Source of the DNA: a virus
DNA length: 64,000 nucleotides
Strand: one strand, 5' to 3'
Virus record (IMG/VR): IMGVR_UViG_3300009529_002382
Location: 1-64,000 of that record
The notes beneath the pieces were generated by a model that did not search any database, was not told the origin of the DNA, and worked only from the letters and a program-made list of their open reading frames with translations. Positions 1 through 64,000 of the stretch are shown piece by piece (positions within the stretch are counted from its first letter, which is position 1; every line of letters starts with the position of its first letter). The translations under genes were made by a program, and so were the position numbers.

Positions 1-329
1 GGTAATGCTTTGTCCTTTAAATCATGGGTTAATAATACACACAAACTGCCGAAATTTATTTTCTCCATCACATCGTCTATTATGGTGGAATCGAAAGGTG
101 CAATAGAGCCATCATTCTTCTGGAATTCTTTTTTAGCAGGAGTTGGGACACATACAAAAACGACATCGCACGCGGTTACAACATCTACAATCGTATAACA
201 AAAAGTTGTATTACCATCGGGTTCTTTTCCTATGTGTAAAGGGTCATGGACATAAATTTTACATTTATCCTTAAACCCTTGTTCTATTGCTTTACCAACT
301 ATGCCGTAACCAATTATTCCTATCTTCAT
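1..329 (-). CDS. UDP-glucose/GDP-mannose dehydrogenase-like protein, N-terminal part (runs off window)
   Basis: The start ATG is at 329 and the frame is open to the window edge, giving about 109 residues of an incomplete protein. It opens with a Rossmann nucleotide-binding motif (GIIGYGIVGKA, GxGxxG type). Around residue 65 it has a VCVPTP stretch, as in the NAD-binding domain of UDP-glucose/GDP-mannose 6-dehydrogenases, which oxidise nucleotide sugars to uronic acids. It is the last gene visible in the minus-strand glycosyltransferase block, so a role in supplying an activated sugar fits. Catalytic and C-terminal domains lie outside the window, so the exact substrate cannot be named and another 3-hydroxyacid-type dehydrogenase is possible. 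Confidence 0.75.
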   Translation of the reverse strand, partial: MKIGIIGYGIVGKAIEQGFKDKCKIYVHDPLHIGKEPDGNTTFCYTIVDVVTACDVVFVCVPTPAKKEFQKNDGSIAPFDSTIIDDVMEKINFGSLCVLLTHDLKDKAL

Positions 330-343
330 ATTATACTCCTAAC

Positions 344-1297
344 TTATTTGTTTTCGGCAAAAATATAATCTCGCAACTCAATCATGTTCTCTTTTCTTGT
401 CTTAATTTTCTTCTTCAAAAGATCAACCATCCCTTGATTTAATTTTTGTCTTAATACTTCATCTTCCATAAGTTGCGTAATATATTTAGATGCTGTATCC
501 AAATCCCTCGCAGGATACACCAGAGCCGTTTCCTCGTGTATGGCGTAGTCAGACATACCATTCCTGGGATGATCGCTACAAACGACCGCACAACCGGTCT
601 GAGAGGCTTCTATGGGGCAATTGTGAAGCCCTTCAAGCTCTGTAGGAGCAAACCACACTTTGAATTTATTGTACCATTTATTGAGTTTATTTTCAGTTGG
701 GTCAACGATATCTTTATTTAGCATTTTTACCGGGAAACCAGATAATTTACTGACTTTAACAGCATCTTCGTGTCTTTTGGTTTGATGTCTTTCGCTATAT
801 AATGCTCCGAACCTGTTTTTACGAGGCTTGGTCCTACTAGGTAGGATAGTGAATGTTTTATCGATCCCAGGATAAATCAATTTGGATTTAATTCCATTTT
901 TTTTTAATAAACTTTTTAACCACTCACTATTAACGAGACAATGCCCTGGTTTAAATTTTCCATATAACTTCAACAATTCATCTTCTTTGGCATTCCACAA
1001 TTCATGTCCACGAATGTAGATATAAATTCTATTAACCTCTTTTTTCATAAGAACATGTCTAATGCTGTAATATCCAGTTGCAAAGATGGTAAACTGTGGT
1101 GGGATATCGTATCTGTCTTTACATGTAAATCCTACTTTATCTTGCCATGATCTATCCCAGGTGTATTGATTCGGTATATTAGAATATATACTAACTTCAC
1201 AGCCTAAATTTTGTAGAGTTTGGGCAGTTTTAATAATGGTTCTCGTGCCCCCGTTGTTTCCTAGCCCAACATTAAATAAATCAAAAGCGATATCCAT
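344..1297 (-). CDS. Glycosyltransferase, GT-B fold, GT4-like
   Basis: The 317-residue protein begins like GT-B enzymes, with a glycine-rich GNNGGTRT loop after the first strand. Its C-terminal half has the donor-site motif ELEGLHNCPIEAS (E-x7-E), typical of GT4 retaining glycosyltransferases that use a nucleotide-diphospho-sugar. Start choice is supported by GGAG a few bases upstream, inside the end of the preceding small zinc-ribbon gene. It belongs to a run of seven glycosyltransferase genes that overlap or nearly touch. Sugar donor and acceptor cannot be predicted. The family assignment is solid; the biological target (virion protein, host envelope or DNA) is unknown. Confidence 0.85.
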   Translation of the reverse strand: MDIAFDLFNVGLGNNGGTRTIIKTAQTLQNLGCEVSIYSNIPNQYTWDRSWQDKVGFTCKDRYDIPPQFTIFATGYYSIRHVLMKKEVNRIYIYIRGHELWNAKEDELLKLYGKFKPGHCLVNSEWLKSLLKKNGIKSKLIYPGIDKTFTILPSRTKPRKNRFGALYSERHQTKRHEDAVKVSKLSGFPVKMLNKDIVDPTENKLNKWYNKFKVWFAPTELEGLHNCPIEASQTGCAVVCSDHPRNGMSDYAIHEETALVYPARDLDTASKYITQLMEDEVLRQKLNQGMVDLLKKKIKTRKENMIELRDYIFAENK

Positions 1298-1519
1298 TTA
1301 TTTTTCTCCACTATCATATGCTTTTATTTTTTCTTTTAATTGTTTATTTTCTTTTTTTACTTTCTTGAACATCGTCCGAAAATAGGCTAAATTTCGTTTA
1401 TCTTTCGACTTTTTTTTATCCTTTGCTACACTACACCTGCCACACAGGTTCAGACGAGGATAATCAAATCTATTAGTTACTACACTTCCACACTCTTTAC
1501 ATAGGTTTGACCTGGACAT
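1298..1519 (-). CDS. Small zinc-ribbon protein
   Basis: A 73-residue basic protein with two CxxC knuckles (CKEC near residue 8 and CGRC near residue 26), followed by a lysine-rich, probably helical tail. Four cysteines in this arrangement normally bind one zinc ion. It has a textbook ribosome-binding site: AGGAG followed by six A residues and then ATG. It sits between two glycosyltransferase genes. Similar small zinc ribbons accompany the second glycosyltransferase block at 48228-48917. Function is unknown; nucleic-acid binding or protein-protein contact are both possible. Confidence 0.7.
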   Translation of the reverse strand: MSRSNLCKECGSVVTNRFDYPRLNLCGRCSVAKDKKKSKDKRNLAYFRTMFKKVKKENKQLKEKIKAYDSGEK

Positions 1520-1529
1520 TTTTTTCTCC

Positions 1530-2516
1530 TTATAGTATTTCTTCTATTAATCCGTGTAAATGTTCACTTGCTTCTTCCATATTTAGATAATTATCATAAT
1601 ATGGACGAACATCGTAATGACAACGAAGTATTTTTTTAACTCCCTTTTTCAATCCATCTTCTTCTACCAATAATCCGGTTTCCGGGGTAATATATTTATC
1701 ATGCCAAAAATTAATATTTTTTGTCGCTACAACCGGCAACCCACAAGCTAAATATTCTGGGATTACTCTGGGACAGGAATCATAATTAGTAGAGCAACAA
1801 ACACCTACTTTACATTGTGATATTTTAGGTGGTAGATATTTGCGAAGAGACCAGTCCCCCCATGTTATATTAACGGCCAATTGTTGAGCCAACTTGACAA
1901 TTTTTTTACTGATATTTCCTAAATTGAGTATTTTATACTTACTTCCAGCGAAACTCTTCAAAAAAAGTTCGTGTCTTTTTATCCCTCTTTGAGTTCCATT
2001 GGCAATAAAACAAATATCATACTGCTTCTCCGTGTCCTTTGGCTCAAATAACATGGCTGCTGGTTTGATAAATAATTCTGCCCTATGTCCCTTTTTATCT
2101 ATCTTCTTTTTCTGCTTTGGTGAATCCACCAAAAATAAATCGTATTTATTGTATCCTTCTGGATAGTATCTTACACCGGCACCATAGTATACTTGTTTAG
2201 CTTTAGGATATTTTTTAATAAATGGTTCGTAGTAATCGAATCCACCACGACATACGATTAAATCCGGGATAAAATCTGGGGCATATCTCTTTAATTTAGG
2301 AACCCTTCTTTCTGTAAAAAAATCGCTTACGACAAAAGAAGTTTCGATATTAATCTTGTTCTGGTATAATAATTCTGCTTTAGCAGAAAAATTCCGCGTT
2401 AAATAATAGAAAAGCTGACTCCATACATCGCTACAATCCTCTATGTCATCATACAATAGCTTTTCAGGATGTTCATTTTTCGGAGGGACAGAACCCCTCA
2501 AAAAGATTATATTCAC
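1530..2516 (-). CDS. Glycosyltransferase, GT-B fold
   Basis: 328 residues. The C-terminal half contains a GT4/GT1-like donor-binding region: a Cys-Ser-rich strand, then RVIPEYLACGLPVVATKN, with the E of the conserved acidic pair, and TGLLVEE further on. The N-terminal half is divergent but begins with a hydrophobic strand (MNIIFLRG). The gene overlaps the stop of its upstream neighbour by four bases, so translation is probably coupled. It is likely a cytoplasmic transferase acting on a nucleotide-sugar donor. Substrates are unknown. Confidence 0.78.
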   Translation of the reverse strand: MNIIFLRGSVPPKNEHPEKLLYDDIEDCSDVWSQLFYYLTRNFSAKAELLYQNKINIETSFVVSDFFTERRVPKLKRYAPDFIPDLIVCRGGFDYYEPFIKKYPKAKQVYYGAGVRYYPEGYNKYDLFLVDSPKQKKKIDKKGHRAELFIKPAAMLFEPKDTEKQYDICFIANGTQRGIKRHELFLKSFAGSKYKILNLGNISKKIVKLAQQLAVNITWGDWSLRKYLPPKISQCKVGVCCSTNYDSCPRVIPEYLACGLPVVATKNINFWHDKYITPETGLLVEEDGLKKGVKKILRCHYDVRPYYDNYLNMEEASEHLHGLIEEIL

Positions 2517-3412
2517 GTCAAAATCTCCTGCACTTTCTCTACTATATTCTCGACAGGAATGTCTCTACACTTCCATTTACAGCCATCCTTACTCTTCTGC
2601 CAATAATCATAACCGCCCGATAGTTGACAAGGAGAACAATCTAAATTTTCTAATCTAATAATATGAGAATACTTATGAAACCTTTTACAGTAGTTTTTCT
2701 TTGGGTCAGTGAATGTGTAAATTACAATATTTGGAACCTTCAAAACATTTGCTATATGATATGTGCTTGTATCATTTGATATTAGTAATTTACACGATTT
2801 AATTGCCCCAATTGAATGCTTTAATTTCATCCCAGTCAAATCAATAGTTCCTTCGATATGCTCATCTTTTCCGCCGAGACTGCCAACGCTATATCCTAAA
2901 CCTATCAAACCTTCTGCTAATTCACGATATTTAGGATAGCTTTTAGGTAACCACCTTTTTTCCGATTTTTTAGTTAGTTTGCTATATCCATCATGTATTA
3001 GAATATCAGGGATATTATCTCTAACTTTTAGATAATCAAACACTTTAAGGGCGTCTTTGAAGTCTTTATCAGAGTAGTCATCACCCACAGAGAGAAGATT
3101 AAACATGACTTCTGAATATTTGTCTTTCTTCTTAAGTAATTTCTCATTCAGAATTCTGATATTTTTTGCTGGGCTTCCATAGCAAGCAGCGGTTAAAATT
3201 TGCCATTTGAATAATCGTCTATTTATTTTGGAATTGGAGTGAAATATCTCGCTACACATCTTTCCAAAAATAACTTTTGTTGCCTTTGTTTGTGTTGGAA
3301 TAGAATTGTAAACGGATACTTGACCAAATTTTCTTTGGCAAAATAAAAAAGCCGGAATAGTTTGAAATTGATTTCCTATTCCATCTCCAACTACGAATAA
3401 TACTTTTCTCAT
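2513..3412 (-). CDS. Heptosyltransferase-like glycosyltransferase (GT9 family)
   Basis: The 299-residue protein starts with MRKVLFVVGDGIGNQ, matching the GxGD-like first loop of GT9 (ADP-heptose:LPS heptosyltransferase) enzymes. It carries the donor-site signature SNDTSTYHIANVLKVPNI near residue 215, equivalent to the 'SxDTGxxHxAxAxGxPxI' motif of that family. GT9 enzymes build the inner core of lipopolysaccharide, so the phage may modify host surface glycan. It overlaps both neighbours by four bases. The family call is good, but a heptose donor is only inferred. Confidence 0.8.
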   Translation of the reverse strand: MRKVLFVVGDGIGNQFQTIPAFLFCQRKFGQVSVYNSIPTQTKATKVIFGKMCSEIFHSNSKINRRLFKWQILTAACYGSPAKNIRILNEKLLKKKDKYSEVMFNLLSVGDDYSDKDFKDALKVFDYLKVRDNIPDILIHDGYSKLTKKSEKRWLPKSYPKYRELAEGLIGLGYSVGSLGGKDEHIEGTIDLTGMKLKHSIGAIKSCKLLISNDTSTYHIANVLKVPNIVIYTFTDPKKNYCKRFHKYSHIIRLENLDCSPCQLSGGYDYWQKSKDGCKWKCRDIPVENIVEKVQEILT

Positions 3413-4140
3413 ATGTATATTTTCGGATATGAGGGTAAACTACGAGTGTATTCTACAGTTTTGTCCTCGTGTTTTCTCTGCTTCTTGTTTTGTTGACCAT
3501 ATACATTATAAAAATAAATGAATTTCTTTATAAACTTGACTCTCTTTTGTCCAGCCATCTCTAACATCGGAAACATAAAAGCCAAATCCGTACCCCTCTT
3601 AATCCAATTTCCATCTGGCATAACAAAATCTTTTTGGTCTATCTTATCCCATAACCATTTTTTAAATGTTCTCAATGCACTTGTCGACCATTGATTTTTT
3701 CTATGCGAATTTTTTTTCCATACCTTCTCCGGTATTTCCCTATTCCAATTGCCACCAACATTAGATTTGTATGATCCATATGTCATCCAACACTTCTTTC
3801 TATCATACTTCTTCTTGACAATCTCTATAGCGTCTTTCACGAACAAAGCATCATCTAAATCAACATGCATTATGATAGATTCCGGATCACTAACTTCATT
3901 ACTACAAAGACAACGATTGTATAAGGCACCATAGTTTTTGTCTTCATGAGCAGCGACTATGTGAAATCTACTGTCATCTTTAATCACAGACGCTGTGCAT
4001 TTGGATGTCTTATCTTTAGACGGATCGATGACAATAAAGACCTCGAAATCTTGTATAGTTTGCCTTACGATAGAATTAAACCAAGGCTCAACAAATTGTT
4101 TACAATCACAGCCGACTGATACTATAGAGAACTCAGCCAC
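3409..4140 (-). CDS. Glycosyltransferase family 2 (GT-A fold)
   Basis: 243 residues with GT2 features: an N-terminal FSIVSVGCDC strand, a variant of the usual DDGS region (VIDPSKDKT), and a DLDDA acidic motif near residue 95 in the place of the metal-binding DxD. The C-terminal part is short, as in single-domain cytoplasmic GT2 enzymes. It overlaps both neighbouring transferase genes by a few bases. Substrate is unknown. Confidence 0.8.
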   Translation of the reverse strand: MAEFSIVSVGCDCKQFVEPWFNSIVRQTIQDFEVFIVIDPSKDKTSKCTASVIKDDSRFHIVAAHEDKNYGALYNRCLCSNEVSDPESIIMHVDLDDALFVKDAIEIVKKKYDRKKCWMTYGSYKSNVGGNWNREIPEKVWKKNSHRKNQWSTSALRTFKKWLWDKIDQKDFVMPDGNWIKRGTDLAFMFPMLEMAGQKRVKFIKKFIYFYNVYGQQNKKQRKHEDKTVEYTRSLPSYPKIYI

Positions 4141-5026
4141 AATAGTATTCCTTTATATGGGGCATACTTTCAAATACTTCATTAATGATATCGGACATAG
4201 GACATTGTATCCCCAGAAACCGCTTAATATACTTTAATGAATCTTTAGCATAGATAGGAGCACCAGCGAATTCTTCTAGTTTTTTTGCAACACCGAACAA
4301 TATATGACGATCCTGTATGTCTTTAAGATTGATTCTTTGCTTACACTCTTCCGCAGTCAGTAATGTTGCTCTGAAATCTTTCAAAAAACGAGGAGCAGTA
4401 TCCAGTGGAGTATCCAAGGTAGACCTCATAATTTTTCTACATCTTTTATTCCTTATGTAGAAGAAATTTTTCAATGCTTCTTGATCACATCCCCAAGCCC
4501 AATGCGGGCATTGCTTATTGTATTTCTTAGCAAACCTCATATATTCATTAAATGAATCTGGTAGTATTCCCATACTTCTTATCTTCTCGCAGTGAAATCC
4601 TGACAACCCGGCCATTAAATAAGTGGTATGTAGTTTATAACTGCGTATACCATGTATCATATATTTTGATTTATCAGCCTTCTGTATAAACGCCCGCATA
4701 GATCTGACTTCATCTTTTACTGAAATCGTATCAACATCCCTACAAAACATATAGCGGACTTTATCATCCCATAGCGGCATCATCCTCCATAGTGTAGGCT
4801 GAGTGCGTTTGTATGGATCTGTGATAACTTTGATTGTTATCAAGTCAGTTTTCTCACTTGCTTGTTTCAATATTGGGAAAAACCGATGTTGTTGTATCTC
4901 TGGGGGTATATGAAAACGCATTTTGAAATCAGAGAAAATAAGGGAATTAGCGATCAGAACCATCGGGAGTGGTGCCCAATACCTATCTTTGTCTCCATAT
5001 AATACGAATGATAATATGTTTTTCAT
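4133..5026 (-). CDS. Putative glycosyltransferase with RDVDT metal-binding motif
   Basis: 297 residues. An N-terminal FVLYGDKDRYW segment and the acidic FCRDVDT motif near residue 95 (DxD) suggest a GT-A nucleotide-diphospho-sugar transferase. Position inside an unbroken run of transferase genes supports this. I do not recognise a specific CAZy family. The tryptophan- and cysteine-containing middle (HWAWGCDQEAL) resembles the acceptor loop of small cytoplasmic transferases. It overlaps the next gene's stop by four bases. Confidence 0.65.
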   Translation of the reverse strand: MKNILSFVLYGDKDRYWAPLPMVLIANSLIFSDFKMRFHIPPEIQQHRFFPILKQASEKTDLITIKVITDPYKRTQPTLWRMMPLWDDKVRYMFCRDVDTISVKDEVRSMRAFIQKADKSKYMIHGIRSYKLHTTYLMAGLSGFHCEKIRSMGILPDSFNEYMRFAKKYNKQCPHWAWGCDQEALKNFFYIRNKRCRKIMRSTLDTPLDTAPRFLKDFRATLLTAEECKQRINLKDIQDRHILFGVAKKLEEFAGAPIYAKDSLKYIKRFLGIQCPMSDIINEVFESMPHIKEYYCG

Positions 5027-5988
5027 TCTTTATCTTGACTCACCTTTAGATGTATAATTTTCATATCACTACGCATAGGTCTAAATCCTATTTTGACCTT
5101 CTCGTCTGTATAACTAATTTTAAACATAGGTTTTTCATTAATAGAAAATGACATTGTATCTCCTTCTCTAACTACTCTAAAAATAAATGGTTCTCCATCT
5201 TTTAGATATTTGCGAGTAGCTGGAGAAAATTTGACTCCTTTAAAATGATTCCCTTCTAAAAAGAATGACCCAATATTTCTACCAGCAAAACCTAACACAG
5301 AACTTCCTAACATAAAACCAGCAGCACTGCCAGCAAGTTTATTGATTCTAATCTTTGCCTTCAAAGAAAAATCACCAACTATTTTTGTTGATTTCAAAAT
5401 ATCCTTATTCTCTGCTCCTTTGACTTGTCCTTCGCCAGATTCGTTACATAAATAAAAGTAGATTGGACTCTTGATATACACTTCACTTTTCAAATGCGAG
5501 TATGTCCGTGTGGAGTAATTACGATCCTCATACTTGTTTAATTCTGGAAACGGAAAATGTCTAACGATTTCCTTTTTGATCGGGTTCAAATGATTAGGAG
5601 GTCTATAATATACTCTATCTTTTTGAGACCATGTTTTGTATTTTTTTGAATGGATAAATTTACAAGGATATTTTCCCCTGAATGTAATAATACCTTCCAT
5701 TCCACAACAATCTGGCTCCTGTTTCGTTGCCTTCATGATTTTACGAACATAATCGAATGAAACCAAATCATCGTCATCAATAAAAGCAACATATTTGCCA
5801 GTTGCCCTTCTCATTAGGATATTTCTCTTGGCACCTATCGTCATCTTTCTATCATCAACCTCAATTAGGATTTCAATTCTGTCATCCTCTTGAGGCTTTA
5901 ACCTATACAACAATCTGTCTAAAAGATCTTTTCTCTCTTCGAGAGAACAAATTAATATCGATAATTTTTTGCTCAAAATCGTCCCCAA
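5023..5988 (-). CDS. GT2-like glycosyltransferase with C-terminal concanavalin-like domain
   Basis: Residues 1-190 are a GT2-type catalytic domain: a LSILICSLEER strand, a VDDRKMTIGAKRN segment near residue 45 and the run DDDD at residues 71-74 as the metal-binding motif. Residues from about 195 onward differ: alternating hydrophobic strands (FSLKAKIRI, FIFRVVREGDTMSFSINE, VKIGFRP) look like a beta-sandwich of the LamG/3-keto-disaccharide-hydrolase (DUF1080) kind, which binds carbohydrate. The fusion suggests a transferase tethered to its acceptor glycan. The sandwich assignment rests on strand pattern only. The first 16 bases overlap the preceding gene. Confidence 0.7.
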   Translation of the reverse strand: MGTILSKKLSILICSLEERKDLLDRLLYRLKPQEDDRIEILIEVDDRKMTIGAKRNILMRRATGKYVAFIDDDDLVSFDYVRKIMKATKQEPDCCGMEGIITFRGKYPCKFIHSKKYKTWSQKDRVYYRPPNHLNPIKKEIVRHFPFPELNKYEDRNYSTRTYSHLKSEVYIKSPIYFYLCNESGEGQVKGAENKDILKSTKIVGDFSLKAKIRINKLAGSAAGFMLGSSVLGFAGRNIGSFFLEGNHFKGVKFSPATRKYLKDGEPFIFRVVREGDTMSFSINEKPMFKISYTDEKVKIGFRPMRSDMKIIHLKVSQDKE

Positions 5989-6848
5989 TCTGATTTTTTT
6001 GGCACTTTAATGACTCTGCGTTTTTTATTATGTCTATATACTTTTCTATTCCTTACTCTATATTTCATATTTAACCAGTCATTACCTTTTGAATGGCTGA
6101 AATGGAAAATAGCGTGTTTAATATGTGTCCTCAATGTCCCTTTTTCTAGGTATCTCCACAGTCTTAAATTAAAATCCATATCTTCCAATCCGTGTCCTTT
6201 GAATCCTTCATCGTGCCCACCTATATCCATATAATGTTTTCTACCCACTGTGAAATGGCTATTCCCAAGGGCACATTTACTCGTAAGATACCCCCATTTA
6301 CTCCCAGGAAAGTCCTCGAGGAATTTTTCTTGTCCAGTATACCTCTCTCTCGCAACGATAAAATGCTTTGATTTCTTCATTATGAAATCGTCAATATACA
6401 AACAATCGAATTTATCAGCCCTCGCATATAGAGAACGAGAAATCATTGGAGTCAAAAATATGACCCTATGACACAATTTAGTATTTTTATGTTTTTCTTT
6501 TGTAAAGAACTTTTCAATCCCTTTTAGAAAATTACAAGGGACAAGGGCATCGCAGTCAATCATCGTAATATATTCGCCAGTGCTATTTCTAGCGGCATTA
6601 TTCAATGCTTTTGTCTTCCAAAACTGTCCCTTGTATTTATTCCACATAACCTTTAAATTCAACGAAGTTTCATTGACGTATTTATTAAGAATACTGCGAC
6701 AAGACCCATTGCTACCTAAATCAGATATAATAATTTCATATGACTTAGGAGAGACCTGTTCTCCTGCTAACAATAAACCTCTCAAAAGGACTTTCAGACT
6801 TCTTGGTCTATCTCGGTGTGCTATGATTACACTATTAAATATCGCCAT
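5973..6848 (-). CDS. GT2 glycosyltransferase with galactosyltransferase-type C-terminal motif
   Basis: 291 residues. N-terminal FNSVIIAHRDRP and the acidic MIDCDA motif near residue 98 mark a GT-A fold. Near residue 215 there is GGHDEGFKGHGLEDMDFNLRL, closely resembling the Glyco_transf_7C signature (GGxDExFxGWGxEDxDL) of polypeptide N-acetylgalactosaminyl- and beta-1,4-galactosyltransferases and chondroitin polymerases. It probably transfers hexose or N-acetylhexosamine. It is the first of the seven-transferase run in transcription order, directly after the pseudopilin gene. The acceptor is unknown. Confidence 0.8.
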   Translation of the reverse strand: MAIFNSVIIAHRDRPRSLKVLLRGLLLAGEQVSPKSYEIIISDLGSNGSCRSILNKYVNETSLNLKVMWNKYKGQFWKTKALNNAARNSTGEYITMIDCDALVPCNFLKGIEKFFTKEKHKNTKLCHRVIFLTPMISRSLYARADKFDCLYIDDFIMKKSKHFIVARERYTGQEKFLEDFPGSKWGYLTSKCALGNSHFTVGRKHYMDIGGHDEGFKGHGLEDMDFNLRLWRYLEKGTLRTHIKHAIFHFSHSKGNDWLNMKYRVRNRKVYRHNKKRRVIKVPKKSDWGRF

Positions 6849-6857
6849 ATAATCCCT

Positions 6858-7556
6858 CTAATGTGGCCAACGAGCATCCCAAACTTGTATATGTTTGTTC
6901 CTGTCAGAAGGTGTAGGGTTAATGTCTTCGGTACGACTGGAACTCGCATGACCATCTAGGAAGGATATCGCCCCTTCTTCCAGATGGCGTGTAGTATCCA
7001 CCCCATCCGTATCAGCACGTGGCCACCATAATTTAGATCCCTCTGAAACCCCAGGAGAAATCGGACGAGAATCGGCAACAAGGATTACAGATGAAGGAAT
7101 TTTCACCTCCCCCACACTCAACCATTGTTTTGTAACCCATTCATTTTCCACTTCAGGATATAAACCTAGAAAATAAGCATTATATCCATATCCCAGTTTG
7201 TCAAAATCAAAATCCCACTCCCACAAAGCCCCATCAATTGATTGTGATTCTAAAAAACCAGGACACATAAAACAGGACCCAATAGCCTCTATTTCTTTCT
7301 CGCGTTCACCAACATATGGTAAAATGTCAGTTGCCCAAAATTCAGTTCCAGTATCATGTTTATGTCCAGGAAATATCGTATTATTATTCTGTAGATACAT
7401 CCTAAAAGCATAGGAAATTTGTTTTAAATTAGAACCACACATAACTCGTCTGGATAAATGAACTCCCTGATATACAGCAGGGGCTACAATGGACACCAAT
7501 AAAACGATTATGGAAATAACTACCAGTAACTCAACCAGTGTGAACCCTTTATTCAT
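6858..7556 (-). CDS. Type II pseudopilin with H-X9-DG domain (PVC-type)
   Basis: The start at 7556 gives MNKGFTLVELL, a class III signal (prepilin peptidase would cut before F) followed by one transmembrane helix (about residues 6-25). Earlier in-frame ATGs at 7583 and 7571 lack a ribosome-binding site, whereas 7556 forms an ATGA overlap with the HNH gene's stop. The C-terminal half contains a histidine followed after nine residues by DG (RHLEEGAISFLDGHA). This is the H-X9-DG motif of the DUF1559-type pseudopilins that are massively expanded in Planctomycetes, Lentisphaerae and Verrucomicrobia. A pilin in a phage genome is odd: it may be captured host DNA, a receptor-interfering decoy or part of a host-surface modification. 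Confidence 0.85.
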   Translation of the reverse strand: MNKGFTLVELLVVISIIVLLVSIVAPAVYQGVHLSRRVMCGSNLKQISYAFRMYLQNNNTIFPGHKHDTGTEFWATDILPYVGEREKEIEAIGSCFMCPGFLESQSIDGALWEWDFDFDKLGYGYNAYFLGLYPEVENEWVTKQWLSVGEVKIPSSVILVADSRPISPGVSEGSKLWWPRADTDGVDTTRHLEEGAISFLDGHASSSRTEDINPTPSDRNKHIQVWDARWPH

Positions 7557-8281
7557 TTGCTTTTTTCCCATACTAAACAACAAAATTTAATAAATAAATC
7601 TTGATCTAAATCCATCTTCATCTTATTGATAGTTTTATGCACCCATTGCACATTGCCTTTAATGTATCCAACATCAGATTTGATACGATCTAATGAAGCT
7701 GTGGTTTTACCATGCATATCGTCATCTACCGTGTTTGCGAAAATAATGTCTATGCCGGTCAAAGCACATTTACCATTTTGTTTTTTGTATATCAATTCTA
7801 AATATTTCCTATCCACATCCTTCCCCACATCCATACTCCTACGTTTTGCCCCTTCATGCATTCTATAATAAACCCGAGAAGACATCCTTCCATTCAGTTT
7901 ATGGTTATTAACTTTACAATCCCAACATCTTTTTGTTTCGCCTTTTTGCAGATGACTAGATAAAACTTTTACAAAATTGCCACAATCACATTTACATTTC
8001 CATTTAGCTCCACTTCGATTACTAGAATCTCTTTCAATAACCAATAAATTTCCACATCTCATACCGGATAGATCTTTAACTCCAGCACATACTCTACAAC
8101 TTTTAGTTGGTTTACTACAGGTTAAAGAGTGGGCCAGAATTCCGAATTCGTAACCACAGTCACATTTTACTAGCCATTTTGCCAGTTTTTTACCGCTTTT
8201 TTTTGAAACATGATCTTCCACTCTTTTTATCACGGACAACTTTCCTATCCTAAATCCAGACAAATCTTTTGTTTTTACCAT
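7553..8281 (-). CDS. HNH endonuclease with duplicated N-terminal zinc-ribbon modules
   Basis: The start at 8281 is chosen because AGGAG lies eight bases upstream; a longer reading frame would run into the deformylase gene. The 242-residue protein has two tandem N-terminal modules, each beginning DLSGxRxGxLxVI and containing a CDCG knuckle and a C-x2-C pair, probably zinc-binding and DNA-contacting. The C-terminal part has CALTGIDI and then LDRIKSDVGYIKGNVQWVHK, the characteristic core of phage HNH endonucleases. It is most likely a free-standing homing endonuclease inserted between functional genes. Its stop overlaps the pseudopilin start, so the two may be translationally coupled. Confidence 0.85.
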   Translation of the reverse strand: MVKTKDLSGFRIGKLSVIKRVEDHVSKKSGKKLAKWLVKCDCGYEFGILAHSLTCSKPTKSCRVCAGVKDLSGMRCGNLLVIERDSSNRSGAKWKCKCDCGNFVKVLSSHLQKGETKRCWDCKVNNHKLNGRMSSRVYYRMHEGAKRRSMDVGKDVDRKYLELIYKKQNGKCALTGIDIIFANTVDDDMHGKTTASLDRIKSDVGYIKGNVQWVHKTINKMKMDLDQDLFIKFCCLVWEKSK

Positions 8282-8324
8282 ATCATAATCTCCTATAATA
8301 TAACATATATATGATATAGATTGT

Positions 8325-8888
8325 TCATTTATCTGTTGGTTCCTTCTTGCTTTCGAAATATTTTTCAGATATTTTACATTCTCCGGACAAATGATCAAAT
8401 TCATGAAGAAAAACTCGGGACATATAACCCGTGAGTTCTTCTTGTTTCTTTATGGAGAATTCGTTTATATATTCTACTTTTATTTTCCAAGGTCTTTTAA
8501 TTTTCGCAAAAAAATCTGGATACGACAAGCACCCTTCTTTTCTCGTAATTTCTATTGTGCCAACGGGAATAACAACAGGATTAGCAAATACTCGAAAAGA
8601 ATTAACAGTAGGATCTAATCTCGTTATAAATATTGATTTCATAATCCCTATTTGAGAAGCAGCTAATCCTATACCAGACCGGGTTGCTGCCAACACTCTT
8701 TTCAATTCATGAGCTATAGGTTTTATATCATCTTTACCAATAGCATTACACATCTGATATAATGCCGGGTCATCATATAATTTTATATTCTTAACTAATT
8801 TATCCAGATATACTCTTTTCCTGGCTTTCTGTTTTTGTTCCTTTTCTTTTCGTTGTCTTGCTTTCACTTTTCCGGCTAATTTTGTCAT
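8325..8888 (-). CDS. def: Peptide deformylase
   Basis: 187 residues with all three deformylase motifs: GIGLAASQI (residues 72-80), EGCLS (118-122; Cys is the metal ligand) and HEFDH (162-166; the HExxH metal-binding and catalytic site). It removes the formyl group from nascent peptides. It carries a lysine/arginine-rich N-terminal extension of about 25 residues, which could aid ribosome binding. A deformylase and an IF-3 homologue (39371-39889) in the same genome point to intervention at translation initiation. Its start codon sits just after the KIKDRL tag of the upstream gene, whose GGAG serves as its ribosome-binding site. Confidence 0.93.
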   Translation of the reverse strand: MTKLAGKVKARQRKEKEQKQKARKRVYLDKLVKNIKLYDDPALYQMCNAIGKDDIKPIAHELKRVLAATRSGIGLAASQIGIMKSIFITRLDPTVNSFRVFANPVVIPVGTIEITRKEGCLSYPDFFAKIKRPWKIKVEYINEFSIKKQEELTGYMSRVFLHEFDHLSGECKISEKYFESKKEPTDK

Positions 8889-9496
8889 ATGTTCACTCCT
8901 AACCTATCTTTAATTTTATCTTGAAAATTTTGATAATCTTTATTGTTCTTTTCTTCAAACAAAGTTAGAACATGATCTAAACATTTTTCTGACAGTCTAC
9001 TATTTTGAACCAGTTGTTTAAGAACAATTTTATCTTTATGTTTTTTTATAAACCGCATAGACATTTTCTGATGCTTGGATAAATGCTTCCAAACCAACTC
9101 GTCTTTATGTTTTTCCATAAATCGTTCTGATAATATCTGCTCTATAGAAATATTGTTCCAACCACAAGATTTTTCATTTTCATTCAATCCGAATGAATCA
9201 CTCTGATCACATTGAAGTAATTTTTCAATAAATTCTTCCGATAATTTCTGACTACAAAATACATATTGCCAACAATATGTTGTCATTTTATTCATATATT
9301 GATAAATAAATTTTTCAGACAATTTTTGATATCTAAAAATAATGGACCAATTTACTTTATCTCTAAACTTCTCAATAAATTTTTCTGATAAATTTTGATA
9401 TTGTGAAATTTGAGACCAATCTACTTTGTCTCGAAACTTCTCAATAAGTTTTTCTGATAATACGGCGTTTTGAGAAATCTCTATCCAGTTATCCAT
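8885..9496 (-). CDS. Helical repeat protein with C-terminal KIKDRL tail
   Basis: 203 residues made mainly of about seven copies of a 22-residue unit of the form LSE-[KE]-FIEK-x-x-DK-x-x-W-x-x-[IL]-x-x-x-Q, followed by the tail FQDKIKDRLGVNI. The unit's helix (FIEKFRDKV) and the tail (FQDKIKDRL) match position by position in character, so the tail may derive from such a repeat. Related repeat proteins occur in large viruses with no settled function. This is the only tailed protein here without an SH3-like front domain. The DNA of the first repeats is itself near-identical, implying recent duplication. Confidence 0.8.
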   Translation of the reverse strand: MDNWIEISQNAVLSEKLIEKFRDKVDWSQISQYQNLSEKFIEKFRDKVNWSIIFRYQKLSEKFIYQYMNKMTTYCWQYVFCSQKLSEEFIEKLLQCDQSDSFGLNENEKSCGWNNISIEQILSERFMEKHKDELVWKHLSKHQKMSMRFIKKHKDKIVLKQLVQNSRLSEKCLDHVLTLFEEKNNKDYQNFQDKIKDRLGVNI

Positions 9497-9504
9497 AATG
9501 GCTC

Positions 9505-9741
9505 CTAATTTACTCCTAACCTATCTTTAATTTTATCTTGAAAATCATTCCATGTTACGTCGGATATCACCTTACAATATGGTTCAATCAACGAGATTTG
9601 ATAAGGATGAACCAATCCCGTCACCTCATAATCCCACACAATATAAACGAGTTTGTCATTCACCTCGACTACCGTCCCATCATCAGTCACCCCACAATGC
9701 TTCTGCTGCCACCTAACTCTATCTCCAACTAGAAATTCCAT
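9505..9741 (-). CDS. SH3-like mini-protein with KIKDRL tail
   Basis: 78 residues. The front 60 residues have the pattern VGDRVRW...DGTVVEVNDKLVYIVWDYEVTG, short beta strands with a GD turn and a YxVxW-like strand, as expected of an SH3/KOW-like barrel. It ends in NDFQDKIKDRLGVN. The tag DNA is almost identical to that of the next gene downstream (8885-9496). ATG overlaps the stop of its upstream neighbour. No known family is recognised; the barrel is inferred from the strand pattern. Confidence 0.75.
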   Translation of the reverse strand: MEFLVGDRVRWQQKHCGVTDDGTVVEVNDKLVYIVWDYEVTGLVHPYQISLIEPYCKVISDVTWNDFQDKIKDRLGVN

Positions 9742-9953
9742 TATATTCTATCTTTGATTTTATCTTGGAAATCATCCCAAGATACCAATGTCAATTGATG
9801 GTCCAATTCACCATCTGTATCGGGATCATTATCCCAATGGACATGATAAGCCGATCCCAATGGACAATCAAATGTATATGTTATTGTTCCTGTTTTTTCG
9901 CGGTCAAAAACAGACCGGACTCTATCTCCAGTTTTAAATTTAGTTTCAGTCAT
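9741..9953 (-). CDS. SH3-like mini-protein with KIKDRL tail
   Basis: 70 residues with the layout of its neighbours: FKTGDRVRSVFDREKTGTITYTF, then AYHVHWDND, then a polar loop and the tail DDFQDKIKDRI at the extreme C-terminus, with no residues beyond it. The short beta-rich front suggests a small barrel. It overlaps the upstream gene by eight bases and shares its terminal A with the following ATG. Function is unknown. Confidence 0.75.
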   Translation of the reverse strand: MTETKFKTGDRVRSVFDREKTGTITYTFDCPLGSAYHVHWDNDPDTDGELDHQLTLVSWDDFQDKIKDRI

Positions 9954-10218
9954 TTTTTAATCTATCTTTAATTTTGTCTTGAAAATCGGTACTGTATACA
10001 TATTTATCTGCACCGACTAATGACTCTTCGTAATACCATATTTGTTCTGGATGGTAACCCGTGACAAATTTACCAGCAGAATCCATTGAAATTTGAAAAG
10101 TTATACGGTGAGGATAATCGACAAGAAGTAGGTCATAATCCCTATCTACTACTATCCCTACCGGATTTTCTTTTTTATCCTTTTTAGAAAAGACAGCATC
10201 TCCAATTTTAAATTTCAT
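9946..10218 (-). CDS. SH3-like mini-protein with KIKDRL tail
   Basis: 90 residues beginning MKFKIGDAVFSKKDKKENPVG, then strands (IVVDRDYDLLLVDYP, ITFQISMDS) and the tail TDFQDKIKDRLKND. It is the most upstream member of the first array in transcription order and overlaps the phosphatase gene of the nonulosonate cassette by eleven bases, so it is probably on the same transcript. No known family is recognised. Confidence 0.75.
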   Translation of the reverse strand: MKFKIGDAVFSKKDKKENPVGIVVDRDYDLLLVDYPHRITFQISMDSAGKFVTGYHPEQIWYYEESLVGADKYVYSTDFQDKIKDRLKND

Positions 10219-10774
10219 TATTTCTTTTTAACACTTCCATAGCAAAATCATAAACAGCACCACGGCCTCCTGGTTTTTTTGAAATAAAATCAACAATCAT
10301 AGGTCTCGACGTAAATGGAAGCAGATTATTACACCCACGCCACAAACGTACCATGGCCTCCCATTTTAATACATCCTTATCCGGACTTAATTCTTCTATA
10401 GCATCTGAAGGACAACCGGAGAATCCCGCTGCTTTCAAACATTCGATATCATTTTCTGCATCACCAATATAAGCAATATTCTCCCAAGAGGTATTTGGAT
10501 AATAAGACAAAATTTTATCAATTTCAGATTTTTTATCAATTATTCCTACACGAACTTCTAACATAAATGATAGCCGTTTACATTTTTCAATAATAACACG
10601 ATCATCTGAGCTTGTTATAATGAATATATCAATTCCTGTTTCTGATAATTGCCTTAATGCGTCGAAATCTCTTGTGTAAAAGTTTTTTGATATTTTTCCA
10701 TTTTCATCGACTTGATACATTCCATCAGAAAGAACTCCGTCTAAATCGCTAATGAACATTTTAATATTCATCAT
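10208..10774 (-). CDS. HAD-family phosphatase, KdsC/sialic-acid-9-phosphatase-like
   Basis: 188 residues. It has HAD motif I DLDGVLSDG (residues 10-18), a TSSD motif II (FIITSSDD) and motif IV GDAENDIE, with the short cap-less architecture of KdsC. KdsC removes phosphate from KDO-8-phosphate; relatives act on nonulosonate-9-phosphates. The C-terminal GGRGAVYDF matches the KdsC-type tail that completes the active site of the neighbouring subunit. Together with NeuB and NeuA nearby it completes a nonulosonic-acid route. Whether the product is KDO, sialic, legionaminic or another acid cannot be told from sequence. Confidence 0.85.
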   Translation of the reverse strand: MMNIKMFISDLDGVLSDGMYQVDENGKISKNFYTRDFDALRQLSETGIDIFIITSSDDRVIIEKCKRLSFMLEVRVGIIDKKSEIDKILSYYPNTSWENIAYIGDAENDIECLKAAGFSGCPSDAIEELSPDKDVLKWEAMVRLWRGCNNLLPFTSRPMIVDFISKKPGGRGAVYDFAMEVLKRNNEI

Positions 10775-10783
10775 TATCTCCTT

Positions 10784-11245
10784 TCACTTTAAGCTGTAAA
10801 CTTTTTTAATTTTATGACGCATATCCGGATTCTCTTCAAATCCGGCTTTAGTCAAAATTTCTCTAAAATCATCTTTAATTTCATCATATATGTATAATGC
10901 TTGTTCGATATTATATTCTCCAATATCTGGTAGTATATAACATAATCTAAAATGTGGATTATATGGAATCTCTTCATAAAACCATTCCCACTTCGTGATG
11001 AAAACTAATATAGTTTCCTTCTCACCTTGATTGTTTTCGTTATCGAAGCCATCGAAAACAGCATAATAAAAACATTCAGGTTTCCAAGATTCATTCTCAC
11101 CTACCGATTCCATTAATTTACATAAATCATCCGGCAATTCGGGCTCTTGATGGACTTCATTCACCATTTCATTCACCAAATCATATCCACATAAACGAAT
11201 CAATTCTTTCACACTTCGTCGGGCGTATTCTCGATTTTGATCCAT
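10784..11245 (-). CDS. Hypothetical protein
   Basis: 153 residues, acidic, soluble, with no recognised domain. Visible features are a predicted helical start (REYARRSVKELIRL), a tyrosine/tryptophan-rich middle (FITKWEWFYEEIPYNP) and a helical, charged C-terminus. It has a clean AAGGAG ribosome-binding site and is the first minus-strand gene of its transcript, starting opposite the plus-strand NeuB gene across a 132-base intergenic region. Gene status is likely; function unknown. Confidence 0.6.
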   Translation of the reverse strand: MDQNREYARRSVKELIRLCGYDLVNEMVNEVHQEPELPDDLCKLMESVGENESWKPECFYYAVFDGFDNENNQGEKETILVFITKWEWFYEEIPYNPHFRLCYILPDIGEYNIEQALYIYDEIKDDFREILTKAGFEENPDMRHKIKKVYSLK

Positions 11246-11377
11246 CTTTATCTCCTTATTTTTTGCAGAAAAAATACAACTCTCTCGATAATATAATCGG
11301 CAAAGCGAGGTGCAAAATTTGTATAAAAATATTTCAAAATTAATGTTCCCTTATCGTTTGAAAAAGGAGAGTTAAAA
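11246..11377 (+). promoter_or_regulatory. Divergent intergenic region with probable promoters
   Basis: This 132-base, strongly AT-rich gap separates the only head-to-head gene pair in the window, so it should carry promoters for both strands. A TATAAT hexamer lies at 11292-11297 on the plus strand; no convincing -35 box sits at the usual distance. AAGGAG precedes the NeuB start by seven to eight bases. No strong hairpin is seen. The promoter assignment is inferred mainly from gene orientation. Confidence 0.4.
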
Positions 11378-12220
11378 ATGCTCAAAAAAATTAATATAGT
11401 CGCAGAAGCATGTTGTAATCATCAGGGCAATTTAGACTTAGCCATAGAAATGGTCAAAACGGCAAAATTATGTAATGCAGATTACATAAAATTCCAAAAA
11501 AGAAATTGTGTAAAAGCCGTACCAAAACATATGCACAATTCTCCACATCCATGCCCAATGAATTCGTTCGGAGAAACATATTTACAACACAGACAGGCTT
11601 TAGAATTTTCTATAGAACAACACAAAAAACTAAAAGGATATTGTGATTTCATTGGAATCAAATATGCGTGTTCAGTGTGGGATACAGACTCCGCTGCTGA
11701 AATTATATCGTTAAATCCTGACTATATTAAAGTACCCTCTGCTTTTAATTGTAACTGTCAATTGTTAGACTATCTTTTTAACAATTATAACAAGGATATC
11801 CACATATCTTTTGGGATGATAACTAAGATCGAAATCGGAGAATTAATCTCTTATTTACAGGACAAAAAGGATAAAGTTGTGGCGTATTGGACAACAAGTG
11901 GCTATCCTGTAAAATTCGAAGAATTGTATCTATTAGAAATACAAAACCTAAAAAAACATTTCAATCGAGTTGGATACAGTGGACATAATTTAGGTATCGC
12001 CGCTGATATGGCAGCTATCACATTAGGTAGTACTTGGGTAGAAAGGCATTTCACATTAGACAGAACTGCCAAAGGAACAGATAATGCCGCAAGTTTGGAA
12101 CCTACAGGTCTATCAAAATTAGTAAGAGATTCGAAAGCCGTCATTAAATCATTACAATACAAACACATTGATCTAACTGCTGATGAAGCCAATAATAGAA
12201 AAAAATTACGATTAGATTGA
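11378..12220 (+). CDS. neuB: NeuB-family nonulosonic acid (sialic acid) synthase
   Basis: 280 residues. NeuB enzymes condense phosphoenolpyruvate with an N-acylmannosamine-type sugar. The family motifs are present: IVAEACCNHQGNLDLA at the N-terminus, ADYIKFQKRN, YIKVPSAFNCN, and at the end GYSGHNLGI and ERHFTLDR...GTDNAASLEP. It is about 60 residues shorter than standard NeuB and lacks the C-terminal antifreeze-like (SAF) domain that helps bind substrate. It is the only clear plus-strand gene in the window, with a strong ribosome-binding site. Neighbouring NeuA and KdsC-like genes support the pathway. Substrate type is undetermined. Confidence 0.88.
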   Translation: MLKKINIVAEACCNHQGNLDLAIEMVKTAKLCNADYIKFQKRNCVKAVPKHMHNSPHPCPMNSFGETYLQHRQALEFSIEQHKKLKGYCDFIGIKYACSVWDTDSAAEIISLNPDYIKVPSAFNCNCQLLDYLFNNYNKDIHISFGMITKIEIGELISYLQDKKDKVVAYWTTSGYPVKFEELYLLEIQNLKKHFNRVGYSGHNLGIAADMAAITLGSTWVERHFTLDRTAKGTDNAASLEPTGLSKLVRDSKAVIKSLQYKHIDLTADEANNRKKLRLD

Positions 12221-12694
12221 ATGGGTTTTGAGAATTCCTGCTAAAACAATTTGATATGTTATTTTTTCAGGAGGCCATTCTAAGTATATCCCCGCGTTTT
12301 TCATAGTCTCCGTCAGATTAGTGCCAAGAGCTTCAGGATTTTTAACAATGAAATAACCTTCCTTCTCTTTCATAAATTTAACAATCTTCACTTTTAATTG
12401 CTTCCGTACTTTCGGCTGCCAATACAAAACGCACTTGGCCTGTCTATCACTCCAATGAGGATGCTTTTCCATCATCCTATTAATATGTCCCCTGTAATCA
12501 AAAATATTATATATAGCATAGACAGTTTTCGATAAATCAATAACTTGATCGAGGTTTTTTGTGCCAGGGGGACATCCTTTCTTCACGGAAAAATTTGGGC
12601 ACCCAAATCGGTGAAGTGGATATTGACATTTACATAATGATGTTATCCTATTATAATCAATAACTGGAATTACTTCAACATAAAAATCATTCAT
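12212..12694 (-). CDS. Cysteine-rich putative metal-binding protein (DUF2284-like)
   Basis: 160 residues. The N-terminal third contains CKCQYPLHRFGCPNFSVKKGCPPG, a cluster of cysteines with two CP(P) motifs that resembles the predicted iron-sulfur/metal-binding DUF2284 family. The remainder is helical with aromatic residues (WPPEKITYQIVLAGI). It converges on the NeuB gene with a nine-base overlap of the coding ends. The family call is tentative; a role in the nonulosonate cassette is possible by position only. Confidence 0.55.
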   Translation of the reverse strand: MNDFYVEVIPVIDYNRITSLCKCQYPLHRFGCPNFSVKKGCPPGTKNLDQVIDLSKTVYAIYNIFDYRGHINRMMEKHPHWSDRQAKCVLYWQPKVRKQLKVKIVKFMKEKEGYFIVKNPEALGTNLTETMKNAGIYLEWPPEKITYQIVLAGILKTHSI

Positions 12695-12698
12695 CTTA

Positions 12699-13553
12699 TT
12701 AAAACTTAAAACTCTGACCTCTTCTCAAAAATCCATGGAACCCATCTTCTTCAGCCATATCATACATATTATTAGTAATTGTAGGATGGTGGAGTAGCCA
12801 CATCTTGCTTCTGATTTCTTGAGGAAAAGTAGCTAAATTATTGTATGTGCTATGGACCAAATCCTCTGTTTTGACAGCAGTCATATTAAAACAACAATCA
12901 TGAAAAATTGTTTTATATTCGTGATAAAACCAAGAATAATCTTTAAATAATCCCCCTTTATCAGAGGCATAATCGCACCAATGTTTTTGCTTTGCATAAT
13001 TGGCGACACAAGTATCTGTAGTTAACCAAAACAAGGAACTACTATACTCGTCCCCAAAAGACAATCCATAACTATAAATCCAATTACGTTCACCCCATCT
13101 TGATTTTATATGAGGAACGGGAATAACGACAAAATGGATATCGTCCCAAATAAAATAAGGGTAGTCAAAACTACGAATTGGAACAACATCAAAGTAATCG
13201 TGGAAAACCATAAAATGACCAGAAACATTACTCATACTTGGAGATAACATTCTCCATAGTTTATCTACCAAATCAATATCTATAAATAAACGTAATTTTC
13301 TACCCAATTTAAAAAACGAATAATATCCAAGCCATTCAAGACTACAGTGATCTCCATGTAAATGGGAAATATAAACTGCTTCTAAATCTTCAACTTTTTT
13401 ACCGGCTTTCGCTATTGACACTTTGGCGTCAGTACCACAATCAATCAATATAGCTTTTTTTTCTTCATTTTCAATCCAAACATTCGTATGGAATTGGTCA
13501 ATACCATTGGCGAATATGTCATTGACTCCTAAAAATGTCATTGTATGGTTCAT
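12699..13553 (-). CDS. Metallo-beta-lactamase-fold hydrolase
   Basis: 284 residues with the diagnostic HLHGDH motif (residues 64-69) after a YIS strand, a preceding LIDCGTDA strand and later histidines (HDCCF, LLHHP) as further metal ligands. The fold covers RNases, phosphodiesterases and esterases. The protein is rich in aromatics in the middle (tyrosine, tryptophan, phenylalanine), which suggests a specialised substrate pocket. It lies inside the nonulosonate cassette, so a sugar-related hydrolase such as an N-acetyl or lactone hydrolase is conceivable, but the sequence does not decide this. Confidence 0.85.
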   Translation of the reverse strand: MNHTMTFLGVNDIFANGIDQFHTNVWIENEEKKAILIDCGTDAKVSIAKAGKKVEDLEAVYISHLHGDHCSLEWLGYYSFFKLGRKLRLFIDIDLVDKLWRMLSPSMSNVSGHFMVFHDYFDVVPIRSFDYPYFIWDDIHFVVIPVPHIKSRWGERNWIYSYGLSFGDEYSSSLFWLTTDTCVANYAKQKHWCDYASDKGGLFKDYSWFYHEYKTIFHDCCFNMTAVKTEDLVHSTYNNLATFPQEIRSKMWLLHHPTITNNMYDMAEEDGFHGFLRRGQSFKF

Positions 13554-13554
13554 C

Positions 13555-13695
13555 TTATCTCACTTTCCTCATTAAACTAGCCATAGAGTTCACATCTTTA
13601 CAAAATTGTTTTTTTTCTTCTTGTGTCGATTGTCCCCACCATTTTCTGAATGCTTTCGCAATAGAAGGTTTAAGTTCTTTTCTAATCTCATCCAT
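13555..13695 (-). CDS. Small basic hypothetical protein (46 aa)
   Basis: A short reading frame starting at 13695 with GAGGAG a few bases upstream encodes 46 residues. It is helical and positively charged, with SIAKAFRKWWGQ and EEKKQFCKDV segments. The stop is two bases from the start of the metallo-beta-lactamase-fold gene, and the start is 17 bases after the NeuA gene, so it fills an otherwise empty gap in the operon. No family is recognised. Gene status is supported by the ribosome-binding site and tight packing. Confidence 0.6.
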   Translation of the reverse strand: MDEIRKELKPSIAKAFRKWWGQSTQEEKKQFCKDVNSMASLMRKVR

Positions 13696-13711
13696 AGTTG
13701 TCTCCTCTACA

Positions 13712-14464
13712 TCATTGTAGCAATTTTATAACATTTGCTTCGACTAATTTTTCAATTAGTATAAAATCTTCTTCGGTATCTATTTGTAATGATTGATATT
13801 TATTTGTTGGGAATATTGATATTTTCCCACCCATTCTACATCCTGTATCTTTTAATAATTTCGCGGAAGAAATGTAAATATTCCCATCATCATGTATTTT
13901 CATTTCATTTTCTGGAATTTCCTGTCTCATTCTTCTATTTTTATAATCCCATTCAGCAATTACTTCATTATCTTCTATTCTAAAAAAGAAAGGAGTATGA
14001 AAACTGCCTGTAAATAAACTATCTGCTTGTTCTCCGATAAATCTTTCTATACATTGATCTATCAATTTTTCATTACGAATTGGAGAAGTTGGCTGCAAAT
14101 TTATAATAATATCAAAATTAAACATATAATCATCAAACATAACATTCAACGCATGTATTAATGCTTCTTCATTTTTAGATATATCAGTTGCGAGTTCGTC
14201 TGGTCTCTGAATAAAAATAATAGGTTTTTCACTATTTAGAAAGAAACTACATTTATTATCTAAAATATAATTTGCGGCTACTTCTTTAACCAAATCACAA
14301 TTAGAACTAATAGCCGTCAAATCAACATATTTACTATCCATAGATGCGTCAATGGACCATTGGACAAGAGGTTTTCCAGCAAAATCTCTGACATTTTTAT
14401 TCTTTATTCCTTTTGATCCTGCTCTCGCAGTGATTATCGATAAAATTTTCTTTCCGGCTATCAT
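13712..14464 (-). CDS. neuA: CMP-nonulosonate (sialic acid) cytidylyltransferase
   Basis: 250 residues. The N-terminus has the CTP-binding signature of NeuA/KdsB enzymes, ITARAGSKGIKNKNVRDFAGKPL (residues 11-33), followed by LVQWSI. Further on are NLQPTSPIR near residue 128 and a C-terminal IDTEEDF. The enzyme activates a nonulosonic acid with CTP to give the CMP-sugar donor. It lacks the extra C-terminal phosphatase domain of bifunctional NeuA; that job could be done by the separate HAD protein at 10208-10774. It is in one minus-strand run with two putative sialyltransferases. Confidence 0.88.
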   Translation of the reverse strand: MIAGKKILSIITARAGSKGIKNKNVRDFAGKPLVQWSIDASMDSKYVDLTAISSNCDLVKEVAANYILDNKCSFFLNSEKPIIFIQRPDELATDISKNEEALIHALNVMFDDYMFNFDIIINLQPTSPIRNEKLIDQCIERFIGEQADSLFTGSFHTPFFFRIEDNEVIAEWDYKNRRMRQEIPENEMKIHDDGNIYISSAKLLKDTGCRMGGKISIFPTNKYQSLQIDTEEDFILIEKLVEANVIKLLQ

Positions 14465-14470
14465 TCCTTT

Positions 14471-15220
14471 TTATCGGAATTTTTTGTCTGCGAATTTTTC
14501 TAATACCTCATCTAAAGACATTCTCTCAAAATAATCCAATACACCACCAGATGCATTTATTATTCTGATATTCTGTTCTTTTGTTTGTTTTGACAGATGC
14601 TTCCAGTATTTAAGGAAATCATGAGAGTGTTTATCTGCCTGTTTCCCATTGATTCTTTCAGCATTTGGACGAAGAGGAACCATCCCTCCATCTTTTCTCG
14701 TTGCTCTTTTTTCCCCAGGAAATTGCCAAAAATATCTTTTACCTTCCTTAAAACAACAATCGTGACCCAGGAGAATAATTGGATCTCCACCCATAATATA
14801 AGCCAAATGTATAGCAGAACCACTTGATGTCCTGGCTCCGATGATAGGCTTTTCTGGGTCTTTAGTCAAGATAAGACCTTCAGGGTAGTATTTCTTTTGA
14901 CTTGGAACGTACCAGCTTTTATGGTCATACCATACAATTCTGTTTTTATCTATATGACGAGAATAACCTTTCAATCTTCCGCCAAAAAACAAACAAGTGC
15001 AAGCCAGATTTTTCAGCTCGTCAAAATAAGTCCAATGAAATGCCGCCTTATCATCAGAACAAAAATAATCACAGAATGGGACCTTAAGAACTCCGGAATT
15101 AACAGCGATTGTTATAAATTTTTTCAAAGGCTTCACTTTCTGGAAATGTAACGATGGACCAGCACCAACTATAAAAATAGCCTTACCCTTATGTCTGTCT
15201 GCTATATCCTTAACTTTCAT
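14471..15220 (-). CDS. DUF115/GT42-like protein, possible nonulosonate transferase
   Basis: 249 residues. It begins with IFIVGAGPSLHFQKV, the G-x-GPSL loop shared by DUF115 (Maf-type flagellin glycosyltransferases) and GT42 sialyltransferases such as Campylobacter Cst proteins. It has SSGSAIHLAYIMGGDPIILLGHDCCF in the middle, corresponding to the conserved 'a.a...G...I.l.G.D' strand of these families. Directly downstream of NeuA in the operon, a CMP-nonulosonate transferase role is attractive. DUF115 also includes a pterin pyrophosphokinase (MptE), so biochemical function is inferred from context. Confidence 0.7.
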   Translation of the reverse strand: MKVKDIADRHKGKAIFIVGAGPSLHFQKVKPLKKFITIAVNSGVLKVPFCDYFCSDDKAAFHWTYFDELKNLACTCLFFGGRLKGYSRHIDKNRIVWYDHKSWYVPSQKKYYPEGLILTKDPEKPIIGARTSSGSAIHLAYIMGGDPIILLGHDCCFKEGKRYFWQFPGEKRATRKDGGMVPLRPNAERINGKQADKHSHDFLKYWKHLSKQTKEQNIRIINASGGVLDYFERMSLDEVLEKFADKKFR

Positions 15221-15801
15221 AAAAATAGTTTCTCTTTTTTACATATTGTTTTCGTTGTAGCGGCCATACATATAATTGAATTTAACACTTGTATCATTGT
15301 GAGTAAAGCATCACCGAATTTCTCATCCAACACAACGATACGTAATTCACCCGACCTATTCTCGACCCCATAGATTGCCACAATATCTTCCAGTTCATTG
15401 TGGTCTAAATTATTGTAACCAGGATGCATCAAGGTATGACCACCATCAGTCAAAACCCAATTCCCGGCTTCTTGGATTAACATAATAACATAATGATCGC
15501 CATCGTCAAACTGAAATGGAACATATACAACAAATTGGTCTACATCTACTCGTTCTAACTCGATATTACGGTGAACTTTCTTACAAAAGTCTCCGGCTAC
15601 TGCTGCAATATTGAATGGTTTTGGTGGTGGAGTAGGAGGTTTGAACGGAGGACGAGGCTCAGGAGGACCCCCTGGATACTCAGAAAAAGGTTGTTTCTTT
15701 TGTGGCCTAGCAACATCATTTTTTTTCTTGCCAATAAACAAAGATCTGAAAAACTTACTAAAAAAATTCGCAATATCAAAAAAAATCCTACCCATTTTCA
15801 C
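15217..15801 (-). CDS. DUF1828-domain protein with proline-rich linker
   Basis: 194 residues in three parts: an amphipathic basic N-terminus (FFSKFFRSLFIGKKK) that might contact membrane; a proline-rich stretch at about residues 38-62; and a DUF1828-like core containing FDDGDHYVIMLIQ and NWVLTDGGHTL, matching that family's 'D.GD.i.i.....g....LTDdG' pattern. DUF1828 is uncharacterised. The gene separates the two DUF115-like genes and overlaps both by four bases. No known function. Confidence 0.65.
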   Translation of the reverse strand: MKMGRIFFDIANFFSKFFRSLFIGKKKNDVARPQKKQPFSEYPGGPPEPRPPFKPPTPPPKPFNIAAVAGDFCKKVHRNIELERVDVDQFVVYVPFQFDDGDHYVIMLIQEAGNWVLTDGGHTLMHPGYNNLDHNELEDIVAIYGVENRSGELRIVVLDEKFGDALLTMIQVLNSIICMAATTKTICKKEKLFL

Positions 15802-16508
15802 TCTCCCTTTGTATCACTTGCTTTATCTAATGCTTCTTCAAAAGTTATTTTCTTAAAATACTTGATCCTACTCAATCGATTACAATTATAAATCTTCACT
15901 TTTTTCTTCTCGGCATATCCTTTCAATGCCTTAAATGCCTGAAGATTAAATTGGAATGACCTCATTTGTTGCCCTTGAGCAGCCAATGGTCCTTTAGGCC
16001 ATTTAGATGTAGACCAGAACTGCCAAAAATGACTTTTCCCACCTTCCATATAATGGTCAACACCTAACAAAAAAATCTTTTTACATCCCATTTGAATAGC
16101 TAAATCAAGAGCAGAAGGCACAGAACTACAATAAGCCAATCCTCTGTCTTTTGGTTTTATAACGCCCTCAGAAGTGGGTCTAGGATGGAACATCAAAAAC
16201 CCCCTAATTGCCTTCTTATACTTTGACCAACTGTTTCTTACAATTTTAGTACAATTGGATATTTTTAAATCGTGCCAATATGTCCATCTCATCACTAAAG
16301 CATCATTTGAAATCCAATAGGTTCTATTTTTCTTTGCGTAATTATTCTTTATTGCGAGTATGCTTGAATTAACAAATATCGAAACATGTTTAAACATCTT
16401 CTTATATTGAGGGTGACGAGATACTTCATAGAGACTTGGGCCAGCACCTACAATAAAGCAGGATTGTCCTTTATGCTTATCTCTTAAAATAGTATATGTG
16501 TTACCCAT
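15798..16508 (-). CDS. DUF115/GT42-like protein, second copy
   Basis: 236 residues, related to the protein at 14471-15220. It has CFIVGAGPSLYEVSRH at the start, SSVPSALDLAIQMGCKKIFLLGVDHY centrally, and a shared ending in which KIYNCNRLSRIKYFKKITFEEAL parallels IRIINASGG...YFERMSLDEVL. The paired genes suggest two linkages made with the same activated sugar, or two acceptors. Its start overlaps the last codons of a KIKDRL-tailed gene, linking the cassette and the second tail array transcriptionally. Confidence 0.7.
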   Translation of the reverse strand: MGNTYTILRDKHKGQSCFIVGAGPSLYEVSRHPQYKKMFKHVSIFVNSSILAIKNNYAKKNRTYWISNDALVMRWTYWHDLKISNCTKIVRNSWSKYKKAIRGFLMFHPRPTSEGVIKPKDRGLAYCSSVPSALDLAIQMGCKKIFLLGVDHYMEGGKSHFWQFWSTSKWPKGPLAAQGQQMRSFQFNLQAFKALKGYAEKKKVKIYNCNRLSRIKYFKKITFEEALDKASDTKGE

Positions 16509-16797
16509 TTAATCTGTCTTTAATTTTTTCCAGAAAATCACTATAAAAATTGACAAGAATGATGTCTTCGTTGCAATATATTCCAAAATCGATGTCGCCC
16601 TTAATATCATACCATACGACGCGATACCACGTCCCACCATTGCCATTAAACCCTGTGTCCTCCACACGGCCCAAAGTCCCAGGATCGCTTGCTAAACCAC
16701 AGGTCACGATATCACCTATTTTAAATTGCATAGGATTCACTGGTTTTTCTTTTTTTCGCGGCGAAAAAAGTTTCAATAGTTTTTGTAGTATCTTCAT
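16501..16797 (-). CDS. SH3-like mini-protein with KIKDRL tail and basic N-terminal extension
   Basis: 98 residues. The first 22 residues are basic and hydrophobic (ILQKLLKLFSPRKKEK), an extension not seen in other members. Then comes the standard front: FKIGDIVTCGLASDPGTLGRV, a WYRVVWYD strand and the tail SDFLEKIKDRLNG. The extension could be an amphipathic membrane- or protein-binding helix. It starts in an ATGA overlap with its upstream neighbour, which provides AAGGA from within its own tag codons. Confidence 0.75.
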   Translation of the reverse strand: MKILQKLLKLFSPRKKEKPVNPMQFKIGDIVTCGLASDPGTLGRVEDTGFNGNGGTWYRVVWYDIKGDIDFGIYCNEDIILVNFYSDFLEKIKDRLNG

Positions 16798-17024
16798 TCT
16801 ATTCTATCCTTAATTTTTTCTTGGAATTCTTCATAATATATATCAGTTTTTCGTAAATCGTCAGGATGATGTGAACAATACGCACCAAATTCAGATCCTA
16901 AAGATACACGCCAAAATACAGTATAATCATTTTTGTTATATATCGTATGTACAATGCCAATTCCTTTGTCCATCCCCTTATGACGAACTGCATCTCCACA
17001 ACACAATTTAACAGTATTAGTCAT
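16794..17024 (-). CDS. SH3-like mini-protein with KIKDRL tail
   Basis: 76 residues: LCCGDAVRHKGMDKGIGIVHTIY, a YTVFWRVSL strand, a loop with paired histidines, and the tail EEFQEKIKDRIE. The GD-turn plus YxVxW arrangement is common to the array. The start codon lies in the end of the upstream member, whose tag codons (GATAGG) supply its probable ribosome-binding site. Function is unknown. Confidence 0.75.
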   Translation of the reverse strand: MTNTVKLCCGDAVRHKGMDKGIGIVHTIYNKNDYTVFWRVSLGSEFGAYCSHHPDDLRKTDIYYEEFQEKIKDRIE

Positions 17025-17280
17025 CTAACCTATCTTCCATCTTTTTTTTAAATTCACTATGCGATTTTATCCCGTTCAACAATTGTTGTCTTTTTTTATT
17101 GAATGTTTTCCTCAAATCGGCTGCACGACATAATGTTGTCCCTTCCTGTTCCCAATCGACACCATACATTTTTGGACGATATCCAAGTGGACGAAATATT
17201 TTGTCAACAATCCCTTTACCCCAATGAGAAAATATGCAATGATAGACTTCAGCACCAAGATATAAGTCTTTATGTCTCAT
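17017..17280 (-). CDS. SH3-like mini-protein with divergent KIKDRL tail
   Basis: 87 residues. The front (YLGAEVYHCIFSHWGKGIVDKI, YGVDWEQEG) keeps the strand pattern. A longer charged linker of about 25 residues precedes a divergent tail, SEFKKKMEDRLDD, in which I-K is replaced by M-E. This copy shows that the tail tolerates change at the third to fifth positions while keeping F, K, D/E and R-L. It overlaps neighbours by four and eight bases. Confidence 0.7.
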   Translation of the reverse strand: MRHKDLYLGAEVYHCIFSHWGKGIVDKIFRPLGYRPKMYGVDWEQEGTTLCRAADLRKTFNKKRQQLLNGIKSHSEFKKKMEDRLDD

Positions 17281-17525
17281 ACTAATCTGTCTTTTATTTT
17301 TTCGCGAAATTCATACCACAAAGCATATATTTTATCATCATTGATCCGACATAATTCTTTATCTTTATGATGACCCATCTTTTTTTTTCTTTTCTTCCAA
17401 GATACATCGTAAGATATCTTTTTAAACAAACCGAATAAGATATATGTACAATATATGGAACAAATTTTACCTGAACCGTATAAATGATATTTTTTATGAC
17501 AAACTGAATCACCACAGCTAAACAT
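17277..17525 (-). CDS. SH3-like mini-protein with KIKDRL tail
   Basis: 82 residues: FSCGDSVCHKKYHLYGSGKICSI, then YDVSWKKRKKK, and the tail YEFREKIKDRLV. It is lysine-rich in the middle. A competing frame over the same bases encodes a 73-residue peptide without the family pattern and is judged a shadow. It overlaps both neighbours. Confidence 0.7.
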   Translation of the reverse strand: MFSCGDSVCHKKYHLYGSGKICSIYCTYILFGLFKKISYDVSWKKRKKKMGHHKDKELCRINDDKIYALWYEFREKIKDRLV

Positions 17526-17763
17526 TTAATCTCTCTTTAATTTTTTCGCGAAAATCAGTATAGGAACTAAGGTGGATTTCAGATTCATACTGGGTTTGAG
17601 GTAGAGAGAATTCATTATCAAAATTTTCCCATAGGACGGTATACCTAGTACCGCTACAACTATCAGGTGGAATGATTTCACTTATACAACCAATGTTTTC
17701 ACCATTATCACAACCCGAGTAATGATATACCCAATCTCCAACTTCTAATTTATCACCATCCAT
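17518..17763 (-). CDS. SH3-like mini-protein with KIKDRL tail
   Basis: 81 residues: LEVGDWVYHYSGCDNGENIGCISEI, then RYTVLWENFDNEFSL and the tail TDFREKIKERLNV. Its front and tail are the closest in the window to the interrupted gene that follows at 17763-18017, with GDWV and TDFREKIKERL shared. This suggests a recent duplication of that pair. Confidence 0.75.
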   Translation of the reverse strand: MDGDKLEVGDWVYHYSGCDNGENIGCISEIIPPDSCSGTRYTVLWENFDNEFSLPQTQYESEIHLSSYTDFREKIKERLNV

Positions 17764-18017
17764 TATTTTTCCAACCTCTCTTTAATTTTTTCGCGAAAAT
17801 CAGTATAACTCAACTCGCCTAGTTCTGACTCAGAATACGAACCAGCAGTGAATGAAAAACTGTCTTTCGCTGGCCACTGTACGTCGTATACAGTATTATT
17901 TTTGACACCATAAAAAGTCCCCGTTTCGCCAACCGCAATATTTTGTCCGGATCTATCCCGTCCTTTTTAAAAACAAACAACCCAATCACCAATTTCAAAT
18001 TTATCACCCTTCATCAT
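17763..18017 (-). pseudogene. KIKDRL-tail mini-protein interrupted by an in-frame TAA
   Basis: Starting at 18017 the frame reads MMKGDKFEIGDWVVCF, meets TAA at 17967-17969, then continues in the same frame for 67 codons with clear family features (GETGTFYGV, YDVQWPAKD) and ends in TDFREKIKERLEK. One base change (for example AAA to TAA) explains the interruption. Either the gene is inactivated, the stop is read through, or the base is an assembly error. TAA ends other genes here, so reassignment is unlikely. A competing out-of-frame reading of 62 residues lacks the family pattern. Confidence 0.7.
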
Positions 18018-18229
18018 AATCTCTCTTTTATTCTATCTAAAAAATCAGTATAATCACAAAAAGTTAATTCATTCTTATAATATATAAAATCATATCCATC
18101 TAACCAATAGACGTGATACATAGTATCATCAAGGCTGTCGGTAATAATATCCCTAATATCGCCAATGATCGCTGGATCATCTCTATGAAGAACCAAATCA
18201 CCAATATTATACTTATCACCAATCATCAC
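18014..18229 (-). CDS. SH3-like mini-protein with KIKDRL tail
   Basis: 71 residues: YNIGDLVLHRDDPAIIGDIRDI, YHVYWLDGYDF, and the tail TDFLDRIKERL ending exactly at the C-terminus. It is the first member of the second array in transcription order. Its start shares a base with the end of the UvrD-type helicase gene, so the array is probably co-transcribed with replication genes. Confidence 0.75.
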   Translation of the reverse strand: MMIGDKYNIGDLVLHRDDPAIIGDIRDIITDSLDDTMYHVYWLDGYDFIYYKNELTFCDYTDFLDRIKERL

Positions 18230-20127
18230 TATTTCTCAAGCAATCCAGCCTCATATAAAAACTGACTAGGATCAACATGTCGCGATTGCATCACGCCACT
18301 TTTGTCTCTATATTTTCTAGTCTTATTATAACTTATAAATAAATTTTTCTTTGCTCTTGTCATCGCAACATAAGCAATCCTTCTTTCCTCGGCTTCCGCT
18401 TCTTGATAATCATCAGATTCTAATAATGCCCTGCTATGAGGTAATATGTTTTGTTCCACACCTGGGAGGAATATAATTTCGCTTTCTGTTCCTTTTGCCG
18501 AGTGGATGGATTGTAAAGTGACAAAATTTTCCTCATTTTCTTTATCAGCAGAAGAAATCAAAGCGATGTTCTGTAAATATTTCTCTAGACTTTTATTCTT
18601 CTCACCAAAAGAAGTCGCACTGTCAATCAATTCCTTGACGTTATCGATCCTATCCTGATGGTCTTCTGGGCTGTTATTAGTCAATATGTCATTATAGCCC
18701 AACTTCTCGGTAATACGGCTCAGACAGTCCCCTGCGTGCGTCTGATGGTAGTCAAAATCAAATGCGTCCCGGATCTTGAGAGCTGTGTTGTTAATTGTTC
18801 TACTAACATCATAATTTTCTATTCTTCTACATAATTGTAAAACATCCAAATCATTTGCTTCTGCCAACTTTTCCATTTTACTTATAGTAACAGCACCCAC
18901 GCCGTTAAATAGACTTGCTACACGGTCAAATGCCAACAAATCTCCAGGATTAGATATAAATTTCAACATAGACAAGCAATCTCGTATTTCTCTTCTGTCA
19001 AAAAAGGAGGGACCACCTATCACCACAAAAGGTATACCAACATGACTGAATGATGTCTGTAATTCTAAAGACAACCTGTTAAGCCTATAAAGAACAGCAC
19101 AATCTGAATACTCCCACCCATAGTCCTCTACAATCTCTTTGATTTTGTGTGCTATTCCCATCGCTTCTTCATATGGTTCATAATAAACTTCGCAAGAAAC
19201 AGGAGAACCGCTTATGTTGTCAGTCTCCATGTCACCTCCCATATGAGTAGAATTATGTTTAATCAACTTATCAGAACAGGCAACGATCTCTGGTGTGGAA
19301 CGGTAATTTTTTTCTAGCGGAATTTTTTTACAATCAGGGTAGTCTCTTAGAAAATCCAATATGTTTTGATATCTAGCATTTCTAAAGCGGTACACACTTT
19401 GCGAAATATCTCCAGTTATAAATATATTTTTATATTTATCTCCAACCGACTTAACTAAATAAAATTGGATATAGTTCGTATCCTGGCATTCATCAACTAA
19501 AATATACTTCATCTTAGTCTGAAATTTTTTTAACAACACTGGATCTGCTTCAAATAATTTGACAGTCTCATACAAAAGCCCGCTAAAATCAATAATGTTC
19601 TGTTTTTTTATTTCCTCTAGATATGTTTGTGCTATTTTACAATCTATGGCATCATCAAATCTATCTAATAAATCTTGTTCAGACTCTAAATTCTCTCTCC
19701 AATGATTTACAGAATTCATAATGTGATAATACTTGATATCACTCTTTTTAACATAACCAAGAGATTTCCCAATTGAAACAATCATGTCTTCTTGGTTTTT
19801 TTGGTCAAAAATAGTATAATTATCTGAATAGCCTATTTTTGAACCATATCTTCTAAGAATTGAAGCACACAAAGAATGAAAAGTCCCGATAAAAAACTTA
19901 GATTTATGTAAACCGACTTTTTCTACTATTCTTTCTCTCATTTCTTTGGCCGCTTTGTTTGTAAAAGTCAAACATAAAAGATTTTGAGGAATAATACCTT
20001 TATTATTGATCAGATTTGCTACTCTTTCAGTAATAACTGTAGTCTTACCACTGCCAGGGCATGACGTTACGAAGGCCGGGCCATCGATGTGATTAATCGC
20101 TTTTATCTGTTGATTGTTTAGTTTCAT
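18229..20127 (-). CDS. UvrD/Rep-type superfamily 1 DNA helicase
   Basis: The start at 20127 gives the usual family opening MKLNNQQIKAINHIDGPAF; a longer frame to 20172 would overlap the upstream gene more. In the 632-residue product, motif I is SCPGSGKTT (residues 22-30), motif Ia LTFTNKAA, motif II LVDECQDT (210-217), motif III TGDISQSVYRFR, motif IV near LEKNYRS, and C-terminal LQSIHSAKGTESEIIF and YVAMTRAKKNL. These are the full set for a 3'-5' helicase of the UvrD/Rep/PcrA group. Likely roles are phage DNA repair, recombination or replication restart. Confidence 0.93.
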   Translation of the reverse strand: MKLNNQQIKAINHIDGPAFVTSCPGSGKTTVITERVANLINNKGIIPQNLLCLTFTNKAAKEMRERIVEKVGLHKSKFFIGTFHSLCASILRRYGSKIGYSDNYTIFDQKNQEDMIVSIGKSLGYVKKSDIKYYHIMNSVNHWRENLESEQDLLDRFDDAIDCKIAQTYLEEIKKQNIIDFSGLLYETVKLFEADPVLLKKFQTKMKYILVDECQDTNYIQFYLVKSVGDKYKNIFITGDISQSVYRFRNARYQNILDFLRDYPDCKKIPLEKNYRSTPEIVACSDKLIKHNSTHMGGDMETDNISGSPVSCEVYYEPYEEAMGIAHKIKEIVEDYGWEYSDCAVLYRLNRLSLELQTSFSHVGIPFVVIGGPSFFDRREIRDCLSMLKFISNPGDLLAFDRVASLFNGVGAVTISKMEKLAEANDLDVLQLCRRIENYDVSRTINNTALKIRDAFDFDYHQTHAGDCLSRITEKLGYNDILTNNSPEDHQDRIDNVKELIDSATSFGEKNKSLEKYLQNIALISSADKENEENFVTLQSIHSAKGTESEIIFLPGVEQNILPHSRALLESDDYQEAEAEERRIAYVAMTRAKKNLFISYNKTRKYRDKSGVMQSRHVDPSQFLYEAGLLEK

Positions 20128-20524
20128 CAGTTTCTTTTGGAAAGCTATACCATGCTGCAAAATTATTCTCATTTAAATCATCCGGAAAATCTTCTGGATA
20201 TCTTTCTTTGAGAATTTGTACAGCAGCACCGTAAGGATATTTCATCATCTTTAGTCTTTCCTTCTCCATTATAGCAGAGAATTGACTGGTTGTCAACTTC
20301 TCAAGGGCCTTCATTTCATATTCCTGGACATTACTTGTCATCTCCATAGATATGGTTTTGCCTTCTATTTTCTTACAATTTTTTGTCGCTATATTCGTTG
20401 TTGTTTCACCTGCATCCATAACCAAAGTTTTCGTTTCATTATTATCCAGAAATGTAACTTCTAACACCAAAACATTATAGTCTTCTCTGTAAGATGCTTT
20501 ATCTATTCTTGTTTTTCTAGTCAT
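20093..20524 (-). CDS. Hypothetical protein
   Basis: 143 residues. The N-terminal 60 residues are beta-like (YNVLVLEVTFLDNNETKTLVMDAGE), then a helical, methionine-rich middle (SAIMEKERLKMMKYP) and a polar tail. No family is recognised. It overlaps both neighbours: four bases with the cysteine-cluster gene upstream and about 35 with the helicase. This packing between DNA-metabolism genes suggests an accessory role there. Confidence 0.6.
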   Translation of the reverse strand: MTRKTRIDKASYREDYNVLVLEVTFLDNNETKTLVMDAGETTTNIATKNCKKIEGKTISMEMTSNVQEYEMKALEKLTTSQFSAIMEKERLKMMKYPYGAAVQILKERYPEDFPDDLNENNFAAWYSFPKETDETKQSTDKSD

Positions 20525-21231
20525 AAATTGTTTTTTACCAAATCGAGAATTGTTTCGATGACCTTTTGTTTTTCTATCACTTCACCAAATTTCCGAACTT
20601 CAGATAAATTCTCCAATAAATAATCAGGTAGATAAAAAATCAGCAAGTGGTCGTGATAAGTTCTATATGTTCCACCCGGTTCGTCATTAATTTGTTTTTT
20701 ATCAATGCCTATATACTTCTCAATATTTATGAGTTCATCCCACCATTTATCAGTATCCTCAGTAGTCACTTCATGTCCATTTGTCGTTTTTACTAAATCA
20801 CATTGATCTCGAAATTTTACTATTTCATCTTTATATTTTTCTCGAATCTTTTTTAACCTCTCGCCGAATTCTTCTTTAGGAGTAATTCCGTAAACGAAAC
20901 AATTAAAGGGCCTTTTCCCATGAATCTTGCACAATTTTGTTTCTTTATCCCAAAAAATACATCCTTTTATCAATTCTTTACTCAAATAATGCTTTAGGCT
21001 TTTTTCGAATAATTTAAGAAAATCTTCTTCTTCCCAATTCTTCAAAATAAAGTCTAAAGCCCTTAAAAATTCGCAATATAAAACTTGAGGTGATTGTGTT
21101 AAACAGCACCATCCGCCACATGAATCTAGATTTTTCATACATCCTTTTGTATCCGGAATTTTATGATACAAATTGGCCAACTTGCTAAAAGATGGTTTGG
21201 CATTTTTCGTGATGTAATAAAAACGGCTCAT
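20521..21231 (-). CDS. YkgJ-like cysteine-cluster protein
   Basis: 236 residues. Two cysteine groups, CMKNLDSCGGWCC near residue 31 and GCIFWDKETKLCKIHGKRPFNCFVYG near residue 95, match the putative zinc/iron-chelating YkgJ (UPF0153) family: CxxC-type cluster with CC, then C-P/I-F and a later C-x-I-x-x-x-R-P-x-x-C. Function of the family is unsettled. The C-terminal 100 residues are helical and charged. Confidence 0.65.
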   Translation of the reverse strand: MSRFYYITKNAKPSFSKLANLYHKIPDTKGCMKNLDSCGGWCCLTQSPQVLYCEFLRALDFILKNWEEEDFLKLFEKSLKHYLSKELIKGCIFWDKETKLCKIHGKRPFNCFVYGITPKEEFGERLKKIREKYKDEIVKFRDQCDLVKTTNGHEVTTEDTDKWWDELINIEKYIGIDKKQINDEPGGTYRTYHDHLLIFYLPDYLLENLSEVRKFGEVIEKQKVIETILDLVKNNL

Positions 21232-21247
21232 AAATAGCTCAAATGGC

Positions 21248-21850
21248 TCAAAAATCTAAATTGTCATAATTTTCTACACTGGCCTTCTTAGGTTCATCGT
21301 GTTCTTCAACAATGTCAGGCTCTTCAATATCAACATCAGTACCATAGGCAATTTTAAGATTCTTTTCTGGAGGGTCGAAAGATACACAATCAGGAATTGT
21401 GTCTCCTGTTTTTTTCCACATATCCAAAATAGAATCCAATTCTTTTTTAACAACAGAATTTTTTTCTACAATTACCTTTTCCCATATTTCATCACCCTGC
21501 TTTTCAAGGAAAGTAATAAGCTCATCTTCATTATCAATGACCCATTTCCCTTTTCGATTAATGACTGATACTTTTCCCACTCCTGGAAAATTCAACGATT
21601 TGTTAGATGTTTTTTCCATAGTGTTCATAACTACTTCTTCAAGTATTTTGATTTGACCTACCCATTTCAGGATTTCAGACTTGAGAGATGCTGCTCGTTG
21701 TCTCTTTAATTCTTCGAGAAACTTAATTTTATCTCTCATATTTTTGATAGACGCAATAACATCTTCGATCTCAAATTCTGATTCTAATGCTTCAGTCCCA
21801 CCTGCTGCTAATAAGTCTGCTATTTTTTTACCATTTATAATGTGAAGCAT
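21248..21850 (-). CDS. Gam-like coiled-coil protein with acidic C-terminal tip
   Basis: 200 residues. Residues 25-80 form a charged heptad-rich helix (SIKNMRDKIKFLEELKRQRA). They are followed by FPGVGKVSVINRKGKWVIDNEDELITFL, a pattern seen in Mu Gam/host-nuclease-inhibitor and related phage proteins, which bind DNA ends or block RecBCD. The C-terminus is acidic and ends in ENYDNLDF. The same NLDF tip ends the SSB-like protein at 25493, suggesting a shared partner. The Gam assignment is by pattern and moderately sure. Confidence 0.55.
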   Translation of the reverse strand: MLHIINGKKIADLLAAGGTEALESEFEIEDVIASIKNMRDKIKFLEELKRQRAASLKSEILKWVGQIKILEEVVMNTMEKTSNKSLNFPGVGKVSVINRKGKWVIDNEDELITFLEKQGDEIWEKVIVEKNSVVKKELDSILDMWKKTGDTIPDCVSFDPPEKNLKIAYGTDVDIEEPDIVEEHDEPKKASVENYDNLDF

Positions 21851-21868
21851 AAATCTCTCCAGTTAAAC

Positions 21869-21894
21869 TTCTGGGGGCCACTCGGCCCCCAGAA
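21869..21894. terminator. Strong GC-rich hairpin between SpoVS and Gam-like genes
   Basis: A perfect 11-base-pair inverted repeat (TTCTGGGGGCC, four-base loop, GGCCCCCAGAA) stands out in very AT-rich DNA. On the minus strand it lies just after the SpoVS gene and before the GGAG ribosome-binding site of the Gam-like gene. There is no U-run directly after it on the minus strand, so it may act as a weak terminator, a transcript-end stabiliser or an attenuator. Confidence 0.6.
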
Positions 21895-21912
21895 ACTCCC
21901 TTTCTCTCTGCT

Positions 21913-22272
21913 TTAATCTTCTTCCTCTGCAATATCTACTGAATCCTTCAATTCAAGGACAATGGCAGTTCTACTCATTCCGTCCTGGAACGAAACTGTT
22001 TGATAAGCTGGAGATGATCGTAAATCTACGCCTTGTGCTTCCAGATTACCACGAGCAATTGCGTGTGCATAAACCGCATTTCCAATTGCCCCCTTACCAA
22101 TACATCTTAGCCTAACTACGCCATGCTTCATTAAAACAGTGCTAATTGCTGTTGCCAACTCTTTAACATATGTCTTATTTTTAGTCTTCTCGACTGTAGC
22201 CCCCTTAACTAACAATAGGGCCTCATCATCTGAATCGTCATACACCTTCTTTTCTTTTGCTTCACTCTCCAT
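21913..22272 (-). CDS. SpoVS-like (Alba-fold) protein
   Basis: 119 residues. After a charged start of 20 residues the rest follows stage V sporulation protein S closely: LLVKGATVEKTKNKTYVKELA, VVRLRCIGKGAIGNAVYAHAIARG, GVDLRSSPAYQTV and SRTAIVLELK. SpoVS is a small Alba-like, probably nucleic-acid-binding regulator of sporulation and division in bacteria. In a phage it may act as a nucleoid-associated or RNA-binding protein. It lies upstream of the Gam-like gene, separated by a strong hairpin. Confidence 0.85.
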   Translation of the reverse strand: MESEAKEKKVYDDSDDEALLLVKGATVEKTKNKTYVKELATAISTVLMKHGVVRLRCIGKGAIGNAVYAHAIARGNLEAQGVDLRSSPAYQTVSFQDGMSRTAIVLELKDSVDIAEEED

Positions 22273-22339
22273 AATCTCACTCCTTTTCGTTCAATAATTA
22301 ATGGTTCTGTGAATCACTAAATATCTTTCGGCATTTTAT

Positions 22340-23356
22340 TTAATCTTCCAGCAAATGTCCGTAGAAATTTTTCCTTTTTTCATCTAATTTATCATCTTTC
22401 CATGCTGTCGCAAAACAATGTTTCTTAAAAGCACAGTTTTTGCAACCCCATCCCGTGTTTTTTTCAGGTCTTGGTGGAGGGAGTAAACATAAAGGTTTAC
22501 CGTCTCCGTTCTTTAACAAAGCCATTTCCATCATTAATTTAGCCTGTCTCTGTATCAATGCCCAACTTTTATCATCCCTTTCGATCTTGTAAGCTTTAGT
22601 ATAAGAATTATTTTTACATTCGTAGATTAAAATACCAAATTCACAATCTAATAAATGAGCGTAGATAGTCAACTGAATCTGATACCCAAAAGACGGTGGT
22701 TTACCGAATTTATCCAAACCGTCAAAACCATTTTGATTAATGGTCTTCATATCGACTACAACAGGTTTCTTAGGCAGAGTATCCATGTTAAAACTTTTTA
22801 TGATGCCATCGAATCTATCTGGATTAAATCTAGAAAAATCCAGAATAATATCAGCGTGTCCAAACATATTGTATTCAGGAGCAGAGACGCTCACTTCATT
22901 ATAAGCAAATTTAGTAGAGCCACAAACGCATTTATCTGGTTTGAAACATCCTTGCAGATCATCTTTACCATAGACCCTTAGATTTTTCGACACATCCAAT
23001 ATATCTTGAAATACACCATCATCATCGATTTGACGACACATCGGATTAATACATTGCCAAACACCACGCAAGACACCAAGACCATCGAAATACTTTTCCC
23101 AACGACTCTGCATATTATGACCTTTTTCCCATAACCTCAATACTCTGGAATCGTGATCCTCTTCTATGACTTTAATATATCCTTTTGCTGCGTATGCTTT
23201 ATATTGCATCTCTCTCAAACATTTTCCGAATGCAGAAGGATGATAAATATCGTATTTTCTATCTGGAGCGGTTTTTTCTTTCCATCTAACGAATGTATCG
23301 ACAGCACCTAAAACGGATTCGACAGCAGGACTATTCTTTTGTTTTCCTGTAATCAT
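22340..23356 (-). CDS. Cas4/RecB-like PD-(D/E)XK nuclease with cysteine cluster
   Basis: 338 residues. Catalytic core residues are visible: GHADIILD (H and D of motif I-II), VVVDMKT (D-x-K of motif III) and YQIQLTIYAHLL (the Q/Y motif). One cysteine near residue 49 (FGKCLREMQY) and three near the end (GWGCKNCAFKKHC) form the four-cysteine iron-sulfur site of Cas4/AddB-type exonucleases. It is placed between SpoVS and primase genes, so a role in recombination or end processing is likely. No cas1 or CRISPR array is seen nearby. Confidence 0.85.
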   Translation of the reverse strand: MITGKQKNSPAVESVLGAVDTFVRWKEKTAPDRKYDIYHPSAFGKCLREMQYKAYAAKGYIKVIEEDHDSRVLRLWEKGHNMQSRWEKYFDGLGVLRGVWQCINPMCRQIDDDGVFQDILDVSKNLRVYGKDDLQGCFKPDKCVCGSTKFAYNEVSVSAPEYNMFGHADIILDFSRFNPDRFDGIIKSFNMDTLPKKPVVVDMKTINQNGFDGLDKFGKPPSFGYQIQLTIYAHLLDCEFGILIYECKNNSYTKAYKIERDDKSWALIQRQAKLMMEMALLKNGDGKPLCLLPPPRPEKNTGWGCKNCAFKKHCFATAWKDDKLDEKRKNFYGHLLED

Positions 23357-23360
23357 TAAT

Positions 23361-24089
23361 TTACTCCATGTTATAGTAATTTTTCTTTGACTTTTTCAAC
23401 ACATCTATAAAGGCTTTTCTTCCATCTGCTTTTATATAATCATCAGGGTCCATACCCTTCGGAAGAAATACAGGAATCAATCTGACATCCAAAAACGCTC
23501 TATTGAAAAATTTAGCAATTGGAACTTTCTGTAACCTTCTTATAGCAGTCAGCCCAGCTTCATCGGAATCAAATGTGAGATACATTTCTTTACAATAACG
23601 TCTTAAGAGAGCAATCTGATGTAATTGAGGAGCACTACCATTAACACAAACAGAACAAGAAATATCATATTGATGTAATTTGATCACATCGAACTCTCCC
23701 TCGACTAGAATTGCTTTTTTATTCTTAATAATACTCGATTTAGCAACATCTAATCCATATAGATAACAACCCTTTTGATAGCTTTCATGCCAAAAGGGAC
23801 GGTGACAACCTTGTCTCCAGTCCCTTGACGAAAAAGCCACTAAATCACCATACTGATTTTTGATAGGCAACATGATTCTACCAGCTAATTCGTGCGTCTC
23901 TCCCAAACAGTTTCTAATCCTTGAAGGCATGTAACCAACGGAAAATTTTTCCAGTGTTTCTCTATCGAACTTTCTGACTTTTATCAAATAGTTCAATGCT
24001 TCCTGAGATTCTGGTTCGCCGGAAAAAAGTTCCTCTTGGCTAACCTGCAAGATCTTATATCTCTCCAACTCCGGGATCTGATTCCTCAT
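23361..24089 (-). CDS. DnaG-type primase, TOPRIM catalytic part
   Basis: 242 residues matching the core of bacterial DnaG without the zinc domain. It has MLPIKNQYGDLVAFSSRDW, KKAILVEGEFDVIKLHQ (the TOPRIM glutamate), MYLTFDSDEAGLTAIRR (the DxD metal-binding pair) and a C-terminal GMDPDDYI. It lacks the CHC2 zinc finger, which is found in a separate gene at 35555-36166. The C-terminal helicase-binding domain is also missing. It overlaps the RecA gene end by 35 bases; the ATG at 24089 has GAGGA at proper spacing. Confidence 0.88.
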   Translation of the reverse strand: MRNQIPELERYKILQVSQEELFSGEPESQEALNYLIKVRKFDRETLEKFSVGYMPSRIRNCLGETHELAGRIMLPIKNQYGDLVAFSSRDWRQGCHRPFWHESYQKGCYLYGLDVAKSSIIKNKKAILVEGEFDVIKLHQYDISCSVCVNGSAPQLHQIALLRRYCKEMYLTFDSDEAGLTAIRRLQKVPIAKFFNRAFLDVRLIPVFLPKGMDPDDYIKADGRKAFIDVLKKSKKNYYNME

Positions 24090-25458
24090 CGCTAGCTTCC
24101 TCTAAATCTACATCATCCATATTGATAGCGTCGTCCATCAAATCAAAATCTGCCACAACCTGTTCGACTAATTTCGATTTTTTGAACTTACGTTTTTTCT
24201 TCTTAACATCCGGCTCAACAATATCGGATTCTACTACCTCCGGCTCAACCGGCAAAGGATCTTCCCGCAACATTTGTACGACTTCTGGAGGTAGTGGAAT
24301 ATTGTTTTCTTCGGCCTTATGAATTATTTGTTTCAACAACATCGTCATGTATCCAGGTTCATCTTCTTGCGGTTTCAAATAATTCTCTATGAATTCCTGA
24401 CGTGAGGAAGCTGACAGTTTTTTCTTAGTGTCTTCTATGTTACAACGAAATTCACCTTTGTACACAGTTATGATCTTGTGTTGTCTTCCAGCGTCAAATA
24501 TTATTTCTTCTATGTCAGGAAAGTAAGGCTCATAATAAATTGGAACGTCTATCGGGATACTTTGTCCTAATGCGTTCCTCAATGGTTTCGCGAACCTATT
24601 TTTAACTACACGAATATAACTTGTTCTACCGATCAGTCTATCTTCTCCTGTTTCTGGATCTTGTAAACAAATGTTATGCTCTTGGCTACTTCCTCCGCGA
24701 ACTTCTATCCGCAGTCTCAAAGAAGAAAGATGCTTTAACATCCTTCCTCCTGGAGTTGTTTCTGGATCACCCCACAAAATCCCTATTTTTTCTCTAATCT
24801 GATTAATGAAGATTACCAATGAACCAGTTGCAGCAGCCCATTGAGTGATTTTACCCAATTCCTGACTTAACAATCTAGCCAATTTAGCAACATTGTCTTT
24901 GCCAGCAAGAGATTCCATAACTTCTTTTGGAACTAAATTGGCAACAGAATCTAGAACAACCACTTTAATACCACCACGCATAATTTGGATAATGGCTTCC
25001 ATCACATCTTCCGCAAAATATAATTCATCTGGTTGTTTATAATTTATCAAATCAGACAAATATAATTCGTCTAGATCGACATTATTTATCAACGCTAAAT
25101 CTTCTGAGAATGATTGTTCAGTGTCAAGCCACGCACATTCATAACCCATTTTTTGAGCGGCACCGACTATCCTATAACACAAGTACGACTTCCCACCACC
25201 TTCTGGTCCAAAGACTTCAACCAATTTTCCCAAAGGTATCCCAAGGGGCTTGGTGGGGTCATAAACTTTATGTTTAGGCCCCAACTCACTCGCCCCAGGT
25301 AATGTCCCAAAATTGATAGCAAAATCCAGATTGAAATAACCAGTTGGTATTTTAACAGAATCGTTTCCTCTGATGCCACCTTTCTTGATAAAACCCATAC
25401 TCAACAGGTTTTCCAAAGATACTTTACCAACTTTCGTTTTTGGGCCTTTCTTTGCCAT
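24055..25458 (-). CDS. recA: RecA-family recombinase with long C-terminal tail
   Basis: 467 residues. Walker A is GPEGGGKS (residues 84-91, cellular RecA has GPESSGKT), Walker B KVVVLDS (165-171), and the L2 region reads INQIREKIG...TTPGGRMLKHLSSLRLRI (219-251). It catalyses strand exchange on single-stranded DNA. An insertion around residues 50-70 precedes the P-loop, and a C-terminal tail of over 80 residues is rich in acidic and then lysine residues, longer than in host RecA. Position between primase and SSB-like genes fits replication-recombination. Confidence 0.93.
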   Translation of the reverse strand: MAKKGPKTKVGKVSLENLLSMGFIKKGGIRGNDSVKIPTGYFNLDFAINFGTLPGASELGPKHKVYDPTKPLGIPLGKLVEVFGPEGGGKSYLCYRIVGAAQKMGYECAWLDTEQSFSEDLALINNVDLDELYLSDLINYKQPDELYFAEDVMEAIIQIMRGGIKVVVLDSVANLVPKEVMESLAGKDNVAKLARLLSQELGKITQWAAATGSLVIFINQIREKIGILWGDPETTPGGRMLKHLSSLRLRIEVRGGSSQEHNICLQDPETGEDRLIGRTSYIRVVKNRFAKPLRNALGQSIPIDVPIYYEPYFPDIEEIIFDAGRQHKIITVYKGEFRCNIEDTKKKLSASSRQEFIENYLKPQEDEPGYMTMLLKQIIHKAEENNIPLPPEVVQMLREDPLPVEPEVVESDIVEPDVKKKKRKFKKSKLVEQVVADFDLMDDAINMDDVDLEEASDEESDPGVGEI

Positions 25459-25492
25459 ATCTACTTTCCTTTACTTTAGAACGATACGTTTA

Positions 25493-26185
25493 CTAGAAAT
25501 CAAGATTTGGTTCGTTATTGTCGACAAAATCTGAATCAACACCGCCGTCTTCTAGATCGTTTTCAACAGTATTAACTGAATCTACGTTCCCTTCCTCGAC
25601 AGGTCCAGAATGACCTACAACAAGCCCCAGTTTCTCTTCAATCTTATCGATGGGAGTAGCAGCATAAATCTCTCTGAGATCATACACTCCACCACCACTT
25701 TCCTTATCCAATATCTTTTTATCTTCTTGAGTCCAAGGTGTGTTCAAAGAATCAGGGTTAGCTTCGCAGTGCCACTTCGTCCCCTTAATACCAGAACCAG
25801 TCTTCTTGATTAAGAAATCGTTCCCATTCTTTCCACCAGGTTCCTGATGCGTATTTTTTCCCCACTTTTTCATTTCTTGATAAACAGTGAAAGGGAACTC
25901 AACGATCTTCAACTTACAATCTGCCCTGTCAATCATATTCATCGCATAACGCTTTGTAGGTTCGAGTTCATACTTGTTCCTGATAGGGCACTCATCTGGT
26001 TTTCCAGCGATAGCAGAATGAAGTTTTCCCTCAGAATCTCTGACATAAAAACGCTCGAACTCTACTGGGAACCCCACCGGGCGTAAACGATACTCGATGT
26101 TTGGCTCGATTCTCAAATACTCTCTCTGATTGCCTGTACCTCCACCTGTACCTGTTGCGTCATCCCACTTTAATACTCTAGCCAT
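25493..26185 (-). CDS. Single-stranded DNA-binding protein, gp32-like
   Basis: 230 residues. A beta-rich start (YLRIEPNIEYRLRPVGFPVEFERF) and a basic, aromatic middle are followed by about 35 residues of acidic, disordered tail ending DNNEPNLDF. The acidic tail with a hydrophobic tip is the hallmark of SSB and T4 gp32 proteins, where it docks partner enzymes. It lies next to RecA. Its first residues (MARVLKWDD) echo the last residues of the preceding protein (LAKVLKW). Strong AAGGAG start site. Confidence 0.65.
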   Translation of the reverse strand: MARVLKWDDATGTGGGTGNQREYLRIEPNIEYRLRPVGFPVEFERFYVRDSEGKLHSAIAGKPDECPIRNKYELEPTKRYAMNMIDRADCKLKIVEFPFTVYQEMKKWGKNTHQEPGGKNGNDFLIKKTGSGIKGTKWHCEANPDSLNTPWTQEDKKILDKESGGGVYDLREIYAATPIDKIEEKLGLVVGHSGPVEEGNVDSVNTVENDLEDGGVDSDFVDNNEPNLDF

Positions 26186-26240
26186 AATATACTCTCCTTA
26201 TGCTAAAAACATGAGAGACCATCTCTCATTAATCTTGTAA

Positions 26241-27377
26241 TTACCATTTCAAAACCTTAGCCAATTGTTTGTCTGGTTTTGAATTATTTTCCTTATTCTC
26301 TTCTCCATCTTCTTCGTCATGCAAAGAATCAAATTGCATGCACATTTTTTCTTCTTCTTTTGAGTCTTTCTTTTGTTTTAGAGGAACATCGGAATGTTCC
26401 TCTCTTATCTTTGGTTCTTCTTCATATGGATCAGCATACCTAGTCGGCAACTGTTTCGTCGCCGTCAATATTGTTAAATGTCTTGACGCAAGACTAGCTG
26501 CACCTTCCAAATTCTTCATAACGCCTTCTATGTCTTCTCTAATCCCCTCAAGCTCTGCTACATATCTTTCTACATCCCCCATATGAAGATACACAAGACC
26601 TTTAAATTTATCTATGGGCTTTTCATAAGCGACATGTGCCAATAACCCACGAAGCAGATCAACAAATCGATGCCACAAAAAATACTGGCTATTAACCTTA
26701 ATCAACATCTCTTGAATTCGATCCTTCCATTCATGGATTCTCACCATAGTCTTGCATAAAATCTTTGAGTCATACGGCATATCGGCCAGATCTATTTTGG
26801 TGTTTTTAAGTTCATTACGAAAATCTTCGAATGGAAGAGGGTTATCCCCAACAATGGATAAAACGAGTTTCTTTTTCTCTTGATAAAAAGTGTTTAACTT
26901 TGGAACAGAATTCTCGAAATGCCAGCGGAAACCGTTTGGTGATGTTTCTATATTTTTTGGCAAATCCATTGTTACACTCTCTTCTGACTCAGACGAGTCA
27001 GTCTCAAAAACATTAGCATCATTGCTATTACTATCTTCGGCATCTTCTTCAACTATTCCTTCTTCTTCTACATCTATTTTCGGTTCAGACACACTTTCTT
27101 GAATGACTTTTTTCACATCTTCCACAGAAGTCGTTTTATCTGCTATACTTACCTCTTCCTCTTCTTCTTCAACTGGCACAAATAAAACTTTGGTTTTTTC
27201 GACTTCTTCTTTGTTTTCTTTCAAATTATCATCGAATTTTTTGAAATTATCATCTCTTGGTACGCTCTCAAATCCATCTTCAGCCTGTTTTGTCATAAGC
27301 TGGTTGACATCAACTTCTCCATTAGCATCATCAATATCAAATAGCTGACGAAATTTTTCGGCAGTATCCTTGTTCAT
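26241..27377 (-). CDS. Acidic hypothetical protein of replication region
   Basis: 378 residues. The first 145 residues are highly acidic and low-complexity (many E and D, EEEEEE run), then a globular helical domain (about residues 150-300), then an acidic tail ending KQLAKVLKW. The terminal VLKW is almost the same as the first residues of the downstream SSB-like protein. The context beside SSB and RecA suggests a DNA-replication or recombination mediator, but no family is recognised. Confidence 0.6.
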   Translation of the reverse strand: MNKDTAEKFRQLFDIDDANGEVDVNQLMTKQAEDGFESVPRDDNFKKFDDNLKENKEEVEKTKVLFVPVEEEEEEVSIADKTTSVEDVKKVIQESVSEPKIDVEEEGIVEEDAEDSNSNDANVFETDSSESEESVTMDLPKNIETSPNGFRWHFENSVPKLNTFYQEKKKLVLSIVGDNPLPFEDFRNELKNTKIDLADMPYDSKILCKTMVRIHEWKDRIQEMLIKVNSQYFLWHRFVDLLRGLLAHVAYEKPIDKFKGLVYLHMGDVERYVAELEGIREDIEGVMKNLEGAASLASRHLTILTATKQLPTRYADPYEEEPKIREEHSDVPLKQKKDSKEEEKMCMQFDSLHDEEDGEENKENNSKPDKQLAKVLKW

Positions 27378-27388
27378 ATGATTTCCTC

Positions 27389-27661
27389 TTAATCTGTGTT
27401 ATCTGCCTTGTAGGCGTGAACGGATTCTCTCGTTTTCAGTTGTTCGAACACATCATCTCTTGTTTCCTCAAAATCCTTTAGAAGTAGGTTATGGATATTT
27501 TTCGATTTCTGTGCTCTTTCTGCAAGGTCTTTCCATTCTATTACTTCGTCATAACTCACTGTGATATCAAGCATTTCGTACCTGACTCCTGTTGTGAATT
27601 TTTGCGTAATAGTTTTTTGGATTCTGGATTTTCTCAGCGGTGTTTCTTTTTGATCAGCCAT
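27389..27661 (-). CDS. Hypothetical protein
   Basis: The start at 27661 is supported by AAGGAG and a six-A spacer; the longer frame lacks such a site. The 90-residue product is helical and charged, with RKSRIQKTITQKF and a long heptad-like stretch near the end. No family is recognised. It overlaps the stop of the upstream gene by eight bases and lies 11 bases before the acidic protein gene. Confidence 0.55.
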   Translation of the reverse strand: MADQKETPLRKSRIQKTITQKFTTGVRYEMLDITVSYDEVIEWKDLAERAQKSKNIHNLLLKDFEETRDDVFEQLKTRESVHAYKADNTD

Positions 27662-28013
27662 TTTTTTCTCCTTCATTTTCTGACGACACATTGTTCGGTA
27701 TCTTTAGCAATATCTTTAGCACTACCAGAATATCACTAACTCCGCAAATTACTTTTGGGTTTCTTGACGACCATGGGGAACCAACTTTGGCTATCTTATT
27801 AGTAACGTGTATTCCCACATATGCTACACCTTCATTCCCGTCTTTATATTTTACTTTTTTTGGCTCGTCCTGCGTAATAACCCCCAAACATCCTAAGCCA
27901 CATAGTGCTAGTGAACCTCGTCTTGGTGTATCATCCATTTTTTTCTCCAGTATGTCTTTTGTACCGTCTGCTGGCTTGTCTGATAGCCAATCCTCATAAC
28001 TATTATAATGCAT
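27654..28013 (-). CDS. Hypothetical protein
   Basis: 119 residues with a good GGAG-A6-ATG start. The N-terminus (MHYNSYEDW) is reminiscent of the beginning of the upstream gene product (MYFHSYYDF). The centre has a glycine/cysteine segment (ALCGLGCLGV) and a hydrophobic strand (VSDILVVLKILL). The sequence is not recognised. It is part of the tight run between DnaE and the SSB region. Confidence 0.5.
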   Translation of the reverse strand: MHYNSYEDWLSDKPADGTKDILEKKMDDTPRRGSLALCGLGCLGVITQDEPKKVKYKDGNEGVAYVGIHVTNKIAKVGSPWSSRNPKVICGVSDILVVLKILLKIPNNVSSENEGEKNG

Positions 28014-28257
28014 TTTTTTCTCCCATTCTATCTTTATATTTTTTCTTTAGTAAAATCTTTCTGTGCGAATAATATAGTTGTATTTGTTGTCTTTGTCTTA
28101 CTTTTGCGGACTCAGTAAGTTGCCACTCTGGCAAAACATGTGGGACGAAAGTAAGATGTTGAGAAAAAATAGACAAATCTAATTCTAGAGCTGACGGTTC
28201 TATCCCAAGTCTATCTTTAATTCTCTCCTGGAAATCATAATAACTATGGAAGTACAT
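28003..28257 (-). CDS. Small protein with KIKDRL motif at its N-terminus
   Basis: 84 residues. The tail motif seen at the C-termini of the array proteins appears here at residues 8-17 as DFQERIKDRL, directly after MYFHSYY (DNA 28207-28233). The remainder is polar and basic with a tryptophan and a helix (ESAKVRQRQQIQLYY), ending KKKYKDRMGEKNAL, which vaguely echoes the motif again. There is no room upstream for a missing front domain, because the DnaE gene ends 25 bases away. So the motif is a portable element rather than only a C-terminal tag. Confidence 0.65.
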   Translation of the reverse strand: MYFHSYYDFQERIKDRLGIEPSALELDLSIFSQHLTFVPHVLPEWQLTESAKVRQRQQIQLYYSHRKILLKKKYKDRMGEKNAL

Positions 28258-28282
28258 TATTTACTCCTACAACACTATCGGC

Positions 28283-31200
28283 CTAATCATCGAACATATT
28301 TTGTGAAATCACACCTTTTCCCGCTGCAACTTTAAAATCTTTTCTGTAGCTATCGAACAATTCCACAAGACCTTCTCTATCTAACTTCTGACCGGTGGTC
28401 TTGTGCCTATTTTTTATATATCCGCGAAAAAAACCACCATCATATAGACATCCTATGGCATCTTTTTTGATACTTGTCCCTTCTCTAGAAGCCACACGAG
28501 CCAAATCCTTTAGACCACCATATGGCGTGTTGTCCTCTACTTCTTGAGCGGCATGTTCGCCAATGCCCTTTACCATTAATGTCGGAGAAATAACAGAATA
28601 TCCATCACCCTTTGTACGATCTGCTTTCTTGAGTATTTTATATTTAACACCACAATTATTAATTTCTTTTTTACCCAATTTAATTTTACAAGTTGGTAAA
28701 GCACCTTCGTATTTTTCAACTAAATCAAACTTCTTGCGTAGGTTTTCTACATTCAATAATGACACCATAAATTCTTCAGGATAATGAACTTTTAGGTAAC
28801 AAGTCCAGTAGCTAGTCAAAGAATAACTACACGCATGGCTTCGATTAAAGCCATAATCAGCGAACGGAATTATACATTTTTCCCAATAACTTTCGGCTAT
28901 TTTCGCAGGGACTCCATTCTTTACACAGCCAAAAATAAATTGCTTTTTAAACCTTTTCAATAATGCCTCTTTCTTCTTACCAACGGCCTTAATCATGATA
29001 TAACCATTTGTGATGGAAAAACCAGCTAATGCATTACATACCTGCATTAGAGATTCCTGATATATTAAAATTCCATAAGTATCTTTTAATATACTTTCAG
29101 TATGCTTTTTAATAGATGGATGAAAATAATCAGGATTACTTTTACCTTCTTTACAGGCACAATATTGAGGAACGAATTTAGAAGGGCCAGGACGAACTAA
29201 AGCGTTAGCAGCCATAATATCGTTGAACTCAATCGGCTTCATTTTTCTTAAAACAGCCTGCATCCCTGGTTCTTCACATTGAAAAACACCATCCAAAACA
29301 CCAGACTGATACATCTTATACACTTCTGGATCGTCTATAGGAATGGCATCCAAATCTATGTCGATGTCATAATTCTCTTTTATCAACTTAAGAGTTTCAT
29401 CTATAGTTGTCAAAGTGCTAACACCCAAATCGTCGAATTTAAGAATACCCATTTCTTCTAAATCTTCGTTAGGATATTGAGTAGCAACACCATTTGCACA
29501 GCGTATGATTGGGACTATATCTTTCAAAGGATCACCAGACACAATAACCCCAGCAGCGTGTACCGTAAAATTCTGAATTAACCCTTCAACGGCTTGAGAA
29601 TGTTTTCTGACATTCGGGTATTTATCATTCATATACCAATTAAAGTCTTTAAAACATTTCATGGCATCTTCGATAGTTTTGACCTTCATATTTTCGCCGG
29701 TCTCTGGATCTTTTGCTTGTAATACTCCTTTGCCCTTGGGTATGGGCAACAAGATTTCATTTACTTTTTTTACATTCTCTGTTTTATAGACAACATCGCC
29801 TTTGTGAAACGCACCGGCCACATCTAAGGCTTTAGTAACCCTTGTAATAGAAGCACGAAGGCCCATAGTGCCATAGGTCCCGATATTCGCAGTATAATCA
29901 TCTCCGTATTTTCTCTTCTTATAATCTATCACTTCTTGTCTGCGAAAATAACAAAAATCTGTATCGATATCTGGATATCCCGCTCTAGCGTATGTCCTTC
30001 TTATTGGCAGAAAATCGCCATCAGGTTCTTTAGATGTAATTCCAATCTCATATGCGACAAGACTGTTGATTTTATTTTCATCACCCACGATATTATTATT
30101 AATACAGTACATATGAATCTCGTAAAACATAACAAGGTTATTTTTACCATTCAGTCCAAATGTATCTGTCATTTCGTCAAACTCATCATCGCATTGTTTC
30201 TTCCAATCGTCATCTCTAGTTGGCATCTTCAACCAAAGTTCTTTTTTGATTTCTTCATTACTAATTTTATATAAGTTAGGATTTTCTGGTTTCTCGATGC
30301 CAAAATCATTGTATTTTATATACTTTTCTGACGAAAAACCTAAAAACCTCTCCCATAATAATCCGTAATCTAGTGGATCTACCCCTGAACAAATATCTAA
30401 ACAATGCAATAGTATACTTCCATATCCAGACCCTCTCCCTGGAGCAACCATAATACCATTTTCTTTAGCCCAATGTATATAATCTCTAACAATTAAAAAG
30501 TATGTCGGAAAATCAAGTTCGTTCACATCCAACGCCGTTTTGACATCAAGAAGCTCACGTTTTAATCTCCTAACATGTTTCTCACTCTGGTCCCAACCTT
30601 TCCTGACCAATCCCTTTTTTGCGAGATCTGTCAAATACTTCATTGGTGTTTCAAATTCTGGAGGAGTTTCATATACCGGCAATCTCATTTTACCGAATAA
30701 ATTATCCATTATATCTCTGGCATCAACCTTATCAGCAATAGCCATGCTGTTGTAAATGACTTCAGGATAATTCCCAAAGACATCACCCATCTCTTGAGCA
30801 CTCTTTAAATACAATTCAGGGTAACAATGTTTACCGTGGTTTGGGTTAGTCAGACAAGTTTGCCTTCCCATACACATGAAAACTTCTTGGGATGACGCAT
30901 CGTCTCTTGTCAAATAGTGGACATCATTTGTAGCAACAACAGGTATGTCTAATTCTTTGCCGATTTTTAATATTGATGTACTCACAACGTATTCAGCAGC
31001 AATTCCGTGATACATAATCTCAAGAAAAAAATCATCTCCAAAGATTTCCTTCATAATAGACGCTGCTTTTTTTGCTTGTTTATATCTTCCATGCCGCAAA
31101 TTATAATTAATAACACCGGCCAGACATGCTGAACCACATATCAAACCCTCAGAATGATCTGCGAGAGTTGTTATATCAATGCGTGGAGAATAATAGAATC

Positions 31201-31591
31201 CATCTGTCCATGAAATCGTCTGTAATCTACACAGATTATTATACCCCTTCCAATTTTTCGCAAGCAAAAGAAGATGATGATTACCTTTTTGACCGTCAGG
31301 CTGATTCTTTTTATTACCATCTAGATAACGTCCGATGTACGCCTCAAATCCGATAATCGGTTTAATTGTTGGGTATTCTATTTTGTTACCTTTTTTATCT
31401 TTTGTTTTACCGCATTCTCTGATGAATTTGATACAACCGCCCATTCTGCCGTGATCGGTCAAAGCGAGGGCAGGAAACCCCATCTTTCTTGCCTCCATAA
31501 CCAATTTGGAAACACTTAAGAGACCGTCAAATTGTGAGTAATCACTATGAACGTGCAGATGTACGAAATTCTTATTCAGGAATTTTTCCAT
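28283..31591 (-). CDS. dnaE: DNA polymerase III alpha subunit (DnaE-like)
   Basis: 1102 residues. The N-terminal PHP domain begins FVHLHVHSDYSQ (residue 9 on) with TDHG at 45-48. The C-family polymerase core includes APGRGSGYGS (383-392), PDIDTDF (540-546), HAAGVIVSGDP (678-688), LKFDDLGVSTLT (717-728) and ALVRPGPS (797-804). About 115 extra residues lie between GLLWERF and PDIDTDF, where E. coli DnaE has fewer than ten. The C-terminal OB and tau-binding regions are short. A phage carrying its own alpha subunit with primase, DnaB and loader nearly completes a replisome. Confidence 0.95.
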   Translation of the reverse strand: MEKFLNKNFVHLHVHSDYSQFDGLLSVSKLVMEARKMGFPALALTDHGRMGGCIKFIRECGKTKDKKGNKIEYPTIKPIIGFEAYIGRYLDGNKKNQPDGQKGNHHLLLLAKNWKGYNNLCRLQTISWTDGFYYSPRIDITTLADHSEGLICGSACLAGVINYNLRHGRYKQAKKAASIMKEIFGDDFFLEIMYHGIAAEYVVSTSILKIGKELDIPVVATNDVHYLTRDDASSQEVFMCMGRQTCLTNPNHGKHCYPELYLKSAQEMGDVFGNYPEVIYNSMAIADKVDARDIMDNLFGKMRLPVYETPPEFETPMKYLTDLAKKGLVRKGWDQSEKHVRRLKRELLDVKTALDVNELDFPTYFLIVRDYIHWAKENGIMVAPGRGSGYGSILLHCLDICSGVDPLDYGLLWERFLGFSSEKYIKYNDFGIEKPENPNLYKISNEEIKKELWLKMPTRDDDWKKQCDDEFDEMTDTFGLNGKNNLVMFYEIHMYCINNNIVGDENKINSLVAYEIGITSKEPDGDFLPIRRTYARAGYPDIDTDFCYFRRQEVIDYKKRKYGDDYTANIGTYGTMGLRASITRVTKALDVAGAFHKGDVVYKTENVKKVNEILLPIPKGKGVLQAKDPETGENMKVKTIEDAMKCFKDFNWYMNDKYPNVRKHSQAVEGLIQNFTVHAAGVIVSGDPLKDIVPIIRCANGVATQYPNEDLEEMGILKFDDLGVSTLTTIDETLKLIKENYDIDIDLDAIPIDDPEVYKMYQSGVLDGVFQCEEPGMQAVLRKMKPIEFNDIMAANALVRPGPSKFVPQYCACKEGKSNPDYFHPSIKKHTESILKDTYGILIYQESLMQVCNALAGFSITNGYIMIKAVGKKKEALLKRFKKQFIFGCVKNGVPAKIAESYWEKCIIPFADYGFNRSHACSYSLTSYWTCYLKVHYPEEFMVSLLNVENLRKKFDLVEKYEGALPTCKIKLGKKEINNCGVKYKILKKADRTKGDGYSVISPTLMVKGIGEHAAQEVEDNTPYGGLKDLARVASREGTSIKKDAIGCLYDGGFFRGYIKNRHKTTGQKLDREGLVELFDSYRKDFKVAAGKGVISQNMFDD

Positions 31592-31612
31592 ATAATTCTC
31601 CGATATTAGGCG

Positions 31613-31647
31613 TCGATGAATATAGTTTGTTCTCTACTATATCGACA
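31613..31647. other. Imperfect inverted repeat upstream of DnaE gene
   Basis: Within the 82-base gap between the FmdB-like and DnaE genes, GTCGAT and ATAGT on one side pair with ACTAT and ATCGAC on the other, with four unpaired bases (GAAT) and a nine-base loop. It could be a regulatory hairpin, operator or weak terminator before the large polymerase gene. It is AT-rich in its inner part and may be fortuitous. Confidence 0.3.
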
Positions 31648-31673
31648 AAACTACGCAACGACATAAGACGGTT

Positions 31674-31937
31674 CTAACAATGTTTTGTGGGGTCATATTT
31701 TTCGATATGCCCATCATTGTAGCGTATTTTTTTTGGGAAACACTGCCTGACGTATTTTCCGTCAACTTCAAAAACTTCTCTATCCCCTTTACCACAATAA
31801 CCTAATGTAGTCGGGAAAAGCAATCTTTTACATCTTTTACCATCAGCAGAAAAATAAGGTTTGTCTCTTTCTGAAATCTGTCGTAGTTCTTGAAAAATTT
31901 CTTCTGTTTCTGGATGTTTGTATTCATAAATTGGCAT
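31674..31937 (-). CDS. FmdB-like small protein
   Basis: 87 residues starting MPIYEYKHPETEEIF, the classic opening of the FmdB zinc-ribbon family (MPIYEYxCxxCxxxF). The first cysteine pair is missing: the CxxC knuckle is replaced by KHPETE, so the usual zinc site is probably lost. Three other cysteines occur later. The ATG at 31937 is preferred over an in-frame GTG at 31949, because GTGAG gives it a ribosome-binding site. It overlaps no neighbour and precedes DnaE by 82 bases. Confidence 0.65.
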   Translation of the reverse strand: MPIYEYKHPETEEIFQELRQISERDKPYFSADGKRCKRLLFPTTLGYCGKGDREVFEVDGKYVRQCFPKKIRYNDGHIEKYDPTKHC

Positions 31938-31945
31938 GACGATTC

Positions 31946-32707
31946 TCACAAAACCATAAAATCAAATTCATCATCTATTGGTTCTTTCTCTGGCCTTTTA
32001 TCTTTATATGATTTAAATATTCTTTTTCCTTCTTTCCTTGCTCGGAGTATAGTCTCATCATACAACTCTTGCTCAACAGATTTCAGAATTTTATTTTGTT
32101 CTTTATCAGATAACCCATAAAAAGATATTAAATTATGATCTTTTTCAAACAATATTTTCTTTTTTATAGATTCTACATCTAATTGATTTATCAAATATGG
32201 CAAAAAATAATTATCGATGATTTTTTCTTCTGTCCAACCTTTACTGAGGAAATATGGTACAGAATACCCATAAGCGAATTCTTCTTCATAACCCTCATTC
32301 GTATGTCTCCCCTTAACCCTCACATCAGAAGCATAATGAAGCAATTCGTGGACCAGCGTTTCATCAGGAGTCGTATGTGCCCTAACTCCGCTCCAAATAC
32401 CATCAGATCTCTCATCCACTAAATTGTTAGCAATAATAATTATACGAGAATATGAACAATAAACACCACCTACTTTTGGATACCCAGCTTCTTCTAAAGT
32501 TTTTTTCGGGCAAAAATAAACAGCAATTCCTTTGATGTCCATATCCGGAAAAAGAGAATCAACATAATCGTATGATTCCTTATATTGAGGGTACTTAACC
32601 GTTTCAGTCCCTGGAGCAGACTTTATCATATCAAGATTCTTCATCACACGTGTAGCAACATGTTTCTTATACATCATCCGATCTTGCCAAGAACTATTCT
32701 TCATCAT
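31946..32707 (-). CDS. Putative HExxH metallopeptidase
   Basis: 253 residues. It contains ETLVHELLHYAS near residue 138, an HExxH zinc site with an upstream strand, and FAYGYSVPYFL further on, which could hold the third ligand region (EEE before it). The overall layout (helix-rich, no signal peptide) is like phage-encoded cytoplasmic zincin-type proteins. Substrate is unknown. It overlaps the next upstream gene by 14 bases. Confidence 0.65.
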   Translation of the reverse strand: MMKNSSWQDRMMYKKHVATRVMKNLDMIKSAPGTETVKYPQYKESYDYVDSLFPDMDIKGIAVYFCPKKTLEEAGYPKVGGVYCSYSRIIIIANNLVDERSDGIWSGVRAHTTPDETLVHELLHYASDVRVKGRHTNEGYEEEFAYGYSVPYFLSKGWTEEKIIDNYFLPYLINQLDVESIKKKILFEKDHNLISFYGLSDKEQNKILKSVEQELYDETILRARKEGKRIFKSYKDKRPEKEPIDDEFDFMVL

Positions 32708-32942
32708 TTTCTTCTAACAATGCCTTGTTAATATAGCCTTTGTCGCATTTAACAACGGCTTTGTATTCTGTACCATGGGAGTATAAACGAAATTCTTTTT
32801 TTATCCCTTGTACACTAACTTTGACTTTCCTAATTGGGTTAGTACAATCATAACATCCACATGAATTACACAAGGGTTCTACTACACCTTTAGGGCTCAA
32901 TAGGATCTTGTCCATTGAAACAGTAAAGCAATCATAATCCAT
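32694..32942 (-). CDS. Small cysteine-cluster protein
   Basis: The start at 32942 (MDYDCF) is a probable choice; an in-frame ATG three codons earlier overlaps the preceding gene. The product of 82 residues has CNSCGCYDC in the first half, a likely zinc or iron-sulfur site, and beta-like segments after it. No family is recognised. Confidence 0.55.
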   Translation of the reverse strand: MDYDCFTVSMDKILLSPKGVVEPLCNSCGCYDCTNPIRKVKVSVQGIKKEFRLYSHGTEYKAVVKCDKGYINKALLEENDEE

Positions 32943-32944
32943 AG

Positions 32945-33646
32945 TTAGCATTCTTCATAGTCATTGTAATCAGCGTCAGCTTGCCGTTCTATCTTTTCTT
33001 TCATCTGTTGTCCATAATCAACACGAACGGGTCTAGCGACTCTTCCTTCCACATCTCCAACTTTTTCAGCAGCAGCCTTCCTTTCTTCCGCAATATTATG
33101 ATATTTAGAAACTTCTGTATCTCCAATTGGTTCCATCTCTACATCTTCATCTCCCTCGTTTTCAATTATTACTTCACCATCACCAGAAATCATTGTACCC
33201 TCATTCGGCACAGGAAGAGAACCACCAGACGACAAACTTTGCAGAGGAGGACCGGCAGGAAGAATAACTTTTGTTTCTTCATTCCGAAAAATTTGTTTAA
33301 CGGGGTTTTGTCCTAATACAGGAACTGGCAGTACGCCTCCAGGTTCCCCTCTAACCGCACTAACTTGAGTTCCATAGAATGGAGTAGGAACAACCGCCGC
33401 TGATGAATCTGATAATTTCAAATATCCCTGACTACGCAAATAATCTACTGTTTCTACCAACAGTTGTACAGGGAATGACAAAAACTCGACACCGTTGTCG
33501 TCTATCTGCCGAACTTCTCCATTAATAGATATGGCTTTTCCTAGCCCCTCTACGCAATGTAATTTGATAGTAAAATCCTCATTTAGTCCGTCGTCACGAT
33601 ATACAAAATTGACACTGATCGAACTGTCATCAGTTTTTATTGCCAT
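32945..33646 (-). CDS. Hypothetical protein with proline/glycine-rich middle
   Basis: 233 residues: a beta-rich N-terminal 75 residues (SISVNFVYRDDG, FTIKLHC), a low-complexity proline/glycine-rich middle (about 80-150), and an acidic then basic helical C-terminus (YHNIAEERKAAAEKV). Strong GGAG-A7-ATG start. It resembles a modular linker or scaffolding-type protein but no family is recognised. Confidence 0.55.
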   Translation of the reverse strand: MAIKTDDSSISVNFVYRDDGLNEDFTIKLHCVEGLGKAISINGEVRQIDDNGVEFLSFPVQLLVETVDYLRSQGYLKLSDSSAAVVPTPFYGTQVSAVRGEPGGVLPVPVLGQNPVKQIFRNEETKVILPAGPPLQSLSSGGSLPVPNEGTMISGDGEVIIENEGDEDVEMEPIGDTEVSKYHNIAEERKAAAEKVGDVEGRVARPVRVDYGQQMKEKIERQADADYNDYEEC

Positions 33647-33860
33647 TTTTTTTCTCCAAGAAACGCCTATTAATGCTTTCTCTAAACTTACCCAAAAATT
33701 CTATGTCCTTTCTTTTATTATCGGCAACGAGTGGCAATTCAAAATTATCAGTAGGGGGAATATCATACCCACACCGTAAGCACAACTTCCCAAACAGATT
33801 GGGACCAATAGTCTTTTTGCCACACCCAGGACAAATAATGTAATTAATTTCTTTTGCCAT
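33630..33860 (-). CDS. Small zinc-ribbon protein
   Basis: 76 residues with CPGCGKK near residue 10 and CLRCGYD near residue 27, a four-cysteine zinc ribbon, followed by a basic helical tail (FRESINRRFLEKK). It could be a transcription- or ribosome-associated small protein. It overlaps both neighbours by about 16 bases. Confidence 0.65.
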   Translation of the reverse strand: MAKEINYIICPGCGKKTIGPNLFGKLCLRCGYDIPPTDNFELPLVADNKRKDIEFLGKFRESINRRFLEKKNGNKN

Positions 33861-34257
33861 AATTATAATCTAAATAATCGGAATCAACCAAATGGGACTC
33901 CCAAAAAGTTTTCCAAAATACTAAATTACCCTTTACTAAATCAGTGTGAGGATGAAGAGAAGACCACCCTTTAGATTTAACCCACGTAGATAATCCAGAA
34001 ATATCAGGGTTGTAAGCCACATCAGAAGAACTGGGCATATACTCTACAATATAAACTTTACCATCGCTATAAAAATGCAATAAAAATTGGGCCTCCATCA
34101 TTTGCCTATGTATAGTTATGGTCATACGCAACCCAGAACGCAACATCCACGTATCAGCAGGAGTATCTTCTTTCATAATTTGTACGATTTCTTTAAAATT
34201 ACCTTCTGTTTCTAGTAAAGTATTATCATCAAAATCTAGTTCATAATCAACTGACAT
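33844..34257 (-). CDS. Hypothetical protein
   Basis: 137 residues, acidic at the N-terminus (YELDFDDNTLLETEG), with a tryptophan- and histidine-containing C-terminal half (WVKSKGWSSLHPHTD). The start has only a weak GAG ahead of ATG. No family is recognised. It lies between the zinc-ribbon gene and the methyltransferase. Confidence 0.5.
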   Translation of the reverse strand: MSVDYELDFDDNTLLETEGNFKEIVQIMKEDTPADTWMLRSGLRMTITIHRQMMEAQFLLHFYSDGKVYIVEYMPSSSDVAYNPDISGLSTWVKSKGWSSLHPHTDLVKGNLVFWKTFWESHLVDSDYLDYNYGKRN

Positions 34258-34294
34258 TATTTTTACTCAACTTTTTTAGATATTTCAATTAATG

Positions 34295-35137
34295 CTACTC
34301 CCATAAATTAATTTCTTCTTTTTTCTTACGAGGTTGTAATCTAGCCGAACGTGGAATATAATCATCTTCAAACAATTTTATTTGTTCGACTCTCCCCTCC
34401 GCATACTCACAATACCCTTTATCATTATCTATTCCTATATATTGTCGGCATAATGACTTTGCCATATATGGGACAGTTCCACTCCCAGAAAATGGATCTA
34501 ACACCACATTGTCTCTATAAGAATATAATTTAATAACCCTCTTCGCCAATTCTTCTGGGAAAATAGCAGGATGATTACCGAGACGACGGTATCCAGGTTT
34601 TATCCGCCAAACGCTGTCTGTATACATTTTGAATTCTTCAGCAGTTATATCAGATAGTTCTGAATCTCCATCTAATTTCCATTTTTTTTTCGAAAATACT
34701 AATATATATTCATGGCTTCTGCGGATACAGGGACAAGAGCAACTCAACCATGATCCCCAAGACGATTTGTTGCCGGATATATATTCTTTAGACCAAGAAA
34801 TTTCGTCAAAAAATAACCATCCTATTTCCTTCATAATATTGTATATGTCAACATAAATAGGAATTCGATACACTGTATCTGCTATGTTTTTATCCTGGTT
34901 TTTAATAGCGTCTATGTTGATTACGAACCTTCCACCAACAACAGTAATTCTGTATATCTCTTTAAAAATTGTTCTAAGCCATTCGAGATACTCTTCGTGA
35001 GGCAAATCGTCATTATAAGAACCGTATTTAATTTTCGCATTGAAAGGTGGACTCGTAAAAGTCAAATGGACGAATTCTCCCTTAAACTTTTTCAATGCTT
35101 TCAAAGAATCAGAGCAAATTATCTTGTTATATTTCAT
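34295..35137 (-). CDS. DNA methyltransferase, N4-cytosine/N6-adenine type
   Basis: 280 residues. Motif IV is TSPPF (residues 28-32), more typical of N4-cytosine than N6-adenine enzymes. Motif I near the C-terminus reads VVLDPFSGSGTVPYMA, giving the beta-class order (IV before I), and is followed by YIGID. No partner restriction gene is seen, so it probably modifies phage DNA to escape host restriction or regulates genes. Target sequence cannot be predicted. It starts in an ATGA overlap. Confidence 0.9.
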   Translation of the reverse strand: MKYNKIICSDSLKALKKFKGEFVHLTFTSPPFNAKIKYGSYNDDLPHEEYLEWLRTIFKEIYRITVVGGRFVINIDAIKNQDKNIADTVYRIPIYVDIYNIMKEIGWLFFDEISWSKEYISGNKSSWGSWLSCSCPCIRRSHEYILVFSKKKWKLDGDSELSDITAEEFKMYTDSVWRIKPGYRRLGNHPAIFPEELAKRVIKLYSYRDNVVLDPFSGSGTVPYMAKSLCRQYIGIDNDKGYCEYAEGRVEQIKLFEDDYIPRSARLQPRKKKEEINLWE

Positions 35138-35562
35138 GTTTTTATAATTAATTCGTCAGATGGACCTTTATTCAAAAACAACTGCCAAAAATCAGCAATC
35201 ATAATTCTTTTGGTTACATTCACTGTCTCGAAAATGCCGAATGGGTGAACTCCTATCGCCGATGCCGCTCCGGCCCCACAGCAAATACCTAATACTTCGT
35301 CTTCATTCACCCCGAGATATCCGTCTGGTATCTCATATTCTCCCACAACTATATCTCTATAACACACAAAATCCCCAGAAGAAAAACCAGTCATCAACGC
35401 AGAATCAGATATAATGTAATGCACCTGCCCAACATCAGGACATAGTATATTGAAATGAAAAGCAAGCGGGTCTGAATCTGGTTCTTCAGTCTGATTAAAA
35501 TTTGCTTTGAACAAACTCCAATCTACATCTTGTAATTTCCGTATAAAATCTTTTCTAGCCAT
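35134..35562 (-). CDS. Hypothetical protein
   Basis: 142 residues with a helical start (ARKDFIRKLQDVDW) and a beta-rich, glycine/alanine/cysteine-containing centre (LGICCGAGAASAIG). No family is recognised. It overlaps the zinc-finger primase gene by eight bases and the methyltransferase by four, so it belongs to the replication operon. Confidence 0.55.
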   Translation of the reverse strand: MARKDFIRKLQDVDWSLFKANFNQTEEPDSDPLAFHFNILCPDVGQVHYIISDSALMTGFSSGDFVCYRDIVVGEYEIPDGYLGVNEDEVLGICCGAGAASAIGVHPFGIFETVNVTKRIMIADFWQLFLNKGPSDELIIKT

Positions 35563-36166
35563 CGATCTTTCTCCTTTTCTTCATTCGTTCTTTTATCTCT
35601 CTAGATTTTTTCACCAACAGTTTCTCTTCTGTCACTATTTGATACATTTCTTCTAATGAGAGGTAGTCCTCTCTCCATATAACCTTGTCAATTTGTTTAT
35701 ATACCTGCTCTAAAAAATCAATCGCTTCTTTGCTAAAGTTCAGCCTTTCAACAAACGCATATCCCAAATCTGCAAACCTTAAAGATAATTCAGATAAATC
35801 ATCTTTGACTGAACCTTTAACTCTGTTCTCTTCTTCCCGGATTTTTCTTAGGATTATATCAATTTCCTGCTCATCGGCAATGTATATCCCTTTGCCCAAT
35901 TCCTGAATAGTTTTGCTGAAAGAGATACCTTCTAACTCTTTGTAAAGACTGAGAATATTGCCTCCACAATGACATCCAAAACAGAAAAACGTCTCAGTCC
36001 CATCAGGATTATTGTAGACCATAAAAGACGGCTTAGTCTCTTTGTGGATTGGGCATGGATACTTAGTTTTATTACCAATTATCGCAGATGGCTGTAAACC
36101 TTTTCCTGCTAAATATCCAGTAATAGAATGCTTGTTCAATATCGCATTATACAATCCGTGTTTCAT
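35555..36166 (-). CDS. DnaG-type primase zinc-finger (CHC2) protein
   Basis: 203 residues. Residues 34-75 form the CHC2 zinc-binding domain of primases: KYPCPIHKETKPSF, then ETFFCFGCHCGGN, with C-x2-H and C-x2-C ligands. It then continues helical (NILSLYKELEGISF) as in DnaG. The TOPRIM part is absent and is encoded 11.5 kb away at 23361-24089. The rest is a charged helical extension that may connect to the helicase. It overlaps the DnaB gene by four bases. Confidence 0.85.
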   Translation of the reverse strand: MKHGLYNAILNKHSITGYLAGKGLQPSAIIGNKTKYPCPIHKETKPSFMVYNNPDGTETFFCFGCHCGGNILSLYKELEGISFSKTIQELGKGIYIADEQEIDIILRKIREEENRVKGSVKDDLSELSLRFADLGYAFVERLNFSKEAIDFLEQVYKQIDKVIWREDYLSLEEMYQIVTEEKLLVKKSREIKERMKKRRKIDG

Positions 36167-37731
36167 CGGTCATCATCCAAATCATCCAAATCGATGTCAT
36201 CTACGGTAATATCCATATCTCCGACAGACGATTCGTCTGCCTCTGATTCTTTGATTTCTTTTTGTACATAATCATCAAAATCCAATTCTTCATCTATGTT
36301 GATACTATCTACCTTGGTCATTATATTGTCAATGTTATGCTTATCCCAATCATTAGTCATACTGCCAATAAGACTAAATTCCGGTCGCATCTTCAATGAT
36401 CCTTTCAACTTGCCATTTATCGTTTTGGGTGCGTATCTTGCTTTGATTGTCTGAAAAATTAAACGGCTATTAGGCTGTGCTTCATCAATCAATTGAGCAT
36501 ACATATAATCAGCATCAGCCGAATATTCGTGAGAACCTCTAACGTCTTCAGAGTTGAAGATAACTTTATCCATACTCTGTTTGCGAATACGCTGCAAAGC
36601 AGGTCTGCCAAGTTGGGCACCAGACACAACGGCAAATCCCTCTTCATGTACAGCCTTTGGTTTACCCATCGCACGCAGTGATTTCAACATATCACCAATC
36701 TGGGACGCTTCATTGCGGTTACGCCCATAGTGAGTTTCATTCTCTGGAATTAGATTCGCTATATAATCTACAATAACAACACGTGGTTTAAAAACATCTA
36801 TATGTTTTTCAATTTCTCTGCGGATAACAGACACTGGGATTCTGTCGTATGTTTCCATAATGTAAAAATGGTTGTTTGACAACTCCTCTAATTCCGCAGT
36901 ATATTTTTCTATTTTTGCAATTTCTTCTTCTATCAATACTTTTGGTGTCTGTAGGCGTATAGAATCAATCAATAATTGTCTAGACAAAAACTTTATAAAC
37001 ATCTGTTTCTTTGGCATCTCTAGAGGAACGAACAATACATTTTGACCTCTTTCCCATATTCCAACACCTACATTAAGCATCATAGTCGATTTATAACTCG
37101 ATACGTCGCCACAAAACAAAGTTAAAGTCCCAGGTGCAAAACCAGTAACCATTGTATCGTCTATTTCTTTAATACCACAAGTGATTTTCTCTGGAGAGTC
37201 ACCATCGATCTCTATCTTCATCTTACTTAAAAATTCAGTAGAAATCACAGACAAGGGTTCATACGTCGTACCGGCCTTTTCAACACATGAATCAGATGCT
37301 AAATCCGATGCCTTTTCTGCCAATTCTCGCACAGCAGAGACCGCACCCTTTTGAGTTAAATTTTTTCGGAAATCATCGATATAATTAACAGCAGATTCGC
37401 TGAGATGACTGTCCAAAATCGTTTTTAATAATACAATAAAATTATCACGCTCTTCATCAAGCATACTAATCCGATCATATGTCGCCATATATGCGTTTAG
37501 CTCCACATCATTAGACACCCGCTGCTTGACAAAATATCTAAATTGTTTTTTTGTCAACAAAGATTTTTTAGAAAATGCTTCCTCTACACCGTAAAGTAAC
37601 ATTTTATGAGCTTTATGGAAATGATTGATTTGTAAAGAACTACCAAGCCAGTCCCCAACTAGATCCTTGTGTTCTAACACCAAACTAATAAATAGTTCTT
37701 CGTCTCTAATTCTTTTATCGATAGTATCCAT
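36163..37731 (-). CDS. DnaB-like replicative helicase
   Basis: 522 residues. An N-terminal helical domain (1-140) and a RecA-like core. The Walker A segment is LTLFCGDVSSYKSTMM (GDVSSYKS at 208-215), in which the usual glycine before the lysine is a tyrosine. Walker B is VVIVDYIANL (317-326). Then come KSLRAM and SGAQLGRPA, the DnaB motif-3 region. It unwinds DNA at the phage fork. An acidic C-terminal tail follows. Adjacent genes encode the primase zinc domain and a probable loader. Confidence 0.88.
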   Translation of the reverse strand: MDTIDKRIRDEELFISLVLEHKDLVGDWLGSSLQINHFHKAHKMLLYGVEEAFSKKSLLTKKQFRYFVKQRVSNDVELNAYMATYDRISMLDEERDNFIVLLKTILDSHLSESAVNYIDDFRKNLTQKGAVSAVRELAEKASDLASDSCVEKAGTTYEPLSVISTEFLSKMKIEIDGDSPEKITCGIKEIDDTMVTGFAPGTLTLFCGDVSSYKSTMMLNVGVGIWERGQNVLFVPLEMPKKQMFIKFLSRQLLIDSIRLQTPKVLIEEEIAKIEKYTAELEELSNNHFYIMETYDRIPVSVIRREIEKHIDVFKPRVVIVDYIANLIPENETHYGRNRNEASQIGDMLKSLRAMGKPKAVHEEGFAVVSGAQLGRPALQRIRKQSMDKVIFNSEDVRGSHEYSADADYMYAQLIDEAQPNSRLIFQTIKARYAPKTINGKLKGSLKMRPEFSLIGSMTNDWDKHNIDNIMTKVDSINIDEELDFDDYVQKEIKESEADESSVGDMDITVDDIDLDDLDDDR

Positions 37732-37734
37732 ATA

Positions 37735-38523
37735 TTATGAACCACAAATAGCTATTTTAAATGTTCTTGTATCCTCGACAATTTTACTAATAGCAGTACC
37801 GAATTTCTCTTCCAGTGACAACGTAGGATCAAAAATGTCAAACCTGAATACAAAAATAGTAGGCAATTTATCCTGTAACCTCTCTATAAAAAAGGGATTT
37901 ATTATAGAGGAAATGTAAGCGTCAGAGTTTCTACTCTGTATGACTCCAATAATATCATCGACAACTAACCAATCAGCAGAACGAGAGCTATTCAATATAG
38001 GATCTTCCCTTTTCATATAATATGAGAGAAGTGAGAACTCAAGCCAATCATACGTTTGCGTATAATTCCCAAACATTGCCCTATTTCTAATAGCTTCTTG
38101 AACGATCAAAGATGCAGCAAATGTTTTACCCTTTTTATTGTTGTTATCAGAATATATGACAACATTCCTGCCTTCTTTAAGCCGTCCATTAAGCACTGAT
38201 TTTTCTCTACGCTCCAGTGGAGACATGGCATTGAATCGTTCAATGGGAATATCCCCCCAACAATATTTAATAATTTGCTTTTTCGCAGTAATGGCAACGG
38301 ATGGATCTAGTAATTGTACATCCTTATTTTTACCCGTAAAATCATCAATGGTAAGATTATAATAAGGAGATGGCAATACACTACACAAATATGCTTTTAT
38401 CTCAGCAGCCTGATCGCATTCACACATGTCACCATTTGGACAATGAGATACATCTTCGACACCACAATTCTTCTTGGCAATCATCTTCATGAATTTCTTT
38501 TTTAATGTGCTTATGTCTTTCAT
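37735..38523 (-). CDS. Putative helicase loader, DnaC/DnaI-like AAA protein
   Basis: 262 residues. A cysteine cluster near residue 28-37 (CPNGDMCECDQ) may bind zinc, as in DnaI. The AAA-like core has a degenerate P-loop (VVIYSDNNNKKGKTFAASL, near residue 125) and a Walker B WLVVDDI. Position immediately before the DnaB gene supports a loader role. The unusual P-loop (N-rich, with K-G-K-T) suggests altered nucleotide use. Confidence 0.75.
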   Translation of the reverse strand: MKDISTLKKKFMKMIAKKNCGVEDVSHCPNGDMCECDQAAEIKAYLCSVLPSPYYNLTIDDFTGKNKDVQLLDPSVAITAKKQIIKYCWGDIPIERFNAMSPLERREKSVLNGRLKEGRNVVIYSDNNNKKGKTFAASLIVQEAIRNRAMFGNYTQTYDWLEFSLLSYYMKREDPILNSSRSADWLVVDDIIGVIQSRNSDAYISSIINPFFIERLQDKLPTIFVFRFDIFDPTLSLEEKFGTAISKIVEDTRTFKIAICGS

Positions 38524-39374
38524 CGAGAGTCTCCACTATCAGTATCGGTATTTGTATGGATACAATTTTTGGAATTCTGACCTTTCTTTTCATCCAAAAT
38601 AAATTGAATACTCAAGGTTTTATCCTTTGCGATTGATTTCGACATTGCCATTTTAACTTCCCTTAATGTCAATCCATGGGCAGTCTGAACAAGATATTCC
38701 TTCTTATTGTCTAATTCCGTTTGTAGGGCATCGGTTTTGTTAATCAAACTCTTATTCGTTTCTATCTCTTTTGCTTGACACATAACAGAACCAACAAGGT
38801 TGTCCAAAATTTCACCGATCTCATAATCGTTAGGACAGGGAAAGTCCAACACGGAGAACTCACTCTCTAAAGATGGAGTTAACTGTATTTTAGGACCAGT
38901 CACTATAATAGTGTTAGGAGAATGAATCATGGAAATTTGCTTCAATCCACGTTCTATCTCTGGTTTATAATCAATAGGATTTAAAAAATAGTAAAAATCT
39001 TGAAGAACATATATCTCCCCAGGACATCCCTCCTCTAGCATCCCCTTTGTTTTCTTACGTAATTCCCTTACCCTGTCATACAATACATTCAATATGCTCA
39101 AAGGATTATAAGAAGAAGTAGATAAACCAGAGAAATTATCTGGCACCTTATTAGAAACGATATCGGTTAATCCACGAAAACAGTCCCATAGATACACTTT
39201 ATAACCAAAGCCAGATGACAGATGATTGAAAAAACTCAACAATCGCTTTTCTTCATTAGTGGTTATATACAGCAACGGGCATCTGGCCCGCAGTGATGCC
39301 AGAAACTCGGAACGGAACTGTTCCGTAGCCATATTATTGAAACAATCAAGATGATCATGTTGGCTTAATTTCAC
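38520..39374 (-). CDS. Ycf46-like N-terminal domain protein, lacking the AAA ATPase domain
   Basis: 284 residues from a GTG start that overlaps the IF-3 stop. The main body resembles the N-terminal domain of Ycf46/stand-alone AAA proteins: RARCPLLYITTNEEKRLLSFF, YKVYLWDCFRGL, EIYVLQDFYYFL and IIVTGPKIQLTPSLESEFSVLDFP. The C-terminal AAA ATPase half (P-loop and Walker B) is missing, so the protein is about half the family's length. It ends in a polar, threonine-rich tail. Being next to the loader and IF-3, it may regulate helicase loading or bind host machinery. Confidence 0.65.
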   Translation of the reverse strand: MKLSQHDHLDCFNNMATEQFRSEFLASLRARCPLLYITTNEEKRLLSFFNHLSSGFGYKVYLWDCFRGLTDIVSNKVPDNFSGLSTSSYNPLSILNVLYDRVRELRKKTKGMLEEGCPGEIYVLQDFYYFLNPIDYKPEIERGLKQISMIHSPNTIIVTGPKIQLTPSLESEFSVLDFPCPNDYEIGEILDNLVGSVMCQAKEIETNKSLINKTDALQTELDNKKEYLVQTAHGLTLREVKMAMSKSIAKDKTLSIQFILDEKKGQNSKNCIHTNTDTDSGDSR

Positions 39375-39889
39375 ACGGAATCCCGTTTTGGATGTAGTGT
39401 AGTAGAGATCGTTAATCTTTTCCTACTATGCCCTATATTTGGATTCTTCCATTCACAAATACCATCAAAATCTGTCAATCTATCTTTGAACTTGGACAAA
39501 GCATGTTGAACTTTCCCCTTTTCTCTCCCCTCTAAAATTAAACTATATATAACCGGCTGTCCTTTAGTAAGAAATTGTTTTACTTGTTTATGTTTAAAAA
39601 GTAGATCGTGATCGTCTATATTATAACTTGTTCGCATACCCTTTGTGACTAAATTTTTTTTATGTTTAGTCTTCTTCGAACGCTCATAAAGAAACTTCCC
39701 ATAGTTCACCAGCTTACATGTTGGCACTTTTTTGTCGGAGACTTGTAATATATCTAGATCCTTATCAGATGCCAACTGCCTAGCCTCTCCAACGGAAATC
39801 TCTCCGTAGTTTGTGCCATCTTCTCCGATCAATAATACAGTTGACGCTTTAATTTTGTCATTCATGATTACTTCGTCTTTATTAACCAT
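39371..39889 (-). CDS. Translation initiation factor IF-3 homologue
   Basis: 172 residues. The N-terminal domain follows IF-3 well: NDKIKASTVLLIGEDGTNYG, SVGEARQLASDKDLDILQVS, PTCKLVNYGKFLYERSKK. The C-terminal domain is more divergent but keeps IDDHDLLFKHKQVKQFLTKG and the ILEGREKG strand (cellular R-x-R-G-R-E). It is full-length for the family. IF-3 keeps 30S subunits free and checks the start codon. A phage copy with a divergent C-domain could bias host initiation towards phage messages. The start site is GAG plus a seven-A spacer, within the end of the upstream gene. Confidence 0.9.
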   Translation of the reverse strand: MVNKDEVIMNDKIKASTVLLIGEDGTNYGEISVGEARQLASDKDLDILQVSDKKVPTCKLVNYGKFLYERSKKTKHKKNLVTKGMRTSYNIDDHDLLFKHKQVKQFLTKGQPVIYSLILEGREKGKVQHALSKFKDRLTDFDGICEWKNPNIGHSRKRLTISTTLHPKRDSV

Positions 39890-40781
39890 TTTTTTTCTCT
39901 TGCCCTTTTAAAAAAGCGAACTTACTGTCATCTGTGAATTCTATTTTCATTTGTATCTCCTTGTCAGTTTTTTTACTGACTGCTTGTAAAATAATATTGT
40001 AATTTTTAAATCTAAACCATGATGGATACGGTGAATGTTTTATTGTGGACTTGATTACGGTTTCCGCTCTACCCTTATTAAATATCTTTAAAAACGCTTT
40101 GGCTACATAATTAGCCGCTTTTTTTAAATCATAATCACGTTTAATAATCAACCAATTACAGGTCAAAACTATACCGTGATCAGAAACAAAATTCTCGTCA
40201 CCGAGCAAATAGGAATTATCTAAATCTGTTTCCGCACATTTTTTCAGTTTTTGTTCATTTCCCTTCGCATGGTATCGCAATCTATCTTGATAATTGTATC
40301 TACTGGAGAATTCCTCTACAGCTTCATTCCCCCTTAAATGGCTAAGATACAAAACGTTACTCGCTCTTCTTTTGTAGTGATCGGACCAGTTCCTGAAAAA
40401 AGAATCTATGTAATCCTTGAACACTAAATTGTCGCAAAATCCCAAAACATCGTGTACGGCTTCTTTCACCCTACCTAGCTGAACGGCGATATTAGATATA
40501 CTAGGTAACCAATTACGCCCATATTTCTTGCTATATTGTGATAAAATATAGATGGCAAAATCTCTATTATTCCATTCGTCTAAATCAGATTTGATGCCAT
40601 TCTTTCTTTTAGTTTTGAACTCAACGACTTTTGCCTTTTCACTTTTGGCTGGCAAAATCTGTGATTTATCAGCTTGGTATGAATGTTCTTTTATGAGATC
40701 TGTCGAACTCTTTTTGTCGGAGATTGATTGAATTAATATGTCTTTTACTTTTTTTTCGTTGTCTGTCATTATCTTTGGCAT
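39882..40781 (-). CDS. Hypothetical protein, possible DNA-binding
   Basis: 299 residues, basic. A predicted helical region (DFAIYILSQYSKKYGRNW...SNIAVQLGRVKEAVHDVL) has the look of a helix-turn-helix or J-domain-like segment. The rest has WFRFKNYNIILQAV strands. No family is recognised. Its end overlaps the IF-3 start by eight bases, so the two are likely translated together. Confidence 0.55.
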   Translation of the reverse strand: MPKIMTDNEKKVKDILIQSISDKKSSTDLIKEHSYQADKSQILPAKSEKAKVVEFKTKRKNGIKSDLDEWNNRDFAIYILSQYSKKYGRNWLPSISNIAVQLGRVKEAVHDVLGFCDNLVFKDYIDSFFRNWSDHYKRRASNVLYLSHLRGNEAVEEFSSRYNYQDRLRYHAKGNEQKLKKCAETDLDNSYLLGDENFVSDHGIVLTCNWLIIKRDYDLKKAANYVAKAFLKIFNKGRAETVIKSTIKHSPYPSWFRFKNYNIILQAVSKKTDKEIQMKIEFTDDSKFAFLKGQEKKNG

Positions 40782-41197
40782 GTTGTTAAGACGATGACCA
40801 TCATAATATGAGGATTGTTGTCTATCAATTCGATGACCACGTTTTGCATTTTATCAAGATCGTCACATATATGGATTTTCCCACCGGGCACCCACATCCG
40901 TATTGGGAAACCACCTTTGTCTTTTTTTGTAACAGAAAATTGAAATTGGATTATGTCCATGTATGGTTCAGTCCATTGTCCTACTTTTTTGGGCAACAAT
41001 AATCTCAACGCTCCAACAGGAGTAGAACTTCGACCTGCATCATAGTGAAATATGAAAGTCGCTTTTGGGTTATCGACTCTAAGTTCTAATCTTTTTTTGA
41101 CTGTTTCTAGACAATTAAGCAGTTCAGACATTATAGAAGGCTTTTCAAAAACGCCCTTCAATGCTTCATCTAATTTTTTCTCAAAATCATCCATCAT
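40769..41197 (-). CDS. Hypothetical protein
   Basis: 142 residues with an N-terminal helix (DDFEKKLDEALKGVF) and a beta-rich remainder (KATFIFHYDAG, MDIIQFQFSVTKKD, IRMWVPGG), and a hydrophobic end (HIMMVIVLTTC). No family is recognised. It lies between the intein-containing helicase and a basic hypothetical gene, overlapping the latter by 13 bases. Confidence 0.55.
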   Translation of the reverse strand: MMDDFEKKLDEALKGVFEKPSIMSELLNCLETVKKRLELRVDNPKATFIFHYDAGRSSTPVGALRLLLPKKVGQWTEPYMDIIQFQFSVTKKDKGGFPIRMWVPGGKIHICDDLDKMQNVVIELIDNNPHIMMVIVLTTCQR

Positions 41198-41204
41198 ATA
41201 ACTC

Positions 41205-43145
41205 CTATATGTTTAAATCTTCTATAGAAAATTCCGGTTCTGTTCTATATATTTTTTTCCTTGCCCTGCTGTGATTTAGAAGATATTTATAATTATCAGT
41301 AAAATCGATTACTGTAGCAAACTCTTTTTTTCTGCCATCCTCATATGTAAAAGGTCTTAAAGTCCTCCCAACACGCTGTAAGGCTCTTGTGGGGCTTTTA
41401 CCTGACCCGGCCAATATAAGAGTGTTCAGGGCCTTGCAATTTATTCCTTCATCGAATATCGATGAGGTGATTGTGATAGACGGAGCACCAGTCCTCATCA
41501 AATTCAGATGTTGTTTTCTTTTTTTCCCGGAATGTTTGGAATATAAAAAAACACTGTCTGGGATCATACTCTCAAGCATTTTACCATGGGTAATTTGTCT
41601 AACTAAGATCAAAACAACATTGCCTGCGTCCATCATACTCCTAGCTACTTTTGTTATTTTTTCATTTCTAAACTTATTTTCAACAATATATTTTTTATAG
41701 ATTGTTTGGTATGTATATCCTTCGTTATGCCCAGGTATATCAACAAAATAGATATTAGGCTTCACAAGATATCCAGATCGAATCAAATCAGAGGCAGAAA
41801 CATTAGCACCCGATATATCTTTGCCAAAACAGGAAGTAATAAGGATATCATCATTCTGGTCGCGATACGGAGTCGCCGAAAAAGCCCACCTATATCTCGC
41901 CGCTACAGAATAATCAGCAATAGTTTGGCAGGTTTCTGAAGCCCAATATTGGCAATTATGGACTAAAATGTCATTGGCAAAAAAACAATGAGTTTTATCT
42001 ACAGTAATATCATATACTTGTTCCTGATGTGATTTTTTAATACTCACGATCTCATCGTATTCTATAAGTCCTAATACTTTGTCCTTCGCTTTTATGTGCC
42101 CGGCTTCCTTCCATCCCAATTCTGTCATTAATAGATGATTTTTTGTACATTTTATTGTTCTACCAAATTTAAATGTGATCTCAACCGTTTGCTTTTTTCC
42201 TTGGGGTAAGAATGCATTAATCCTAGACCACACGGTTTGTTTGCCATTATGGCTAAGTACATATTTACATCTATATCTATCTATTTCGTCTATTCTTTTC
42301 CTTCCTTTTTCTGTATATATCATAGTATCACCAGATACACATTCATCTGCAACGTATCCTTTGGCTCTCATAATAACGTCAAGAATGTCTTTTCTCTTTT
42401 CATCTAAACTCTTATCTTCTTTATTCTTATCTTCGTCATCATATCTTATATATTTTTTACCACATGCACGAACGGCTGTTTGTATCGTCATTATTGTTAT
42501 ATCTTGAGGATCGAATCTACCGTCTCCAATGACACCTATTTTGACTTTTTTTCCATTTTTATGACGCAAAAATTTTTCGAATTCATCTTTAGTTTGATTA
42601 AGCAGATCAATAGAAGGAACATAAAATATAAACGGAGCAACACCAATTTGTTGTATTATTTTTGCCCCCATAAATGTTTTACCAGAACCAGTAGCGGCTT
42701 TAGTTACGCCTCTTTGTATATTAACGCATGAATTAATAAATTCAGTTTGATAATCTCTATCTTCGCATTCTTTCGACATTGTTAGAAAAAGATTTTTATC
42801 ATATTTTTTTCTTTTATCTATGACTTGTACAGATATATTGTTATCCGCAAAATATCGCATTGCTACACTATACAGACCTGTTGCAAAGTGAATACCCTCC
42901 TTTTTTAAAAAGCACCTACACCATCTTTTATCCCGGCAGACTAGATTAACCCAGCCATCCCACGACCATTTTCTGCCTTTTGCCTGCTGTTTTTTTTCAA
43001 ACTGTTTTACGCGAAAATAATAGTCTTCTGGCCTGTATCTCAATACTTGTTTGAGACCCTGATAGATCTCAGACGTGATAACGCCATCTATGTAAATTAC
43101 GCTATTTGTGACCACTAAAACTAGTGGTTTATTTGATTTTCCCAC
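41205..43145 (-). CDS. SF2 DNA/RNA helicase with mini-intein (UvsW/RecG-like)
   Basis: 646 residues before splicing, 517 after. Motif I is ATGSGKT (residues 151-157) preceded by YQTEFI (Q-motif-like), and motif II is DE-CQ, split by the intein at residue 269. After the intein come FSATPYRD (motif III), then SIFDEGINCKALNTLILAG and RALQRVGRTLRP (motifs V and VI). The arrangement resembles UvsW or type III restriction-like helicases that act on branched DNA. Activity should depend on intein removal, because the DExx box is rebuilt by splicing. Confidence 0.9.
   Translation of the reverse strand: MGKSNKPLVLVVTNSVIYIDGVITSEIYQGLKQVLRYRPEDYYFRVKQFEKKQQAKGRKWSWDGWVNLVCRDKRWCRCFLKKEGIHFATGLYSVAMRYFADNNISVQVIDKRKKYDKNLFLTMSKECEDRDYQTEFINSCVNIQRGVTKAATGSGKTFMGAKIIQQIGVAPFIFYVPSIDLLNQTKDEFEKFLRHKNGKKVKIGVIGDGRFDPQDITIMTIQTAVRACGKKYIRYDDEDKNKEDKSLDEKRKDILDVIMRAKGYVADECVSGDTMIYTEKGRKRIDEIDRYRCKYVLSHNGKQTVWSRINAFLPQGKKQTVEITFKFGRTIKCTKNHLLMTELGWKEAGHIKAKDKVLGLIEYDEIVSIKKSHQEQVYDITVDKTHCFFANDILVHNCQYWASETCQTIADYSVAARYRWAFSATPYRDQNDDILITSCFGKDISGANVSASDLIRSGYLVKPNIYFVDIPGHNEGYTYQTIYKKYIVENKFRNEKITKVARSMMDAGNVVLILVRQITHGKMLESMIPDSVFLYSKHSGKKRKQHLNLMRTGAPSITITSSIFDEGINCKALNTLILAGSGKSPTRALQRVGRTLRPFTYEDGRKKEFATVIDFTDNYKYLLNHSRARKKIYRTEPEFSIEDLNI
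41955..42341 (-). mobile_element. Mini-intein (129 aa) inserted in the helicase DExx box
   Basis: Residues 269-397 of the helicase form an in-frame intein. Block A is CVSGDTMIYTEKG (nucleophile Cys1). Block B includes CTKNHLLM with the T-x-x-H pair. Block F is VYDITVDKTHCFFAND. Block G is DILVHN, followed by the +1 Cys. The flanks VADE and CQYW join to DECQ on splicing. It is too short for an endonuclease domain, so it is a mini-intein, either after loss or naturally small. All residues needed for Cys-type splicing are present. Confidence 0.93.
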
Positions 43146-43335
43146 GTTTTTTCTTCCTTTTTTTCTTCTTCGTAAATTTACGTTTTATTTCGTCGGGACT
43201 TTCTGGAAAACTGTCTTGACGTAAACATGTTGATTGATCCAATTTCGACTGTCCTGTGTCAAAATTTGGGAAAATATTAAAGTCAGCTTCCGCCGTCTTC
43301 TGTAACCTGAACCGGAGTGTTGTCAGTATTCTCAT
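43129..43335 (-). CDS. Small basic hypothetical protein (doubtful)
   Basis: A 68-residue frame with a lysine-rich C-terminus (KRKFTKKKKRKKKRG) ends 17 bases inside the helicase gene and starts inside the preceding gene. The middle (TGQSKLDQSTCLRQDSFPESPDE) looks protein-like. It fills the gap of about 140 bases between two better genes, but the start has only a weak ribosome-binding site and overlaps the upstream frame by 53 bases. Gene status is uncertain. Confidence 0.4.
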   Translation of the reverse strand: MRILTTLRFRLQKTAEADFNIFPNFDTGQSKLDQSTCLRQDSFPESPDEIKRKFTKKKKRKKKRGKIK

Positions 43336-43510
43336 TATTCTTACCAGTCAAAACCCCCAATTCATCCAATATTTTTTGCTGAACCCCAGTTAGCTTATTC
43401 ACAGCATGCCAAGATTTTCCGTCTTTAACGGCGTTAATGGCGTTCAATACTTTAATGGACAAATCAGCTAAAAACCTAGCTGTTGTTTCCTTATCTCCAT
43501 TCTCTAACAT
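43283..43510 (-). CDS. Small hypothetical helical protein
   Basis: 75 residues, helical (TARFLADLSIKVLNAINAV), with a polar acidic end. TTAGGAG precedes the start at good spacing. No family is recognised. It lies between the 365-residue unknown gene and the helicase region. Confidence 0.6.
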   Translation of the reverse strand: MLENGDKETTARFLADLSIKVLNAINAVKDGKSWHAVNKLTGVQQKILDELGVLTGKNNENTDNTPVQVTEDGGS

Positions 43511-43523
43511 TTCTATCTCCTAA

Positions 43524-44621
43524 CTACCAGACTCTGTTTGAGGCCAATGTTTTCTCTAATATGTATATATCGTCAGGATCGACCTCTCCATCTTTAAATC
43601 TTAGCAAAGCCTCATAACTCATTCCCGCTCTGCCCCTTTTTTCCCTTTCAGCATTAATTTTACTCCATACGCCCTCGGTGTATGGTTTCAAAAGTTCGTG
43701 TGTACTCCAATCCGCCCCTCTTGCTGGCTCAAGCATCTGCTCTATGAGACCTAAAAACCACCAAGTATCGCTTATGTTCATATACGGATTAGAACCCATC
43801 TGAGCAGTTTTCCAAGACTTGCCCTTACCTCCTAAATCAAATATAATCTGTTCTGATTTATTCTCATATCCGGTTATAGTCCCAAGGCATGATAAGAAAT
43901 CGTTAACCTGCCGTTCATCACCAAAAGATAAATACGCCAAGCCGCTGACTCTATCTTTCAATGGTGACTCAAAAATAGTAGATACCATATCACAAGGATT
44001 CCCCCCATGAGCCTTGATAGTCTCAACAAATAAATGAGCGTACAAAAAAGACTTATATTCTATATCGGTATTCACAAATATGAATGGTTCTTCATCTACG
44101 ATATTGGTATCATAATATTTACCGATCATATCCTCATCTACGAATAATGCCGCGTCGATATTTGGAGAACCTGATTCAATCATCTTCAGGTTAGTAATAG
44201 GAGATACCCCAAAGGCCGGACCAACTATGTCTTTTATCAACAGCCACACAAAAGAATTCTGATATAACCTTTTTGCGACAGGTATTTCTGATTTTGCCAC
44301 TTCATACGAATCGTCTGAAAAACACAAAAACCTGAAAAACGAAGTGACATAAATGTATAATTCCTGTAAATCAATTGACAACAAAGGTGACCCCGTTATT
44401 ATCTCAAAACAACCCAAATAAGACATAACTATCCTTGAGAACGTATCACCGAGGATTTCAGGAGTACCAACGTAAATACATCCGTCTTTGTAGGACTTAG
44501 TAGTCGGAGATCCCTCTAACTCTTCGAACTTCACTGGTAGATCAACGAATGCACAACCGCTGACTGAACAGGCTTTTTTGATAAAAGCAGATGATATTTT
44601 GAAGTCACTAACTTTAAACAT
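43524..44621 (-). CDS. Hypothetical protein
   Basis: 365 residues. Mixed helix/strand protein with several aromatic hydrophobic stretches (LYIYVTSFFRFLCF, FVWLLIKDIVG) and aspartate-rich loops (FVDEDMIGKYYD). The C-terminal 50 residues are basic and helical (INAEREKRGRAGMSYEALL). The protein is soluble-looking with no signal peptide. No family is recognised. It overlaps the upstream zinc-finger-like gene by one base. Confidence 0.6.
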   Translation of the reverse strand: MFKVSDFKISSAFIKKACSVSGCAFVDLPVKFEELEGSPTTKSYKDGCIYVGTPEILGDTFSRIVMSYLGCFEIITGSPLLSIDLQELYIYVTSFFRFLCFSDDSYEVAKSEIPVAKRLYQNSFVWLLIKDIVGPAFGVSPITNLKMIESGSPNIDAALFVDEDMIGKYYDTNIVDEEPFIFVNTDIEYKSFLYAHLFVETIKAHGGNPCDMVSTIFESPLKDRVSGLAYLSFGDERQVNDFLSCLGTITGYENKSEQIIFDLGGKGKSWKTAQMGSNPYMNISDTWWFLGLIEQMLEPARGADWSTHELLKPYTEGVWSKINAEREKRGRAGMSYEALLRFKDGEVDPDDIYILEKTLASNRVW

Positions 44622-45100
44622 TAATTATTCTCGTGTTCTTTTTTATTATGTATATTCTTATCTTCAACAGAATATTCCTTTATTTGGTCTTCCGTCATGC
44701 CTATCTGTAGCATAAAATCATAGTGAGTTTCACATTCTCTAACCATTGTTATGGCATTCACAAACTCTGATTTAGATATTTTAGAGTAACACGGACGTTC
44801 CCGTTCCGCCACAGCATCATCGTCGTAATCTTCATCTTGCTCCATTATACCTGAATTAGTATATTTATCAAGCATTTCCATAACTAACTCTTCCATAGTC
44901 ATAGGAGATAACTCCATTGTGGCATGATCCTTACAATACGGACACTTATATTCAATGAAAAACGCGGTGATGTCTTCATCCACAGAACCCTTGCGTATAC
45001 CAGATGCTATAATATGGTCAATATCTACACCTTTTTTACACGCTCTACAATGTAATTTCGGCAAAGCATCAAAAAACCAATCAGGCAAATCAAGTTGCAT
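44621..45100 (-). CDS. Putative zinc-binding protein
   Basis: 159 residues with two cysteine pairs (LHCRACKKG near residue 17 and YKCPYCKDH near residue 53) that could form a zinc ribbon, followed by an acidic stretch (EQDEDYDDDAVAERE) and a helical C-terminus. Likely nucleic-acid- or protein-binding. No specific family is recognised. Confidence 0.6.
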   Translation of the reverse strand: MQLDLPDWFFDALPKLHCRACKKGVDIDHIIASGIRKGSVDEDITAFFIEYKCPYCKDHATMELSPMTMEELVMEMLDKYTNSGIMEQDEDYDDDAVAERERPCYSKISKSEFVNAITMVRECETHYDFMLQIGMTEDQIKEYSVEDKNIHNKKEHENN

Positions 45101-45158
45101 AATTATATATCTCCAAACATTATATTATATTCGTCATAAGGATTAAACAATCCTTGTT

Positions 45159-46400
45159 TTATCTGGCAATGGATAGATCAAGATCATATGTCCAGGTTAT
45201 CCCTCTCTTGTCATGAATTCCAAACATTTTTTGCACAGGACGCGATGCCCTGACTAATTCTTTCAAAGAATAGATATCTCCACCAACAAAAGAACCATTC
45301 AATATAACTCTGCCAAAATTGGTAGAAAAATCAGTTGCGGTATGAAAATGTCCTGCTATAGTATAGTTAGGTATAGACCCCGTAATACTTGCCATACGCT
45401 CGGAAACAGCTTCTAATGATTTAATATTTCTTGCATTGTCACCATGGAGTATCAAAAATTTATGGTTACGGATATCAACCATATGCCACCAAGCATCAGG
45501 AACTACGAATTTCACTCTGGGGTTATTCCCAAAACGTCCTTGTAGAAACTTATAACAGACATAATCCCAATTAACGTATTCTTTCTCAACACCCTTACTT
45601 GCACATCTTCCATGATTCCCGTAAATGCCATAAAAACTAATATTCTCGAATAATCCCAGCCAATAATTAATCATATCCGCTATAGCATCAGCACCGGCTA
45701 CGGCCTGATCTACGATTGGCATATTGATATATGTACTCGACCAATTACCAGCCGCATTCATCCCGGCTACCATATCTCCAGGGCAGAATATATGTAAATT
45801 AGGCAGGCTATACAATTGAGAATGTAGTTCAACAATATCAGTAATAGCTGTCTTCAAAAACTCAACTCGTTTCTTAAATATATCAAAGTTATATTCAGAT
45901 ATTCCACCGGTTTCTTCCAGGGTGTGATGGTGGCCGATATGAGCATCGCTCAAAACCAATCCGACATCCTCTGGAAGATGCTTCTGTTGGGAACTTTTCT
46001 TAGAGAATTTGTATACTTCTTTTTTGACATTTGGTAATGCTTTTACTGCGTCTTCCATTCTATCCGCCAAAATTTCTGTGGCCATATGACGGACTTGAAG
46101 CCTTCTGTCATTGGCATCTGATATCCTCTGGGCCAATGCGACTTTCATATTTTCTTTAATACGAACCCTAGTGGCATCATAAAACGGTTTAGATTCCCAA
46201 ATCGTTCGTCTCCATTTAGATTTACATGATTCACCAGTACGTTTAAGTTCAAGGGCTATAATGCTATATGGTAATCCTTGTATCGCCTTCAATTCAAAAA
46301 GCAATGCTTCCTCTTCTGCCTTCCAATCTTCTCCTGTACGAGTCTCGTATTGGTTAGTTAGTTTTTGTTTCTGCGTCGGGGTACTTTTCTTTTTTGACAT
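45159..46400 (-). CDS. Metallophosphoesterase with N-terminal Myb/SANT-like domain
   Basis: 413 residues. Residues 15-70 contain EDWKAEEEALLFEL...GLPYSIIALELKRTGESCKSKWRR, a Myb/SANT-like helical DNA-binding pattern. The rest is a calcineurin-like phosphoesterase: LVLSDAHIGHHH (D-x-H), FCPGDMVAGMN (GD), IYGNHGR (GNH), LILHGDNA and AGHFHTA. All metal-binding motifs are intact. The fusion suggests a DNA-directed nuclease or phosphatase. It could act in DNA processing like SbcD/Mre11, although overall architecture differs. Confidence 0.82.
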   Translation of the reverse strand: MSKKKSTPTQKQKLTNQYETRTGEDWKAEEEALLFELKAIQGLPYSIIALELKRTGESCKSKWRRTIWESKPFYDATRVRIKENMKVALAQRISDANDRRLQVRHMATEILADRMEDAVKALPNVKKEVYKFSKKSSQQKHLPEDVGLVLSDAHIGHHHTLEETGGISEYNFDIFKKRVEFLKTAITDIVELHSQLYSLPNLHIFCPGDMVAGMNAAGNWSSTYINMPIVDQAVAGADAIADMINYWLGLFENISFYGIYGNHGRCASKGVEKEYVNWDYVCYKFLQGRFGNNPRVKFVVPDAWWHMVDIRNHKFLILHGDNARNIKSLEAVSERMASITGSIPNYTIAGHFHTATDFSTNFGRVILNGSFVGGDIYSLKELVRASRPVQKMFGIHDKRGITWTYDLDLSIAR

Positions 46401-47125
46401 TTGTTTCCCTTCCTATTGTTTAAATACATCGCCAATGCGACCATATGAGCACGAATCATATTTCTTTTGTTAAGATTCGTAACTCCTAAAGGATTTTCTC
46501 TGTAATAAATCAGTGGCATCTGTATATTAGCGAATTCTTTTTTCGCTATAATCGCTCTGCCCCATAATTCGAAATCTGGAACCAGATAAACTTTTTCGTC
46601 TTCCGAATATCTACCTAATTCGTTGAAATCTTTTCTCCTGAACATTGTAGTTGGGTCGATTATCGGATTTAGGGGACCGTTTCTGTAATTATGCACTATT
46701 GCGACATGCCCAGGTGGAGGATAGAGCATCTTGCCAATTTCTTTCCCGTTAACATCTATTTTAATAGCATGACCACCTACGCAAAACACTTTATCAAATT
46801 CTTCCAAAAAATCAATTTGTTTTTGTAATCGAGATGGAAAGCTAATATCATCCCCATCTTGAATAGCAACGTATTTACCTTTCGCATGAGAAATGGCTTG
46901 ATTCCTTCTGAACGGAATTTTTCTATTATTAAAATTATAGATTCTCTGTATCCGTCCATCATCAAATTCCTGAACTACTCCCCAGGTGTGGTCTTTTGAC
47001 CCATCGTCTATTATAATAAATTCAAAATCTTTAAAAGTCTGGTCAAGAACAGACTGAATTGCTTTCTTGACATATCTTTGACAATTATATGTCGTCATTA
47101 TAACTGAAACAACAGGGTCACCCAT
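46358..47125 (-). CDS. Glycosyltransferase family 2
   Basis: 255 residues. Clear GT2 enzyme: VSVIMTTYNCQRYV, IIIDDGSKDHTW, IQDGDDISFPSRL (the DxD-type motif) and a C-terminal region with YYRENPLGVTN. It overlaps the phosphoesterase start by 43 bases and the following transferase by one. It belongs to the second transferase block. Substrate is unknown. Confidence 0.9.
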   Translation of the reverse strand: MGDPVVSVIMTTYNCQRYVKKAIQSVLDQTFKDFEFIIIDDGSKDHTWGVVQEFDDGRIQRIYNFNNRKIPFRRNQAISHAKGKYVAIQDGDDISFPSRLQKQIDFLEEFDKVFCVGGHAIKIDVNGKEIGKMLYPPPGHVAIVHNYRNGPLNPIIDPTTMFRRKDFNELGRYSEDEKVYLVPDFELWGRAIIAKKEFANIQMPLIYYRENPLGVTNLNKRNMIRAHMVALAMYLNNRKGNKCQKRKVPRRRNKN

Positions 47126-48231
47126 TATAGCATCCTCGTAAATATATCGTAGTATTTATTCGCAATTTTATTCCAATTAAGGTCATTTTCTATCCTCCTA
47201 CGACCCGCACTAGATAATTCGGCCATAGTCTCCTGTGACAACAAAACTTCTTTGATGGCCTCGACGAAATTTCTGAATGTTCCAGATGTGTATGTCAAAT
47301 TCCCATTTACATCATTATTATAATCTGTTATTGCGAAGCCACCATCCAGGGTGTTCACATTACCAACCTCCATAGCAATCCACGGCAAACCAGCGGCCAT
47401 AGACTCCAGTATGACTATTGGTGCGACCTCCTTCTGTGATGGAAAAACAAAGACATCAGACTCAAAATACGATTGAATAATATCCTCTCTTGGGATGTCA
47501 GAAAGCATTTTATATTTAAAACTATGTTTTTTTAGTTGCATTTTAAATCTTTGTCTCAACTGTTGGGCATGCCTGAATTCAACAGTAGAAGAAATATATA
47601 ATACAGTGAAATCTTTAATGTCTTGATAAACTATGTCGAAAAGTTTCGGCGTAAATTCTTGTCCTTTTCCTGGAAAAAAATTTGATACACACAAAATTAC
47701 TTTTTCTGTTTCAATCTTATATTTTTTGCGGAAAGAAAAATCTTGCTTTTTGAATTCGTTGAGATTTATTCCATTTGGAATAACTTCTACTGGCACTTCA
47801 TAATCCTGACATAATTGATAATCTTGATAATTGTTTGAATGGGTTATTACCTGAATATCTTTTTGTTTATTCAAAAACAAATTCAACAAAGCCGGGTCAG
47901 AAAGTGAAGCATTAAATCCGACAGGAATTAAAACTACTTTGAATTTTGTTTTATTTATTCTATCTAGAACAATTGACCAATACTTAAAAAAATCGCTATA
48001 GACAAGAACGATGTCCGGATCAGATATCATCAGTCGGTTGATAAATTGAGTAGGACCACTTCCGCAAGATTTGATTGCCACTCCATTGTGGACAATATCA
48101 TTTTTACAGCTTTTACTCAATATATCACATTCAAATCCCCTCTTGACCATGTGTTCTGCTATTTGTTGAATAACAAACTCAGAACCACCTATGTGAGGAT
48201 AAACATGATTAGCACAAATCGTTAGTTTCAT
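47125..48231 (-). CDS. Glycosyltransferase family 4
   Basis: 368 residues. GT-B enzyme: GGSEFVIQQIAEHMVKRG in the N-terminal domain, EVIPNGINLNEF at the domain junction, ILCVSNFFPGKGQE, and VFVFPSQKEVAPIVILESMAAGLPWIA, which includes the E-x7-E of GT4 retaining enzymes. The family assignment is firm. It is co-linear with the GT2 gene downstream and zinc-ribbon genes upstream. Confidence 0.92.
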   Translation of the reverse strand: MKLTICANHVYPHIGGSEFVIQQIAEHMVKRGFECDILSKSCKNDIVHNGVAIKSCGSGPTQFINRLMISDPDIVLVYSDFFKYWSIVLDRINKTKFKVVLIPVGFNASLSDPALLNLFLNKQKDIQVITHSNNYQDYQLCQDYEVPVEVIPNGINLNEFKKQDFSFRKKYKIETEKVILCVSNFFPGKGQEFTPKLFDIVYQDIKDFTVLYISSTVEFRHAQQLRQRFKMQLKKHSFKYKMLSDIPREDIIQSYFESDVFVFPSQKEVAPIVILESMAAGLPWIAMEVGNVNTLDGGFAITDYNNDVNGNLTYTSGTFRNFVEAIKEVLLSQETMAELSSAGRRRIENDLNWNKIANKYYDIFTRML

Positions 48232-48491
48232 ATTTTCTTCCCATAATAACTTCTTTTACACAAATATTCTAATAGTCTCTTGCTGCTTTTTCTTTTACAA
48301 TTCTCACAGATGTTCAAATAAGAAGTAGAACAAACCATTCTGCTTTGATCATACAACCAAGATATCCCTCTACTTATTCCTGCGTCATCTGACATAATAT
48401 TTAAGCCACAAACACAACACTTATTTTTTATGTTCTTTTTTCCAAACCACGGATGAGATATCAAAATATTGTGTATAGTCATATCTTTCAC
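48228..48491 (-). CDS. Small zinc-ribbon protein
   Basis: 87 residues with KCCVCGLNI near residue 25 and ICENCKRKS near residue 60, a four-cysteine site, and a basic helical end. It is one of three adjacent small zinc-binding genes in the second transferase block, comparable to that at 1298-1519 in the first. It overlaps both neighbours by four bases. Confidence 0.65.
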   Translation of the reverse strand: MKDMTIHNILISHPWFGKKNIKNKCCVCGLNIMSDDAGISRGISWLYDQSRMVCSTSYLNICENCKRKSSKRLLEYLCKRSYYGKKI

Positions 48492-48688
48492 CTCTTAAAG
48501 TTTCTGACATCTACTGAATATTTTTTCGCCAAATGAACAAAAAATCGATGAGAACATTTCCTCTTACAGTATCTACAAATACATAAAAAATTACGATGTC
48601 TCTTACTAAACCATTTACAAATCTCATGCGTCCTTTTCATCTTCCCACAAATATTACATCTGACTTTGTTTGGATAGATTATTTTCAT
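48488..48688 (-). CDS. Small zinc-ribbon protein
   Basis: 66 residues, very basic, with RCNICGKMK at the start and ICRYCKRKC in the middle. This pattern is shared with its two neighbours (C-x2-C...C-x2-CKRK). Probably a nucleic-acid- or anionic-ligand-binding finger. Function is unknown. Confidence 0.6.
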   Translation of the reverse strand: MKIIYPNKVRCNICGKMKRTHEICKWFSKRHRNFLCICRYCKRKCSHRFFVHLAKKYSVDVRNFKR

Positions 48689-48708
48689 TTTTTCCCAAAG
48701 AAATCATT

Positions 48709-48917
48709 TTACATTTTCCTTTTATCAATGTTCTTGATCAGTTTTTTAAGGCTTTTGCTCGCACAATAATCACAAATCAGGCTATTCTCAGAACTATGAA
48801 AAACTTTTCCACATATTTCACATTTTTTTGATTTTATCTTCCCTATCGGATCAACAATTATGCCAAATTTTTTCTCTAGGATAGAGGCAATACTAGCAAG
48901 TATTTTTTATTTTTCAT
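48709..48917 (-). pseudogene. Zinc-ribbon gene with a probable one-base frameshift
   Basis: An ATG at 48915-48917 overlaps the glycosyltransferase stop (ATGA). Its own frame stops after 13 codons. One base change in the A6 run at 48903-48908 would join it to a long open frame encoding a basic 70-residue protein with CEICGK and CDYC knuckles, like the two downstream genes. That frame has no start codon of its own. The total length is 209 bases, one short of a whole number of codons. This may be an inactivated gene, a programmed slippage site or an assembly error in a homopolymer. Confidence 0.6.
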
Positions 48918-49684
48918 TGTTGGTAAAATCTTGGAGGTTTATACCCCTTCCATTTTTCTCTAAACAACCGCAAACTTCTTCCAAATCTGAGTGTCTTTTC
49001 TTGATGACTCAATTTACCCAATGTTTGATGTGGCATATGAACGACTCTTGCTTTGTAGTTCCAGCCAATCTTATAATCGGCATTGTGTATCCTGAAATTT
49101 ATATCTGGATCTTCGAAATATGAAGGATTAAATCTCATATCAAACATACCAATTGTATCAACGATTTCTCTCTTCATCAGCATACCACCACAACCGACAT
49201 ATGTAAAAAATTCTTTTATATTATCTATTCTTTTTATTGGCAAAAATCTATCGTTCATCTGCCATGCCTCAACACCAACTACGCCATAACCGGTCTCCAA
49301 GAAATTCAAATGTTGTTCTATCCACCCCTTTTTGACATACTGGTCATTGTCCAAAAACATTAGATATTTTGATTTGGGTTTATTTTCTTTGGCAAAAGCA
49401 TAACCGATGTTCCTACCTCCAATAACACCAAGATTTTCAGAATTCGCTATTAATGTCATATATTTATATTCAGCAGCAAATCCAGACAAGATATCAACAG
49501 AATCATCACTAGAACCATTGTCAACCCATAAGAGATGAATCGTCCCTTCCGGAGTGTTCTCTGAAAAGAATTGTAAAAAGTCACGGGTAACATGACTACC
49601 GTTACAAGATAAAACTACCAAGTCAATATCGCATGGTTCCTGACATTCTTGTATAACACGAGATGTTTTATTGACATCGCTCAT
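48914..49684 (-). CDS. Glycosyltransferase family 2
   Basis: The start at 49684 (MSDVNKTS) has GAGGAG with a seven-A spacer; an upstream in-frame ATG lacks one. The 256-residue product has LVVLSCNGSHVT, LWVDNGSSDDSVDIL, a GGRNIGYAFA loop, FLDNDQYV (acidic motif), and GMFDMRFNPSYFEDPDINFRI in the acceptor region. This is a rhamnosyl- or N-acetylhexosaminyl-type GT2. It overlaps the following zinc-ribbon frame by four bases. Confidence 0.9.
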   Translation of the reverse strand: MSDVNKTSRVIQECQEPCDIDLVVLSCNGSHVTRDFLQFFSENTPEGTIHLLWVDNGSSDDSVDILSGFAAEYKYMTLIANSENLGVIGGRNIGYAFAKENKPKSKYLMFLDNDQYVKKGWIEQHLNFLETGYGVVGVEAWQMNDRFLPIKRIDNIKEFFTYVGCGGMLMKREIVDTIGMFDMRFNPSYFEDPDINFRIHNADYKIGWNYKARVVHMPHQTLGKLSHQEKTLRFGRSLRLFREKWKGYKPPRFYQQ

Positions 49685-49695
49685 TTTTTTTCTCC

Positions 49696-51288
49696 TCAAT
49701 CTTGTTCGTTGAACATTTCAGCAACGCCGTGTATTTCTACATTATCTTCGTCATTATTGATAATTTTTAGACCAACTCGGTATAGATCTAGATTTTGGAT
49801 AGATATGTAATGTTGTCCTGCTTCACTCCTATTCTCGTTGAAAACCACTAAACCATCTCGTGGCAACGAAGAATAAGTAGATGGAGATACGGTTGTAGAA
49901 CCGACCGTGATAGAAACAGTAGCCTCCGGACTCCATGAAATATTCGCAGTTTTAAAAGCATATCCATCGACGCTTGTCAAAGGTTCTATCTGCACATCAT
50001 CAGCTTCTCCATTTCTTAATGGAATCACTACTTTCCCGCTACTCTCAACAACAGGCTGCCCATCAACAGCAAAGTCATTCCAATGATGGGTATACTGTCC
50101 AGAAGCACACCCAATTTCAACACTTTTATTGTCATTGTATTGATCGTTAGAGTCGACAGCAACAACTACCTGATCTACGGTGCTTGTAGCCACAGTCGTA
50201 TCAAGATAGATATAGTCAATTTTTTGCGGTGCATATCCAAAATCAATATCAGTAATGCTTGGGACACCAGCAGTCGGAATATCGTCATACCCCTCTTCAT
50301 TTGAGGTGCTTAATCCACTATAAACTTCAAACTCGAATTTTACATATCTACACAATAGCCCATCAAAATATGTAGTGTAATTGGGTTCGAAATAAGCACT
50401 AGAATCAGAATAACTATAATTATCTTCGCTTACTGAAAATCTCCATCGGCCATTTGTATTTGCGTACAACAAGTAATTAACCAAAACGGATTTCAGATTA
50501 ACAATATCTTCAAAATCGTACACATAATTCGCACTACCATATCCCAAAGATCCTTTAGCTGCACCAGACATTATCAATACTAAATCATCAACCATATCAG
50601 AATCAGATATAGAAATACCTTGACCGTTAGTCTGAGAAACAAACGTTTCATATGGAGGATAGTTAGTATACCTATACAGTGTTGGCAATGATATATTGCT
50701 ACCGATTGACATATTAATGATCATAACAGGGTTCTCTTCGTATCCATCAATACCATTGACTTCAACTGCCGCTTCTTCCATAGAATAAACAGAACAACAT
50801 GGTCCAGAATCAGTAAATACATATGTCGATTTTTCGGTCGTCCAGTATGCTTGCTGAGACAGGAATTCACTACTATCGATAAAACTGTCCCACAGAGGTG
50901 AACCGCCCACGGCACCCTCATCTCTCAAATCATCAATTAAATCAATAGCACTAGAAGCGGAAACAATCCCATCGGACGTAATATTCTCCACACTCGGAAT
51001 CCACGGATAATTGCTATAACAATTCACGACAGCAACATTTCCTTGTCTCAGTTTACTTGCCAACAACTCAAAGTTCCCAATCGCTGCTGGATTTTGTAAT
51101 GCCTCTATGGCGAGATTAGAAGAACCGTCAAGACATGAAATATTTACTAGAGAATCAGGGACAGAAACAGACTCGCCAGAAGTATTAACAAACGTTTGCC
51201 CATAGTAAACAGTGTCTTCGATGGTGACTTGTATAATTATTTTATATCTTAGTGTGTCAATATTTTGCGTGAATGTAATATCGCTCAT
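49696..51288 (-). CDS. Virion/adhesin-type protein with degenerate vWA-like domain
   Basis: 530 residues, rich in serine, threonine, aspartate and tyrosine, low in lysine, as typical of phage tail-surface proteins. Residues 45-190 look like a von Willebrand factor A domain: ISCLDGSSNLA at the MIDAS position (D-x-S-x-N rather than D-x-S-x-S), AIDLIDDLRDEG, GGSPLWDSF and YVFTDSG. The rest is beta-rich. It follows the giant tail-type gene and precedes the transferase block. It probably forms part of the tail tip or a fibre. No Shine-Dalgarno is evident at its ATG. Confidence 0.55.
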   Translation of the reverse strand: MSDITFTQNIDTLRYKIIIQVTIEDTVYYGQTFVNTSGESVSVPDSLVNISCLDGSSNLAIEALQNPAAIGNFELLASKLRQGNVAVVNCYSNYPWIPSVENITSDGIVSASSAIDLIDDLRDEGAVGGSPLWDSFIDSSEFLSQQAYWTTEKSTYVFTDSGPCCSVYSMEEAAVEVNGIDGYEENPVMIINMSIGSNISLPTLYRYTNYPPYETFVSQTNGQGISISDSDMVDDLVLIMSGAAKGSLGYGSANYVYDFEDIVNLKSVLVNYLLYANTNGRWRFSVSEDNYSYSDSSAYFEPNYTTYFDGLLCRYVKFEFEVYSGLSTSNEEGYDDIPTAGVPSITDIDFGYAPQKIDYIYLDTTVATSTVDQVVVAVDSNDQYNDNKSVEIGCASGQYTHHWNDFAVDGQPVVESSGKVVIPLRNGEADDVQIEPLTSVDGYAFKTANISWSPEATVSITVGSTTVSPSTYSSLPRDGLVVFNENRSEAGQHYISIQNLDLYRVGLKIINNDEDNVEIHGVAEMFNEQD

Positions 51289-51339
51289 GAGACCATAAAG
51301 ACAGTCATCATACCTCGCTTGTAACTTGGTGACAGATTG

Positions 51340-54300
51340 TCAGTTAATAAGCGTAACTAACTGTTCGGAGAATTGAACCTTATGATCCAGCAGATCTTCT
51401 GGGATTATATGTTCAGATCCTTCTGGTACATTTGCTAATTGCAGATACCCTTTCACTGATGCCTGGATTTCTTCAGACGGAGCGTCTCGATGATAGTCAG
51501 CGACTTCGATTAAGACCTCAACGGATTGCCCCCTGTTCAAATACATATTAGATTGAAAAACATCAGTGGATATTTTGAGAAAGTTATTTCCTTTGCCGCT
51601 TAAAATTCCACCAGCAGCCATCAGATACTCACCAGCGAGCATAGACAGATATTCAGAATCTAATCCACTACGACCGAAATTCATACCGGTTTGTGTGTCT
51701 ATTTGCCATTTTATTTCATCGAGGGGATGACCTTCTAATTCTTCTACCTTTTTCATATTGTTAATCGTTCCATCCCTACCGCCAATAAAGTAATGGGTTA
51801 CAGATCCATTCACGATAGATGTTTGTGAAGAGAATTGCGGCATTTCGGAATATGTGGCTTCATCATCCATAGAAGAAATAATATCAGGGGTTATCCTATG
51901 CATGTACCCATCGGTTTTATATTCAAAAGTATCATCATCACTATATACTCCACTAACTATAACGAATTTATCAATGGCATCCAGAATAGGAACGGGGAAA
52001 GCCCTCTTATACTCTGGCAATTCATCATCAGTAATAGGATCAGAATACGACCAACTATCCAAGGCAATGTCATAAACCAAAAATCTATCATTGTATTCTA
52101 CCGATGAACCATCATCTGTTATTTTACGAATACCACTATATATATAAATTCTATTGTTTGTAGCATCATGGACGGCAGTCCCACATGCTATAGCGTAGGA
52201 TGCCCTTTCCGGTCCTCCCAAATCAATAGATGGCATAGGCTCCAATTCATTCCACAAACCAGTAGTAGTATCATATCTCTCGACTCTATCGGTGATATAC
52301 AGATTATGGTCCTCCGCATTATAATCAATTCCGCCAAATATGTAGATTGCCGATTCGCCAACACCGACATCAACGGACTGAGCCATCATGCGAGGATATC
52401 CCATGGCAGAATAACTGGTCCAAGTATCCGCATCACCATCATATCCATCTACACTATTCAAAACCCTACTACCATTTATCCCTCCACATGCATAAACCGG
52501 TTGTCCAACAGTTGGATTTTTTCTTAACTGATGAAAAGCCCTACTATCGTTCATGGTCGCGACATTGATCCACGGTGCATCAACTAATTCAGTTCGTATC
52601 TCTGTTCTTTTGGTGAATATAGTCCTAACATTACTAGCATCTGTCAAATAGTCTTCAGCATCAGCAGAAATGTTGATACAAAATGTTTGAGTCCTCGAAA
52701 CCTCTCTTTCTAGGTCATACGTTATAGTAAAATAGACATCAGAATTAAAAGTTACACCAGATGGGATTGGCCGTAATTCAACACTGGCATAACTCCTTAA
52801 ATTGTTACTGACATGACCTTCTATATCGTTGTAGGTCTCAACAACTGAATCCGCCACTCTTATAACATCTTCGCCATGGTTAATCACTGTTAAATTAATT
52901 TCAGTACCAACTGGCACAATATGCCCAGCAAACGAAACATCTAATAGTATCTCGTTAATACTAGTCCCATTCATAACGAAACCATTTACAGATGATCCGG
53001 AGACTCTCCTATCGACCGGCCTAATTAGCAAAGGTTCTTTCGGTGCCAATACAGTAGGGATAATGCCAGTACTAACATTGCCTCCACCAAATAAAGAGAT
53101 ACTTACAGTACCATCCGGTCCATCATACAACGCGACAGAAGAACCAGTAACTGAAATTTCATTTTGATATTTAATAATTGATGTTACACCTAAAGAATCA
53201 GAACAGGGGCTATTTTCTGGTCGTTCGAACCCGGTTTGACGATTTGTTGTCACTGCTGCTTTTCTGAAGAAAACATAAGTCTCTTCGCTATCAGACAAAT
53301 TTACAAACGCACTACCGTAATCAATTGTTGCGTTAGTAGTATCAAGAACCCAATCCCCTACATACGGATCTACGTATTCAAGTACGTCACCCCAAATAAT
53401 CTCCAACTCGGGATCATCTGTATTAATAAACACAGACTGCCCTGGTTGCAACGCAATTAGTTCCTTGTTCAACGCACTTAAACAACTTCGAAAAGCATCT
53501 GAGTATTTTGTAGTAGAAGAATTTGGATCGTGCGATATTGTTAATTTTCCGTATCCTCTACCATCGGTCCAAAATTCTTGTTTATAATCCTCGAATTCCA
53601 TCAATAGATACGATCCGGTAGTAGCACTTTTATCAACGCTTAATGGCAAAAACTCTAGATTATGTTTTTTCTCAACAGAATAATTACCGTAAAAACAACT
53701 AACTTTTAACTCGTGTGTTTCATAGGTATAACTATCACTGGATGTCTCGAATACAACTTTTTGTACAGGGCCTATATGAACACTATTTGTTACGCCATTA
53801 CTAATATATGAGTAAACCCCATTTTGAGGAGGTGGAACGTCTATATCCCGAGTACCATCATAGCTTATAGTTTTTTTACTGCCAACTCCTATTGGTGTCA
53901 ATTCCCACTTTACAAGGATGTCATCAACAGCAGTGATAGCACTGTTATCATCTGGGTGATCTGGGTCTATCAAATATACTGTAGCAAATTGTTCCGCAGT
54001 TTGTATCCCATCAGCAATTGGAATATTTGGAACGACATCAAGCTGCAAAGGAGAAGCGAATAAGACAATATGTCTTTTAACAAGGCTATAGCCACCCAAC
54101 GTATACTTCACATAGACATATATTGTCTTACGAGAATCTGGGGTAAGAATAGGAAGGTCCACATAAGAAACGGCTTTTTTACCGCCTGTAGGCAAGCCAT
54201 TACTGTCAAGAACATCCTCATTAGCATTTACAACACTAAGAGTCGTATCAGGTAGTAATACAACATTGCTAATGCCAGAATCAGTCGGCACGGCGTCCCT

Positions 54301-57300
54301 ATCGCACCAATCGAATGAAGCCTCGCGAATCTGCACGTCTATGGTCCCGCCGGATATTTGCCTACCCCTAAGACTCAAATAGACTCTGGTTGTATAATCT
54401 GAACTGGCACCAAGATATGACCCATTATATCGGGGATAGTCATAAGTTGACTGTTGTAACGACTCTAGTGATTTAGAGCATCTTACGGTCACATATTTTC
54501 TATCTTTATTAGACATATACATAGCGAATGTATTTTTAAATCTTATGTATATAGGAGATGAAATATACCTGAACAAGTTAACGGTCTCATCATTCGGGTC
54601 TTTAATTGTAGCCATCATACGAACTTGTAAATCTACATATTCAATATCAGAACGTAATTCTTCGTTACGGCTATTAATATATATACTACCTTTTACCTCT
54701 CCGTTTTCCATCTTCTCTATAGCGTAATTATACATCTCAGTCAAAACCGGAATTGACATAGAAGTATTGCCAGCGAAATAATCAATACCAGCATCTTCTC
54801 CGTATCCATACGACGCATCAACTGACAACGATATTTCAAGATCGTCCCTCTCTATAATATCTCCGTTATCATCAATTATTTTCGCGTATAATGCGACCTT
54901 ATCTGGGAAAAATACTTCGATAGTTCTAGAGGGTAAAACGTTGTTCCAAAAAATCTTTACCGAATTAGAATCTGTTATTTCATAAGAAGTACTCTCCACT
55001 TCCAACAAAGGGAAACTAGACATACTATCAGTCCCATTCCCAGTTGCTTTCACCTGAGCGGATTCTGACCTTCGGCCATACTGGTCAATAAATACAACTG
55101 TGTAGTAGTAATCCTGGTCTGACACCACATCATGATGTACATAAAAAGTTTCAGTTATATCTCCCTCAAAAAGTAATTCTCCATCATAACAATAGTCACC
55201 AGATGTTGGGAACCCGTCATTAGATGCGTAGATCCTTACAGCAACAGCCTCACGATAAGTCGTTTCATCAACTTCATCCCATGCTAGGTATATCTGCTGA
55301 TTTCCCTCAAGAACACTGTTGATAGACGGGGTTGGCAACGTAGTAGACGATACGAAACCTAACGAGTCACGAGTCTCATCAGACATAGAAGGAATTACAG
55401 TCAGGATATTATGGCAATCATAGATATTACTATAATTGCCGTATGAATTTTGAGTAAATACCCTTATGTTATATGTAGCACCAGTAACAAATTCATCCTT
55501 GTACGTCGTATAAAAACTACCTGGAGATACGGTTCGATCACACACTATTTCTCCGTCATTTTCGTTAGATGGGGCAATAAATGGTCTAGACACTATTCTT
55601 AACGCATTATAACCAGGATTAGTAGGGATTGTCCCACTGATAACAACAATCCTGTCTCCGTTATCTCGATCTAATTTAGTGTCCATTGGAGCATAATCCG
55701 AGATATAATCCAGATCTCTGGCAATATTATGGACACTCATTTCACATATCTTTCCCCAGAAATACACACCGCCAATTCTATCATATCCAATATCTACGAA
55801 CTTCAGAGAAGACACATCGGATTGCGGAGAAGCAAATGTTCCGGATGTAATACCGTTGACATAAAAGGTCCCAACACCTGACGAGTCAATAACCACCGTA
55901 ATATGGTTCCATTCGGCACGTGATACGGCAATAGTAGAAGTACCGACCGTCACACCTTTGACTATAAACAGAACTAATCCTGTAGCGTTTTGAATAGAAA
56001 TCATCCACTCATTGACCGCAGCACTTTGTCTTGCAATAACCGGTCTCTGTGTATCAAAGTTCAGGGGTTTAATCCATCCCATGACAGTAAATCCTCTTTG
56101 ATAAATACATTGTGCGACCTCATCAGAAGACAAGGCAGTGCTTACTCCATTAAAATGTAATCCGGACGAACCGGATGGGACATCACTTTGATTTAGCCAT
56201 CTTGGGATAGTCTCAGTACACAATAAATCAACATTCTCCGTAAAATCATATACTCTTCTATTATTGTACTCTATTTGATAATGTTCATCAAAATGCCACG
56301 CACTTTCAACATACTCATCTACTACGGGTCCAGACCCCTTCAAAACATTGGTTTGCAGTAGAGATAACCCAGGTGGAATGGTGGTGCCATTATGAGTTAT
56401 TTGTAGGTCTTTACCCTCACTAAAGTTCCCGTCATTGTCAAAAGTAAAAACTTTATAATAATAGGTAGTTCCATGTGATAGACCGTCATTATACATACTC
56501 TCAGAAATGCCATCAAAAATTATATCGCCATCTATTGGATTCAATGGATAATGATCGGTATTTCTAACAACCCTAACACCATAAAAATGACTGGCACTAT
56601 CACCGTATGCATCGGCACCGCACATCAAAGACGGACTATCCAGGTCAGCTTCCGATCCAGCGGCAAACACCATTTCAAATGGTTGCCCTCCGAATGAGAA
56701 TATACTATATCTGATATTTCCGGGATATACGCTGCTCAACTTCCTTATAAATCTTTCAGCGATATCATATCTAGTATCATCAGGGTCATTCCAAGCCATA
56801 CTACCACTCTTATCAAATATCATATTTATAATCTTGGGATTCAATTCTAGTTGTATATCTTCTCCACCAGCATCATCTGCCACCACATCCATATTCATCA
56901 AATTACTAATTCCAGGAGTAAACTCGTTCACGCTGGTAGCGATTTCATCTGCTGGTGGGATTACTATCTTTTCGTTATATTCATCTAATGCATCATAGTC
57001 ATTATATATTCTTAATGCGAAATTTTTATCACTGCGGATATACCAATAATCTAGAATGATTTCCGCCTCGCCTCTGAACATATAGTAATATCCATAATGA
57101 GGAATTGTATGAGGCGGCGGGTAATATTCAGATCCTCTACTTGTAACTTTAATTGCAGACGATCCACAAACATATTCATCAAAATTCTGTAATTCCCACA
57201 AAATGTATCTGTCATTGTTTGAACCAGCGGCAAACAGTACGATTGCATAACTATCAGGAAATGAAACCGCGTAACTCGGATCTAAGAAATTCAAATCGAA

Positions 57301-58020
57301 ATTATACCATCCTTCTGTCAGGACATCAGTTAATGTAGTCTTGTAATCGTATATCATCAAAGGGTCGACAGGTCTATCATTATTATCAATAGTATACACT
57401 TCCGCATGGAGGGTTATGTAAGGAGAATCTGTGTAACTAGGCCCCTCTCCAACGGGTACTGTTTCTAGTGTATTTGGGGCTATATAAATTTTGTCAATCG
57501 CAGAACCTTGCTGGAAGCATCTGATGCCCAGAAGCTTCGTATCTGTATCGCTAATTGTAATTGTAGTATTATACCATCTCCACGAAGTATCTGGAACGGC
57601 AGCGTCATTAATCTCAACCTCAAAAGTATCATCCAAGAATAGTTTTACGTTAAATGTACCTGTGATAGTACGAGCACGGATATACACGACATATACACCG
57701 ACGTGTGCTGCGTCGGAACGTATCGGGTAATTAACCTGAGAATCATCGCCTAATCCAATAGATTCCAAATAGCCAGCACCGGTGTAGTCCAAAACATCTT
57801 CTAACGCCATCAGGGCATTTTCGTCTTGAACCAAAGTAGAAAAATTCAGAGAGTCAATCGTTGCTCCCCATAAATCAGCAGATGAGTCATAAACAGCAAC
57901 ATTGAAATAATCAACATTTGAACCTTCAGAAAAAGGTTTCAAATAGACTGAAGCTTTTGTTGGAATAAAAGCATCGAATACGTTGAACGCCTGTGATAAT
58001 TTTACGCTATAATCTGACAT
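51340..58020 (-). CDS. Giant modular tail/adhesin protein: vWA, FN3, LamG, Kelch
   Basis: 2226 residues. A vWA-like segment begins near residue 396 with IINMIFDKSGSMA (MIDAS D-x-S-x-S intact at 403-407) but seems to end early, running into FN3-like strands. A LamG-like sandwich spans roughly 620-780 (GLHFNGVSTALSS, FTVMGWIKP, WNHITVVID, GTFYVNG). FN3-like and Ig-like units fill the middle. Kelch-type repeats follow near 1840-2050 (YACGGINGSRVLNSVDGYD, IYIFGGIDYN, IYIYSGIRK). Such domain strings serve as receptor-binding or adhesive fibres. No clear ribosome-binding site precedes the ATG. Confidence 0.75.
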   Translation of the reverse strand: MSDYSVKLSQAFNVFDAFIPTKASVYLKPFSEGSNVDYFNVAVYDSSADLWGATIDSLNFSTLVQDENALMALEDVLDYTGAGYLESIGLGDDSQVNYPIRSDAAHVGVYVVYIRARTITGTFNVKLFLDDTFEVEINDAAVPDTSWRWYNTTITISDTDTKLLGIRCFQQGSAIDKIYIAPNTLETVPVGEGPSYTDSPYITLHAEVYTIDNNDRPVDPLMIYDYKTTLTDVLTEGWYNFDLNFLDPSYAVSFPDSYAIVLFAAGSNNDRYILWELQNFDEYVCGSSAIKVTSRGSEYYPPPHTIPHYGYYYMFRGEAEIILDYWYIRSDKNFALRIYNDYDALDEYNEKIVIPPADEIATSVNEFTPGISNLMNMDVVADDAGGEDIQLELNPKIINMIFDKSGSMAWNDPDDTRYDIAERFIRKLSSVYPGNIRYSIFSFGGQPFEMVFAAGSEADLDSPSLMCGADAYGDSASHFYGVRVVRNTDHYPLNPIDGDIIFDGISESMYNDGLSHGTTYYYKVFTFDNDGNFSEGKDLQITHNGTTIPPGLSLLQTNVLKGSGPVVDEYVESAWHFDEHYQIEYNNRRVYDFTENVDLLCTETIPRWLNQSDVPSGSSGLHFNGVSTALSSDEVAQCIYQRGFTVMGWIKPLNFDTQRPVIARQSAAVNEWMISIQNATGLVLFIVKGVTVGTSTIAVSRAEWNHITVVIDSSGVGTFYVNGITSGTFASPQSDVSSLKFVDIGYDRIGGVYFWGKICEMSVHNIARDLDYISDYAPMDTKLDRDNGDRIVVISGTIPTNPGYNALRIVSRPFIAPSNENDGEIVCDRTVSPGSFYTTYKDEFVTGATYNIRVFTQNSYGNYSNIYDCHNILTVIPSMSDETRDSLGFVSSTTLPTPSINSVLEGNQQIYLAWDEVDETTYREAVAVRIYASNDGFPTSGDYCYDGELLFEGDITETFYVHHDVVSDQDYYYTVVFIDQYGRRSESAQVKATGNGTDSMSSFPLLEVESTSYEITDSNSVKIFWNNVLPSRTIEVFFPDKVALYAKIIDDNGDIIERDDLEISLSVDASYGYGEDAGIDYFAGNTSMSIPVLTEMYNYAIEKMENGEVKGSIYINSRNEELRSDIEYVDLQVRMMATIKDPNDETVNLFRYISSPIYIRFKNTFAMYMSNKDRKYVTVRCSKSLESLQQSTYDYPRYNGSYLGASSDYTTRVYLSLRGRQISGGTIDVQIREASFDWCDRDAVPTDSGISNVVLLPDTTLSVVNANEDVLDSNGLPTGGKKAVSYVDLPILTPDSRKTIYVYVKYTLGGYSLVKRHIVLFASPLQLDVVPNIPIADGIQTAEQFATVYLIDPDHPDDNSAITAVDDILVKWELTPIGVGSKKTISYDGTRDIDVPPPQNGVYSYISNGVTNSVHIGPVQKVVFETSSDSYTYETHELKVSCFYGNYSVEKKHNLEFLPLSVDKSATTGSYLLMEFEDYKQEFWTDGRGYGKLTISHDPNSSTTKYSDAFRSCLSALNKELIALQPGQSVFINTDDPELEIIWGDVLEYVDPYVGDWVLDTTNATIDYGSAFVNLSDSEETYVFFRKAAVTTNRQTGFERPENSPCSDSLGVTSIIKYQNEISVTGSSVALYDGPDGTVSISLFGGGNVSTGIIPTVLAPKEPLLIRPVDRRVSGSSVNGFVMNGTSINEILLDVSFAGHIVPVGTEINLTVINHGEDVIRVADSVVETYNDIEGHVSNNLRSYASVELRPIPSGVTFNSDVYFTITYDLEREVSRTQTFCINISADAEDYLTDASNVRTIFTKRTEIRTELVDAPWINVATMNDSRAFHQLRKNPTVGQPVYACGGINGSRVLNSVDGYDGDADTWTSYSAMGYPRMMAQSVDVGVGESAIYIFGGIDYNAEDHNLYITDRVERYDTTTGLWNELEPMPSIDLGGPERASYAIACGTAVHDATNNRIYIYSGIRKITDDGSSVEYNDRFLVYDIALDSWSYSDPITDDELPEYKRAFPVPILDAIDKFVIVSGVYSDDDTFEYKTDGYMHRITPDIISSMDDEATYSEMPQFSSQTSIVNGSVTHYFIGGRDGTINNMKKVEELEGHPLDEIKWQIDTQTGMNFGRSGLDSEYLSMLAGEYLMAAGGILSGKGNNFLKISTDVFQSNMYLNRGQSVEVLIEVADYHRDAPSEEIQASVKGYLQLANVPEGSEHIIPEDLLDHKVQFSEQLVTLIN

Positions 58021-58026
58021 ATTGTT

Positions 58027-61000
58027 TTAAAAGGGTACACCCGTGCTTATCTTTATCGGCATTGGCAAGTTAGAAACACGCAATAAACTATCATTACCAA
58101 ACATCCAATACTTTCCATTTACATAAATTATTTTATAAATAGAATCCATACCAGAGGCAGTTTTCGTTATTGTCCCTGAGCCTAAATCCCATGTATAATA
58201 ATACCCATTTTTCCCGCCAGCAATATATTGGTTATTATCAGAATTTGTAGCGATACTATTTATTTTTAGTTCGACTGAAACTTCAGTATTACCTTCCAAA
58301 TCGATTAGGGTTGTTCCGAGAGAGTCGCCAAATCTGCTTGTGCCATCGTGTCTTAACCCCTTATTGGTTGGCAAAAATGCTAACGTATTCAGAATTTGTA
58401 CTTGGGTCACGGTGACGCTGCCAAAACTGCCTTTTTCTGCCCACTGATATCCGTTTTCGCTATAATAAAGTTTATTCCCCGCTAAAGCAAAAACTCCCTT
58501 ATCTGTGATAAATTGTTCAACATTGGACAACAAGGAAACTCGTTCCCAGTTATTATCACTATCGTATTTCCAAAAAATACCCTGATTGGTAGCAAACAAC
58601 AGCATATTGTTAAAAGACCACATCCTTCTAAACAGTCCACTGAGCCCATAAACTTCCTGTTCAGCCCACGTCGTCCCATAATCACTACTTGCGTATAACC
58701 TCATATCCGTTAGCACATATAAGGTGCCGGAATAAACAAATATGTCGTTAACATATTCGTTTTGGTTGTCATTAAAATTGATTGATGTAACATCCAAAGT
58801 ATCTATGTCTATGGAAACCAACCCTCTGTTATACCCAACAAAGACTTTGCCAGATGCAGCATAATAATTAACGACCGTTGGATAGAAAAAACTCACTCCC
58901 AAATTAACACAATTAATTTGTTCAGAATAATCAACAGTTGAGTCCAATACACTATACCAGCTTCTATCAAAAGGAATATGGTATTTTGTTTGGAGCACAG
59001 GAACAGGATCTAAAATGGCGTCCCTCTCCAAAAACAATCCTTCTTTCAACTCATTAACTTGGTTAACCTCAGACAACAGATAAGGCATACCAGAGTTGTA
59101 TGTCTCAAATATATCTTCCAATTCTTTGTGGGTATATGTCGTAGTCTCTGTTATTCCTATACCACTGATATCAACATACATCGTATCATATTTGTTATAT
59201 CCTGTGTCAACAAAAGAGAATGAACCGTCAGAAGCGTTCGCAGTAATATTAGTCGTCAGGTTAGACGTGAAAGCAAAATCTGGCATTGTCTCTACAACAA
59301 CAAAATCCCTGAGAAAGTCTTCTGCGATATCCGAAAGATACATAATATTGTCAACAACTAAATAACTGTGTGAGTCAATTGTTTTCAGATCTCCGTATAT
59401 GACGTTCCCATATGCTTGTGAATAAGTTTTGTAGTACCAATAAACACAATTTTCTACTGATGATTTCGTAGTTTCCCCTGTAGCCAAAGTTGCACCACCT
59501 AGAATTTCTGATAAACGAGTAACGGCATCATTATATTCTACAACATAACTGTCAGCGATAGCGGCGTTAGAATTATCATCCGTAAAAGTATCAAATGATA
59601 CAGCGTTCAATTGGTTAATAGGAGGATATCCATTAACCAAGAAAGCTATTAAACCTGCTCTACCATATATCATGACATCCGCATCATAATTTTCATCTAT
59701 CCATTTTCCATTCGTCGCTTTAAAATTAGAGTACTGATTGGCTATAGTAACAGACGCCAAAGAACTGATTCTTCTGTCGAAATAGACAGTATTTTTAACT
59801 ATATTGTAATAAAACCCTACAACTTGCTCTACGTCATTTATGTATACAGTTGGTATTATAGTGCTACTCTGCTTATACAACAATTCGAATTCATCAAAGT
59901 CTGCACCGGCATAAACTCTCTCATCTGTTCCTATGTAGAGAATAGAACCGATTTCTTTCATCGCAGTGACTGGTGTAATTTTCGCGGAAAAATTAATAAG
60001 ATAAAATGAATCGGTTTCAAAAGATATATCAGTATCAATATAGATATTATAATTATCATTGGATACCATTATGCCTTCATCGGTTGAAATCACTAACCTA
60101 CCCTCAAATACCTCCATCTTACGAGCGATATCAGCATCAAAATAGGCTATTTTTGTAAAGTTAGTGGCTGAATGATGCTTTCTCCATATCCCATAATCAG
60201 TCAATGCAAAAAAGTATCCACTATTTTCAACGAATGCCCAGACAGGTGCAGGCTCCTGTATTTCCTGAGTCAAATGCCATGAATCACCATCATTCGTACT
60301 CTGAAAAATACCGACTTCACTACTAATTACTAACCTGCTTTCATATGAATCATACAATATCCCATATGTATCCGTTGTCTGTCCGCTATAAAACGGTACT
60401 TCCTCCCACGTTAGTAGATCACCGAGAGAATCATTCTTCAATACGAATACTCCCAAGTCTGTGGTAATATACAAGTAGTCACCATCACTGGCAGCACTAC
60501 GAACGATAGACACATTATCCAACCCATTAGTAGTCGCCCAACTATCTCCCGTATCACTAATATATACAACTCCGTTGGCTAATCCTAGATATTTGCCAAC
60601 AACAGGATCATAGAACAAGGTATGAATTACATTATTGGTTGTTCTCAAATCACTCCAACTTTCCCCTTCATCCTCACTAATTAATAGGCCACGGCTTGTT
60701 GCGGCTATCAAATTCCCACTTAATATTTCTATGAAATCATAAAAAGTAATAGAGTCCCCAATACTTTGTTCATTGGCCGTGTGATTATTTTGATAAAAAT
60801 TATATGTGTAACCATTGGTAGTCTCAGTAGGAAGTTGTAATGGGATTAATCTTTCGTATCTTCTTGAATCGTGTGGAATACCGGGGAGAGTACCGGGATG
60901 CAATCTGCCAGACTCTGATTGAGAAGAATCAAAAGATATAAGTCTTTTCTCATCAATAGTTCCAGTTACTTCATCTATACCACCTAATTCTACAGACAAA

Positions 61001-63630
61001 TTGTCAGAACCAGTGGGATAATCAAATATTATTGTTCTAGTCAACGGAATCACCGTATATGGAATGTCCGTTATTACCTCATCTATTTTTACAACATAAT
61101 ATGAAGGGTCTGTTGTTACCAAAGAACCACTCGATTCAGCAGTCCCAACAATTTGCTCCATAGTAACGTATGTTTGCTGATCGTCAGTTTGCCATTCCAA
61201 AATAGTAACATTGGCTGACAAATCGATTCTTTTGTCATATGCATTAGTTATATTATGTACGTGTTCATTAACCCACGGTGTAACCTTTTCAGTAATATAA
61301 CTCTCTAATTGGTACAATTCACGAGCCTCGTCTTCTATACTAGTAACGGAATCACCGTTAGACACAACTTCTGCCAACAATAGCGAATGGATTGGAGGAT
61401 TAGCCGTTGACGACCTAACTAAAAGTCTTCCTTCATTTCTGGCTGCTCGAACCATGTAAAAATAGTTACCATCACCGTGGACAAAAGCATCAGGATGAGT
61501 ATATGTAACAGTGCCGATGTCTACTGATGCCACTTTCGTCCATGACACTAAGTCACCAACAGACGTATATATCTCATAACAATCGAAATCGCCAGTTACC
61601 GCCGTCCAAACCAACAATGCGTTAAACCCAGCAGGGTTGGTCAGGGTTACATTAGTTGGAGCAGTGAGTCCGGATTTACCATCGATTGGTAAAGCGTGGA
61701 CCATCAAGTGATTGGCATAATCGTCATCTACGGGATTCAGAGTGGTATTGCCAAATGTGTCTGTCATCGTTATGAAGTAAGTAGACCTTGTACCGTTTGT
61801 GACAGAATAATCAACGAACGCCCTTACATCACTTCCAACGCTGGCCACTAATGAAAAATCAGACGCAACATAGTATTCGTTTCTTATAAAATCCGCTCTC
61901 CAAATATGATATTCATCTACCGAAACACCAGCTATCTCACCCCAAATTAGAAGAACAGCACCGTCACCACCAAATGCACTGACTTCATCGACCTGTGGAG
62001 GTCTATCCCCTTCAAAGGCCCCTCCCCAAACATCGCTATAATCTATAGGTAAAACGGTGTAATAATAAGTAATCTCTCCGCTCGTATTTCCATCCACATC
62101 AACCGCTGTTATTTTAATTATATATCTATGATTAGGAGTCAAATTGACATAGGAAACAACATAGCTTTTTGCAGGGCCATTATCAACGGAAGTAATGATA
62201 TCGGTGTCACTTTCTGCTTCCAAGTCACGATCAGTAACTGTAACCAGATTGTGATCTAAATAAGGTGCATTATTATCCCATGTAAATTCAAGTCCGTTGT
62301 TATCTAAATTCGCACTTATAGACGAAGGGGCAACAGGTGAAACAGAAATACCAGTATATATTCTCTGAATTATACCATTACTGATATCCCCATCTTCATC
62401 AACCCCCTGTATTCTGATAATGTAATCTGTTTTAGATAAAATAGGATAACAAATCCCATTTTGAACGAATGTATCAATTGAGAAATCCTGTATATTTTCG
62501 TAGACATAAACCGAATCTGATTCCTTATATCCATTTTCGATAAGAGTAATAGCGTATTTAATAGCAGGAGGTTTATATGCATCTATACCCTCAGTCCATT
62601 CCAAATCAAACATCAAAGAATTCGGATTCCTATTACTCGAAGATGATGTTATAGAAACGTTTTCGACTTCTGCTGGACCTAGATTAACTTGAGGAGATAG
62701 TTTTACATTAAAACCATCAGACAACACCCCATTCGCGTTGACGGAGTATAAAGTACAGGAATATAACGTCGTATTGGCCAAACCATCAATGGTAAAATTA
62801 TGATCATCTATATCTAAATTATAATCAGTATACGAACCAACAGGGTTTCCCTCATAGTCTAATTCTTGGATACGTAAAATATACTCATCAGGAAATGGTG
62901 TTTTGTTCTCTCCCCAAATAAACGATATTTCTCCATCTCCTGTAAAACCGGTAAAATATGAAGGCAAAGAGGCTGGAACCAGTTCTTGTAATGTAGTAGT
63001 ACCAACAACCACTCCTGGACCACTATTGTTGCCTGAAACATCAACAGCGGAGACTCTATAAGAATAGACCGTATGTTGTGTCAGGCCATTGTCTGCGTAT
63101 GTGGACACGGTTGGACTGGCAATTGTTGACCAAGTTACACCAGCATCATCGGTCCTCTCAAGAATATAGTGATCGAAGTCTGCTTCCGCGTTATCATCCC
63201 AATCAGCAGTAAGTGAATTTTTAGTAATATCTGACAATGCCAAACCAGCAGGGACAGCAGGGGCCACAGCATCGGCCCAGGCAAATGAAGTTGGAGAACA
63301 AAAAGGACCAACAAGACCGAATAATCCGGGTTTTCTCTGGATATAAATATAAGAAGTAGTACTAAGAGTTGTTTCCACAATCATATCCCCAAAGGTTCTC
63401 GCCACATACTTGTCGATCAACCCTTGGCCATACGACACTTGGACCTGCGGCACACCACCAGCGGTAGCATCAGTGATAGCCCAACCGGTGATACGGCCAT
63501 TCCCAAGCACAGAAGAAATAAAACCCACCTGGGTATCTATGATATAGAATCTATTTTGATCAACCTCGGCACTGTAAGGATCACCGGCTACAAAGGCTTG
63601 TAAATTATAATGTTTACTGTATGTTGGCAT
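58027..63630 (-). CDS. Giant tail/adhesin protein: FN3 array and Asp-box beta-propellers
   Basis: 1867 residues. The N-terminus (first 110 residues) looks like a virion-attachment domain. FN3 domains run from about 120 to 765 (LTADWDDNAEADFDHYILER; TVYSYRVSAVD). Two regions of Asp-box/BNR repeats follow, near 980-1250 (SEDEGESWSD, ISDTGDSWA, STNDGDSWHL) and 1600-1867 (SSDYGTTWAE), typical of sialidase-like or Vps10-type propellers. It may bind or cleave surface glycans. The ATG follows the previous stop as TAATG without a ribosome-binding site. Confidence 0.78.
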   Translation of the reverse strand: MPTYSKHYNLQAFVAGDPYSAEVDQNRFYIIDTQVGFISSVLGNGRITGWAITDATAGGVPQVQVSYGQGLIDKYVARTFGDMIVETTLSTTSYIYIQRKPGLFGLVGPFCSPTSFAWADAVAPAVPAGLALSDITKNSLTADWDDNAEADFDHYILERTDDAGVTWSTIASPTVSTYADNGLTQHTVYSYRVSAVDVSGNNSGPGVVVGTTTLQELVPASLPSYFTGFTGDGEISFIWGENKTPFPDEYILRIQELDYEGNPVGSYTDYNLDIDDHNFTIDGLANTTLYSCTLYSVNANGVLSDGFNVKLSPQVNLGPAEVENVSITSSSSNRNPNSLMFDLEWTEGIDAYKPPAIKYAITLIENGYKESDSVYVYENIQDFSIDTFVQNGICYPILSKTDYIIRIQGVDEDGDISNGIIQRIYTGISVSPVAPSSISANLDNNGLEFTWDNNAPYLDHNLVTVTDRDLEAESDTDIITSVDNGPAKSYVVSYVNLTPNHRYIIKITAVDVDGNTSGEITYYYTVLPIDYSDVWGGAFEGDRPPQVDEVSAFGGDGAVLLIWGEIAGVSVDEYHIWRADFIRNEYYVASDFSLVASVGSDVRAFVDYSVTNGTRSTYFITMTDTFGNTTLNPVDDDYANHLMVHALPIDGKSGLTAPTNVTLTNPAGFNALLVWTAVTGDFDCYEIYTSVGDLVSWTKVASVDIGTVTYTHPDAFVHGDGNYFYMVRAARNEGRLLVRSSTANPPIHSLLLAEVVSNGDSVTSIEDEARELYQLESYITEKVTPWVNEHVHNITNAYDKRIDLSANVTILEWQTDDQQTYVTMEQIVGTAESSGSLVTTDPSYYVVKIDEVITDIPYTVIPLTRTIIFDYPTGSDNLSVELGGIDEVTGTIDEKRLISFDSSQSESGRLHPGTLPGIPHDSRRYERLIPLQLPTETTNGYTYNFYQNNHTANEQSIGDSITFYDFIEILSGNLIAATSRGLLISEDEGESWSDLRTTNNVIHTLFYDPVVGKYLGLANGVVYISDTGDSWATTNGLDNVSIVRSAASDGDYLYITTDLGVFVLKNDSLGDLLTWEEVPFYSGQTTDTYGILYDSYESRLVISSEVGIFQSTNDGDSWHLTQEIQEPAPVWAFVENSGYFFALTDYGIWRKHHSATNFTKIAYFDADIARKMEVFEGRLVISTDEGIMVSNDNYNIYIDTDISFETDSFYLINFSAKITPVTAMKEIGSILYIGTDERVYAGADFDEFELLYKQSSTIIPTVYINDVEQVVGFYYNIVKNTVYFDRRISSLASVTIANQYSNFKATNGKWIDENYDADVMIYGRAGLIAFLVNGYPPINQLNAVSFDTFTDDNSNAAIADSYVVEYNDAVTRLSEILGGATLATGETTKSSVENCVYWYYKTYSQAYGNVIYGDLKTIDSHSYLVVDNIMYLSDIAEDFLRDFVVVETMPDFAFTSNLTTNITANASDGSFSFVDTGYNKYDTMYVDISGIGITETTTYTHKELEDIFETYNSGMPYLLSEVNQVNELKEGLFLERDAILDPVPVLQTKYHIPFDRSWYSVLDSTVDYSEQINCVNLGVSFFYPTVVNYYAASGKVFVGYNRGLVSIDIDTLDVTSINFNDNQNEYVNDIFVYSGTLYVLTDMRLYASSDYGTTWAEQEVYGLSGLFRRMWSFNNMLLFATNQGIFWKYDSDNNWERVSLLSNVEQFITDKGVFALAGNKLYYSENGYQWAEKGSFGSVTVTQVQILNTLAFLPTNKGLRHDGTSRFGDSLGTTLIDLEGNTEVSVELKINSIATNSDNNQYIAGGKNGYYYTWDLGSGTITKTASGMDSIYKIIYVNGKYWMFGNDSLLRVSNLPMPIKISTGVPF

Positions 63631-64000
63631 TATGAGGAATTCAGCATCACTTTTTGGCCGTCCTCTAATTCAAACATGAAAGAGAACCCATTTATCCTTG
63701 GTATGCTTTCGTATTTTTCATCTGAGTCAGGACCACTAGATACAAATGTATATCCGCTACCACCGGTAGTAAAACTCTCACCATCCCATATGTCTATTAT
63801 CATGTAGTATGTTATACCAGTTGTAAACTCAGATGCGGAAGGATAGTATGTTATTTGGGCTTCCTCTCCAGATGCAACAGGGAATCCTGCCGCCGGAATA
63901 GTAGCATCATCATTAATAATCCACCCTTCTTGATCGTCTTCACTAAAAGCAGTTTTGTAAAAGACTGTCATACCCTCATCTGTGTAAAATTGAATTCTGA
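63630..64000 (-). CDS. Structural/tail-type protein, C-terminal part (runs off window)
   Basis: The frame is open through the right-hand edge: before the ATG at 63971 it reads QFYTDEG in the same frame, so the true start is outside the window. The visible ~123 residues are beta-rich, with serine, glycine and aromatic residues (GITYYMIIDIWDGESFTTGG). No specific domain is recognised. TAATG overlap with the FN3/propeller gene suggests that the two are translated together and may be parts of the same virion structure. Confidence 0.6.
   Translation of the reverse strand, partial: RIQFYTDEGMTVFYKTAFSEDDQEGWIINDDATIPAAGFPVASGEEAQITYYPSASEFTTGITYYMIIDIWDGESFTTGGSGYTFVSSGPDSDEKYESIPRINGFSFMFELEDGQKVMLNSS

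Follow-up and report, generated by a model that had tools for sequence, protein, structure and literature searches.

Why should dozens of otherwise unrelated small proteins of a group of large phages end, and in a few cases begin, with the same short helix? The question arose from an earlier note on a viral DNA stretch of 64,000 nucleotides (positions 1–64,000 of IMG/VR record IMGVR_UViG_3300009529_002382; hereafter the window, its genome being G000), which claimed that eleven genes in two arrays, one of them interrupted, end in nearly the same amphipathic helix and that a further gene carries it at the N-terminus. That observation is confirmed. A six-frame search of the window with the 12-residue motif [YHWF]-x-[DEN]-F-x-[DE]-[KR]-[IVM]-x-[DE]-R-[LIM] found it 12 times, always on the minus strand, with 11 copies at gene ends (array 1: 8900, 9517, 9744, and 9958; array 2: 16510, 16800, 17026, 17283, 17527, 17772, and 18017) and one at an N-terminus (28207). 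Second-order Markov simulations of the window gave a mean of 0.13 hits and a maximum of 1, and the pattern read backwards gave no hits in any of the five records searched. Chance and composition are therefore rejected.

In coordinate order, array 1 begins with a tryptophan-repeat protein (8885–9496, minus strand, as are all genes described here), which is composed of 22-residue repeats and has the C-terminal tag YQNFQDKIKDRLGVNI (tag core 8900–8926). It is followed by three SH3-like proteins: 9505–9741, with tag WNDFQDKIKDRLGVN (9517–9543); 9741–9953, with tag WDDFQDKIKDRI (9744–9770); and 9946–10218, with tag STDFQDKIKDRLKND (9958–9984). In the first two genes, whose fronts are unrelated, 37 bp of the tails are 97% identical. 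Array 2 consists of seven SH3-like genes. These are 16501–16797 with tag YSDFLEKIKDRLNG (16510–16536), 16794–17024 with tag YEEFQEKIKDRIE (16800–16826), 17017–17280 with tag HSEFKKKMEDRLDD (17026–17052), 17277–17525 with tag WYEFREKIKDRLV (17283–17309), 17518–17763 with tag YTDFREKIKERLNV (17527–17553), 17766–18014 with tag YTDFREKIKERLEK (17772–17798), and 18014–18226 with tag YTDFLDRIKERL (18017–18043). The tag at 17026 (FKKKMEDRL) is the most diverged C-terminal one in the window. The gene at 17766–18014 is the interrupted one; it has an in-frame TAA after 15 residues, at about 17967–17969, and is otherwise open. The twelfth gene (28003–28257) has the N-terminal tag YYDFQERIKDRLGIE (28207–28233) and is homologous to two N-tagged genes of G001, a contig of the same phage group; its C-terminus, KKKYKDRMGE, looks like a degenerate second tag. 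As the earlier note had stated, ten fronts are SH3-like (profile A1/A2, E down to 9e-21) and one is a 22-residue-repeat protein (PHROG 3532, E 2.8e-43).

Is the peptide confined to this window? It recurs as arrays in two other contigs of the same phage group, G001 and G002. The pattern was found 12, 19, and 10 times in G000 (read as the window plus one stretch), G001, and G002, respectively, all on the coding strand. By position-specific score there are 44 clear copies, along with about three weaker variants. One example of the tag peptide is YKDFEDKIKDRLG. All tags reach at least 20.5 bits, whereas the next best segment in any ORF of the three contigs scores 13.5 bits, a gap of about 7 bits, and shuffled proteins reach at most 10.7 bits. 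Only 3 of the 44 copies are N-terminal, and one G001 protein carries the tag at both ends. With the patterns used, no other array was found in IMG/VR or GTDB. Bacterial genomes gave 20 isolated hits, and further viral contigs gave single hits only, among which L041 (24 bits, C-terminal) and L054 (28 bits, in a 50-residue ORF) remain isolated. The characterized large phages nearest by head protein or repeat protein (G, Tunturi_5, BpSp, LR745208, Rctr197k, and LPJP1) gave only scattered pattern hits, mostly at control level, and no genes combining an SH3-like front with the tag. A literature search for a described array of this kind returned nothing relevant.

The proteins to which the tag is attached differ greatly. 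With the tags removed, the fronts of the three contigs fall into about 22 SH3-like proteins, an N-tag family of three, one pair, the tryptophan-repeat protein, and about 15 fronts with no detectable relation to each other, although some of these are short and may be diverged relatives. Searches of the tagged fronts with Pfam and PHROGs gave nothing above cut-off apart from the repeat protein, and tblastn of an SH3-like member and of the N-tag gene against phages gave nothing useful. Relatives of the repeat protein in BpSp, LPJP1, and L006 (our label for a further sequence searched) lack the tag. Derivation of the tag from the helix of the tryptophan repeat was considered and rejected, as the repeat helices of BpSp and LPJP1 score no better than shuffled sequences, and the one window repeat that does (13.5 bits) stays far below the tags. 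An AlphaFold2 model of the protein at 9741–9953 has a tail helix separate from a confident five-stranded barrel (barrel blocks at pLDDT 86–90). The model of the double-tagged G001 protein was of low confidence; only the tag helices stand out, with the N-terminal tag being the best-modelled segment (pLDDT about 78).

What is conserved, the peptide or its DNA? The earlier note had named two outcomes that would count against it, namely conservation at the DNA level alone, independent of frame, and absence of the tag from related phages; neither was found. Difference rates by codon position are 0.28, 0.23, and 0.51, such that third positions vary most. Among SH3-like members, tags are 65% identical as compared to 23% for fronts, with no correlation between the two (0.06). 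The codon for the last tag residue ends in A or G in 35 of 35 copies within five residues of a stop but in 2 of 9 elsewhere (p=9e-7), while the residue stays L, I, or M. Copies within arrays are related, and thus p-values that treat them as independent, here and below, are optimistic. N-terminal copies and the last gene of the G001 array keep the peptide with no coupled start after it.

The DNA of the tag nevertheless appears to carry a second signal, which the earlier note had missed. In the arrays the tag DNA overlaps the start region of the next gene: in most arrays the next ATG starts 1–5 nt after the tag, often with a 4- or 8-base stop/start overlap. The position-7 Arg is always encoded by AGR (69% in the genome, p about 1e-7), Leu by TTA in 24 of 32 cases (33% in the genome), with TTA predominating near a stop, and Glu by GAG in 6 of 8; the sixth residue is mostly K, R, or E, all with purine codons. 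Part of this codon bias (AGR, TTA, and GAG) reflects a constraint on DNA or RNA, or common descent. Also missed by the earlier note, the tags seem to have been copied between genes as DNA, as 6 of 11 Arg residues at position 1 use the rare codon CGC (3.5% in the genome, p=7e-7), in addition to the nearly identical 37-bp tails in array 1.

The explanation we favor, with moderate confidence, is that the helix is a portable docking or targeting peptide for a diversifying set of small proteins. Our analysis establishes that it is appended to many unrelated small proteins of one phage group at either terminus, that it is conserved as a peptide while these proteins change freely, and that its DNA in the arrays overlaps the start region of the next gene. 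The rest is inference: that a single phage- or host-encoded receptor reads the hydrophobic face (Y/H, F, I, and L) and the near-invariant D-R, that it brings SH3/KOW/Tudor-like adaptors and other small proteins to one place, and that a front-plus-tag unit can be inserted or swapped by recombination and translated at once, which would let the arrays grow and turn over. No receptor was identified, and no protein of known function carries the tag. The interpretation in the earlier note is thus partly supported: a portable helix selected as a peptide holds, whereas the choice it offered among docking or localization, packaging, and degradation is not decided by any of our data. In our judgement the most likely destination is the virion interior, with the tag working like the T4 capsid-targeting sequence and the cargo entering the next host along with the DNA, and the next most likely is a hub complex in the infected cell.

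As a specific case of this explanation, packaging into the virion through binding of the helix to the scaffold or head shell, so that the small proteins would be packaged and injected, remains tentative and somewhat doubtful. The design resembles that of the T4 internal proteins and P1 DarB; G001 encodes a portal, terminase, major head protein, and a head-maturation-protease match; and the arrays of G001 and G002 lie beside structural genes. However, the tagged genes of the window lie among DNA-metabolism and sugar genes rather than head genes, no protein in the head and tail genes of G001 or G002 has the tag, and known packaging signals are N-terminal. Recruitment to a hub such as host RNA polymerase, the ribosome, or the replisome, with the fronts as SH3/KOW/Tudor-type binding modules, is considered unlikely, though not much less so. 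The SH3-like fronts resemble NusG/Spt5 KOW and UvrD C-terminal Tudor domains by fold and weakly by profile, and array 2 follows a UvrD-type helicase whose Pfam match ends at residue 617 of 647. The fold matches are weak, SH3-like folds are common, and about half of the fronts are not SH3-like.

A translation-coupling element, with the peptide as a by-product, would account for the overlaps and codon biases but is improbable, and a pure RNA-level signal is rejected as the sole cause by the context-dependent codons and uncoupled copies. The conserved F, K, and I lie upstream of any start signal and show synonymous change, predicted anti-SD pairing is very weak (-0.9 kcal/mol) in many coupled copies, and N-terminal, internal, and array-final copies keep the peptide with different codons and no start nearby. 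Plain paralogy, in which tandem duplicates of one gene simply have a more slowly evolving tail without a portable function, draws on the roughly half of the fronts that are homologous SH3-like domains in tandem; it is very unlikely given tags on unrelated folds, at N-termini, and at both ends of a protein, the lack of correlation between tag and front similarity, and the nearly identical 37-bp tail shared by two unrelated neighbors. Equally remote is a degradation or stability tag read by a host protease. The peptide is short, terminal, and shared by many small proteins, but it occurs at the N-terminus too, is charged and helical, and keeps D-R invariant, unlike the hydrophobic ends of SsrA-type tags. 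A bolder form of our explanation is possible but tentative, namely a phage-wide address-label system in which one small receptor recognizes the helix at either end of about twenty swappable proteins per genome, and the same DNA acts as the start signal of the next gene, such that new effector cassettes could be plugged into an array by recombination, expressed, and delivered to the same place in one step. If the tag is a targeting signal, it lists at once dozens of proteins of unknown function that go to the same place, providing a route to new anti-defense or host-takeover proteins, and it offers a short C-terminal handle for delivering foreign proteins. Dual use of one DNA segment as peptide tag and start signal would also explain how phages build arrays of interchangeable small genes.

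How does the tag compare with known systems? The predicted barrel of the fronts, with its GDxV...GxV...YxVxW pattern, is five-stranded as in KOW and Tudor SH3-like domains (NusG/Spt5 KOW and UvrD C-terminal Tudor), but matches are only weak (best Foldseek E 0.04; best PDB profile E 8e-4, to Spt5; Pfam below cut-offs), and no member of these families is known to us to carry this tail. The protein at 8885–9496 has the LSExFIExxxDxVxWxxIS repeats of the tryptophan repeat gene family of Bacillus phages G and BpSp and Listeria phage LPJP1, to which it is also related by tblastn, but differs from the relatives examined in having the tag. Chimallivirus nuclear import through PicA likewise sorts many proteins, but its cargo is chosen by surface residues and not by a terminal signal (PMC12908238), and so the tag is of another type. 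Encapsulin cargo peptides and microcompartment encapsulation peptides are short terminal helices or peptides on unrelated cargo, with different sequence motifs. In phage P1, a short terminal signal sends foreign protein into the head, the N-terminal 30 residues of DarB being sufficient (PMC9024508), but it is N-terminal and no consensus is shared among P1 Dar proteins.

The closest design, and a described one although the earlier note knew of none, is that of phage T4 internal proteins IPI, IPII, and IPIII, highly diverse small proteins that share only a short terminal peptide, the capsid-targeting sequence (PMC3012670). The T4 N-termini MKTYQEF and MKTFKEF loosely resemble Y-x-D-F. They lack K-I-x-D-R-L, however, and score -6.8, -11.6, and -18.3 bits against the tag profile; because sequence and position differ, we do not claim membership. 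The T4 sequence is N-terminal and removed by the head protease, whereas no conserved cleavage site was seen beside the tag and no head-protease site (L/I-x-E) was evident by eye just after it, the N-tagged proteins reading RLGIEP or RIGIEIEP. The tag here also differs in being mostly C-terminal and in occurring in up to about 20 copies in overlapping arrays instead of in three genes.

The tag motif was found twelve times in six frames of the 64-kb window, with all occurrences on the minus strand, eleven at the end of a gene and one at the start of the gene at 28003-28257. By comparison, second-order Markov simulations gave 0.13 occurrences on average. The window is part of a 68-kb virus record, referred to here as G000. 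The interrupted gene (17766-18014) is an otherwise intact SH3-like gene with one in-frame TAA. The earlier note had counted and described these genes correctly, and its observation holds. Its interpretation of the helix as a docking, localization, degradation or packaging signal is supported in part.

A degenerate DNA pattern for the tag, scanned over IMG/VR, returned 35 stretches, with two contigs from a single metagenome holding several each: G001 (3300035698_011774, 47 kb) and G002 (3300035698_017885, 44 kb). A looser pattern identified 12, 19, and 10 copies in G000, G001, and G002, respectively, all on the coding strand, and none when the pattern was read backwards. Allowing any residue at position 6 gave 44 copies, and three weaker variants lie in the same arrays. 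A score built from these tags separates all of them (at least 20.5 bits) from everything else in the three contigs (at most 13.5 bits; shuffles at most 10.7 bits), although this gap describes how sharp the motif is and is not an independent test, as the score was built from the same tags. Four further scans of viral contigs and one of GTDB genomes found no other array, with search patterns that favor A+T-rich codons and one spacing to the stop, such that more distant versions could be missed. Isolated single matches to the tag occur at the end of small ORFs at position 4825 of L054 (Alkalihalobacillus sp. BA299; 28 bits) and position 8001 of L041 (a 10.7-kb viral contig; 24 bits), but these are not in arrays and are probably due to chance given the size of the collections.

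The three phages, each represented by a fragment, are related. G000 and G002 share tail genes (89% identity in one), and G000 and G001 share the N-tagged gene and a prepilin-like gene. Prepilin-like proteins with the N-terminal methylation motif lie close to the tag arrays in both phages (window 6858-7583 and G001 43940-44647), and the one in the window also has a weak DUF1559 match. DUF1559 proteins are typical of Planctomycetota and relatives, and thus the host may be there. The head protein of G001 is nearest to that of Bacillus phage G (46%), but neither phage G nor five other large phages has the tag arrays. The head-protein region of G001 (29488-33302) holds homing-endonuclease ORFs beside a C-terminal major-head-protein piece, and so the gene appears to be interrupted by an intron or similar element. 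G001 also encodes a 2356-residue protein (22384-29454) whose N-terminal part matches a head maturation protease family (PHROG 18299, E 8e-6), an unusual length for such an enzyme. IscB-like HNH proteins (with a PHROG HNH endonuclease match for the G001 one) and a near-identical 65-residue ORF occur in both phages (G002 32451-33906; G001 13590-13911 and 17803-19014), constituting a mobile element inserted at two places and split in G001.

With the tag removed, the fronts form one SH3-like group of about 22, an N-tagged family of three, a pair, the tryptophan-repeat protein, and about 15 without detectable relatives in the set; several of these singletons are short, putative ORFs. One G001 protein has the tag at both ends. 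The relative of the N-tagged gene next to it has a tag-like segment (VEKIRDRMGEN) in another reading frame just at its end, and the window copy ends in KKKYKDRMGE, from which we infer that this family may have been double-tagged originally. The tryptophan-repeat protein has relatives in phages BpSp and LPJP1 and at locus L006 that end without the tag. In the window, the tail of this protein is 97% identical over 37 bp to the tail of its neighbor, an SH3-like protein, and so the tag was probably copied from one to the other. A rare Arg codon, CGC, shared by tags on different fronts points the same way. In addition, four proteins with different bodies in G001 (locus L072, contig 41116-44010, minus strand) begin with another shared peptide, MNWY[KR]xxKxA, which in one annotated ORF occurs at an internal ATG that is probably the true start. 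This peptide is a possible second, N-terminal tag in the same phage.

Constraint on the tag appears at both the peptide and DNA levels, but at different positions. Third codon positions differ about twice as often as first and second positions (0.51 as compared to 0.28 and 0.23, respectively), and F, I, D, and L/I/M keep their class through synonymous change; these and the other numbers for the tag rest on related copies. The last tag codon ends in A or G in all 35 copies that lie within five residues of the stop, but in only 2 of 9 copies that do not (p=9e-7, an optimistic value as the copies are related and not independent). The residue is kept while the codon follows the local need. This need is visible in that the next ATG starts 1-5 nt after the tag in most arrays, which fits the bias for AGR, TTA, and GAG. 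Predicted pairing with 16S rRNA is very weak in many of these junctions, and we infer that the arrays may rely on re-initiation after the overlapping stop.

Using 21 family members as alignment, AlphaFold2 predicted a five-strand barrel for residues 11-40 (86-90 pLDDT) and a separate helix for the tag (pLDDT about 59). The predicted barrel resembles KOW/Tudor-type SH3 folds (NusG, UvrD C-terminal domain), only weakly by E-value, and a PDB profile search agrees (Spt5, L24, UvrD). A UvrD-type helicase (18229-20172; Pfam match ending at residue 617 of 647) directly precedes the seven SH3-like genes of array 2, whose predicted fold weakly resembles the UvrD C-terminal Tudor domain. Between the two arrays (10208-16508) lies a sugar-acid island (HAD phosphatase, NeuB-like synthase, CMP-sugar transferase-like and related genes, named by eye except for the HAD match), suggesting surface-sugar modification, and a peptide deformylase gene (8325-8888; Pfam E 1.6e-32) overlaps the end of array 1. 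In the double-tagged protein, only the N-terminal tag helix was modeled with fair confidence. On a helix, Y/H(-3), F(0), I(4), and L(8) line one face beside the near-invariant D-R, which suggests by inference a docking helix that is too short to form a stable coiled coil.

A peptide that is kept while its carriers change, that works at either end, and that sits on unrelated domains is best explained as a docking or targeting signal read by one partner. This is a real, sharply defined, and recurrent feature, namely a portable peptide in a small group of large phages with a second role as the start region for the next gene, whereas its function, the putative partner, and the destination are inferred from sequence alone. 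Between the possible destinations, we tentatively favor packaging into the head over a hub in the cell, although each remains doubtful on present evidence. No protein in the head and tail genes of G001 or G002 carries the tag, and the arrays in the window are far from head genes.

Shared targeting peptides are already known; what is new here is this portable peptide, whose targeting function is inferred. In phage T4, highly diverse small internal proteins share only a short terminal capsid-targeting sequence (PMC3012670). Nuclear import in chimalliviruses does not use terminal signals (PMC12908238). The tag does not belong to the type found in T4 by sequence, position, or cleavage site, while P1 DarB shows that such signals exist elsewhere (PMC9024508).
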